Assembly: GCA_025370845.1 (NCBI GenBank)
Contig: JAMXFF010000044.1
Span: 15,658-63,658, forward strand
Length of the DNA stretch: 48,001 nt
From: Laspinema palackyanum D2a
GTDB lineage: Bacteria > Cyanobacteriota > Cyanobacteriia > Cyanobacteriales > Laspinemataceae
Direction of reading: 5' to 3'
The position numbers and the translations under genes were made by a program. Of this stretch, positions 1-48,001 are shown one piece after another. Every line of letters begins with the position of its first letter. Position 1 is the first letter of the stretch. Under the pieces are notes generated by a model, which saw nothing but the letters and a program-made list of their open reading frames with translations, had not been told where the DNA came from and did not search any database.

Positions 1-6222
<6,222 letters not shown>

Positions 6223-6783
6223 ATGGGAACCACCCTGGCCCGGATAGAGGCGTACCTTGACGCCTGGAACTGGAACTATATAGTTGATCGGGCGAATTCG
6301 CGAATTATTACAGCGGTTCGTTCAGAAGTTATCAATCCCTTGCAGATTGTGATCGAGTTAAAAGAACAAGGTAGATTTTGCCGGATTTATGTGCCGCGTC
6401 TCCTCCAGTTTCATCGGCATCCCTATCGGGAGTTGCTGTTGAGTACCCTGCTCTCCCTATCCTGGGAAACGAAAATGCTCCGCTGGGAATACGATTCTCT
6501 GGGAGGAGAAGTTCGTGCTGGCATTGAATTACTCCTGGAAGATGCGGAACTCGAATCAGCACAGTTTTACCGATGCATCAGTAGTTTAGTTCAACTGATT
6601 CAAGATGCCTTGCCGCGACTCAACTCGGTAATGGAGACAGGAGTTGACCCAGTGCAATGTCAACGGGGAGAGCAAGTCTTGCTGATGCTCCAAGAAAAAA
6701 TGCCCAGGGGATTTTTGGATGAATTAGATCAGGCGCTCGCTACCCATCACTCCCGTTCAAAAATCAAACAATCGATGGGTTAA
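6223..6783 (+). CDS. YbjN / type III secretion chaperone-like domain protein
   Basis: The protein has 186 residues. Its layout (LARIEAYLDAWNWNY near the start, then alternating beta strands such as VIELKEQGRFCRIYVPRLLQ, then two amphipathic helices) fits the YbjN or T3S-chaperone-like fold common in cyanobacteria. AGGA lies 9 nt before the ATG. In this fold family, proteins bind partner polypeptides rather than catalyse reactions. It is the first gene of a co-directional series; the next gene starts 82 nt after its stop. That position suggests an accessory or chaperone role for the sigma-like protein or the secreted products of the cluster, which is inference. The family call rests on the overall pattern, not on a diagnostic motif. 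Confidence 0.7.
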   Translation: MGTTLARIEAYLDAWNWNYIVDRANSRIITAVRSEVINPLQIVIELKEQGRFCRIYVPRLLQFHRHPYRELLLSTLLSLSWETKMLRWEYDSLGGEVRAGIELLLEDAELESAQFYRCISSLVQLIQDALPRLNSVMETGVDPVQCQRGEQVLLMLQEKMPRGFLDELDQALATHHSRSKIKQSMG

Positions 6784-6865
6784 CTTCGGTGGGTTAACTC
6801 CTCTATTTCTATATCGCTTACTTGTGCATTACACTGTTCGTCAGGGTCTCTACTCAAATTAATTT

Positions 6866-9007
6866 ATGAGCTCAGGGAAAATCAAGACGATGCCTATTCT
6901 ACCTCATGTCCGCTGCCGCACTTCTCTCGACGAGAAACTAACCACTAGCCTGGAAATTGGCTTTTACCATAACAAATATCAGCCCCACTGGGGAGTCAAA
7001 ACTGACGCTCATCGTTCTCTTGAATACATCAAAAAAACCGATGATTCTATCCAAAACCTCTATAAAGCCGAGGGTGAACCGGAAGATTGGAATAAATTTG
7101 TTATTCATTTAGCTCAACTCTGGCAAGCAGAGCAATTAGCTGGGGTTTATCCGGGACAGCCGAGGCAAAGGGCAAAGGGTTGGAGCAAAAAACATGAACT
7201 CTACCCCCTACTCTGTGCTTATCTCAATGAACCCGCTTACCGAGCCGTTGAAAAAACATCTAAAAGTTGGAAGCGGTTGAAAAATTATACCTGGGAACAC
7301 TGGTTTTTTCAAATTCAAGATATTATTAACAACCCCCAGGAAATTATTAGAATTGTTGAAAATTTTCTCCGTGCTGCCCAGGAAAGCCAGGGGAAAGTTT
7401 CAATGGAATTCTATTTTAAACGGGCTTTTGAGTACAAAATTTTAGAGAAACTGGAACAGTTTGGTATTTCCCGAGCCTCAGATTGGAGGCTGCTCTGTAT
7501 GGCTAACGAAAGCGAGTTAAGACAATCTTTACAAAAACAAGGCACTTCGGATCTAGTGATGGAAAGATATATTTTTGCCTGGGATTATTTTAAATCGGTT
7601 TATAAAGATAACCGAGTGAATCATCCCGGGCGCAAAAAAGGCGATCGATGGCCGAATCCTCACCGGGAAGATTTTGCCGAAGTTTCGCGGTACTATAATC
7701 AAGAAAAAGAATTAACTGGAGTCCCTTTAGCAGTATTTCAAGATACCACCAGAAGCCCAGAACAGATCGCCCAGTGGATGCAGGAATCAGTCCAAGCCTT
7801 GCGAGACAGTGCGCTGCTTGATGAAGTCAATATTAACAATCCCGATGTATTAGATCACCGCCGTCTTCAAAAGTCAGTTGTTTCGCCGACTTCTTCCTCA
7901 AATCCCTCAGATTTATTGGGAAATGTTCAGGAGATTTTGGCTAAAAACCTGGAGCAACTCAATTCCATGTTTGCGCAGGCAATCGCTCAGGGAGAAAAAC
8001 CCGATTATATCGTCAAACTTTTACCCTTGCGCTATGGTCTGGGACTGAGCCAACAAGATGTAGGGCAAATTTTTGGGGTTCATCAAAGCCAAATTTCCCG
8101 CCGCGAGTCCGACTATATCGAGACTCTCCTTTCCTTATTCTGCCAGTGGTTAGCCGATAAAAAAGGCGTCAGTTTAGAACGAATCAATCAGGATTTAGAG
8201 CAGTGGTTATCGGGAGGATATTCTCATCCGAAATTTTCAACTCAAATTCAGGAACTTCTGATGGAAACTCTAGCTAAATCGCTATCTAAGCCCGAACGTA
8301 CTCTGTTAGAAAAACACTATCAGAAGCAGAAGACTATTTCTCAACTTGCCTCGGAACATAAGCTTAAAAATTGGGAAGTAGAGCAGGCCCTAGACCTGGC
8401 AAAACATCCCTTGCGAAGAGTGCTGTGTCTTGCATTGTGGGTGGAAACCTCTACTGAAAAACTTATCAGGCAATCTTATCAAGATTCCATTCACTCCCCT
8501 AACCTACTTTCTGATAAAATATTAGAAGGGGTTGCCACTTTAACCGAACAACAGCAAAAAATCCTCCGATATGTCTATGGCACCCAATTATCTCAGGAAG
8601 AGGTCACTCAAAAGTTAAACTGTACTCCAAATGATCTGACCCGTCAGCTTACGGTATCCCTGAAAGAATTGCAGATAATTTTGCACCTCAAGCTCACGGA
8701 ATTGGTCACCACTACGGTCAAAACTTGGTTAAAATCTCATTGTCAAACCCAAGTTCTTCCCCGATTCTCCAGCCGGTATTGCGAGGAGTATCAACTTTTG
8801 GCCCTGTATTATCAACAACGTTTGAAACCTCGAAAAATCGCCAGTCGCCTGAGTGTTGGCTATCAGGTTACCGTTGAGGAGGTGGTCAACCAACTCTCTC
8901 AAGCGGAAGGACTATTTTTAGAGGCTATCCAGTATTGGTGCCAACACCAGTTAGCAGTCTCCCTTACCCAGGGGGATTTAGAGAAAGTTCTGAAAAAATG
9001 GTTTTAA
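6866..9007 (+). CDS. Long divergent sigma-70-family protein (cyanobacterial type)
   Basis: The protein has 713 residues. The N-terminal 300 residues match the layout of cyanobacterial divergent sigma-70 proteins (helical ELYPLLCAYLNEPAYRAVEKT region, then SLQKQG, then FAWDYFKSVYK, a linker and AEVSRYYN). A region-4-like helix-turn-helix is clear near residues 390-420 (LGLSQQDVGQIFGVHQSQISRRE). Further HTH-like segments follow (about 490-520 TISQLASEHKLKNWEVEQAL, about 570-600 LSQEEVTQKLNCTPNDL, about 650-680). The role inferred is promoter recognition or RNA-polymerase association, but a canonical region 2 is not obvious and activity as a true sigma is unproven. No strong Shine-Dalgarno precedes the chosen ATG; an ATG at 6890 is an alternative. 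The stop is 25 nt before the DUF1822 gene. It is much longer than the 212-residue sigma-like protein at 42042-42680, which occupies the same operon position. Confidence 0.75.
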   Translation: MSSGKIKTMPILPHVRCRTSLDEKLTTSLEIGFYHNKYQPHWGVKTDAHRSLEYIKKTDDSIQNLYKAEGEPEDWNKFVIHLAQLWQAEQLAGVYPGQPRQRAKGWSKKHELYPLLCAYLNEPAYRAVEKTSKSWKRLKNYTWEHWFFQIQDIINNPQEIIRIVENFLRAAQESQGKVSMEFYFKRAFEYKILEKLEQFGISRASDWRLLCMANESELRQSLQKQGTSDLVMERYIFAWDYFKSVYKDNRVNHPGRKKGDRWPNPHREDFAEVSRYYNQEKELTGVPLAVFQDTTRSPEQIAQWMQESVQALRDSALLDEVNINNPDVLDHRRLQKSVVSPTSSSNPSDLLGNVQEILAKNLEQLNSMFAQAIAQGEKPDYIVKLLPLRYGLGLSQQDVGQIFGVHQSQISRRESDYIETLLSLFCQWLADKKGVSLERINQDLEQWLSGGYSHPKFSTQIQELLMETLAKSLSKPERTLLEKHYQKQKTISQLASEHKLKNWEVEQALDLAKHPLRRVLCLALWVETSTEKLIRQSYQDSIHSPNLLSDKILEGVATLTEQQQKILRYVYGTQLSQEEVTQKLNCTPNDLTRQLTVSLKELQIILHLKLTELVTTTVKTWLKSHCQTQVLPRFSSRYCEEYQLLALYYQQRLKPRKIASRLSVGYQVTVEEVVNQLSQAEGLFLEAIQYWCQHQLAVSLTQGDLEKVLKKWF

Positions 9008-9032
9008 TCTTTTCAAATAAGGAGAAACTGAA

Positions 9033-10244
9033 ATGAATGCCAATGTGACCCATCCTATTCCCCCGATTGCTCCCGATGAACTGTATGTTAATTTATCGGT
9101 GGAAATGCAGGCTCAAGCATGGCAAAAGTCTCGATGCCATTCTAACCCCCTTGCTCGAAATCAAGCTTATCTCGGACACTTATGCTTGCAGGGGTTTATG
9201 AGTTGGGTTTCGGAACGATTTGATGGGAACTCTCAGTTCGTGGAACCCTATGTCAACCACTTAGAAAGTCTCTGGGAATTTATAGAGGGAGTTCCGATTG
9301 CCTTGGGAAAGAATCGACTGGTGTTGATTCCCAGTCAAACCTTGAATCCGGATGATTTAATCGTGCCTCGGGAGTGGATGGATATTCCTGAATTGCGGGC
9401 AGATTATTATCTGTCAATTCAAGTCAACTTGGATGAAGAAGAAGAAAACTGCTGGATTTGTGTGCGAGGGTTTGTGACGGATGTAGAGTTGGAAAACCGG
9501 GCAACCTACACCCGTAGTAGTCGCCTTTATGCTTTATCACCAGAGGATTGGCATCAAGATTTAACTCTCCTCTGGGAAACCCTGGGGATTCATCAAGCTA
9601 AACCCGTTTCTCCGTTGCCCGTGATGTCCTATACTACGGTCAAAGATGCAGTGAGCGGGTTGTCCCCAGCAGCATTGCGATCGCCACGACTGCGACTGCA
9701 ACTTCCCTTTGCCCAATGGGGGGGAATCATGGCAAACGAAACCTGGCGCAAGGAACTGTATCAGCAGCGAGTCAAACCTCCTGCTTTAACCCAATGGTTC
9801 CAGACACAAGGGAGTGCGATCGCCACGGAACTCATTGCGATCGGTTGGCAACTTTATCACGAAGTTTTTGGTGGGTCCCAATTAGCGGGAACATTCCGAC
9901 GTGCCCCTGTAGAACCGACAGCGATCGTGAGTCGGGTAAAACAATTGGAGTTAGGTGAGGAGGCGATCGCCCTGGTGATTGATTTAATGGAGGATACGGA
10001 AGGCAACTTGTGGATTTTACCCCAACTGCGGCCCTTTAATCCCGGAGATCGGACCGAATGCTTATCACCCAATTTAAAACTCGCCTTATTAGACGACGAG
10101 GGCACCACTCAAGTTGAAGTGCAATCAGAAACCACAACCAATATTCTCCAATTCCCCCAACCCTTTTGTAGTTCACCTGGGACCAAGTTTGTTCTCAGTA
10201 TCACTCTAGACCACCAAACAATTCTCGAATACTTTACCATTTAA
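9033..10244 (+). CDS. DUF1822 family protein
   Basis: The protein has 403 residues and no signal peptide or membrane segment. The central VPREWMDIPELRADYYLSIQVN stretch, followed by an acidic turn and CWICVRGFVTD, is shared with the broken homologue at 44922-46105. The C-terminal beta-rich part (IALVIDLMEDTEGNLWILPQ) has a counterpart in the 302-residue homologue at 41110-42018. AAGGAG lies 8 nt before the ATG. DUF1822 has no known function. Because it sits between a sigma-like gene and a CHAT protease gene in two operons here, a role as adaptor, anti-sigma factor or protease substrate is a reasonable inference only. Confidence 0.85.
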   Translation: MNANVTHPIPPIAPDELYVNLSVEMQAQAWQKSRCHSNPLARNQAYLGHLCLQGFMSWVSERFDGNSQFVEPYVNHLESLWEFIEGVPIALGKNRLVLIPSQTLNPDDLIVPREWMDIPELRADYYLSIQVNLDEEEENCWICVRGFVTDVELENRATYTRSSRLYALSPEDWHQDLTLLWETLGIHQAKPVSPLPVMSYTTVKDAVSGLSPAALRSPRLRLQLPFAQWGGIMANETWRKELYQQRVKPPALTQWFQTQGSAIATELIAIGWQLYHEVFGGSQLAGTFRRAPVEPTAIVSRVKQLELGEEAIALVIDLMEDTEGNLWILPQLRPFNPGDRTECLSPNLKLALLDDEGTTQVEVQSETTTNILQFPQPFCSSPGTKFVLSITLDHQTILEYFTI

Positions 10245-10283
10245 GCATTCAACCGTTGAGGAAACATTAAGAGGAATAGAAGG

Positions 10284-12608
10284 ATGGCAAAATTAGTCAA
10301 ACTGTCATTAGAGGGAGACCTAACCTCGGGCTATGAAGTCGAGTTAATCCAAATTTCCGAAGAAGAACGGGATGGCAAAGTCATCATCGAAGGGATCGGG
10401 GGAAAACTCCCCCCAGCCGCTGAGATTTACGAATGTTATCAAACCTGGCAACAAAACTATGAACAACTCGACCGGATTTATCGAGGGGGAGAATTTAGAT
10501 TTTTAGGAGTAGAGACGAATTCTAATGTTTCTTTAGCCAAATGTCAACAACTATCACAAACCCTGGAACAGAAAATTAACGACTGGCTAGATGCTCCAGG
10601 ATTTAGGGCGATCGCCGATAACATACTCACTTACTTAAACCCCGAAGAAGACATAAGATTTTTAATTAAAACCAGCGATTATAAACTCTGGCAAATTCCT
10701 TGGTCTGCGTGGATATTTTTTGAAACCCATCCCAATGCCGAAGTCGTCTTTAGCTCCTTCGATGCCAAATATGGAGAAAAACCGATTAAAGTCACCCCCA
10801 GAAAAAACGTCAAAATTTTATCCGTTTTTGGCAGCGATGATAATATTAATACCAAACCGGATCGGGAACAAATTGAACGCTTAAAATCTGTCGGCGCTGA
10901 ACCCACTTTGATTGTCAAACCCAGCGTGGATCATCTCAGAAATTTATTATGGGATAAATCCTGGGATATTTTCTTTTTTGCTGGACATGGAGACCGAGAT
11001 AAAAATTCCCAAAAAGGTAAAATTTATCTCAACTCTACTGAGTCTTTAACTCCCTCGGAGTTTAAAAATACTTTGAAAAGCGCTATTGTTGACCGCAATT
11101 TAAAAATAGTCCTTTTAAATTCCTGCTTAGGACTGGAATTTGCATACGAACTGGTGGTAGAATTCAAAATACCCGTCGTCATCGCCATGCGCGAACAAAT
11201 TCCTGACGATGCCGCTCAGAAATTTTTAGAATATTATCTGCTTGAATATGCAGATAATAACCGTCCTTTGTATGTTGCAGTTCGCCGTGCTAAAGAGCGG
11301 ATTGCCGAAGAGTTTCAAAATAAATATCCTGGACTCAACTGGCTGCCAGTTGTCTGTCAAAATCCAGCCCATATTCCCCTAAAGTGGGGGGATTTATATA
11401 ATAAAATTTCATTGAAGCAAGCCACTGTAACCAGTTTAGTTTGTACCTTTATTGTCGTCTTAGCCAGGATTTTAGGGTTGTTTCAATCATCGGAGTTAGC
11501 TGCCTACGACTTTTTTCTGCGTTCGAGACCGGCAGAAGCACCAGATGAACGCATTTTACTGATCACGATAGATGATGATGATATAGACTACCAATACGAA
11601 GAGAAAAATTTTACGAATCGATTTTCTTTAGCTGAAGAAGCATTTAATCAAATTAACCAAAAAATTATACCTTATCAGCCCATAATAGTTGGACTTGATA
11701 TTTATCAAGAGCAGTCATTTACAAACAATGAATTATCCGAGACCATAGAAACCCTAATCAAGCAAAAACGAATGATCGGGGTGTGTAGAATTGGGGATTC
11801 TCAAGAGGTTCCCTCTCTTAGGATTAATGAGACATTTGCCCAGCCTCAAAGTATTGGGTTTACCGATGTGCCATTTGACCCTGACAATTTAATTCGTCGG
11901 CAATTATTTGGCGCTCCATCAACTGATAAATGCCCAACCAGTTTTTCTTTAAATCTCCGGGTTGCTTTACGATATTTAGAAATTGTTTTAAATCAAAGTT
12001 CGGTTATGAAAACTTTATCGGATGGACAAAGAGAAATTCAGGGTATTTTCTTTAGAAAATTAGAATTTAATGCGGGGGGCTATCAATTGCCGAGCAATCG
12101 GGTTAATGGATATCAAGTTTTATTAAATTATCGAAATGCTGACTTTAATAAAATTTCTCTTCGAGATTTGCTTGAAGGAGTTTATGATTTAGAGTTGCCC
12201 AATTTAATTCATAATCGTATTATTTTAATTGGAGCAACGGAGTTGGATAGTCATGGAACTCCTTTTAGAAATAACTTGAACAAGAACATGGCTGGAGTGG
12301 AGATTCAAGCTCATCAAATCAGTCAAATTATAAGTGCAGTTTTAGATGGAAGACCACTTTTTTGGTGGTGGTCGGAGTGGCAAGAAATTGTTTGGATTGG
12401 CTCTTGGTCTTTAATCGGAGGGTTATTAGTCTGGAAAGTGCGATCGCCACTAAGTTTAGGATTATCTAGCATCACTGCCATCTACATTTTAGGCGGAGTC
12501 TGCTGGGTTTTATTTCTCCAAGGAGGGTGGATTCCTCTGATTCCTTCGGCTTTTGCTTTAATCTTAACAACTGGAACATTGGTATTCTACAGAAACTACC
12601 CAATCTGA
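10284..12608 (+). CDS. CHAT protease fused to a membrane-anchored CHASE2 sensor domain
   Basis: The protein has 774 residues. An N-terminal module (MAKLVKLSLEGDL to GGKLPPAAEIY) is shared with the CHAT protein at 39258-41081. The CHAT caspase-like domain carries His235 (FFAGHGD) and Cys281 (LNSCLGLEF), the expected dyad. A membrane segment follows near 388-408, then an extracytoplasmic CHASE2 domain (about 410-690, YDFFLRSRPAEAPDERILLITIDD), then two or three hydrophobic segments at 695-774. The topology places the protease in the cytoplasm and the sensor outside, so an external signal could control proteolysis (inference from known CHASE2 topology). It lies 39 nt after DUF1822 and 30 nt before the DUF928 gene. 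The start has a purine-rich AGGAATAGAAGG directly upstream. Confidence 0.88.
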   Translation: MAKLVKLSLEGDLTSGYEVELIQISEEERDGKVIIEGIGGKLPPAAEIYECYQTWQQNYEQLDRIYRGGEFRFLGVETNSNVSLAKCQQLSQTLEQKINDWLDAPGFRAIADNILTYLNPEEDIRFLIKTSDYKLWQIPWSAWIFFETHPNAEVVFSSFDAKYGEKPIKVTPRKNVKILSVFGSDDNINTKPDREQIERLKSVGAEPTLIVKPSVDHLRNLLWDKSWDIFFFAGHGDRDKNSQKGKIYLNSTESLTPSEFKNTLKSAIVDRNLKIVLLNSCLGLEFAYELVVEFKIPVVIAMREQIPDDAAQKFLEYYLLEYADNNRPLYVAVRRAKERIAEEFQNKYPGLNWLPVVCQNPAHIPLKWGDLYNKISLKQATVTSLVCTFIVVLARILGLFQSSELAAYDFFLRSRPAEAPDERILLITIDDDDIDYQYEEKNFTNRFSLAEEAFNQINQKIIPYQPIIVGLDIYQEQSFTNNELSETIETLIKQKRMIGVCRIGDSQEVPSLRINETFAQPQSIGFTDVPFDPDNLIRRQLFGAPSTDKCPTSFSLNLRVALRYLEIVLNQSSVMKTLSDGQREIQGIFFRKLEFNAGGYQLPSNRVNGYQVLLNYRNADFNKISLRDLLEGVYDLELPNLIHNRIILIGATELDSHGTPFRNNLNKNMAGVEIQAHQISQIISAVLDGRPLFWWWSEWQEIVWIGSWSLIGGLLVWKVRSPLSLGLSSITAIYILGGVCWVLFLQGGWIPLIPSAFALILTTGTLVFYRNYPI

Positions 12609-12638
12609 TTTTATTTTAACCTAAATAGGTGAAACATT

Positions 12639-13361
12639 ATGAAAACTAAATCACTCTTATTTCACAAAACAATCGGTTTCAGTCTAATTCCTGCTTTAAT
12701 TCTGCTTCTCAGTCTACCGATGAATGTTTTATCCAATCAAAAGGGTGAGCAGCAAAACTTTGAGGATGAAGAGCCAATCAGTGATGTTGTAGATGCAGGA
12801 AGTCGTGGAATCTGTAGGGTTGAGTCTAGTGAAAACCTTAGACTAACCGCATTAGCTCCGTCCGTACAAATAGGAGAAACGCTAAAAAGTCAACCTAGTT
12901 TCTGGTTTTATTCTCCTTATAGTTTAGAGCATCAAATTACAGCAAGGTTTAATATGCTTAAAGAAGACGATAAAAATTTTATTGACCCGATTGAGATAGC
13001 TTTACCTAAAACTCCTGGTTTTTTTAAAGTATCTATTCCCCAAAAATATATACTGGATAAAAATCTTGACTACAATTGGTATTTATCCGTGATATGTAAT
13101 CCTCAAGATGAAAGTCAAAATATTGTCCTTCAAGGATGGATTCACCGGATTCAAGAAAATGACTTGTTAGACGATGACTACTTACTTTGGTACGATCAGG
13201 TAGATTCCCTCGCCGTCGAGCGATGCGAGGATAATACCAACGAAGACTTAAAACAAAAATGGGAAACTCTTTTATATTCCGTTGCCGATCAACTAGACGA
13301 AAATCGCCGGAATTATTGGAATAATGTAATAGATCAACCGATGAACTGTCCGGGTATTTAA
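12639..13361 (+). CDS. DUF928 family exported protein
   Basis: The protein has 240 residues. It begins with a Sec-type signal (lysines, then IGFSLIPALILLLSLPMNVLS, cleavage near residue 32). The mature part contains the DUF928 pattern ENLRLTALAPSVQIGETLKSQPSFWFYSPY and later YNWYLSVICNPQDESQNIVLQGWI, with a paired-cysteine arrangement. DUF928 is a cyanobacterial family of unknown function often found next to CHASE2-CHAT and two-partner secretion genes. AGGTG lies 8 nt before the ATG. It is the last gene of the plus-strand operon and is followed by a bidirectional hairpin. An extracytoplasmic role is likely. Confidence 0.85.
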   Translation: MKTKSLLFHKTIGFSLIPALILLLSLPMNVLSNQKGEQQNFEDEEPISDVVDAGSRGICRVESSENLRLTALAPSVQIGETLKSQPSFWFYSPYSLEHQITARFNMLKEDDKNFIDPIEIALPKTPGFFKVSIPQKYILDKNLDYNWYLSVICNPQDESQNIVLQGWIHRIQENDLLDDDYLLWYDQVDSLAVERCEDNTNEDLKQKWETLLYSVADQLDENRRNYWNNVIDQPMNCPGI

Positions 13362-13368
13362 ATTGATT

Positions 13369-13405
13369 ATCCACCTATCTTGATATTCGATAGGTGGATT
13401 TTATC
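13369..13405. terminator. Bidirectional hairpin terminator between convergent genes
   Basis: An 11-bp perfect stem (ATCCACCTATC at 13369-13379 with GATAGGTGGAT at 13389-13399) has a 9-nt loop and is followed by TTTTAT on the plus strand. It lies between the ends of the DUF928 gene and the TPR-CHAT gene, where both transcription units need to stop. Confidence 0.75.
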
Positions 13406-13426
13406 AAAGTTGAAAAATAAAAAAGA

Positions 13427-16276
13427 TTACAAAGCATTTTTTAACAAGATAAAAGATGCCCAATGATAGGGATGTCGATGTCGGTAACGAGGGTTTCTTT
13501 TTCCTTGTTCAATTACAAATTTTTGGGCTTGGCGCAGGGCCTGAGAAATATGAACATTTGTATCTTCATAACTTTCAGGTAGTTGATTCAAATTTTTGTA
13601 AAACTGATTCATCAGTATAGAAGTCGATTCATCATTGACAGACCAGAGTGATGCAATTGTATTATTAATTCTACTATTGACCGTTACTCCGGCAATTCCT
13701 AAAGCAGATTTACGGTCTCCCTCGGCAGTTTTACAAGCGCTTAAAACTAATAACTGAATTTGATTGGCTATAGCGTTTTGATTGCTTCTGAACAAATTAT
13801 TAAAATCAGTTAAATCAATAATTCCATCTCCAGCTAAAATAAATGTAAAATACCGTTGCGAACTAAAGTGTCCATGAGTGGCTAAATGAAGAATGGAGAA
13901 GGAATTATTTTCAATGGTATCTTTAATATTATTTTTTGTGAAACTGGATTCAAAAAACTGTCGGGTTTCAGGGAATTCATTGCTGATATTAGTTAGCTCA
14001 TTCTCTACAAAAAATAAGTCATTAAATGCGATATTTCGTTCCATTCTTCCTTGAGTAATTCCAGCGCTCAAGACTTGTATTAATTTATTGTTTGCAGGCT
14101 TTTTTATTAGCAATTGTAGAGTAGTCATCAAAGATATTTCATGGTCTTCAATTAAATATCTTTTAGTGTTTTTATCGTATAATCCTGCCATCGGAATAGT
14201 TTGAAAGGGAATGTCCAGAATGAAAACTAACGGTTTGCTCTGAACGCGGGCTGCCCAAGGTTCAATTAACCATTGATATACTTCATCCGATAACTGGTGA
14301 AGTTGTTCGGATTGACTCCTGTCTTTAAATCGAGATTTTAAGTTATTTATGGTATCTTTAAATTCTGCGGCTGGCTTGAGAATTGAATGATGGACTAAGG
14401 GCTGTTCTGCTAAAGCTAAAATCACTTCTAGCTTGTTGGGCAAAATCATGGGGTAAATCAGGGCATAGTTTGGATCTTTTTGGAAGATCAATTCTAATTT
14501 TTCAGCAACCTTCTGTTTAGCTTCAGCAACACTGCGGGCCAACTGAATTTGGGGTTCGGGTTGCAAGTCACATTGGAGAAAATTCTCTAATTCAGCCACT
14601 TGCAGGAGTTCGATGACGCCTAAAGCGGTTTGAATATGATCTTGACGGGTGACTTCATTCCCTTGGGGGTCTAAGAGTAATCCGACTAACTCCCGATAGA
14701 CGGGTTCGACCCGATCGCGAAAATCAAACTGGAGGTCCGCATTCATCTCACCCATGTTAGCCGCGATCGCCACTAAATTTTGACGCACCCTTTGCAGCAA
14801 ATCCACCGCTTCCGTATAATGCCGAATCGCTTCCTCCGTTCTCCCCTCTTCTTTGAGAATTTGTCCCAACTGCCACTCCCACTGATACCGGATATCGATC
14901 GCATCCGGTGGCGTAATCGCAACGGCTTGTCGGGTCCACTGTTCCGCTTCCGTCCAATTACCCTGCTGTTGTTTCATCCATCCTAACTCACCGATCGCAT
15001 AGGCTTGGGCACGTTTATCTGCTAACTCCCGCGCTTCAGCAAGGGCAGTTTCTAACTGATTTTGGCTCCATTCTCGGTTCAGTCGGGTTAAACTCCGTGC
15101 TAAATGAATGCGATCGTACACCTTCTCCCGATTCAAGGGCAGAATCTCAATCAGTTGGAGAACTTGAGGGGCTAATTCATTCGCCTGCCTCTCTAACTGA
15201 CTGGTTTGGTCCTCTAATCCTTCGACATCTTTTAAGTCCAATGCGAGGCTCAAGTGGTTCACCATCGCTTGAACTTGAGTCTCGGTTTTGACTGCCGGTA
15301 AAGTCCAGACTTGTTCATAAAATTCCTGGGCTTTTTTATAAAAATACAAAGCATTAATAGAGTTCTTCGATTCCACCGGAGATTCACAAGTCTGGGTCCC
15401 TTCTTCCGTAAAAAATGGGTCAGTTTGTTCGTCTGTAATAGAATCCAATTGGTCTTTAATCCGCTTGCCGATTGCCTGGGCGGTATTTCCCAATTCCAGG
15501 ACAATCTCCGGATTTCCCTGTCCAAGTTGTAAAACACAGTAGGACTGGTCCAACACCCCGATCGCCCGATAAGTTTTCCCCAAATTGAGGATGCCACTCA
15601 ATCGAATCTCCGGTTCAGAATGATTAATAATCGGGTCTTCCAAGTTCTTTAAAGTTTTCAATGCTTCCCGATACATTCCCAATTGCTGCATCGCTTGAGC
15701 TTGATTAATCTGGCTGGCAATCATCCATTTTTCCTGGTTTAACTGCTCATAAATTGCAGTCGCTTCAGCCAACTGTTCTAAGGCATGAGCTGCTAATTCC
15801 GGTTGATTTCGCGCCAAATTAACCTGGGCCGATGTAGTCAAAATCCGAGCATGAATGGTTTGCTTGCGCTCGGATGTTCCTGGTGTCGTCACCTGATTTA
15901 ACAGTCTGATACTTTCCTGAATCGAGGTTTCGGCATCATCCAATTTGCTTTGGCGCAATTGAGCTAAAGCCATATAACTGAACCCTAATGCTTTTTCCTC
16001 TCCCGATAATAACCCGACTGCTGCTTGCCAAGCAGTTTCAGATTCAGCAAACCGGAGACTTTCATATAACTGAGTCCCTTCCTCTAACCGGCTTTCTCCG
16101 TTAGAAATCGGAGTTTGAGCGACCGTTTCAGCCCCCGCTTGATGGGCAACCACGGGTGAAACCCCTTGGAGATTTAAGATAGTAATCGTTGCGAAAATAC
16201 TGAGGAGAATAAATTTCCAACCCTGGTTTAGAAAGGATTGTACTTTACTGAAAAATGGATGCCATTTTCTTGCCAT
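13427..16276 (-). CDS. Exported TPR-CHAT protein
   Basis: The protein has 949 residues. The N-terminus has basic residues and the hydrophobic stretch FILLSIFATITILNLQG ending before VVAHQAGA, a signal peptide or anchor. Residues about 60-480 carry TPR-like helical pairs (EEGTQLYESLRFAESETAWQAA, TEAEQWTRQAVAITP). The CHAT domain is C-terminal, with His801 (LATHGHF) and Cys848 (LSACKTAEG), and ends with the usual HPYHWASFIL motif. The start lies 49 nt inside the end of the upstream TpsA-TpsB gene, so translation is probably coupled. The signal sequence suggests that this CHAT domain acts outside the cytoplasm, possibly on the secreted partner. That substrate is inference. Confidence 0.88.
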   Translation of the reverse strand: MARKWHPFFSKVQSFLNQGWKFILLSIFATITILNLQGVSPVVAHQAGAETVAQTPISNGESRLEEGTQLYESLRFAESETAWQAAVGLLSGEEKALGFSYMALAQLRQSKLDDAETSIQESIRLLNQVTTPGTSERKQTIHARILTTSAQVNLARNQPELAAHALEQLAEATAIYEQLNQEKWMIASQINQAQAMQQLGMYREALKTLKNLEDPIINHSEPEIRLSGILNLGKTYRAIGVLDQSYCVLQLGQGNPEIVLELGNTAQAIGKRIKDQLDSITDEQTDPFFTEEGTQTCESPVESKNSINALYFYKKAQEFYEQVWTLPAVKTETQVQAMVNHLSLALDLKDVEGLEDQTSQLERQANELAPQVLQLIEILPLNREKVYDRIHLARSLTRLNREWSQNQLETALAEARELADKRAQAYAIGELGWMKQQQGNWTEAEQWTRQAVAITPPDAIDIRYQWEWQLGQILKEEGRTEEAIRHYTEAVDLLQRVRQNLVAIAANMGEMNADLQFDFRDRVEPVYRELVGLLLDPQGNEVTRQDHIQTALGVIELLQVAELENFLQCDLQPEPQIQLARSVAEAKQKVAEKLELIFQKDPNYALIYPMILPNKLEVILALAEQPLVHHSILKPAAEFKDTINNLKSRFKDRSQSEQLHQLSDEVYQWLIEPWAARVQSKPLVFILDIPFQTIPMAGLYDKNTKRYLIEDHEISLMTTLQLLIKKPANNKLIQVLSAGITQGRMERNIAFNDLFFVENELTNISNEFPETRQFFESSFTKNNIKDTIENNSFSILHLATHGHFSSQRYFTFILAGDGIIDLTDFNNLFRSNQNAIANQIQLLVLSACKTAEGDRKSALGIAGVTVNSRINNTIASLWSVNDESTSILMNQFYKNLNQLPESYEDTNVHISQALRQAQKFVIEQGKRNPRYRHRHPYHWASFILLKNAL

Positions 16277-19200
16277 GTTCTGTTTCGCGAATTAATATCA
16301 ACCAGGGGTTTACCAAAATCTAAACGAGCACTCAATTGATTGCCTAACTCTAACTGGAGTCCCACACCCAGAGAGACGAGAGAAGTTGTATCGGGGTTGG
16401 GTTGTCCCCCGCTATTCCAGCCGGTACCCACATCCAAAAAAGGAGCGATTTGCACCAACCCATTCCCGCCAGCAAAGCGGAAAACCGGCAAGCGGAGTTC
16501 CACGGAACCCAACACCCCATTATCGGTTAATAGGGTATCCTGACGATAACCGCGCACGGTATCCAGTCCACCGAGACCGATTTGTTCAAAGGATACCAGA
16601 TTGTCCGGGGACAGTTGGACATCCCCACGCACAAACAGCAGGGTATCTCGTCCGAAACTCCGCACCCACTGTCCCTGTCCCCGCCAAGCAAAGAAGCGAC
16701 TATCCGGGGCATTATTATTTATGGTGGCATCAAAGGCATCCACTCCTAAACTAAACGTCGATCGCAGGGCTAAAACTTCCTCCGGTTGGCGGTGGGTCCA
16801 CTCTTGGAAGAAGCGTAAGGCAGAGACACGCAGTTCCCCATTATTGTTGGCCCCAGCAGAGAGGGGGAAGCGATCGCCCAATAAAGAGGTCTCACTTGCT
16901 TGCCGAGAAGCAGTCAACCCCAAGGCAAATTCGCGGGTATATTCAGGAGTCGCCCTTTGGAAGGGTTGACGCAACGTGAATTCATACAGACGAGAGTTCG
17001 CCTCGATATCCAGGCGATCAAAGGGAGATTCGACAATTTGGCTGTTGCCGTTGCTGTAGCGGAATCCGAGGGTGGTGTTACGGGGAGTGATAGGAACTAT
17101 ATAACTGCCTTCCCAGGTATTGCTACCCTCAGTGCGGGCATAACTGAGCAAGAGGCGATCGCCCAGTCCCAGGAGGTTATTATAGTTACCCTGGACTTGC
17201 TGACGAAAGGTACTCACTCCCGGCGATCGGCGGTTATCTAAGACCAATTGGGTCCCGGAAAAGGGGGACGCTTCAATAATGTTCACCTCTAGGATATTTC
17301 GTCCAGGGATAGGGACAGCGCGGAGTTCCCCTTGCACGTCTTGGATTAATGGATCGAGTCTGAGTAAGCGTAACGCTTCGACAATTCGGTTCACATTCAC
17401 GGGTTCATTCCCGATCGCAACCCAGAGGCGATCGCGCACATAATTATCCAGGCGATTTGAATTCACCTGAATCTCTCGTAACATCCCAGGAACCACGGCA
17501 ATTTGCACCGTATTCTCCCGCACCGTTTGGGGCGGTAGATAGGCCCCCGTCGTAATATATCCCGCTTCCACATAGAGATTGGTAACCGCCGAACGAGCCT
17601 CTCGCAGGTCTGCAAACGAGAGCGATCGATTCGTATAAGGCGCTAAAACTTGACTAACTTCCGCCTCAGAAAACACCGAATTACCAACCACATTAAATCG
17701 ATCTACCGTAATCGATTCTGGGATACCCGATGCCCCTGTCTCCACATTTTTCAACCCGGGAGAAAGCGCCTCCCCATCACAACCAATCCCCGGTAAATCC
17801 GGTGAACTCTTCTCAACAGCAGCAATCAGAACCACCTCACCCTGCTCATTTAATTGCCAATTCGAGGCTTCTGAAATGCGTTGAACTGGGACAGCTTCCC
17901 CAAGGGAAAAATTTCCTAAATTCTCCCCAGACCCTCTAGAATTTCGCTCAGGAAGCGGGTCTAAATTATCAATAAAATTACCACCGGACCGAGGTTCGCG
18001 AGGCGATGGCGGTAATCCTCCCCATCCCGAAACAATAAATCGACTGCTATTGTCACTACTCCCTACATCACATCCTCGGGGAACAAGGGCAACGGGATTA
18101 ATCCGGTCCTCTTCCAATTCAACCAATGCAGCATCCGGGTCAACTTCCGGGCGATTAACTGCCACGACTCCGTCAATTCCCCGTTGAGAACTGGCATCAA
18201 TATCACTATCAAAAGACCGAATATCCGCTGTAGTATTCAGTTGAATATTTCCCCCTCGGCCATCTTCCGCTTGAGTAGTAATATTACTATTTTCTCCCAT
18301 AACCAGGGTTTGAGTCTCAATGGTAATATTCCCCCCCGTGGCAAAATCTGACGCATTAGTTGTGATATTACTGCCTCTGCGTAATTGTAAATTATTTGTG
18401 GTAATTTGAATATTTGCAGTGTTGCCCGAAGCAGTTGTCGCTGTAATATTTCCTTCATTATCTAATAAAATAGAATCAGCAGAAATATTCACGTTTCCTG
18501 CTGCTCCTAATTCTATTTGTCGTTCTTCTGTAAAATTTTTAATAAAATTCACTAAGTCTTCTGGTGATATTCTAATTATCCCTTCATTTTCTAATAAAAC
18601 GGAATCAGCCTGAATGGTTAAATTACCAGCCTTTCCTAATTCCAATTCCGACAAATCTGGAAGACCTATCAACTCCAAGAGGACTGGATCTATGTCTTCC
18701 AGAGGGGATTCTCCAAATATTAATTCTAAATCTTCTATCGATTGACCTTTAACAGAAATTCTTGCCCCATCTAGTATAATCAATTCACGAGCTTCTATTT
18801 GGATATCACCAGCATCTCCAAAACCTAAAGTTGAAGCAAATAAAAGACTAGGAGATTCGTCATTGGATGCTCTTCCAATCAATTGGATTGAATCAGAAGC
18901 TCGAATTATAATATTTCCTCCTTGTCCAAGTCCAATAGTTCCAACGCCTATCTGTCCTCCAGCACTTACAATAATCCGGTGGGATTCAATATTAATATTG
19001 CCACCTGTACCTGTGCCAACTACATTGTTTTGAGTGGCAAAAATACCGCTTGAGCGTAGAAAACCTCCAAAATCTTCCCCTTCTCCACTAACCATAATCG
19101 ATTCGGAGGCTCTAATATTAATGTCTCCTCCTTGTCCTTCTTCAAAAAAGCTAGAAGCAGAAATTTGTCCCCCTTCTTCGAGAATTAACTCACGCACCTC

Positions 19201-20325
19201 GATATTCAAGGAATTTCCTGGCTGCCCTCCATTCACGCCAGTGGATATCGTTGCGCCATCTCCAACCCATAGCCGTCCCGCATTAATCGTTAAATCAGCC
19301 CCGATCCCAAAACCATAAGTTTCAGCAAGAATCGCCGAAAATTCACTTAAATTGAGAGAATGAGCAGCATTTATTTCTAAGGTTCTGCCCCTTTCTCCTC
19401 CCTCAGTTAAAGATAAAATAACCGATAAATTATTGAGGTTAATATTTTGTCCATGAATGCGGATATCTCCCCCACCGGGACCACTAGCATCAATTGAGGC
19501 TGCTTCCGTGAGTTGAATATCTTGAAATCCGGTGACATTTTGATAATCGAAGGAGAGATTTTGTGCCGTTGAGGTTAAACCGACATTGCTGCCTGCGTTC
19601 ACACTTCCCACCTCAATGCGTCCCGATTCTGTGATTAAGTTGCCGCCATCAAGGGTAACGGATGATCCGAGAATTGCCAGGGTATTACCGGGATTCACCT
19701 GGAGCCCATCGGAACGATCGCTACGATCGACTGCACCGAATTCATCGACTTCTAAATTATGACCGATTCCTAATACATTAATGGGTCCAGAGGTGGTGCC
19801 AAATTGCAATCCAACCGGCGCATTTACGGTGAGGAGGGGTAGGCTTTGGGGATTGCTGGCGCTAAAGAATGAACCATCGGCAAAGACAAAGCGATCACCT
19901 GTTGTTGCCAAAAAAGACCCCCCGAGTTGTAGTCGCGCATTGGGACCAAAAACAATGCCGTTGGGGTTGAGGAAAAACAGGTTGGCATTGCCCTTTGCCC
20001 TTAAAATCCCATCAATATTGGAGATAGAACCACCCGTGATCCGGGTAAGAATCTGGTTGATTTGATCCGTGTTGTTGAATAATGCTTCGGTATTTGTGGG
20101 GACAGAAAATTCTTCAAAACTGTGGAAGAGAGTCCCGCTGGTGGTGGAAGTCCCACCTTCAATAATAAAGGTGTTGCTGTCTGGGGTGACACGGGAATTT
20201 TCCGGTAAGGTGCGATCGGGGACAATTTGTGCTGAAGTCAGAGTGGGTGCTATCCCAAACCAGCAGAGGGTTAAGCTGCCTGCGAGGGCGACGGGGAAAA
20301 GGAGTGGTTTCATGAATAGCGTCAT
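16228..20325 (-). CDS. TpsA-TpsB fusion: filamentous-haemagglutinin passenger joined to its ShlB/FhaC-type transporter
   Basis: The single open frame gives 1365 residues. A signal peptide (MKPLLFPVALAGSLTLCW, Ala-Gln cleavage near residue 32) precedes a TPS secretion domain (NPNGIVFGPNARLQLGGSFLA near residue 120) and beta-helix repeats to about 700 (SGRIEVGSV, GGNINIESHRI, GNLTIQADSVLLENEG). A typical passenger end follows (CDVG, then FIVSGWGGLPPSPREP). After a linker come POTRA domains from about 873 (FNVVGNSVFSEAEVSQVL) and a 16-stranded Omp85-type barrel from about 1030, ending in FSVKYNPF with the expected terminal Phe. Normally TpsA and TpsB are separate proteins; here both are in one chain, like type Vd secretion. 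The true start may be ATG 20313, since neither has a strong Shine-Dalgarno. No frameshift or stop was seen at the junction. Confidence 0.88.
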   Translation of the reverse strand: MTLFMKPLLFPVALAGSLTLCWFGIAPTLTSAQIVPDRTLPENSRVTPDSNTFIIEGGTSTTSGTLFHSFEEFSVPTNTEALFNNTDQINQILTRITGGSISNIDGILRAKGNANLFFLNPNGIVFGPNARLQLGGSFLATTGDRFVFADGSFFSASNPQSLPLLTVNAPVGLQFGTTSGPINVLGIGHNLEVDEFGAVDRSDRSDGLQVNPGNTLAILGSSVTLDGGNLITESGRIEVGSVNAGSNVGLTSTAQNLSFDYQNVTGFQDIQLTEAASIDASGPGGGDIRIHGQNINLNNLSVILSLTEGGERGRTLEINAAHSLNLSEFSAILAETYGFGIGADLTINAGRLWVGDGATISTGVNGGQPGNSLNIEVRELILEEGGQISASSFFEEGQGGDINIRASESIMVSGEGEDFGGFLRSSGIFATQNNVVGTGTGGNINIESHRIIVSAGGQIGVGTIGLGQGGNIIIRASDSIQLIGRASNDESPSLLFASTLGFGDAGDIQIEARELIILDGARISVKGQSIEDLELIFGESPLEDIDPVLLELIGLPDLSELELGKAGNLTIQADSVLLENEGIIRISPEDLVNFIKNFTEERQIELGAAGNVNISADSILLDNEGNITATTASGNTANIQITTNNLQLRRGSNITTNASDFATGGNITIETQTLVMGENSNITTQAEDGRGGNIQLNTTADIRSFDSDIDASSQRGIDGVVAVNRPEVDPDAALVELEEDRINPVALVPRGCDVGSSDNSSRFIVSGWGGLPPSPREPRSGGNFIDNLDPLPERNSRGSGENLGNFSLGEAVPVQRISEASNWQLNEQGEVVLIAAVEKSSPDLPGIGCDGEALSPGLKNVETGASGIPESITVDRFNVVGNSVFSEAEVSQVLAPYTNRSLSFADLREARSAVTNLYVEAGYITTGAYLPPQTVRENTVQIAVVPGMLREIQVNSNRLDNYVRDRLWVAIGNEPVNVNRIVEALRLLRLDPLIQDVQGELRAVPIPGRNILEVNIIEASPFSGTQLVLDNRRSPGVSTFRQQVQGNYNNLLGLGDRLLLSYARTEGSNTWEGSYIVPITPRNTTLGFRYSNGNSQIVESPFDRLDIEANSRLYEFTLRQPFQRATPEYTREFALGLTASRQASETSLLGDRFPLSAGANNNGELRVSALRFFQEWTHRQPEEVLALRSTFSLGVDAFDATINNNAPDSRFFAWRGQGQWVRSFGRDTLLFVRGDVQLSPDNLVSFEQIGLGGLDTVRGYRQDTLLTDNGVLGSVELRLPVFRFAGGNGLVQIAPFLDVGTGWNSGGQPNPDTTSLVSLGVGLQLELGNQLSARLDFGKPLVDINSRNRTWQENGIHFSVKYNPF

Positions 20326-20727
20326 GTAAACATCGGGTACTGATGTTATGGGAGAAAAATCGAAAAGTTATGCAGACTGAGAAAAGACAGGGATCCGCAT
20401 AGAAAGCAGACACCCAGACGATCGCCTGATATCTAAGGGAAGATTAATCCTTTGATGTCACTTTTGCAACCCCTGCTCAACCCCAGTTTGGCGTACAGGA
20501 CCCTGGCATCTCCAACCAGCAACCGGGTTGTGGCATTGATATCAAGGGAATTCCCCGAGAATTCCCCGGAAAAAACGAGTTGCAGTGCATCGGTGATAAT
20601 GTAATGGTTTCTGGATATTGGGGACCTCGTAGCAGCCCAAGGGCGATCGCCCTGGGTTGAGAGTCAAAAAAAAGCGATCGCCTTGTAACAAAGAGGGCGA
20701 TCGCTTTTAAAATCCCTACCTTAATTC
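20326..20727. other. Region upstream of the TpsA-TpsB gene, with a protein-like remnant
   Basis: The region should hold the promoter of the minus-strand TPS operon. On the plus strand, between about 20454 and 20663, a frame without a start codon reads through GVQDPGISNQQPGCGID and DNVMVSGYWGPRSSPR to a stop. The second part resembles the passenger ending FIVSGWGGLPPSPRE of the neighbouring gene, so it may be a decayed gene fragment. The left part of the region holds nothing recognisable apart from one CGATCGCC site. Confidence 0.4.
20663..20708 (-). terminator. Intrinsic terminator built from two HIP1 palindromes
   Basis: AAAAGCGATCGCC (20670-20682) pairs with GGCGATCGCTTTT (20696-20708) across a 13-nt loop, and seven T residues follow on the minus strand. 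It lies just after the stop of the DUF4351 gene, which it should terminate. Confidence 0.8.
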
Positions 20728-21690
20728 TCAATTATTCGCAAATCGAGCTAAAATTTCATCCCGCGACAATTGCATAATTAACTGAGTCCGTTCCAAAGCA
20801 GGCAGTTCAATTAACCCGTCAATAATTTGTGCCAATTCAGCATCAACTTCCCCAAACTTCACCTGAAGCATACTTTCTACCATCAACCGTTGTCCCTGTT
20901 GATTTCCCTGTTGCACTCCCGCTTCAAGGCCCTGTTGGATTCCCCGTTGAACTCCCTGTTCGAGGCCCTCTTGACGCCCCCGTTGAGTGGCATCTTCCAG
21001 ACGTTGCAAATACAGTGGCGATAGTTCCATAATTAACTCCTGGTCATCCGGTTCTAAGTCTTGGCGGACTTCTAAAATTGTCCGCAGATTATACAGTAAT
21101 TCTAGCGCAGCTAACTTCCAGGGATTATCATCCGGTAACCCTTGGATTTCGTTAACCGCTTGTTGTTGCACTCTTCCTTTCCCTAATAGTCTCAAAGACA
21201 GGGTTTCGGGGTTTACAGGCAGTTGATGGATGGCAATTAGGCCCATTTTTAACCCCCTAGCCAAAGAATAAACTCCCTTGACTCCGATTAGAGGGTCTTC
21301 TGTTGCACCAAAATAGTCTAAAAGGCTGCTGGAGGCGGTGGGCGTTAAAATCCACCCGGTGATGACTTCTTCTTCCGGTAGCGGGGTATTGTCTCGGTTG
21401 GCTTTGCGTTCTTCATTGGACTGAATCGCATAGAGTTTAGCGAGACAACTGCGGATTTGTTTGGGTTGAACTGCATTGCGAAAAGGTTCAAATATCGTTT
21501 GGTTACCTGCGATTTGTCCCAGGAGTCCCAAGGAAGTCCGGTCTCGGTTTGATTCAGGGTTGGCGATAAACAAGACATCTACCTCCTGGACTTCTGCGGC
21601 AATGGTTTTGCCGGTTTCTACGGTTCCAAATGGACTGAGCAGTTCTTCTAAATATTGTTTAGCGAATTGGTCATGAATAAATCTTGTCAT
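20728..21690 (-). CDS. Rpn/PD-(D/E)XK-like nuclease-type protein with DUF4351 C-terminus
   Basis: The protein has 320 residues. The start TRFIHDQFAKQYLEELLSPFG and the strand EVQEVDVLFIANPES have the layout of cyanobacterial Rpn-like PD-(D/E)XK proteins. The middle holds Gln/Gly-rich repeats (QGVQRGIQQGLEAGVQQG, about residues 240-265), usual in this family. The end (VESMLQVKFGEVDAELAQII, then LPALERTQLIMQLSRDEILARF) is a DUF4351 domain. Such proteins are numerous in cyanobacterial genomes, are linked to DNA processing or recombination, and mostly lack an assigned role. The gene follows the split prolyl isomerase gene (gap 86 nt with a hairpin), so it is probably an independent unit. Confidence 0.8.
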   Translation of the reverse strand: MTRFIHDQFAKQYLEELLSPFGTVETGKTIAAEVQEVDVLFIANPESNRDRTSLGLLGQIAGNQTIFEPFRNAVQPKQIRSCLAKLYAIQSNEERKANRDNTPLPEEEVITGWILTPTASSSLLDYFGATEDPLIGVKGVYSLARGLKMGLIAIHQLPVNPETLSLRLLGKGRVQQQAVNEIQGLPDDNPWKLAALELLYNLRTILEVRQDLEPDDQELIMELSPLYLQRLEDATQRGRQEGLEQGVQRGIQQGLEAGVQQGNQQGQRLMVESMLQVKFGEVDAELAQIIDGLIELPALERTQLIMQLSRDEILARFANN

Positions 21691-21734
21691 TGATGATTGT
21701 GGAAATACACAAAATTATTTTATCATTAAATATT

Positions 21735-21765
21735 AAAAAAACATAGGATGGGCATGGCCCACCCT
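21735..21765 (-). terminator. Terminator after the prolyl isomerase gene
   Basis: On the minus strand AGGGTGGGC-CAT-GCCCATCCT (21745-21765) folds into a hairpin and runs into TATGTTTTTTT. The GGGTGGGC core is a frequent intergenic hairpin in cyanobacteria. Confidence 0.7.
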
Positions 21766-21776
21766 AATTGATTAAT

Positions 21777-22501
21777 CTAAGCGAAGAGTAGTTTCTTTAT
21801 TTCTTTAAGTTGTTTTTGCAACCACTCCTGAAACAATACTTCGCGAAGTTCTCGCTGGATGATGGGGTCACCTATAGAGGCAGGCAAGCGATCGCGCACC
21901 CAACACAAGCAATATCGTCCGTCTAAATCCACAGGTCCGATAATTTCGTCGGTTTTGGCATCTTGGAGTGCTTCTCGCAGGGGGACCGGCAGTTGGCTGA
22001 TTCGTACCGTACCCACCATACCGCCAACGGTTTTATCTTCATCGAGAATGGTTTTTTCTTTAGCGATCGCCTCAAATTGACTGCGATCGCTCTCCAATTG
22101 CTCTTTAAGTTGGGTGGCGGTTTCTTTATCTTTGACGAGGATTCGAGAAAGCACCACGCGATCGCATAATTTTTGCTGTTCCTCAAACCGTTTTTCGAGA
22201 TCCGGCTTGGCGATCGCTATCTTGAGCTTTTCCACTTTAATCCCAAACGCCAGTTGCTCGCAAAACTCATCATAAGTTAGATGATTTTTCGATAGCCATT
22301 CGTTAAACTTGCTGGGATCTAAGAGATTGGCTTGTCGGGTAAAATTGGAAATGGCTTCGTTAATTTGAAATTTAGTGGCTTTGATGTCCGAACGATTTTC
22401 CAGTTCTTGGGTGAGAACGTAGTGTTGCTTGAGGTCGCCGAGCATTCGTTGTAAACCGCCGGATACTTTCAGCATTTGGCAGACTTGTTTAAAGGAGAAA
22501 G
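21777..22501 (-). pseudogene. PpiC/SurA-type peptidylprolyl isomerase, main part, cut from its start by an IS66-family element
   Basis: An open frame of 232 codons from ATG 22475 encodes a SurA-like N-terminal helical region (NEAISNFTRQANLLDPSKFNEWL) and a PpiC-type rotamase (VVLSRILVKDKETATQLKE, VGGMVGTVRISQLP, IGPVDLDGRYCLCWVRD). Reading upstream, the frame stays open to the IS end at 22501. Removing the IS and one copy of its target duplication joins it in frame to 24219-24263, restoring about 253 residues starting MDSNSFVTIADQ. No convincing ribosome binding site precedes ATG 22475, so the product is probably lost, although internal initiation cannot be excluded. Small PpiC-type isomerases of this kind often sit near type I secretion genes in cyanobacteria. 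The giant exoprotein gene directly upstream suggests a folding or export helper for it. Confidence 0.88.
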
Positions 22502-22516
22502 GTAAGGATTCAGGTC
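22494..22516. repeat. Left end of the IS66-family element: 8-bp target duplication and terminal inverted repeat
   Basis: GGAGAAAG (22494-22501) is the target-site duplication. GTAAGGATTCAGGTC (22502-22516) is the left terminal inverted repeat; the GTAA start is typical of IS66. Confidence 0.93.
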
Positions 22517-24218
22517 AGGGGCTTGACAGGAGGGGATTTTTGAGTAAAGTGGGGATATGAATCTAGATAACCTGCCACAGCAACCAGAGCGTTCAACCCT
22601 TGAACAGTTGTCACCGACGCAACTGGTGGATATGCTGTTGGCACAATTCCAGGTCATAGAGGAGTTAAAAGCCGAAGTTAAACGGCTCCATGTGTCTAAG
22701 CGGCTGGATAGTAAGACATCATCGAAGCCTCCGTCTACAGACGTTCTCAAGAAATCAGAAAAACCTAAAAAGCAAGTCTTAGCCGAAACGAACCCAGAGC
22801 CAAAACGTAAACCTGGGGGGCAACCGGGTCATGAAGGTTCGACGCGCAAAGGGTTTAATAGAATTGACCGCACAGAAGAATTGATTCCAACCCACTGTGA
22901 CCACTGTGGCGGCAGCCGTTTTGAGGACGAACCCGTGTCGGTCAAAGTGCAACAAGTAGCTCAATTGGTCTTGCGCCCCATTGAAGTAGTCGAGTATCGT
23001 CAGTCACGGCTTCGATGCAGTTGCTGCAAGCAAGAGAGTTCAGGAGTATGGCCTCTTCGGGTCATTCCCGGTCAAGACTTGGATGCCGGTTTACAAGCAT
23101 TACTCGGATGGCTGGGTTGTTATGGACAGATCTCCTATGAAAAACAAGCCGAACTCTTGGGTGAACTAGGTATTGGGGAGGTGGGCGTAGGAACTCTGGT
23201 TAATACCAACGCCCGAATTGCCACAACTATTACCAATGCCGTCAATGAACTGGCTTTGGCGCTACCCTCTGTGTCACACATCCATGTCGATGAAACGCCC
23301 TGGATAGTTAAAGGCGTTAAAGAGTGGTTATGGGTAGCTACCCATCCGAATTTTTGTTTATTCCATGCCGCAGATACCCGAGGCCGAGTCGAACTAGAAA
23401 CCTTATTAGGTAAACAATTCAACGGGGTACTCGTAAGTGATGATTTCAGTGTATATAACGGGTATCCGGCTGCGGCCCAACAGAAATGTTTAGCCCATAT
23501 GAGACGCCATCTCAAAAAATTGATTAAATTTGACAACAAAGTTCAAGTCACTATTGGAAAGACATTCCTGTCTTTGGTAGATGAAGCGTTTCGGCAACAT
23601 CGCCTGTGGCGTGAAACTGGGGATGATTCTTCATACCGAACCTGGGGAAAGGAGTTTAGGTTGAGGGTGGAAGCAGCTCTAACCGAATGGTTACCTCAAG
23701 CGGGTTACGAGGCCGGAAAGCTGCTGCGTAATTTAAAAGAAAAAGCCGAACAATGGTGGTACTTTCTAGAGCATCCGGAGATTCCTCCAGATAATAATTT
23801 AGCGGAAAGAGCTTTACGATTAGGCGTGACTAAACGTAAGGTGAGTGGGGGTTCTCGGTCTATGGCAAGATTTGAAAAGACAGCCAAATTGTTGAGTGTG
23901 GTTCAAACCTGTCGATTTCAGGGCCGCTCCTTTATGGAGTTTTTAAAAGAAGCACTTTCGGCTAGCGCTCACCCAGAATTACCTTACCCCACTTTGATTC
24001 CTCCAGTCCCGACATAACCTCCGATTGGGGTGGATTTTATAAATACGAACACTCATGAATCTAAGTTTTTATCCCTTTTTTCCCGATGATAACTTCGGGT
24101 TGTTTCTGTTTGACTTAATTTATCGCTCTCGTTAGAGAACGCTAATATTTCATCATCTCTGCTGACCTCTGATTACTCGGTCTCACAGTGGTCCCATTTT
24201 TTAGACCTGAATCCTTAC
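22502..24218 (+). mobile_element. IS66-family insertion sequence, single-gene (ISBst12-like) type, 1717 bp
   Basis: Both ends begin GTAAGGATTCAGGTC in inverted orientation (22502-22516 and 24204-24218) and the element is flanked by perfect GGAGAAAG 8-bp duplications. It holds one transposase gene and no tnpA or tnpB, the arrangement of the ISBst12-like subgroup. The 3' part (24018-24203) has no gene. Identical ends, an intact transposase and an undiverged target duplication suggest a recent insertion. It interrupts a prolyl isomerase gene in opposite orientation. Confidence 0.93.
22557..24017 (+). CDS. tnpC: IS66-family transposase (TnpC)
   Basis: The protein has 486 residues. In order: an N-terminal helical region (LVDMLLAQFQVIEELKAEVKRL), a linker with KRKPGGQPGHEG, a zinc-finger region with CDHCGG and CSCC (about residues 120-160), and a DDE domain. 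Catalytic candidates are Asp245 (HVDETPW), Asp295 or Asp296 (VSDDFSVYNGY) and Glu417 (DNNLAERALR). The IS66 C-terminal part ends near FQGRSFMEFLKEAL. All blocks are intact and of normal length, so the enzyme could be active. It starts 41 nt inside the left inverted repeat. Confidence 0.95.
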   Translation: MNLDNLPQQPERSTLEQLSPTQLVDMLLAQFQVIEELKAEVKRLHVSKRLDSKTSSKPPSTDVLKKSEKPKKQVLAETNPEPKRKPGGQPGHEGSTRKGFNRIDRTEELIPTHCDHCGGSRFEDEPVSVKVQQVAQLVLRPIEVVEYRQSRLRCSCCKQESSGVWPLRVIPGQDLDAGLQALLGWLGCYGQISYEKQAELLGELGIGEVGVGTLVNTNARIATTITNAVNELALALPSVSHIHVDETPWIVKGVKEWLWVATHPNFCLFHAADTRGRVELETLLGKQFNGVLVSDDFSVYNGYPAAAQQKCLAHMRRHLKKLIKFDNKVQVTIGKTFLSLVDEAFRQHRLWRETGDDSSYRTWGKEFRLRVEAALTEWLPQAGYEAGKLLRNLKEKAEQWWYFLEHPEIPPDNNLAERALRLGVTKRKVSGGSRSMARFEKTAKLLSVVQTCRFQGRSFMEFLKEALSASAHPELPYPTLIPPVPT

Positions 24219-24226
24219 GGAGAAAG
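24204..24226. repeat. Right end of the IS66-family element: terminal inverted repeat and 8-bp target duplication
   Basis: GACCTGAATCCTTAC (24204-24218) is the inverted copy of the left end. GGAGAAAG (24219-24226) is the second, identical copy of the target duplication. Confidence 0.93.
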
Positions 24227-24263
24227 ATTGGTCAGCGATCGTTACAAATGAATTAGAATCCAT
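24219..24263 (-). pseudogene. Detached start of the split prolyl isomerase gene
   Basis: ATG at 24263 opens 15 codons, MDSNSFVTIADQSFS, that run into the IS end. After conceptual removal of the IS they continue in frame as FKQVCQMLKVSGG. The fragment lies 68 nt downstream of the stop of the giant exoprotein gene, so both were probably co-transcribed. Confidence 0.85.
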
Positions 24264-24331
24264 AACTATTGTGGGGTAATGAACAAAAGTTGTGATGGAA
24301 GGCCACAGCATTGCCGTACCCTTTGCCTGTA

Positions 24332-27300
24332 CTATGACAACTTAAGGATCCAGGCATCTTGTTCGCCGAGATTCAAACCGTCTAAATCGCCGGTGGTGTC
24401 ACCCACAAGATAGATGCCGGTGATATCCAAAATCATGTCATTGACAATATCATCGCCGTCGCTGCCGAATTGTTGTTTCCACTGCAACCCGCCATCGACG
24501 TTGTATTTAGCGAGGAAGATATCGTTAGCGCCAAATTGAGTATCACCGAGTTGACCTTCGGTGGTTCCAGTTAAGTAAACGTTACCCAAACTATCGGCAA
24601 CGACGGTACTGCCACTATCGGCATTTGTTGTGCCTAACAGTCGCTTCCAATTGACGCTGCCAGTGGTGCTATCCAATTGGGCAACCCAGGCATCGCCGTT
24701 GCCGTAGTAAGTGCCACCTAAACCGGACTTGTCGCCGTGAATTCCCTTCCACCAAGCATCGCGATCGCCTACCCAGTCATTGGCACTCCCCGAGTATGTT
24801 TCGCCTAACCAGCCAAAGGTTTGACCCCCCAGATAAACGTGACCGTTATTATCCACAGCAACGCTACGGGCAATATCCACCGCAGTGGTTCCCAACTGGG
24901 TTTGCCATTGCAAATTGCCACTGCTATCTAACTGGGCAACCCACGCATCCCCATCCCCTTCGCGGGTTCCAGCTAAAGATCCTTTCGTTTCGCCAGTGAT
25001 GTAAACGTTGCCGTTATTGTCTACAGCAATTCCCAGGGCTTCATCTTCATCGATACTACCCAACTGTTTCACCCAGGTTTGAATACCATCACTGTCGTAT
25101 TTGCCAACCCAAGTATCCGTTGCCCCTTGGTTCGTGCCATCAATGTTGCCAGTGGTGCGTCCCGTAACGTACAAACTACCGTCATTGCTAAGGGTTAAAG
25201 CACCGTTGGTTATGTCATAACCTGCGATGCCTAGAGGGTTTTGCCACTGTTGAGTGCCGTTGCTGTCGTATTTGGCAATCCAGCTATTTGACGGGTCCCC
25301 ACTCCATTTGAGAACATATAAATTATCGGCACTATCCACCGCAATCTGTTTCGCTTCATCATCGCCAGCAGTTCCCAATTGAATCTCCCACAGTTCGCTA
25401 CCATTGCTGTCGCGCTTGACGATAAAGGCATCGCTACCACCAGCATTGGTTCCGCCTAAGTTGCCAGAAGTGTGACCGACGGTGTAAGTATTACCCGCAC
25501 TATCCACAGCGACGCTATTGGCAACATCATCCGCTGAAGTGCCGAACTGTTGTTGTGACTGTAGGGATTGAGTTTCATTGTCAAGAATCTTCAACTGTGC
25601 GTAATACGTGCCCCGCATCGCATAGTTGGGATTGCTCTTTAAGTAGATATCGACAATTTCATCTTCTTCGAGTTCACTGTCATCAATGGGATTGATGTCA
25701 ATGGTTATGGAAGATTCACCCGCCGGAATGGTGATGCTTTCTGGGATAAGTTCATAATCAATCCCGTTTTTGGCTTTATGCCACCACCCGGTAGAAATCC
25801 AGTAATCCACTGTTAACGGATTGCTGGTGTCCCCGGTGCGGCTAATTGTGAATTGACCCGGATCGCCATATTCAGAGGCTTGATTGTCGCTGACGGTAAT
25901 CTCGACGGTGGGTTTATCGTCATTATCCACAAGAGTCAGAGGAATCCGATCCCAAATCCGACCTTGATGGTTCATAAATGTATAGGTTGGATCTGGGGTC
26001 AAAGTTACTTCTACCGTCTCGTCCCCTTCCACTTCACTATCATCAATCGGGATGAACGTGAAAGAGACATCATGTTTACCGGCAGGAATGGTAATGCTTC
26101 CAGGGAGTTCTTCGTAGTCTTCCCCATTGGTTGCGGTTCCCGGTAGGGAGTAATAGACCGTTAAATCTTCTGCCAGACTGCCGATCCGACGCAACAGGAA
26201 GTGTTCGTCATTTCGAGATTCCGAAGCATAGGATTCTCGATGGAAATTCGTCGGTTGACCGGAATACCATTCTGCCATTAGCTGTACTTGCGGCGTTTCA
26301 TTGTCCCAAATTACCACCGTATCCAGGTGTTCGCTGCTGTTGATTTCGTAGCCATCACCTTCGGCAAGTTGCAGCCTCACCGTTTCCGGCCATTCTGTTT
26401 CTGTGTCTTCCCGAGATGTAATGGTCAATGTGATGGAAGTTTCACCCTCCGGAATGGTGATGCTAGTGGGAATTGTGGCGTAGTCAGTACCATTCTTGGC
26501 TTGCGGACGCCCCCAATGGATTGACGGTTCGATGGTAAAATTCACCGTCATCGCAGTGGTGGTATCTCCCGTGCGAGTAAAAGTGAATTCGCCCGTGTCG
26601 CCGCCTTCTGTGGCATCGGGGTCGGTTGCTTCGATGCTGACGGTGACGGGATTGACATCAATGCTGACGGTGACTGGGGTTGCCACTGTGACTTTACCAT
26701 CGGTGAGGGTGGCGGTGAATGCCGGTTGTGCGTTCCCGACGGTGGTGGGCGTCCAGACGATCGCCTCACCTGCGGATAAGGTGGTTACACCCGCTTCTAC
26801 AGGTTCACCGTTTTTGGTGGGAATGTCGGATCCGACGGTTTGGATGCGGAACGTCAGGGGGTCGCCATCGATATCAGTGGCACCCGTCGCCGCCACCAAG
26901 TCCGCGTGAGTGACGGTAAATCCGGTGTTTTCTGTGGCACCTGTGAGGGTGAGGTTGGAGGTGGTGACGGTGGGTGCATCGTTGACAGGGATGCCTTGCA
27001 GGGCGATCGCGCCGGTTAGGGGTGCAGCAATATCGTCGGTGATGGAAAGCGCAATGCTGATATCTTGGTTAAAGTTGGCTGTGGGTACAAACTGCAAATC
27101 TGCCAGCGCCGCATTCACATCCACAACTGCACCGTTAGCCGTCCAAACGCCGGTTGTGGCATTATATTGTCCGGTTCCGATACCTGTTGTCAAGACTCCA
27201 GCAGCGGGATTGGACAAGGTTAGGGTGACGGTACTTTCGCCATCCGGGTCACTCACAACGACATCGCTGAGGTTGAGAGGCGTGTCTTCGGTATAGGTCA

Positions 27301-30300
27301 GATTGAGGGTTTGATTGGGTGGTGTGGGTGTAGATATCCGATTCGGATTCACCTGTCCAATAATTAAATCATCTACTCCGATCCGTTCGGTATTTGCTGG
27401 TTTGCGAATAGTCACGCCAGTGAAGGGGGTATCGGTATCCGTGACTCCAAAGAACAAAGCCGAACCGGAATTCGCAGGCCAACTTGCAGTAACTGGGATA
27501 GTTAACTCGCTGGTTGTGCCATCTTCTCGGTGCAGGGTAAGAACGAATGGGTCTCCTTCAGCATCGGTCACAGTGAAGCCAAACGCAGATTGAGGAGTGT
27601 TGAAATTGATGGTAAAGCTTTCATCATTGCTGCTGAGAAGATAGTTATCTCCAGAAGTGGGGAACATACCGCCATTGGTTCCGGTAGGAAGAGTCTGAAC
27701 TTTCAGGTTGCCGGATAGGGTGGCAGTGGTGTTACCGAAGTCTAGGGTGTTAGGAGTATCGTTATGAGCAAAACTCTCAAAATCTACAGTTTCAATGTTG
27801 ATGAGATTGGCAAGGAACTGATCGCGAGCATTATTGGTGTTGGGAAGACTTGCGAGTCGTACAGAATTAGCGCCACTGTGCAGATCTTCGCCGGAGTGGG
27901 TCCATGTCCAGTTGTAGCTGTGTTCCTCAGCAGGTGTTTCGTCTATAGGTGGATTGGAGAATGTCCAGTTGAGGATATCGTGATTTTCCCATGCTCCGGC
28001 TGTGGCTGCGGCAAACCCAACCCAAGCTTTACCGCTATCTAAATCTAAGGTGGTTCCTAAGTCTACTGGCACGGTTAAAACCGGGGTAGATAGGTCATCC
28101 ATGAAAATTTGCAGGGTGCCGGGGATGTATTTCACCTTAACTGTGTGAACTTCCCCATCGGATAAGTTGGGAATATCGCTCGTAGCACCCAAAGACCTGT
28201 TTTGTCCTGTACCATTGGTGTGAACGCTCAGATGATTTCCATTGGGGTAATCGGTGCCGGGTTCGTTGTTATCATAGGTATCGAATTCCAGCGCGAGGCT
28301 ATTATCGATGCCTCTATAGCCAATATTTCCTCCCCCACCACCGATCGCATCGGCACTGCTATTTTGAATAACAAAAGCAAAGCCATCTCCACCGGAGCCT
28401 CCCAAACCGGATCCTCCCAAATCGTTAATCTGGAATTGGAAAGTAGTCTCAAACCCGTCTTCCACTGATTGCGGAGTCGCGTTCCACACTGCTCCAGCTT
28501 GATCGCCAGCGCCACCTGTACTTTTCTTTGGAGTGAGGCGGAGTGTGTGGCCGAGTTGTACCGTGCTACCGATGAGGTTGAGCCCTTCAAGCGAGCTAAA
28601 GTCTTCATAGTTTAACTCGGTGACGGGAACAACCCGCACGTCATCAATGACAAACCCGGTTGCACTATTGGCAGCATCTCCCTGGAATGACAGGGTGGTG
28701 CTATTGCTGTCGGCAGTAAAGGTAGTCGTGTATTTGACAAACTGGAGATCGTCTTGAGTTGATAGAATATCGTGCGTCAGAGTAGTTGAGAAGAGGGAAT
28801 TGTTACCCGTAACGTCGATATGTCCTGTGGATGACTCATTTTTCAACGCTGGATCGTGGGCATACCAGAAACTTAGTTCGTAAGTTTTCCCGATTTCAGT
28901 GGCAAAATTTTGGGAAATTTGGGTGGCATCATCTAAAGAAATTGTTTGGTCAAACCCATCAGGGTTAAATGTCCCCGATACCCCGCTCCATATTTGATTA
29001 ATCAGTTCTGCGTAACCATTGGCAACTGACCAACTAAAGCCTGCGGGTACTGTGTTCGGCCATAAATATGCCCAATCGCCACTCACGTCAACGGCTTCAA
29101 AGTCACCATTTTGGATGAGGTTCGTGGGTTGCTCGCTAATAATTGGCCCGATGTTGACAAAGGTGTTTTTGGACACCCAGGCGTCATAATTGCCAGCGTT
29201 AGTATTGGCTACGGAACCCGTGCTGTTGCCAGTGGTGTAAATGTTGCCACTGCGATCGCTGGTAATATCTTGAACGAAATCGTCGTTGGCAGTGGCAATG
29301 ATCCGACTGGCGATAAAGTTGCCGTCCCTATCCAATGTGGTGACAAAAGTATCATTACTGCCAAAATGCGGTTGACCGTTGAGAGACCCTTGGGTTGTCC
29401 CAGTCCAAGAGACGATACCATTGCGATCGACGGTGAGACCCCAACCTCGGTCATTCCCTGCGGTTCCTACTTGTTCCGTCCACAGTTGATTGCCGTTGGG
29501 GTTGTATTTCACCAAGAAGGCATCTTGACGTCCGGCATTGGTATTGCCGTTGAGGTCGCCTTCCGTGGTGCCGGAGAGGTAGATATTACCGTCGCTGTCA
29601 ATCGCTAATTGAACGTTGCGACGATATTCTCCACCGACATTCTGGATGTAAACATAACCGTCTGCGGCAGGGGTTCCCAGTTGTTCCGTCCAGAGTTTGG
29701 CACCAGAAGTGTCATATTTGGTCAGGAAGATATCCGTGCTGCCAGCATTGGTATTGCCATCCAGGTTCCCTGTGGTGACGCCAGCAACGTAAACGTTTCC
29801 AGCAGCATCTGTCACCACAGAACGCGCCATATCTTCACCTTCAGACCCTAGCGTTTGCTGCCAAATCAGATTGCCATTGCTGTTGTATTTAGCAAGTAAG
29901 GCATCGGCAGGACTTCCGATTGACCAAGATTGAGAATAACCGGCAATATACACATTACCCGCCGTATCAACGGTGACGCCACTGGCCCAATCATGGGCAG
30001 CAGTACCAATCAATTGATTCCACAGTTTATTGCCGTCGCTATCCCATTTTGTCAGAGTGATATCGCCCCTGCCATTCTGACCGGGGCCATCATCATAGCC
30101 AACGGTATAGAGATTGCCTTTGGAGTCTTTGGCGATGCCGTTATAGTAGTCAAATCCGGTAGAACCCGATTGGCGCGTCCAGAGTTTATTGCCTTCGGCG
30201 TCATATTTGGTGAGGAACGGATCAGAAAAGTTGGCATTAATACCGCTGGCGTTGGCATTGCCATCTAGGGAACCATTGGTAGCACCAGCAATGTAGACGT

Positions 30301-33300
30301 TTCCATCATTATCCACCACAACGCCACGAGATTGGTCGGTGTTGACCGTGCCTAATTGCCGAATCCAGGAGTTATCGGGAATGGGTGCTGGAATTTCCAC
30401 GATGCCTTGCCGAATCCAATTTTGTTGACTTGGCATATCGTTCCAAGTGCCAACACCATAAAAATTGGTCTCGGTGAAGTCTTCGCCTTCGGGAGTATGA
30501 AGAACGTTATCCGGTGTACTACCCCAGTTTACGAATGTGACTGCATCTCCACTCACCCACTGATAATTTCCCTCGGTATTTTCATAAATCGGGCTATCAT
30601 TTAAGCCAATCCATTTTGGGCCACTGCCAAAGGTATCAAATAGCCATTGATTTTCCTCTGTATTACTAATGGTTACCAAGTTACCGCCAAGTGCCTGCGC
30701 TTGTTCTTGTGCGCCTAGCCAAGTGTCCGGTGTAGTTAGGAAATAGCGATTTCCAGTGGTGGGATTGGTGTAAACGTAGCTGGTGGTATCGATAAAGTCT
30801 GCGCCTTCTAATTCTTGCCGCACTTGTGATAGGGTGGCACCTGTTTCTAAGCGCGATCGCCAATAAGCAATCTCTGTGGTTTCGGCTTTTCGTCCTAAGA
30901 TTTCTTGGTAAAATTCTGCAATTTTCAGTTCAGCGTCGTTGTTTCCTTGTCCATCAACTGCCGATTGAATAATTGCCGGACGCAGTTGCTTTAAGGTTTC
31001 GCCGTTTTGCCAGCGTTCCATCCACTGTTCAAATAAGGAAACGTCGCGTCCGATAACTTCATTGGCAATCCGATTGATGGGATTTTGGTCGGTGATGATG
31101 ACGTGACCGCTGGGGTGGGTGCCGATTTCATAATCCCCCTCCGCTAAGTTAACCACGAGGGTTTCGTTGTCTTCTATTTCATCATCGGGAAGGGCAATTA
31201 TCGGCAGAGTTACTAAGGTTTGACCTGCTGGAATGATGATGTTGCCGCTTAAGGCTTGAACATCGCTGCCATTGGTAACATCACCGCCCAAGGTGTAATT
31301 CACGCTCAAGTTTTGGTCTAACTTGCCAATGCGCTGAAACACGATTTGTCCGGCATTGCCATCTTCTCCCGCTAGGGAATCCGTGACCATGATATTGACA
31401 ATTGGCTGGTCTAGGGTCGCCGGGTCAATTTCGATGATGCCAGGGAAGGTACCGAGATGAGTGCGGTCATTCCATTTCCCAGCTACGTGCATATTAATAA
31501 CGCTAAAGTCTTCGCCTTCTGGGAGAAAAGGAGTATTGTTGGGTTCTCCTTCTTTCCAGTTTTCATAGGTTATCGGGTCGCCATTTACCCATTTAAAATT
31601 GCCCTCCTCATTGCCATACATTACACTATCTGTCAAGCCAATATGAAAAACTTGACTGGTGCCGAAGGTATCTACAATCCACTGCTGTTCGTCAGCAGTG
31701 TTAATAGAAACCAAATTTCCACCGAGTGCTTCTGCTTGGTTTTGTGCGCCGAACCAGGTATCAGGTTCGCTTAACAGATACAGATGGCCGTTGGCAGGAT
31801 TGACGTAAATGAAGGAACCGTAACGCTCTGTTGTTGTGCTGTCCCCAATCGTAACAATATCGCTAATTTTTGTCCCTAAACTGTATCCAATACTATCGCT
31901 TAATGTAATTTCAAAAGTCTCATTTCCTTCTAATTCATAATCATGGAAAGGAACGACTCCCTTTGTAACTTTGGTTTGACCAGGTTGAAAAATTACTGTT
32001 CCGGTTAATTCTTGATAATCGGTGCCATTAGTAGCAGTTCCAGTAATAGAATACCGCGCCATTAATGCTTTATTGATATCTCCTCCGTCACGGGTAAATA
32101 CCAGTTGTCCCGCATTGCCGTCTTCTGTGGCATTGGCATCGGTGGCAGTGACGCTGACGGTAGTGGCATCATTTTCTGTTCCATAAAAGTTCAGTTTCCA
32201 TCCGTTCCAAGTTCCTACATCCCCACTCATCAAATCTCGAACCCGTAGTTGCCATTCTCCCAGAGAGGATTCGCCCCAATGGCGCGCTGAGGTAAATACC
32301 CAATTTTGATATGCAGTTCCGTCATCAAAGCGCGGTTGGGCGAGGACGGATTCGGTACCGTCGGGGGCAATTAAGACGATTTCTAGGTCGCCGCGATACA
32401 ATCCTGTGGCATCGAAGACGATTTCGATTTTTTCAATTTTAATGTCTTCAAAAATGGTTACGGAATCGGTAATTCCGGTGGCATCAAAGTCGGGGATGAC
32501 AACTCCGGTGCTATTATTTTGGGGCAAACGGTCAAGGATAGTGTGGTCAATGTTTCCATCAGCATCCAGTCCTACAATATCGATCGCCCCGGAGGTAATG
32601 GCAATTTCCGGTTGGACAACTTCCCAGTTCATCGCCGCTTGTACTGCCAGGGTGGCATCCACTGCACCAAATCCATAACTATGATTCACCCACAACCCGG
32701 CACCGTTTTGCACCCAATCGCGATGGTTGGGGTCATTTTTCTGGGTGGTTTCTACTAAAATATGTTGGACATCGCGCCAAGTGAGATTGGGATTGGCCTC
32801 TAACATTAAGGCGACGATGCCGGAGACTAAAGGGGCGGCAGAGGAGGTTCCGCCAAAGCGATCGGTATAGTTGCCGTCGCTATATCCCTGTTCCCCGACT
32901 AAATCTGTGGTGGTAATGCCGACGCTAGTGCCATCTCGATAGGCGGAACTGGAAGAGGCGGAGACGAGGAGGGAGGCCCCGGGTTCGCTATACCAGGATT
33001 GTTGACCTTGATAGTCGATCGCCGCGACGGGAATCACATAACGTGAGTTGGCAAAGGGGTTATAGTTCACATCGCCGCCATCCCATCCATCATTTCCGCC
33101 AGCAAAGATGATAATATTCCCCAGTCCATCGCGCCCTTCTAAGGCATTGTTTTCCAATGCTGCTAAACTTAATCCCGGAGAGACAAAGGCATCGGCGGGT
33201 TTCCAACTGTTGTTATAAATATCAATGCCGTGGTAAGCGTGAGAGATGGCGGTGGCAATTTTTTCATCAGTCACTTTGTCCGCAGTCAGTTGAATTGCCG

Positions 33301-36300
33301 CCAAATCTGCATCCGGTGCACCTCCACTGACGCCTCCACGCTGGGTGCCAGCGGCCCCCGCGACCCCGGCAACGGCGGTGCCATGCATTCCCGCTGGATG
33401 ATAGGGGGGTGGGGGTGCATCTTCGGACCAGCGAATCCGATTGGAAAGTCCGAATAACTGTTTCCAACTCCAGGATTCATCAAGGGTTTTAGACCAATCA
33501 ATATCGGTCACCACTGCCCCTAGTTCCTGCCAAGATACGGGGATTTTATCACTAGACCAAATCAGGGCATTTTCTCCCCCATACCAGGTTTCCCAGAGTT
33601 CGGCACGTTCTTCCGGTTCGGCGGCCAAGATTTCATGGAGGTTGCTGACTAATTCGGTCCAATCAATGGGGCGATCGTCGGACCAGCGAATCCGATTCGA
33701 TAGTCCAAATAAGTCTTCTAAAAATAACCCAGCATCTTCGGACCAACGAATTCGATTAGACAGTCCAAATAATTCGGTCCAGTCCCAACTCAGTTCGGAA
33801 TCTTCCATCCACCGGACTCGATTGGACATTCCAAATAGGGTATCCCAGAACAATACAGGGTCTTCGGACCAGCGAATCCGATTGGAAAGTCCAAATAAAC
33901 TATCCCAGAACAGTTCGGGTTCAGAGGACCAGCGAATGCGATTGGAAAGTCCGAATAATTCATCCCAGGAAATTGCAGTACCATCTTCCGATTGAATCCA
34001 ATCCCCTTCCCCAAATAAGGCCGTTAAAAATGCTTCTGGGTCGGAGATATTTTGTAAGAATTCTGCTTGGGTGAAAATCTCCTCCCAATTGGCTGCTAGT
34101 GCCTCATCAGACCAGCGAATTCGGTTCGAGAGTCCAAATAAGTCTTCTAGGAGCAGTTGCGGGTCTTCGGACCAACGAATCCGATTGGAAAGACCGAATA
34201 ACTGTTCGACGGTGACTTCACTGCCATCGGACCAGCGAATGCGATTAGAGAGTCCGAATAATTCTTCTAGGAATTGGTCGGTATTACCGGACCAGCGAAT
34301 GCGATTGGAGAGTCCGAATAATTCTTCTAGGGAGACTTCTTCATCTTGTTCGTCACCCTCACTCCAAATTAAAGTGCGATCGCCTAATCCAGCAAAGTCT
34401 TGTTGCAGCAATTCGGCGTCTTCCGCCCACCGCAACCGATTAGAAAGTCCAAACAATTCCTCTAAATTCATCTCGCTATCATCGGCCCAGCGAATCCGAT
34501 TGGACAGTCCAAATAATCCTTCTAAAAACTGTTCCGGGTCCTCAGACCAACGAATCCGATTAGAGAGGCCAAATAATTCATTCCAGGACAGTTCTTCCTC
34601 ATCAGACCAGCGAATCGGATTAGAGAGGCCAAATAACTCATTCCAGGACATCTCCTCATTCATCCACCGCAGACGGTTAGAAAGTCCAAATAAGTCTTGA
34701 ATTGATTCGACTGGACCATCAGAGAACTCAATCCGGGTGGAGGTGGCAAAGGTGGTTTCCACCTGAGCAAAAACCGGGTCTCCCCCAGCGTCTTCAATGT
34801 CATTCAAATCGAGGTTTAAGCCATTTTCCGTGGCATATTTAAACCGATCAATTAAATCCGGATGTTCTTGTTGGACCCCATCATCAACAATGGCAATTAC
34901 TACGCCTTTACCCGTAGACCAATCCCAGGCATTAATGGCATTGGCACCTTCACTGGCGTTGCCATTCACTTCGCTGGTATCAGGCAAGTGCCATTGGTCT
35001 TTTAGTAAAGACTCATCGGGGATAAATTGAGGTTTTTTCAGTTCAATGGGAACCAGGGGATAGGCAAAGTCACCGCCGACTAAATCGGCTAATCGTTGTT
35101 GTACTTCTTGGGCGCTAATTGCTTCGGGAAACTTCCAAATATAGGTATGCTCAATCTGTCCAGTGGCCTTGACTAGATCTGCGCCTAAAAGCGAGGCAAT
35201 TTGCGAAACTTCAATATAAGGATTGGGGGCAAACCAAATCACCCAATCGGTTTGTGCTTCTAAGAGTTCGGGGTCATAGTTGTTTAAATTTTCAGCCCGT
35301 TCAACGCCATATCTGACGGGATCTGATAAGTCAGCCGTCAGGGGTTCGTCGAGTAAATCATTGGCGGCAGCAACCGCTAATTGGGCATAACCGAGGATAG
35401 ATTGTCCCAGTTCTAACTCACGCCAATCCTTTTTAAAGAGACCTTCTTCTAAGAGGCGATCGAGATGTAACGCTTGAGCTGTAGCCCCACGGACTTGGAA
35501 AATAATATCATTATAATCTTGGTCAGAATTGTTATTCACAATTCGGATATCTTCCAGGGCAAAGGTATGTCCATCCCCGAGAACATCCGCCATTTGAAAC
35601 ACATTCATATCCACAACTTGGCTGAATTGTTCAATATTGTGGGGATTTTCCAAACTCATGGAAAATATCGGCTTTTTTACTCCCCCCAGTTGCGGATTTT
35701 CCAACAGTTCGGCAACGGAACCATTGGGGACTAACATTAATCCAAAGGTATCTCCCGGGCGCATTTGAAATGATTTAATCCCTAAATATTCCCCTTGGTT
35801 ATAATCTGGTTCTCCTAATTCTCCATAAAACCTTGCTCCTTCTTGGTTATCAGAAATAACGACATAACCCTCTTCAGAATTGCTCAAGGCGCGACGGGCT
35901 GCTTCTTTAACCAATTCACTCGAACTGAGTTGATTGGGTTTCAGTCCAGCAAGACTAAAGATAGCCAATTCCCCGTGACTATAGCCACCGCCATCAAATA
36001 AATGGTCAAAGGTGACTAGGCCGCTGGGGTCAGTAATTGTAAAGAATCCTGATTGATAGTTCAGGCTTTTTTCAACCGTAGAACTGCTAGACGGGGTTTG
36101 ATTTTCGCTGGGTTGATGGTTTGCTAATAAGGGGCTTTCTTCTCGTTCAGTTATCTGTTCACCCCCGGTTAAACTATCATAGTCACCTGTGCCAACTTCA
36201 CTTCTTAATAGGGGGTCTTTGTCTGTAATTACATTTTCTGCTTTAATTTCATGAGGTTCCAAGGACTGTAGAGAATTGTCCAAGGAAGAATTTAGGATAA

Positions 36301-36544
36301 AATCAGTTTCGGCTTGGGTAATAAACTGGTCAGCAGCTTGTTTTAACTGAGTCGCCGTTTCCTCCTGGTTATAATTAAGGGATGGGTCATGTACTTCTAA
36401 TGGTTCGTTCGGTATTAAGGGCGCGATCGCCTGAGACTTTGGGTCTCCACCCTCTAGGTTCGTGAAAGTATTGTTCTGATTTTCTTCCGATAAAAAACCA
36501 GAAAAACTTCCTGATTCATTCCCCAACAAATTATCCGGCATCAT
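24332..36544 (-). CDS. Giant mosaic exoprotein with split subtilisin-like domain and many adhesion/lectin domains (about 4070 residues)
   Basis: The start is ATG 36544 or 36541, behind AGGAG; an upstream GTG at 36559 overlaps that site and is less likely. Approximate order: DUF4114 (170-365), S8 propeptide-like region (425-520), S8 peptidase with Asp554 (AIVDDGV), His1054 (MHGTAVAG) and Ser1234 (GGTSSAAPLV), interrupted between Asp and His by a 20-residue repeat array (about 615-1045). Then P/Homo-B domain (1350-1455), Calx-beta, C-type lectin (1575-1705), Calx-beta, DUF4214-like (1822-1918), second C-type lectin (1922-2048), SBBP propeller repeats (2058-2465), DUF642-like (2475-2642), L-type lectin (2645-2862), a beta-sandwich, cadherin-like repeats (3075-3300), three Calx-beta (3302-3658) and more SBBP repeats to the end. 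No Sec signal is visible, and no GGXGXD repeats, so the export route is open; type I secretion is likely. It probably acts at the cell surface in binding and proteolysis. Confidence 0.92.
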   Translation of the reverse strand: MMPDNLLGNESGSFSGFLSEENQNNTFTNLEGGDPKSQAIAPLIPNEPLEVHDPSLNYNQEETATQLKQAADQFITQAETDFILNSSLDNSLQSLEPHEIKAENVITDKDPLLRSEVGTGDYDSLTGGEQITEREESPLLANHQPSENQTPSSSSTVEKSLNYQSGFFTITDPSGLVTFDHLFDGGGYSHGELAIFSLAGLKPNQLSSSELVKEAARRALSNSEEGYVVISDNQEGARFYGELGEPDYNQGEYLGIKSFQMRPGDTFGLMLVPNGSVAELLENPQLGGVKKPIFSMSLENPHNIEQFSQVVDMNVFQMADVLGDGHTFALEDIRIVNNNSDQDYNDIIFQVRGATAQALHLDRLLEEGLFKKDWRELELGQSILGYAQLAVAAANDLLDEPLTADLSDPVRYGVERAENLNNYDPELLEAQTDWVIWFAPNPYIEVSQIASLLGADLVKATGQIEHTYIWKFPEAISAQEVQQRLADLVGGDFAYPLVPIELKKPQFIPDESLLKDQWHLPDTSEVNGNASEGANAINAWDWSTGKGVVIAIVDDGVQQEHPDLIDRFKYATENGLNLDLNDIEDAGGDPVFAQVETTFATSTRIEFSDGPVESIQDLFGLSNRLRWMNEEMSWNELFGLSNPIRWSDEEELSWNELFGLSNRIRWSEDPEQFLEGLFGLSNRIRWADDSEMNLEELFGLSNRLRWAEDAELLQQDFAGLGDRTLIWSEGDEQDEEVSLEELFGLSNRIRWSGNTDQFLEELFGLSNRIRWSDGSEVTVEQLFGLSNRIRWSEDPQLLLEDLFGLSNRIRWSDEALAANWEEIFTQAEFLQNISDPEAFLTALFGEGDWIQSEDGTAISWDELFGLSNRIRWSSEPELFWDSLFGLSNRIRWSEDPVLFWDTLFGMSNRVRWMEDSELSWDWTELFGLSNRIRWSEDAGLFLEDLFGLSNRIRWSDDRPIDWTELVSNLHEILAAEPEERAELWETWYGGENALIWSSDKIPVSWQELGAVVTDIDWSKTLDESWSWKQLFGLSNRIRWSEDAPPPPYHPAGMHGTAVAGVAGAAGTQRGGVSGGAPDADLAAIQLTADKVTDEKIATAISHAYHGIDIYNNSWKPADAFVSPGLSLAALENNALEGRDGLGNIIIFAGGNDGWDGGDVNYNPFANSRYVIPVAAIDYQGQQSWYSEPGASLLVSASSSSAYRDGTSVGITTTDLVGEQGYSDGNYTDRFGGTSSAAPLVSGIVALMLEANPNLTWRDVQHILVETTQKNDPNHRDWVQNGAGLWVNHSYGFGAVDATLAVQAAMNWEVVQPEIAITSGAIDIVGLDADGNIDHTILDRLPQNNSTGVVIPDFDATGITDSVTIFEDIKIEKIEIVFDATGLYRGDLEIVLIAPDGTESVLAQPRFDDGTAYQNWVFTSARHWGESSLGEWQLRVRDLMSGDVGTWNGWKLNFYGTENDATTVSVTATDANATEDGNAGQLVFTRDGGDINKALMARYSITGTATNGTDYQELTGTVIFQPGQTKVTKGVVPFHDYELEGNETFEITLSDSIGYSLGTKISDIVTIGDSTTTERYGSFIYVNPANGHLYLLSEPDTWFGAQNQAEALGGNLVSINTADEQQWIVDTFGTSQVFHIGLTDSVMYGNEEGNFKWVNGDPITYENWKEGEPNNTPFLPEGEDFSVINMHVAGKWNDRTHLGTFPGIIEIDPATLDQPIVNIMVTDSLAGEDGNAGQIVFQRIGKLDQNLSVNYTLGGDVTNGSDVQALSGNIIIPAGQTLVTLPIIALPDDEIEDNETLVVNLAEGDYEIGTHPSGHVIITDQNPINRIANEVIGRDVSLFEQWMERWQNGETLKQLRPAIIQSAVDGQGNNDAELKIAEFYQEILGRKAETTEIAYWRSRLETGATLSQVRQELEGADFIDTTSYVYTNPTTGNRYFLTTPDTWLGAQEQAQALGGNLVTISNTEENQWLFDTFGSGPKWIGLNDSPIYENTEGNYQWVSGDAVTFVNWGSTPDNVLHTPEGEDFTETNFYGVGTWNDMPSQQNWIRQGIVEIPAPIPDNSWIRQLGTVNTDQSRGVVVDNDGNVYIAGATNGSLDGNANASGINANFSDPFLTKYDAEGNKLWTRQSGSTGFDYYNGIAKDSKGNLYTVGYDDGPGQNGRGDITLTKWDSDGNKLWNQLIGTAAHDWASGVTVDTAGNVYIAGYSQSWSIGSPADALLAKYNSNGNLIWQQTLGSEGEDMARSVVTDAAGNVYVAGVTTGNLDGNTNAGSTDIFLTKYDTSGAKLWTEQLGTPAADGYVYIQNVGGEYRRNVQLAIDSDGNIYLSGTTEGDLNGNTNAGRQDAFLVKYNPNGNQLWTEQVGTAGNDRGWGLTVDRNGIVSWTGTTQGSLNGQPHFGSNDTFVTTLDRDGNFIASRIIATANDDFVQDITSDRSGNIYTTGNSTGSVANTNAGNYDAWVSKNTFVNIGPIISEQPTNLIQNGDFEAVDVSGDWAYLWPNTVPAGFSWSVANGYAELINQIWSGVSGTFNPDGFDQTISLDDATQISQNFATEIGKTYELSFWYAHDPALKNESSTGHIDVTGNNSLFSTTLTHDILSTQDDLQFVKYTTTFTADSNSTTLSFQGDAANSATGFVIDDVRVVPVTELNYEDFSSLEGLNLIGSTVQLGHTLRLTPKKSTGGAGDQAGAVWNATPQSVEDGFETTFQFQINDLGGSGLGGSGGDGFAFVIQNSSADAIGGGGGNIGYRGIDNSLALEFDTYDNNEPGTDYPNGNHLSVHTNGTGQNRSLGATSDIPNLSDGEVHTVKVKYIPGTLQIFMDDLSTPVLTVPVDLGTTLDLDSGKAWVGFAAATAGAWENHDILNWTFSNPPIDETPAEEHSYNWTWTHSGEDLHSGANSVRLASLPNTNNARDQFLANLINIETVDFESFAHNDTPNTLDFGNTTATLSGNLKVQTLPTGTNGGMFPTSGDNYLLSSNDESFTINFNTPQSAFGFTVTDAEGDPFVLTLHREDGTTSELTIPVTASWPANSGSALFFGVTDTDTPFTGVTIRKPANTERIGVDDLIIGQVNPNRISTPTPPNQTLNLTYTEDTPLNLSDVVVSDPDGESTVTLTLSNPAAGVLTTGIGTGQYNATTGVWTANGAVVDVNAALADLQFVPTANFNQDISIALSITDDIAAPLTGAIALQGIPVNDAPTVTTSNLTLTGATENTGFTVTHADLVAATGATDIDGDPLTFRIQTVGSDIPTKNGEPVEAGVTTLSAGEAIVWTPTTVGNAQPAFTATLTDGKVTVATPVTVSIDVNPVTVSIEATDPDATEGGDTGEFTFTRTGDTTTAMTVNFTIEPSIHWGRPQAKNGTDYATIPTSITIPEGETSITLTITSREDTETEWPETVRLQLAEGDGYEINSSEHLDTVVIWDNETPQVQLMAEWYSGQPTNFHRESYASESRNDEHFLLRRIGSLAEDLTVYYSLPGTATNGEDYEELPGSITIPAGKHDVSFTFIPIDDSEVEGDETVEVTLTPDPTYTFMNHQGRIWDRIPLTLVDNDDKPTVEITVSDNQASEYGDPGQFTISRTGDTSNPLTVDYWISTGWWHKAKNGIDYELIPESITIPAGESSITIDINPIDDSELEEDEIVDIYLKSNPNYAMRGTYYAQLKILDNETQSLQSQQQFGTSADDVANSVAVDSAGNTYTVGHTSGNLGGTNAGGSDAFIVKRDSNGSELWEIQLGTAGDDEAKQIAVDSADNLYVLKWSGDPSNSWIAKYDSNGTQQWQNPLGIAGYDITNGALTLSNDGSLYVTGRTTGNIDGTNQGATDTWVGKYDSDGIQTWVKQLGSIDEDEALGIAVDNNGNVYITGETKGSLAGTREGDGDAWVAQLDSSGNLQWQTQLGTTAVDIARSVAVDNNGHVYLGGQTFGWLGETYSGSANDWVGDRDAWWKGIHGDKSGLGGTYYGNGDAWVAQLDSTTGSVNWKRLLGTTNADSGSTVVADSLGNVYLTGTTEGQLGDTQFGANDIFLAKYNVDGGLQWKQQFGSDGDDIVNDMILDITGIYLVGDTTGDLDGLNLGEQDAWILKLS
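33415..34695 (-). repeat. Array of about 15 copies of a 60-bp / 20-residue LFGLSNRIRW repeat inside the protease domain
   Basis: The core LFGLSNRIRWSED recurs every 60 nt with few changes (LFGMSNRVRW, LFGLSNPIRW), followed by an acidic and aromatic spacer of about ten residues such as PELFWDS or DPEQFLEE. There are 15 clear copies and three or four degenerate ones (FAGLGDRTLIWSEG, ALFGEGDWIQSEDG, WYGGENALIWSSDK). The array lies between catalytic Asp554 and His1054, a gap of about 30 residues in ordinary subtilisins. I do not recognise the repeat family. Confidence 0.93.
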
Positions 36545-36548
36545 CGTT

Positions 36549-36553
36549 CTCCT
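36549..36553 (-). promoter_or_regulatory. Ribosome binding site deciding the start of the giant exoprotein
   Basis: On the minus strand AGGAG is followed after 4 nt by ATG 36544 and after 7 nt by ATG 36541. The upstream GTG at 36559 would place this site inside the coding region. Confidence 0.65.
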
Positions 36554-36664
36554 ATGCACCCTTGGTTTCTGTTCACCCGTTAAACGGTTTCCTGACGCCT
36601 CATAATTGGACGTTTCATTTATAGAGCCTCAATTCAATCCTCCTCTGGTCTAGCTTTACCAATT

Positions 36665-36702
36665 CTTTACAAAAATCTTGATTAGATGAAGATTCTGTAA
36701 AG
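36665..36702. promoter_or_regulatory. Imperfect inverted repeat in the divergent promoter region
   Basis: CTTTACAAAAATCTT (36665-36679) and AAGATTCTGTAAAG (36689-36702) form an imperfect palindrome about 120 nt upstream of the giant gene start. It could be an operator or a leader hairpin; no T-run follows. Confidence 0.35.
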
Positions 36703-37214
36703 CCAATACCCGCCCACTTGAACCGATCGCCATCTAAACGTTGACAGGATCCGACTACCATTCATTTGAACAGCCCTGTTTTGACCCATCGTTTAGATCT
36801 ATTCCTTTCTCTAGGAAGATGGGGGGTGTTTTATGCGAATTCCCGCCCTCTTTACACAAACTTTATATAGTCCTCTGAAAATTCGTCAGACAAAAACCTG
36901 AGCGACAGGAACTAAGACCGCCTAAAATAGCCGAATTGAGGGCTTTCTGCCCCGACCGAAACAGCGCAATCGACAAGGATTAATGGGGACGCTATCTTTA
37001 CCAAAACTTTACATTTAACCCGAAAAAAGCAAGGCGCGATCGCACCATAAGTCTCCAATAGGGTCCAATTTAGGAGATTCTGTCCTCGAAATCCCCTCCT
37101 CAACATCACTGTGCATAATTTCCGAGGAATTCACCTAATAATCATTTAGAAGGCAATCAGGGTATCCCAGTCTAGGCCGTTTACATCGTTCGTCATTGTT
37201 TTGAGGTTCCGATT

Positions 37215-38579
37215 ATGTCCACTTTCACTCCCACCGAAGCACCTTACCTTTCCTCTTTAGAAAAAGGCATCATTGATGAAGTCAACCGCGCCCGGACTAA
37301 CCCCAGTGCCTATGCGGCCTATTTGGAACAGATCCGCAACTCTCTAACCACGATAGAAGGGCCTAGTGTGATCACTGAAACGATTCAATTCCTGCGATCG
37401 CAATCGCCGTTAGCGCCGTTGGAATTGTCTCAAGGGATGACAATGGCAGCGCGGGATCATGTGAATGATAAAGGTCCTCAAGGGTTAATGGGACATCAAG
37501 GCACCGATGGTAGCACCATGAGTGATCGCCTAGAGCGGTATGGCACGTGGCAAACTGGTGCGGCAGAAAATATCAGTTACGGCAAAAAAACCGCTCGCGA
37601 TGTCGTCTTACAACTGCTGATTGACGACAATGTTTCCAGTCGCGGACACCGAACTAACATTTTTAACCCACAACATCGGTTTATCGGCATTGATAGCGGA
37701 CCTCATGGCCAATGGGGAACTATGTCCGTGATGACCTTAGCCGGTAATTATACAAATGCCAGTTCTCTGCCGACCCTCCCCTCAGCAGTCCCCGATGCTC
37801 AGATTGCCTTTAATCCCAGTCGAGGAACTCCAGAAATCGCCACTCCCTCCGGCGTAACGGATTTTACGAATCTCGGCGAGTTTTTTAGCCTATCCGATGG
37901 TAGCGATCGCATTAATTTAGCAGACTGGCCCGATGCAACAGGAACATCCGTCTTGGCCTTAAATGGCAATGATACAGTCCTTGGAACCACCAGCAATGAT
38001 GATATTAATGGCAACCGGGGAAATGATGATATCCAAGGGGGAATTGGCAACGATTACATCCGAGGGGGTAAGGATTTTGATGTGATTTGGGGTGAGGATG
38101 CCAATGATATTCTCAATGGGAATAATAATGACGATACTGTATATGGCGGTGCAGGGGATGACATTGTAAGAGGGGGAAAAAATAATGATATTCTCTTCGG
38201 TGAAGCGGGGAATGATTTCCTGGTGGGGGATTTTGGACAAGATAGTTTAATTGGCGGTTTGGGCGGTGATGTTTTTGTGCTGCGATCCGACAGTCAGGAT
38301 GGACTCAAAAATATATCGAACTTGGTGACAGAAGTGGATATGATTGCCGACTTTAATCCCAATGAAGGCGATCGCATTGGCTTAAATAATGGCTTATCCC
38401 TGTCAGATTTAACCTTTGAAGAACTGGATATCGCCGTCAATGGAGCATCCCAACAAGCGATCGCCCTCCGCATCTGGGCCACTGGGGACTATCTGGGACT
38501 GGTACTCAATGTCAACTCCAGCGAACTCCAGGTTCCAGATAACTTTGTCACCGCTGATCAACGGTTAATATTGGGGTAA
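37215..38579 (+). CDS. CAP/SCP-domain protein with C-terminal RTX calcium-binding repeats
   Basis: The protein has 454 residues. Residues about 17-185 form a CAP domain (IIDEVNRARTNPSAYA, then MTMAARDHVND, GHQGTDGSTMSDRLERYG, AENISYGKKTARDVVLQLLIDD, SRGHRTNIFNPQHRFIGI) with the conserved His and Glu positions. From about 255 to 365 come RTX-type nonapeptides (GNRGNDDIQGGIGNDYIRGG, GGAGDDIVRGG), followed by VFVLRSD and a C-terminal tail typical of type I secretion substrates. There is no Sec signal. GAGG lies 9 nt before the ATG. Bacterial CAP proteins of this kind are secreted and their substrates are mostly unknown; export through an HlyBD-like system is inferred from the RTX repeats. Confidence 0.9.
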   Translation: MSTFTPTEAPYLSSLEKGIIDEVNRARTNPSAYAAYLEQIRNSLTTIEGPSVITETIQFLRSQSPLAPLELSQGMTMAARDHVNDKGPQGLMGHQGTDGSTMSDRLERYGTWQTGAAENISYGKKTARDVVLQLLIDDNVSSRGHRTNIFNPQHRFIGIDSGPHGQWGTMSVMTLAGNYTNASSLPTLPSAVPDAQIAFNPSRGTPEIATPSGVTDFTNLGEFFSLSDGSDRINLADWPDATGTSVLALNGNDTVLGTTSNDDINGNRGNDDIQGGIGNDYIRGGKDFDVIWGEDANDILNGNNNDDTVYGGAGDDIVRGGKNNDILFGEAGNDFLVGDFGQDSLIGGLGGDVFVLRSDSQDGLKNISNLVTEVDMIADFNPNEGDRIGLNNGLSLSDLTFEELDIAVNGASQQAIALRIWATGDYLGLVLNVNSSELQVPDNFVTADQRLILG

Positions 38580-38607
38580 CCTGATCTCTGGTATCGGTGG
38601 CAAGGGT

Positions 38608-38780
38608 GGTGGATTAATCCACCGCTTAATAAATGTAGAGGTGAGAAAGCGAATAGCCTCTACCTTTAGGATTGGCTCTCCCCAAATATGTAAATCCTGT
38701 TCATAAATTGCCCCCACAACTGATGAAATGGTTCTTTCCCTGTAAAGACAAGGTAAGGTATTGCCTTGTCTTTTGTTTTT
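38608..38780 (+). terminator. Terminator hairpin region after the CAP-RTX gene
   Basis: AAAGACAAGG (38744-38753) pairs with CCTTGTCTTT (38764-38773) over a 10-nt loop and is followed by TGTTTTT on the plus strand, a good intrinsic terminator about 165 nt after the stop. A 16-bp palindrome, GGTGGATTAATCCACC (38608-38623), lies between and may be a processing or pause hairpin. The rest of 38580-39018 shows no convincing gene. Confidence 0.7.
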
Positions 38781-39018
38781 GGGGTAGCGTTAGAGTCGTC
38801 TTCTTTTTTCGGTTGAAACTGAGAAACATTTATTGGGTTCGTGCATAAATTTCGCAATTCTCCCCACTGATATCAATAGAGCAGGAAACCGCCGTTGAAA
38901 CTCAAGTGATTCCATGAGTTGTTAGCGGCCTGTGATTTTCTAAAATGCAAACTTTGCGACTTTGAACCAAGCCATTGAGCAGCTTTTGTTCAAATTTATT
39001 GTGGGTAAGAACAGAACA

Positions 39019-39228
39019 ATGAATGATTCAATATTTCTCAACTCTCTTTTCTTGGGTTTAATCGTAATGGGTCAACCCTCTTCAACTTTAGAGGTTACTT
39101 CTGCTGCTTTAGGCTCCCATCTGGGGCTAATTGCAATGGAAATTAGCACAGCAGAAAATTCTTCGGAAATTTGCTTTGATGACAAAGGAAATAAATATCA
39201 TTGTCCTTCATTTCATGAAACCACCTAG
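39019..39228 (+). CDS. Possible small secreted or membrane peptide (hypothetical)
   Basis: ATG 39019 opens 69 codons; a longer frame would need a TTG at 38962. The start MNDSIFLNSLFLGLIVMG is signal-like. The tail ENSSEICFDDKGNKYHCPSF has two cysteines and reads like a small exported protein. The ribosome binding site is weak and I recognise no family. It ends 29 nt before the end of the convergent CHAT gene. Confidence 0.35.
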   Translation: MNDSIFLNSLFLGLIVMGQPSSTLEVTSAALGSHLGLIAMEISTAENSSEICFDDKGNKYHCPSFHETT

Positions 39229-39257
39229 TTTTTCTAGGAGGGATAGAGAGCAATCAG

Positions 39258-41081
39258 CTAATTCTGGGGAGGGGAAATTTCCAATAACCGTTTTTTTGCC
39301 ATGCCTAACCATAAATATTCCTCCGGTTTCTGGGGATTAGCAAGGGTTTGGCACTCTTCCCAGAGGGCGATCGCCTCGGGAAACTGCCCTAAATTCTCCC
39401 GCACTTGTGCTAACAAACAATAGGGAGATGCATAATTCTGGTTTAAATTCAAGGCCATTTCCAGAGATTCTCCGGCCTCCACCTCTCGACCTAGTTTCAG
39501 TTGAGTCCACCCCAGGTTTTTGTACAGGGCGAATTTGTCCCGTTCCTGGGTCGCCAATTCTAATCCACGGGTGAAAAAATGCAGGGCAGTGTGATAATCT
39601 TTATCCACATTCATCGAGATAGAACCTAGTTGATTATAAGCGGCAGTAGACCCTAATTTGGCAGATTTTTGATAGTTGAATCGCGCACATTCATAATCCC
39701 GTACCGTCTCACAATTCCAAGCTTTATTATAATATACCTTGGGATTATAAGGGTCGAACACCAAAGCTAAATCTAGCTTTTTCCAGTAGTCCGATAAATC
39801 TCCTATCTCATAACTATCCATCCCACTATTATTCAGCCTGGTTGCCAGGGTTGGAGCAATTTGTTGCCAACTGATAATTCCCAGACTCGCTAGGATAATT
39901 CCCGTGATCCACTGAACAGAATACCTCGGCCTAAAATGCCATTGCTTCTCGGGAATTTGAGGCAGTGGCGATAACGGAGATACCCGTTCCTGTTCCCTAG
40001 ATTTTCCCCGTAAATCCGCCCAACTTGGCGGCATCATCGTCGGATTTTGACAAATCACCGGCAACCAACTCGCACAGGGAAATTCTCCTTCTAACCCCTC
40101 CAATCTTTCCCGCGCTTCTCGCATTGCTAAATAAAACGATTCCCCTCGGGAAAAAGCCGCTAGAAAATACTGTAAAAAGCTGTGAGCTACGCAGTCAGGA
40201 ACGGGTTCCCGCATTACCACGGTTTGGGGGATATTTAACTCAGCAAATTCCCGCGCTAATCCTAACCCATCACAGGAGTTAAAGATAGCAATTTGCAATC
40301 CTCGGGCGACAGATTTAGTTAATCCATATTTTAACTCTTCTAGGGTTAAACTGTCTTGAGGGTTAATATAAATTCGGCCACTCTCCCCTTGGGTTTCACT
40401 ATGTCCAGCAAAAAAGAGAATATCCCAGGAGTCTTCCCACAGGCGATCGCTCAGTTCTTCAGGGGTCGGTTCCACCAAAAAAGTCACTGCCGCATCGGGT
40501 AAGTTTTCCAGAACCTGGCGGTCAATTTCAATATCAATCCCTTCTTTATGTCCCAAAATCGCCAGAATTTTTACTGCATTTTGAGCCATTTTCAAACAAT
40601 TTACTCGTTTCGCACTAGGAGAAATGAGCGCCAGTTCCGTATTAGGATAGCGTTCAAAAAAGTCCCATAAGTGCCAAGGCAGCTTTTGTACTAAAGACTG
40701 ATTGCTGCGAATCAACACGCGCACGATTTCAGTCCGATTTAACTCTTCCCGTAGAGTTTTATCCAGGGGTAAAAAGTCTTTAGACTCAATCCAATCTTGG
40801 AAGCAGTCGCTCAAAATTTTGGCGGCATCTCGACATTCTTGAACCCGTTGAACCATCGAGCCATTATAAATAATTTGTTTCGGTTTGAGTCCTCGCCGAG
40901 TATCAAGATTCCGATATTTCGCTTCCCACTGCTGCAAGCGAATCGGCAGATCCGGTGCAGGGGGTAATTTTCCCGGGATTTCTATAGAAGGGCGATCGCC
41001 TTCTGTCCCAATTTCTAATGTCACGCCAAACCCCTGACGATGGAAATCCCCCTCTAGCTTAATCACCACTAATTTAGCCAT
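39258..41081 (-). CDS. CHAT protease with membrane segment and C-terminal TPR repeats
   Basis: The start at ATG 41081 is chosen because MAKLVVIKLEGDF aligns with the start of the CHAT-CHASE2 protein at 10284; the frame stays open upstream to 41141, overlapping DUF1822. The protein has 607 residues. An N-terminal module of about 160 residues shared with that paralogue precedes a CHAT domain with His227 (FFAGHSE) and Cys270 (FNSCDGLGL), then PWHLWDFFERYPN-like and CASWLPVICQNP landmarks also shared. A hydrophobic segment (SVQWITGIILASLGIISW, about residues 385-405) is followed by TPR-like repeats to the end (YNQLGSISMNVDKDYHTALHFF). The TPR part replaces the CHASE2 sensor of the paralogue. It is the third gene of a sigma-like, DUF1822, CHAT operon, 28 nt after DUF1822. 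Confidence 0.88.
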   Translation of the reverse strand: MAKLVVIKLEGDFHRQGFGVTLEIGTEGDRPSIEIPGKLPPAPDLPIRLQQWEAKYRNLDTRRGLKPKQIIYNGSMVQRVQECRDAAKILSDCFQDWIESKDFLPLDKTLREELNRTEIVRVLIRSNQSLVQKLPWHLWDFFERYPNTELALISPSAKRVNCLKMAQNAVKILAILGHKEGIDIEIDRQVLENLPDAAVTFLVEPTPEELSDRLWEDSWDILFFAGHSETQGESGRIYINPQDSLTLEELKYGLTKSVARGLQIAIFNSCDGLGLAREFAELNIPQTVVMREPVPDCVAHSFLQYFLAAFSRGESFYLAMREARERLEGLEGEFPCASWLPVICQNPTMMPPSWADLRGKSREQERVSPLSPLPQIPEKQWHFRPRYSVQWITGIILASLGIISWQQIAPTLATRLNNSGMDSYEIGDLSDYWKKLDLALVFDPYNPKVYYNKAWNCETVRDYECARFNYQKSAKLGSTAAYNQLGSISMNVDKDYHTALHFFTRGLELATQERDKFALYKNLGWTQLKLGREVEAGESLEMALNLNQNYASPYCLLAQVRENLGQFPEAIALWEECQTLANPQKPEEYLWLGMAKKRLLEISPPQN

Positions 41082-41109
41082 ATCAGTCCCCCCAGACTTG
41101 AGCTGTAAT

Positions 41110-42018
41110 TCAGATGATAAACGCTTCCGTAACGCTGACATCCCCTAACTCTAGTTTAATACTAAACTGGTCTCCCGGTTCACCACTAAAATTGAGTTGA
41201 ATATTTTTCGTACTGCGCGCTTGTGCCTGCATCACAGACACTTGGGAACTATCCAAAACCATCACCTGCAAATCCCGGGGTAAATGGGTTTGTTCTCCAA
41301 TGGGATAGACTTCCACCCAAATATCCATTTCTGGGGGATTTGTGGGTTTGATTCCCACCAATAAAGCCACGGAATCGCCAGTTGAATTCAAGTCGAGTAA
41401 CTTTCCGCCCTTCACCGCAGTTTGAGTGGTTCTAAACTGTAACGCCAATTCTAATTGAGGAACCTCTAACAACTCTTCCACCCGTTTCCATCGCGCATCC
41501 CAACAGTGATGCAACCATTGAGACAGATGAATCCGTTGAGTTGAGGGCTTAGAATGAAGGCAGTCAATAAAACATTCTAACCCCTGAAACTGGGACAAGG
41601 GAAAAGGGTTGCTGGAAATTTTTTCAGCAAATCCCAGTAATCTAGCTTGGGTCCGGGATGGATTAATTTCCACGGCAATATAGCCGATTCTCTCTGATAA
41701 AGCCTCTGGGGGAACTTCCACGCAGTCAGCCTCAACCTGAACCGGGAGGCATTCGATTTTTCCTCCATTCCCTAACTGTAAATCTGCAATATCCAGTAAA
41801 CTTTGCATGACGGGATTCCAGCTATCACTAGCAGTTAACTGGGTGGGAATGCCTAAACATTGACAATAATAATTAACCGCCAGCACTGCCAAGGTATTCT
41901 CATATACCTGGGCGGATTTTGCCGCAGTTAAGTGCTGCTGACCAAACTGTTGAGCCATTTTATGGTATTTTTGGATCAACGATGTCGTAAAAGTGAGTTG
42001 CTCGATGTTCATTTCCAT
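41110..42018 (-). CDS. DUF1822 family protein
   Basis: The protein has 302 residues, shorter than the 403-residue homologue at 9033-10244. The N-terminal helical part (SLIQKYHKMAQQFGQQHLTAAKSAQ) and the C-terminal beta-rich part (GDSVALLVGIKPTNPPEMDIWVEVYPI) identify DUF1822; the latter aligns with the end of the broken copy at 44922-46105. There is no signal peptide or membrane segment, so it is cytoplasmic. It starts 23 nt after the sigma-like gene and ends 28 nt before the CHAT gene. The Shine-Dalgarno is weak, consistent with coupled translation. Its function is unknown. Confidence 0.85.
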   Translation of the reverse strand: MEMNIEQLTFTTSLIQKYHKMAQQFGQQHLTAAKSAQVYENTLAVLAVNYYCQCLGIPTQLTASDSWNPVMQSLLDIADLQLGNGGKIECLPVQVEADCVEVPPEALSERIGYIAVEINPSRTQARLLGFAEKISSNPFPLSQFQGLECFIDCLHSKPSTQRIHLSQWLHHCWDARWKRVEELLEVPQLELALQFRTTQTAVKGGKLLDLNSTGDSVALLVGIKPTNPPEMDIWVEVYPIGEQTHLPRDLQVMVLDSSQVSVMQAQARSTKNIQLNFSGEPGDQFSIKLELGDVSVTEAFII

Positions 42019-42041
42019 AAATTCACTTAACTTGAGCCGGT

Positions 42042-42680
42042 TTATTCATCAATAAAGAGCGTTTGAAGCGGGACCGACAGTTCCTTTAAAGAGCGTTGAT
42101 AAAAAGAACTGAGAGTAGAAACCGTAACGTTTAAATCAACCGAGAGAGTTTTCCATTTGATTCCTGCCAATCGAGCTAAAGCAATCTGTTGAAAGTTGAC
42201 ATCGGGTCGATTTTTTAAATGGGTGCGTTGAAAGAGCCCGTCCCGATCCTCCTCAATATATTGTTGAAGAAGCTGGGATGGAGACGGTTGGGTTTCCGGT
42301 TGGGGGATTAACTCGACTTCCGCAGTGGAGAGCGGGCGATCGCCCTTTTTGCCAACAACGGTTTTAATCCCTTCAATGATAAATCGCTTATCCAGCAGAT
42401 AATTGACCCAAGTCATCACCGAACCCCGTCCCGAATCATAGCGATCAATATTCTCACAAACAAACAACCACAATCGAGAGAGGGCCTCAGCATAAATTTC
42501 CTCATACACCGCGATAAATTCACCTTGACGGGGACGGGATAGCTTCCCAGAACCGGCGATCGCCCCTACTAGCTTTGTCAAAGCAAGCTGCCGTTCTCGA
42601 CTCTGGGGAGGATGCCCCTGTGCTAACTCAGCATAGTGCTGCATTTCCTCATCTTGTCTATTTCTATCTCGCTCAGGCAT
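42042..42680 (-). CDS. Short sigma-70-like protein
   Basis: The protein has 212 residues. A region-2-like segment covers about residues 60-105 (YAEALSRLWLFVCENIDRYDSGRGSVMTWVNYLLDKRF), and a region-4-like helix-turn-helix lies near 165-200 (ALARLAGIKWKTLSVDLNVTVSTLSSFYQRSLKEL). This is the two-domain layout of ECF-like sigma factors, but the sequence is divergent. AGGA lies 7 nt before the ATG. It heads a three-gene operon with DUF1822 and a CHAT protease. A role in RNA polymerase binding is inferred from the family. It corresponds in position to the 713-residue sigma-like protein at 6866. Confidence 0.75.
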   Translation of the reverse strand: MPERDRNRQDEEMQHYAELAQGHPPQSRERQLALTKLVGAIAGSGKLSRPRQGEFIAVYEEIYAEALSRLWLFVCENIDRYDSGRGSVMTWVNYLLDKRFIIEGIKTVVGKKGDRPLSTAEVELIPQPETQPSPSQLLQQYIEEDRDGLFQRTHLKNRPDVNFQQIALARLAGIKWKTLSVDLNVTVSTLSSFYQRSLKELSVPLQTLFIDE

Positions 42681-42941
42681 TACAGGTTCCTACTCTTGCC
42701 TCCTCATCCGCTTCTAATTTCTCTCTCTCCCCGTCCCCTGTAGTTTTACGGGTTAACCCGCATTTTGTTACAAAACTTAATATTTAAGCTCGCAATCCAG
42801 CCATCTACTCTACCGAACCCCTATTTTTACCTCTAAATCATCCGTCTTGATTTGGATTAACCTTGCTAAATTGTGTGAAGTGCTGGATTTTGTTGGGAAA
42901 ACTTTACAGGAGGCGGGGGCGATCAATAAAACCGCTCCCTG

Positions 42942-42965
42942 ATTACGGACAGCACTGTCCGTAAT
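42942..42965. promoter_or_regulatory. Near-perfect 24-nt palindrome
   Basis: ATTACGGACAG at 42942-42952 pairs with CTGTCCGTAAT at 42955-42965 over a 2-nt loop. No T-run follows, so it is either an operator-like site upstream of the sigma-like gene or a weak terminator for the small frame beside it. Confidence 0.4.
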
Positions 42966-42994
42966 TGGGGCTCAAATCAGGAAAAAAATGCAGA

Positions 42995-43195
42995 TTAACT
43001 GTGGGAAGATCCTGGACAAGCCGCTAAAAAATCCTCGAAAAATTCTCGCAGAGTCATCCACAAACAGTCTCTAGAGATATTTTTCTCCTCATACATGGTT
43101 GGGGTCTTCCCAGAATCCAGTAAGAAACCCTCAGATAATTTACCTATTTTTTCCTGAACAAAACCGTGGTTTTGAGCTGATCCATCAGAAAGCAT
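42995..43195 (-). CDS. Possible small hypothetical protein
   Basis: ATG 43195 opens 66 codons (an upstream GTG at 43201 adds two). The peptide begins MLSDGSAQNHGF and contains TMYEEKNISRDCLWMTLREFFEDFLAAC. It has ordinary composition and no low-complexity bias, but no clear ribosome binding site or known domain. It may be a real small gene or chance. Confidence 0.28.
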   Translation of the reverse strand: MLSDGSAQNHGFVQEKIGKLSEGFLLDSGKTPTMYEEKNISRDCLWMTLREFFEDFLAACPGSSHS

Positions 43196-43382
43196 AGGCA
43201 CATCGTGAAGTGCTCAGATTACCTCGCCTTTCCGGTCCCCGGAAAATTTTACCCGCCCAACTTCTTAGGATGCGGGAACCCTATTGCATAAAAAACCAAA
43301 AACACACCTAATGTACTTTTAGGTGGGGTGCTCACTAACCAAGCCCCAAGACTTCCAAAACTTAACTGAATATGGTGACTGT

Positions 43383-44822
43383 ATGGAAATTAATGTCTTT
43401 GACCCAACCTTTTACCGCGCTATTCACTCAGATTTGTCTGAATTTAACGACTCAGAAGCCTTTGACCACTTAATCAATCACGGGTTAAACGAAGGACGGA
43501 AATTCTCTCCATTTCTCGACCTCAATCTCTATGGAAGTATCAACCCTGACCTTGCGGCAGCAGGCTTGACCACTACTCAACAACTCTATGAACACTGGCA
43601 AGTGTTCGGAGTCAATGAAGGGCGAGCGTTTTCACGGGTTTTCCAAGCCAACTTCTATCAACAAAATGCTCCTGATTTACAGGCAGCCGGACTGAGTAAC
43701 GCTGAACTCTTCAATCATTTTCAGACCTTCGGGATTGAGGAAGGCCGTCAAGCTTCCCCCTTATTTAATGTTAATTTTTATCTCGGCTCTAACCCCGATT
43801 TACAAGCAGCGGGATTCAATAACCGGCAAGCCTTAGACCACTACATCGTTCACGGAATCCCAGAAGGACGAATGGGATTTTATATCCCACCAATGATTCC
43901 GAATCAACCGCCTACCTCACTACAACCTCCGCCTTTACCCCCCGGACCCAACAACCCCGCCCCGGGCGCAACCCCTGGACCCTTCCTACCGTTCCCATCA
44001 CCAGGTCCCGAGGCAACCGGACCTCAACAACCGACCCTGGGAGTGGGTCCGGGCACACCCTCCCTAATGCCTATCTCACCCCAGCCTCCGGGGATGCCCC
44101 CATTCCCAGACAACCCGGCCCTAGGCACAACCCCTGGATCACCCCCACCGATACCACCACAGGGTCCCCAAGCAACCGGACCCCAACAATCGACACCGGG
44201 AGTCGGTCCGGCTGCACCCCCACCACCGCCAATCTCACCTCCGCCTCCTGTTGCCACCCCCCCAGGAATCCCCACCCCCGGTTCAACCGATGGACCATCC
44301 CCACCGATACCACCACAGGGTCCCGGCACAACCGAACCCCAACAACCGATACCGGGAGTCGGTCCGGCTGCACCCCCACCACCGCCAATCTCACCCCCTC
44401 CGCCGGGTTCAACCACTCCTGAAATACCTACCCCGAGTGCCAGTCCAGGACCCGGAATCCCTATTCCACTCCCGCCGCCTGGTTCAACCACTCCACAAAG
44501 ACCCACCCCGGTCGCCGGTCCCGCACCCGGAATCCCTATCCCAACCCCCTCTACGGATAGTGAGGAACAAGGGGAAGATGAAATCACCCGAAGCTCTCAA
44601 GGGAGTCAGAGTTATCAACTGACGCCCGGGGCGATTCATAGTGGAGGGTTGCGGAGTTTTACCGCACAGACCAGTTGGACTGACATTTTTGCGAACGGAG
44701 CCGCCTCTCCAGCTTCTGAAATCCTGTTAGGTGAGGCATTTGTTAGCCCCTTTAGGGACAATGTGGGGAACATGAGCTTCCTATCCGCCCCGAATTATGG
44801 CGCTGACTTCCTGTTGATGTAA
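43383..44822 (+). CDS. Surface-type protein with four N-terminal repeats and a long proline-rich stalk
   Basis: The start is taken at ATG 43383 with GGTGA just upstream; the frame is open from a GTG at 43323. The protein has about 479 residues. Four tandem units of about 45 residues (5-180) follow the pattern FDPTFYRAIHSDL ... AFDHLINHGLNEGR, FQANFYQQNAPDLQAAGL, FNVNFYLGSNPDLQAAGF. This NPDLxxAG/HxxxxGxxEGR repeat is known from secreted calcium-dependent and cyanobacterial proteins. Residues about 185-400 are a Pro/Gly-rich stalk with repeated IPPQGP, GVGPAAPPPPPISPP blocks. A C-terminal domain of about 75 residues ends SAPNYGADFLLM. There is no Sec signal. Its function is unknown; a surface spacer is an inference. 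Codon usage in the stalk is biased to CC-rich codons. Confidence 0.85.
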   Translation: MEINVFDPTFYRAIHSDLSEFNDSEAFDHLINHGLNEGRKFSPFLDLNLYGSINPDLAAAGLTTTQQLYEHWQVFGVNEGRAFSRVFQANFYQQNAPDLQAAGLSNAELFNHFQTFGIEEGRQASPLFNVNFYLGSNPDLQAAGFNNRQALDHYIVHGIPEGRMGFYIPPMIPNQPPTSLQPPPLPPGPNNPAPGATPGPFLPFPSPGPEATGPQQPTLGVGPGTPSLMPISPQPPGMPPFPDNPALGTTPGSPPPIPPQGPQATGPQQSTPGVGPAAPPPPPISPPPPVATPPGIPTPGSTDGPSPPIPPQGPGTTEPQQPIPGVGPAAPPPPPISPPPPGSTTPEIPTPSASPGPGIPIPLPPPGSTTPQRPTPVAGPAPGIPIPTPSTDSEEQGEDEITRSSQGSQSYQLTPGAIHSGGLRSFTAQTSWTDIFANGAASPASEILLGEAFVSPFRDNVGNMSFLSAPNYGADFLLM

Positions 44823-44837
44823 TCTGATGCAATGGGT

Positions 44838-44869
44838 ACTGTGTCCTGAGCGTTTAATCAGGACACAGT
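44838..44869 (+). terminator. Strong hairpin after the repeat-stalk gene
   Basis: ACTGTGTCCTGA (44838-44849) pairs perfectly with TCAGGACACAGT (44858-44869) over an 8-nt loop; CATCCTCAGTTTTT follows. It lies between convergent genes. Confidence 0.7.
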
Positions 44870-44921
44870 CATCCTCAGTTTTTCATTAATCTGCGGAGGC
44901 ATATAGCTCGCAAAGCAAATT

Positions 44922-46105
44922 TTAGGTAATAAATTCCTCCCTAACGCTAACCTCATTCACTGAAACTTTTACTTGAAATCGAGTATCAGAAGGCAGACTA
45001 AACTGTAATTGAATTGAATTATCTATTATCTTATTATCTTTCTCTTCTCCTTCCTCATTACTTCGAGTTTCCACTTCTTGCTTGATTTCCCCCGATTCCG
45101 AAAACACGCTCAATTTTAGATGGGGTGGTAGTTTCCTTCTCTCTATCGGTTGGACTTGCAAAAACACATCGAGTTTATCCTTACTTCTGGGCATAATCGC
45201 CACAATTAGCGCCACCGAATGACCCTCTAACTGCATCCCGAAATCCAGGTATCTGGCTTTTCTAATCCCTGCTAGAGGATTACCCGGACTAACTTTACCC
45301 AAACTCAGCACCGCTTGCCTACGGGTTTCTTCGTCGCGAGCGGTATGCAACAATTGGGTTAAGGCATCGATCACTTCTGGATTGCCTACTCCAAGTTCTC
45401 CTAAAACCCCAGCAGCGTGACGGCGAGTCTGTTCGATTTGGTCGGGTTCCAACAAACGAATTACTGGCGCGATTGCACCCATAACGTCGCTTTTTTCTCG
45501 CACTGCATTGGGTTCCGGTGGAGATACTAACGCTTCAAACTGTTGCCATCCATTTTTTAGCACATTTTTTCCAAATTCCAGCATATTCTTTAACCATTGT
45601 CGTAATTTCACCGGCGTTGTTTTTGCTGTTACTGTTTCTAATTTTCCCATGCACCAAGCGTACAATTTTTGTCTAAGGAGATCCTCCGTTATCAGCGCCG
45701 CCCATTTATCAAAAAATACCTACAGTTGCAAACCCGACGAATACAGTAAGGCATCCTCTAACTGCTCTACCCATTGTTTTTCTTCTGTTTTCGATAACTG
45801 AAGCAACGGTTTCACCGCTTTGCGTACTTGAAGTCCTATAGTTATCTCCATTACGGTTAAGTCAGAGGTTAATTCTGCGATTGGCACCAAATAACTGCGA
45901 TTGTTTGCATCATATTTTCCGTGATTTTTCACCTGTCGATGAGTGGCAAACCCCCACACTTGCATCCAACAGTCATCTTCATCCCCTTCCAAACTGATGC
46001 TCACCGCTAAATAATAATCTCCGATCTAGTTGGGATTGTCTACCCATTCTTCGGGTACAGTTGTGGTTTGGGAATCTGGCTATCGCGGTTAAAAGGATTT
46101 AACAT
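44922..46105 (-). pseudogene. Decayed DUF1822 gene with two in-frame amber codons
   Basis: A single minus-strand frame carries DUF1822 homology across two TAG codons, at 46026-46028 and 45720-45722. Before the first stop it reads VPEEWVDNPN, then IGDYYLAVSISLEGDEDDCW, aligning with the intact copy at 9033 (VPREWMDIPELRADYYL). The first TAG sits where a Trp is expected. The frame continues through the second TAG as VFFDKWAALITEDLLRQK into a region with HEAT-like repeats (AAGVLGELGVGNPEVIDALTQLL) and the DUF1822 C-terminal part ending VREEFIT. A candidate start, MLNPFNRDSQ at 46105, is in another frame and the usual N-terminal 100 residues are missing. Deletion, frameshift and nonsense changes together indicate a relic, though the 3' part from about 45665 could still be translated. 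Confidence 0.75.
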
Positions 46106-46541
46106 TCTCGTTCTCGCTTCAAAAATAATGTGAGATACCGGAAATGTAATTTTTCACTAATAATGTGAAGTACCGGAAATGTAATTTTTCACTGCTATTA
46201 ATTTACTAGGTGACTCAGCCGCCAATTATGCAAGGATGCTGCCAATGTTTGCTGACTCTAGCAGATGCAGCAGCGGGATTTCGACGGGAGCCACACCCAC
46301 TCTTGAGTATCTTATTAATAATCTGTAACTCACTGAGGGGAAAATTTGTCTATCGCTGCATATTTGGTGTTGATCAATCCCACTAACTATGTTGTAGGGC
46401 AATCGCTCTAGGTCTCTCAGTCGGAGTATAAAGAAATATTACAGATCGATCCGTCACTCGTAAAAGTTGCGGATTTCTCCAGAGAGAAGAAACTACAGAG
46501 GTTGCTCGATTGCGATAAGTGCCATTGGCTATTACAGGATC
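46106..46541. other. Intergenic region before the NfeD-like gene, with a 35-bp tandem repeat
   Basis: Two tandem 35-bp copies at 46124-46158 and 46159-46193 differ at two positions (GTGAGATACC against GTGAAGTACC). They abut the start of the DUF1822 relic. The remaining part should hold the promoter of the NfeD-like gene; no RNA or gene was recognised. Confidence 0.6.
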
Positions 46542-46907
46542 ATGATGAAGTCAAATCCATTCCAGATAATGTTTGCCGGACTTTTTTCAAACGCGGGAAA
46601 AGTTATGGGGGTCACAGGTGTCCACTCCACTGCGGGAACCAATTTAGAGGAGATAGAAAACAGAGCAATCGTGGATGAAGCCATTGTCCCGCATTTGGGC
46701 GGACGGGTAAGATTTCAGAGTTCTTGGTGGCCGGCCTTATGCCAACAAAATATTACCTTGCTTCCCGGTGAAATCGTTTATGTAGTGGGACGGCACAACC
46801 TCATCTTATTGGTAGAACCGGCATCTTTTTTAAAAGAATCGCAAACCCTTACCAGTTCGGGGCCAGTTGTCTTTGTGGCTGGGTCCAGTGAGTTCTTTGG
46901 TAGCTGA
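46542..46907 (+). CDS. NfeD-like C-terminal OB-fold protein
   Basis: The start is taken at ATG 46542 (or 46545) after AGGA; a longer frame begins at 46467 but with an atypical N-terminus. The protein has about 121 residues. The segment GGRVRFQSSWWPALCQQNITLLPGEIVYVVGRHNLILLVEP is the NfeD C-terminal beta-barrel pattern, here without the usual membrane segments. NfeD proteins assist membrane proteins such as stomatins and proteases; the stand-alone domain form is common in cyanobacteria and has no fixed role. No operon partner lies nearby. Confidence 0.78.
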   Translation: MMKSNPFQIMFAGLFSNAGKVMGVTGVHSTAGTNLEEIENRAIVDEAIVPHLGGRVRFQSSWWPALCQQNITLLPGEIVYVVGRHNLILLVEPASFLKESQTLTSSGPVVFVAGSSEFFGS

Positions 46908-47935
46908 CCGATCACCCCGAAGGAAAAATTATTTCCATTGCCTATAGCACGATCTGGCTTCGGAACTCTTGGTAATTGCTAACCAATCGCCTCCAATCCA
47001 GGGGCCATCTGCCCAACTGCTCCGAAGTTTTCAAGTGTTCAAAATGAGCACTTGAAAAACGAGCGCTCCCATCAGAACCCTTATTGAGTTCATAGCAGGT
47101 CCCTCGCAGGTAGCCAGTCAGATTAAAGGAAGGAGCCATTTTTCAGTCAGTTCGTTACTGATTGACCGATTACCTCGAATGAATAGGCCATATCTTTCCC
47201 CTAGAAAATAGGGCCATCGCGTTGTGGGCGCGGCCAATTTTCTTTGCGGTTCCGTCAGGCGGTAGGCCTCAACGGCAGTTGACTGTTCGTCTCAAACGAC
47301 GGGGCCATTTTTGTAAAAACCAGAAGGGTGGTCTGCCTTCTGTGAGGCAATCATTCCGTGGCTGACCGCTCGCCTCGTTGGGGGTCATACGGAATCCGGT
47401 TGTCAAAGGTCTGCAAAAACCCGCAGCGTCCAGCCTGGGGCTACAGGGACGAAACCCGCCTGCGCGGGCTAAAGAGAAAACCGACTTTTGACAACCGGAT
47501 TTGGTATCACTCAGGCGATCGGTTTGATATTTGCTGGACGGTAAGCGCAGCTATGCCTACTTGCAATCGCCTCAAACGACGGGGCCATTCTTCTCCCTGG
47601 AAAATACGGCCACTCTGTTTTAGCTCGGGGCCAGTCTTGTTTGGGTTCCGTCAGGCGATCGGTCTGGGTATGCCTAACCGATCGCCCCAAGGAATAAGCC
47701 ATTCTTCTCCCTGGAAAATAGGACCACTCTGTTTTGAGTTAGGGGCCTGTTGTGGTTGGAGTTCAGGCGGGCGATCGGTTTGGTAGTGGCTGGCCGATCC
47801 GTCCCCAAGGAAAAAGGCATCTTCTTTATCGCAAATAAGGCCACTCCATGTTTGGGTTGGGGCCGGTTTTGTTCGGTGGTCAGTCGGGCGGTAGGTCTCA
47901 ACGGCAGTTGACCAATCTCCTTACAGGTAGGGCTG
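46905..47935. repeat. Degenerate intergenic repeat field, about 115-bp period
   Basis: A motif reading CCATTCTTCTCCCTGGAAAATA followed after a few bases by CCACTCTGTTTT occurs at about 47585 and 47700 (115 bp apart), with divergent copies near 47189 and 47818. Related CGACGGGGCCATT and GACCGATCGCC segments recur at 46910, 47297 and 47575. Frames of 60-140 codons in this field share no protein pattern, so it appears non-coding. Confidence 0.7.
47384..47510. mobile_element. MITE-like element with 29-bp terminal inverted repeats
   Basis: 47384-47412 and 47482-47510 are inverted copies with a perfect AATCCGGTTGTCAAA core and a few mismatches outside it. The 127-bp element contains a small CCCGCCTGCGCGGG hairpin and no coding frame. 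Size and structure fit a non-autonomous, possibly mobile element; no target duplication is obvious. Confidence 0.6.
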
Positions 47936-48001
47936 TTTCATTCTAACAAAACATAGAGGGAGTAACGACCGTAAAATCAATAGCTAGAACGAGAATGAGG
48001 C

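Follow-up and report, generated by a model that had tools for sequence, protein, structure and literature searches.

Two operons of sigma-like, DUF1822 and CHAT protease genes in Laspinema palackyanum D2a: a possible proteolytic switch for sigma factors

Genes of the two operons

Two operons were found by ORF reading in the window, i.e., the whole stretch of 48,001 nucleotides analysed from Laspinema palackyanum D2a. In both, a sigma-like gene is followed by a DUF1822 gene and a CHAT protease gene, all on the same strand within each operon. The coordinates and gene order proposed in a first-pass annotation of this DNA were recovered exactly. Operon 1 (plus strand) encodes a sigma-like protein of 713 aa (6866..9007), a DUF1822 protein of 403 aa (9033..10244) and a protease of 774 aa (10284..12608), with 25 and 39 bases between the genes. 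Operon 2 (minus strand) encodes an ECF-like sigma factor of 212 aa (42042..42680, assigned by profile search), a DUF1822 protein of 302 aa (41110..42018) and a protease of 627 aa (39258..41141), with a 23-base gap followed by a 32-base overlap. Pfam scores were 183 and 203 bits for DUF1822 (cut-off 25), and 33 and 46.5 bits for CHAT (cut-off 24). The sigma-like gene had been called divergent, a word that can refer only to its sequence, because the three genes are co-directional.

A DUF928 gene (12639..13361, plus strand), recognized by Pfam, lies directly 3' of operon 1. By neighbour enrichment it belongs to a linked cassette and is a possible target. A decayed DUF1822 gene with a HEAT-like stretch was found at 44922..46004 on the minus strand; the pseudogene with its two in-frame TAG stops was placed at about 44928-46079. 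It had been taken as a relic that indicates duplication. The gene is indeed decayed, but the copy number is better evidence of duplication: DUF1822 occurs at nine places in assembly GCA_025370845.1, including another full triad on contig 42 (locus L040). The Rfam search of the window gave no matches.

The 713-aa protein is the longest among 69 counted members of the larger sigma family. It was matched by Pfam Sigma70_r4 (43 bits, cut-off 24.1) and, in three stretches, by NCBIfam sigma70-ECF (52.8 bits, cut-off 42.9). Region 4 is clear, and region 2 was not detected by Pfam or NCBIfam. A first region-4-like HTH, common to the larger family, was predicted at residues 384-428 (8015..8149, plus strand; region-4 HMM, 52 bits), and a further one at residues 565-598 (8558..8659, plus strand; region-4 HMM, and Pfam Sigma70_r4 at 557-587). 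Two other segments are weak, i.e., a possible second one at residues 466-520 (8261..8425, plus strand), where Pfam Phage_antitermQ and NCBIfam Sig-70_gvs1 each scored 24.3 bits, both under cut-off, and the region-4 HMM gave no match, and one at residues 643-669 (8792..8872, plus strand; region-4 HMM, 10.6 bits). SigJ was considered as a candidate identity of the larger family and dropped. For the 212-aa protein, Pfam gave no sigma matches, and NCBIfam SigK matched at E 2.1e-4, far under the model cut-off. A profile of 31 members of this small sigma family matched the ECF factor SigK (4nqw) over region 2 with E 7.7e-4, and the sigma likeness of the family is supported by such computation.

In the structure model of DUF1822, an alpha/beta N-domain is joined by a linker to an Ig-like C-domain. 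In the 302-aa protein, the N-domain was placed at residues 8-156 (41551..41997, minus strand) and the C-domain, a beta-sandwich with Ig/MG-like Foldseek matches, at residues 202-302 (41113..41415, minus strand). The same split was transferred by homology to the 403-aa protein. From the model and the neighbour associations given below, the former is a putative anti-sigma domain and the latter a putative protease-recruiting domain. The identity of DUF1822 as a TPR protein was ruled out, since the Pfam scan contained no TPR family match and the predicted structure is alpha/beta plus beta-sandwich. Foldseek searches with the DUF1822 model and a joined sigma-DUF1822 model returned nothing at E <0.001, and the best matches were Ig-like or otherwise generic. 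Neither a known anti-sigma fold for the N-domain nor, for the joined model, a sigma/anti-sigma complex was among them. The pTM of the joined model (0.61) against that of DUF1822 alone, from another species (0.56), is suggestive only. When the DUF1822 profile was compared with solved structures, the sole match was charybdin (E 0.23), which is not credible. Hydropathy predicted no membrane spans in the DUF1822 proteins of the window.

Both proteases share a constant N-terminal block, EACC2-like in operon 1, and the CHAT domain, in agreement with the common N-terminal module described in the first-pass annotation. The C-termini differ as it had claimed, i.e., CHASE2 (residues 388-714, 183.8 bits) with predicted membrane spans in the 774-aa protein and TPR repeats in the 627-aa protein. 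The residues that we take to be the catalytic pair of the CHAT family are His235 (codon 10986..10988) and Cys281 (codon 11124..11126) on the plus strand in operon 1, and His247 (codon 40401..40403) and Cys290 (codon 40272..40274) on the minus strand in operon 2. In the alignment, the operon 1 positions are invariant in 128/128 and 125/125 proteins with a residue there. By alignment, the predicted His/Cys dyad is intact in both proteases.

Conservation of the triad and parting of the DUF1822 domains

Neighbouring genes were tallied for 202 of 212 DUF1822 ORFs, those with more than 700 bases on both sides. Among the matches listed, a sigma-like gene lies directly upstream in 105 of 116 full-length DUF1822 genes, this CHAT type lies directly downstream in 66, and both neighbours are present in 58. 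The other 50 lack this CHAT type directly downstream; in the inspected cases, the downstream gene encodes a trypsin-like, C14 or classic TPR-CHAT protease in some and is unrelated in others. Counted from the sigma side, 114 of 122 sigma-like genes are directly upstream of DUF1822, among the matches listed in 140 loci (the window and L039-L178 without L046, all picked by DUF1822). Three of the remaining eight are directly downstream of a DUF1822-N gene of a sister family. The triad order is kept far beyond the genome of Laspinema palackyanum D2a, and the first-pass annotation, which had staked its proposal on such conservation, therefore stands on this point.

The two DUF1822 domains are also found apart, with different neighbours. 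Among the matches listed, N-only genes have a sigma-like gene upstream in 8/10 and this CHAT downstream in 0/10, whereas C-only genes have them in 1/8 and 6/8 (Fisher p 0.015 for sigma and 0.0015 for CHAT, in small sets). The first batch of loci, L041 and L044 among them, gave rise to the idea of the split, and the sets were cut by hand from 15 and 12 after data inspection. Dropped were L062 (one gene split by a stop, in both sets), L176 (sister family), L236 (truncated), L183 and L184 (near copies of L182), the window pseudogene, and L159 and L167 (fragments). With nothing dropped, the counts are 12/15 (sigma) and 0/15 (CHAT) for N-only genes, and 1/12 and 8/12 for C-only genes. Loci fetched after the hypothesis, with none dropped, gave 6/8 and 0/8 for N-only, and 1/8 and 6/8 for C-only. 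These counts exclude L251 and L258, which were obtained through the CHAT census. Co-variation ran in the predicted direction, with sigma-N (0.51) above sigma-C (0.41) and CHAT-C (0.39) above CHAT-N (0.33), but not significantly, with both bootstrap intervals including zero. Of the possible readings, this parting best supports the first-pass suggestion that DUF1822 may be an anti-sigma factor or a cleavable adaptor.

Could the genes be merely co-inherited or co-transcribed, and physically uncoupled? Some units are plasmid-borne (a DUF1822 match was present in 19 plasmid records), and the putative interaction is read from gene association. However, the DUF1822 halves go with different partners and nearly all sigma-like genes in the 140 loci adjoin DUF1822, which makes this explanation very improbable.

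In the sister family, the DUF1822 N-domain heads one-span membrane proteins beside an ECF sigma gene. An ECF sigma-like gene (187-198 aa) directly follows the N-domain ORF, and one span per N-domain protein is predicted, in 8/8 loci, i.e., those with the N-domain ORF read and the downstream side present. TonB-like C-termini were found in 3/3 proteins scanned, and the CHAT HMM gave no matches in sister-family loci. Pfam DUF1822 was reported in one of the three scanned proteins (L176), and the other two rest on custom HMMs. The training rows of the N-domain HMM included L175 and L176; an older DUF1822 HMM, trained without sister-family sequences, found L175-L178 at 38-62 bits. By analogy, this gene arrangement is the layout of classical anti-sigma factors. 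A sigma factor and its partner in one operon, with a one-span partner, are typical of known ECF anti-sigma pairs. Association by itself leaves the sign of the effect undefined, so DUF1822 might be a positive partner of sigma (a chaperone or activator) and not an inhibitor. This is quite unlikely, since the operon order (sigma, then partner) and the one-span topology of the sister family (partner, then sigma) match known anti-sigma pairs.

The same loci bear on the explanation that DUF1822 is a scaffold joining protease and sigma, and that the protease cuts sigma or only itself, with DUF1822 not a substrate. Autopeptidase activation has been proposed (eLife 2021, PMC8195603), and the C-domain occurs on several unrelated modules, a distribution as compatible with docking as with cleavage. 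However, the pairing of DUF1822-N and sigma survives without this protease, both in the N-only genes listed and in the sister family, and DUF1822-N therefore seems to act by itself on sigma. We consider the scaffold unlikely, if less so than a positive partner.

In a census that started from CHAT and was chosen independently of DUF1822, a DUF1822-C gene was present within 600 bases upstream of 30/48 CHAT genes. DUF1822 as an obligatory component of the protease was rejected, as 16/48 lack such a gene within this distance. In 2/48 a CHAT ORF is upstream instead (the second of two in L044 and a split gene in L260). The C-domain was also found on PIN_3 proteins (L172, L251) and TRADD-like_N proteins (L044, L166) beside the same protease type, and a STAND/WD40 version of the protease is present (L250). 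These associations raise the alternative of a conflict or cell-suicide module, in which the protease is triggered by an invader and has several outputs, among them sigma, PIN nucleases and TRADD-N/HTH proteins. PMC8195603 places such neighbourhoods among conflict systems, and PADLOC gave a weak match for the L172 PIN protein (19.3 bits). However, PADLOC found no known defence system in the six window proteins, CHASE2 suggests an external small-molecule cue, and the counted linked genes are of secretion type. The conflict module is rather doubtful, though the strongest of these alternatives, and may describe what the sigma switch does for the cell rather than contradict it.

Comparison with known systems

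The triad neighbourhood itself has already been published: EACC2-caspase, ECF sigma and DUF1822 neighbourhoods were described by Kaur, Iyer, Burroughs and Aravind (eLife 2021, PMC8195603). That system is the same one, with a constant N-terminal module, a caspase domain, a variable C-terminus including CHASE2, and ECF sigma and DUF1822 neighbours. The N-terminal block of the window proteases fits EACC2 in placement and neighbours, as judged by the description in that paper. There, however, DUF1822 is labelled a TPR protein, unlike the model here, and the sigma position in operon 1 is taken by the larger sigma-like protein, not by a plain ECF sigma. Section 9 of PMC8195603 contains no statement that the DUF1822 C-domain is common to the TRADD-N proteins of sister neighbourhoods, and does not describe the N-domain as an anti-sigma domain. 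What is new here is the two-domain build of DUF1822 and the separate partners of each half.

In type III-E CRISPR, the N-domain of Csx30 is reported to bind CASP-sigma, full-length Csx30 blocks sigma DNA binding, and Csx29 cuts within the Csx30 C-domain (PMC10028731). The likeness lies in a CHAT protease, an ECF-like sigma and a two-domain sigma inhibitor, of which in Csx30 the N-domain binds and the C-domain is cut; in the window, the protease would instead carry its own sensor, CHASE2 or TPR. The kinship implied by the first-pass analogy was not borne out. Pfam gave no Cas7-11/gRAMP match in the window ORFs scanned, positions 1-15000 and 38000-48001 contain no CRISPR-like repeats, and the CHAT profile matched no chain among the solved structures at E up to 0.1. 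This structure set presumably includes Csx29 and Csx30 chains. Membership in type III-E was rejected, as neither Csx29/Csx30 homology nor Cas7-11 or an array was found in the scanned parts. The best reading is that the triad would resemble Csx29/Csx30 in its working mode, yet is not type III-E CRISPR.

HetF, a CHAT protease of the cyanobacterium Anabaena that has membrane and TPR parts, likewise cuts an inhibitor of a gene-expression regulator (PMC12288457, PMC8406250); it cleaves PatU3, which restrains HetZ (PMC12288457). NCBIfam HetF (NF045509) matched the CHAT part of both window proteases at 33.0 and 17.7 bits, both far under the equivalog cut-off of 1200, so neither is assigned to HetF. 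The relevant passages of the two papers contain no DUF1822 and do not term HetZ a sigma factor. Conserved operons of sigma-70 and metacaspase genes in Myxococcus and others, and separately a Trichodesmium metacaspase-CHASE2 protein, were reported earlier (PLoS One 2012, PMC3501461). They share a caspase homologue beside a sigma-70 gene in the former and a caspase domain fused to CHASE2 and membrane spans in the latter. However, these are metacaspases by the definition of that paper, its sigma operons are mostly from other phyla, and its relevant part does not mention DUF1822. The DegS/RseP-RseA-sigmaE type is like the sister family in its one-span topology, and unlike the window in that the DUF1822 proteins here have no span and the protease is caspase-like.

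Proposed mechanism and its meaning

With modest confidence, we favour the reading of each operon as a switch in which sensor-driven proteolysis controls a sigma factor. An adaptor with a sigma-linked half and a protease-linked half would therefore be a protease-controlled gene switch. The alpha/beta N-domain of DUF1822, which may be a new class of anti-sigma domain, would hold the sigma-like protein inactive. The variable C-terminus of the protease, which in operon 1 is CHASE2 plus membrane spans and in operon 2 TPR, would sense a stimulus and activate the Cys/His site. The protease would recognize the Ig-like C-domain and probably cut DUF1822 in the linker or the C-domain, with no cut site predicted, and the loss of DUF1822 would free sigma. 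The regulon of the freed sigma might conceivably include the neighbouring DUF928, two-partner-secretion and TPR-CHAT genes.

A wider reading is held more tentatively and falls somewhat short of probable. The DUF1822 C-domain would be a portable caspase-target domain, and one class of sensor-bearing cyanobacterial caspase-like proteases would control sigma through the anti-sigma domain, PIN nucleases, and TRADD-N/HTH proteins, because every output protein ends in the same Ig-like tail. DUF1822-N would then be an anti-sigma class common to photosynthetic cyanobacteria and the membrane-bound TonB-type system of the sister family, where this protease is not found. The 713-aa protein would be sigma-like and read DNA through as many as four region-4-like units.

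Cyanobacterial caspase-like proteases are numerous, and a substrate is known for few of them. A split of DUF1822 into a sigma-holding and a protease-recruiting half, if real, would allow the likely substrate of many such proteases to be named from sequence. A single common domain would also tie together two sets of caspase neighbourhoods, coupled to sigma and to TRADD-N, which the 2021 paper treated side by side. Release of sigma factors by proteases would then seem to have arisen as an ordinary means of signalling, outside CRISPR.

Gene order of the triads

The first-pass annotation had described a sigma-like gene, a DUF1822 gene and a CHAT protease gene, in this order, twice in the window. 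ORF reading placed both triads accordingly, i.e., operon 1 at 6866-12608 on the plus strand (713-aa sigma-like protein, 403-aa DUF1822 and 774-aa protease with CHASE2) and operon 2 at 42680-39258 on the minus strand (212, 302 and 627 aa, the protease with TPR). Each triad is co-directional and closely packed, and the curated cut-offs for DUF1822 and CHAT were exceeded in both. The nearby relic of a third DUF1822 gene was confirmed to be a pseudogene, its reading frame being broken by two TAG stops. Nine DUF1822 places were found across the 7.41-Mb assembly, and contig 42 holds another complete triad. Contig 37 (locus L039, 4951-8299) bears a 621-aa sigma-like gene with a double region 4 and a 489-aa DUF1822 gene, with no CHAT gene after them.

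DUF1822 was searched in 146 genomes, 107 of which gave a match, and 140 loci were fetched from among the matches listed. Neighborhood statistics bore out that the order is kept elsewhere; they covered the 116 full-length DUF1822 genes whose loci include both flanks. A sigma-like gene was directly upstream in 105, the CHAT type of the window, i.e., a constant N-terminal block plus CHAT, was directly downstream in 66, and both were present in 58. Directly upstream of a DUF1822 gene was also the position of 114/122 sigma-like genes in the fetched loci. The enlarged set of 174 full-length genes, which added 6 plasmid loci and 53 named-genome loci picked because their DUF1822 resembles that of the window, gave 150, 115 and 95, respectively. 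Where this CHAT type was absent downstream, another protease could take its place, i.e., trypsin-like (L097, L100, L101), C14 (L144) or classic TPR-CHAT (L055, L056, L150), or an unrelated gene (L050, L061, L135). On a Nostoc sp. C052 plasmid, the triad is annotated as sigma-70, DUF1822 and CHASE2. Several Nostoc genomes (L201, L203, L204, L208, L210, L213) carry a second DUF1822-CHAT pair, without its own sigma gene, in head-to-head orientation to a full triad; one sigma factor may thus serve both protease arms.

The two halves of DUF1822

In the reading under study, the N-domain of DUF1822 would hold the sigma factor and the C-domain would recruit the protease. In the AlphaFold2 model of the 302-aa protein (59 sequences; pLDDT 86.5, pTM 0.56), a linker joins an alpha/beta N-domain (about 8-156) to a sandwich of eight strands (202-302); the model contains no TPR. 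Foldseek returned no match at E below 0.001; its top matches include Ig/macroglobulin-like domains of about the length of the C-domain.

Genes with just one half separated the two partners. N-only genes had a sigma-like gene upstream in 8/10 and this CHAT type downstream in 0/10, compared with 1/8 and 6/8 for C-only genes (Fisher, p 0.015 for sigma and 0.0015 for CHAT), after some genes were dropped by hand. In the undropped sets, the counts were 12/15 and 0/15 for N-only and 1/12 and 8/12 for C-only genes; in loci fetched after the idea arose, they were 6/8 and 0/8, and 1/8 and 6/8. Some N-only genes (L145, L157, L182) sit before a classic TPR-CHAT gene, which the HMM of this CHAT type does not match. 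Distance correlations of sigma with N-domain and CHAT with C-domain in 44 triads had the predicted direction without significance. A joined sigma-DUF1822 chain (L205) was modeled with pLDDT 87.2 and pTM 0.61, the latter above that of the window DUF1822 alone despite the extra domains, as judged by pLDDT/pTM only; Foldseek matched no sigma/anti-sigma complex to it. Before operon 1, a 186-aa ORF (6223-6783, plus strand) has no Pfam match; its relatives lie on both sides of an N-only DUF1822 of the same genome (L041, at 4543-5097 and at 7177-8250), and further ones are present in L169 and L231.

The N-domain was also found in f25, a sister family of the same phylum with genomes of about 2 Mb, where 56 genomes had one DUF1822 match each among the matches listed and others had none. 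There it stands first in a 929-1294-aa protein with one predicted span, and three scanned proteins have a TonB-like C-terminus (Pfam matched DUF1822 in one of the three, L176). An ECF sigma-like gene (187-198 aa) directly follows the N-domain ORF in 8/8 loci with the ORF read and the downstream side present (L176-L178, L265-L268, L270). A ninth locus, L269, has the sigma-like gene, its N-domain ORF being missed by the ORF caller, and L175 ends at a contig end. Classical anti-sigma factors have an N-domain first, one span, an outer domain and an adjacent sigma gene. The f25 arrangement looks like such a membrane anti-sigma system.

The C-domain was found on other modules. Pfam detected PIN_3 in the place of the N-domain in L172 (34 bits, with a cut-off of 27) and L251 (28 bits); in L044 (37 bits, with a cut-off of 24), L166 (48 bits) and L258 (47 bits), the replacing module is TRADD-like_N. 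The C-domain is under the Pfam cut-off in L251 and not reported by Pfam in L258, and our own C-domain HMM gave 55.7 and 46.8 bits, respectively. Five TRADD-N places were found in 59 genomes; the C-domain is present in the two next to this CHAT type (L044; L258, convergent) and absent from the three away from it (L262-L264, of which L264 is a 4.5-kb contig), in a comparison of small numbers with L044 and L258 known beforehand. It is thus the C-domain, not sigma, that is common to these protease-linked proteins. The PIN proteins (L172:5024-8658, L251:4567-7578) have the C-domain at their end and lie directly before the CHAT protease, and the former has an HTH_3 gene ahead, resembling a toxin-antitoxin pair plus protease. 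Two C-only proteins (L170, 5650-6594; L171, 5989-7014) have N-terminal parts of 110-150 aa without Pfam match, by eye putatively PemK/MazF-like.

Sigma-like proteins and proteases

The first triad slot is held by two sigma-like families, one small and ECF-like, the other larger, at mostly 380-500 aa. The HMMs of the two have no member in common, although iterating the larger one pulls in a few small ones. The 212-aa protein had no Pfam sigma match; its family profile (31 members) matched region 2 of the ECF SigK 4nqw (E 7.7e-4). In the 713-aa protein, Pfam and NCBIfam matched region 4 and detected no region 2. Region 4 is single in 66/70 matched sigma-like proteins and double in three (L039, L075, L179); the region-4 HMM read three units in the 713-aa protein, and residues 466-520 may be a fourth, with matches below the cut-off.

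The protease N-terminal block was searched in 59 genomes, 19 of which were positive, with 48 genes. A DUF1822-C gene lay within 600 bases upstream of 30/48 (27 including the N-domain, 3 without); 16/48 had none there and 2/48 had a CHAT ORF. The link is common, not obligatory. In the protease alignment of 135 rows, His (128/128) and Cys (125/125) are invariant among rows with a residue there, so catalysis is expected.

Known systems and linked genes

The gene neighborhood of the triad was already published, according to excerpts of an eLife 2021 paper (PMC8195603), and the triad belongs to this EACC2/sigma/DUF1822 kind. No other paper on it (CHAT, CHASE2 or EACC2 with sigma/anti-sigma) was among the matches listed, in one case 15 of 1,603, and full-text literature named DUF1822 in the eLife paper and a genome paper, both searches mostly outside subscription journals. 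PMC3501461 describes operons that pair sigma-70 with a metacaspase in Myxococcus and others, as well as a protein joining metacaspase and CHASE2, and term look-up found no DUF1822 in it; in PMC10907252 and PMC7159879, look-up found neither DUF1822 nor sigma factors.

In the consulted sections of PMC10028731, the Csx30 N-domain binds CASP-sigma, full-length Csx30 stops its DNA binding, and Csx29 cleaves the Csx30 C-domain. This sigma factor, two-domain partner and protease are arranged like the triad. HetF cleaves PatU3, which restrains HetZ (PMC12288457, in part), and a protease that cuts the restrainer of a regulator is likened to the triad as well. By analogy, the triad may work like both systems. 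By the tests run, the triad belongs to neither. Within the literature searched, we believe three points to be new, namely the reading of DUF1822 as two halves, the anti-sigma role assigned to its N-domain and the C-tail common to DUF1822, PIN and TRADD-N proteins; we believe the multi-region-4 sigma-like protein to be a candidate novelty.

Other features were observed in the window. A 1365-aa ORF (16228-20325, minus strand) has a TPS secretion domain, POTRA and ShlB, so that a single protein contains the two halves of a two-partner secretion pair. A 4075-aa protein (24332-36559, minus strand) with subtilase S8, P-domain, Calx-beta, C-type and L-type lectin and SBBP repeats is predicted to be a giant surface or secreted protein. 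A degenerate 66-base repeat array lies at 2521-3201.

A DUF928 gene follows operon 1. With our own HMM, 29 DUF928 genes were found in 120 DUF1822 loci totaling 1.57 Mb, a density of 18.5 per Mb, against a background near 1 per Mb by Pfam (103 matches in the 17 of 59 genomes that were positive, together about 98 Mb with genome sizes rounded). The DUF1822 loci also hold, as raw counts, 13 two-partner-secretion genes (spread over 12 loci) and 35 classic CHAT genes (over 33 loci). This linkage suggests that the proposed switch may control a DUF928/secretion/CHAT cassette.
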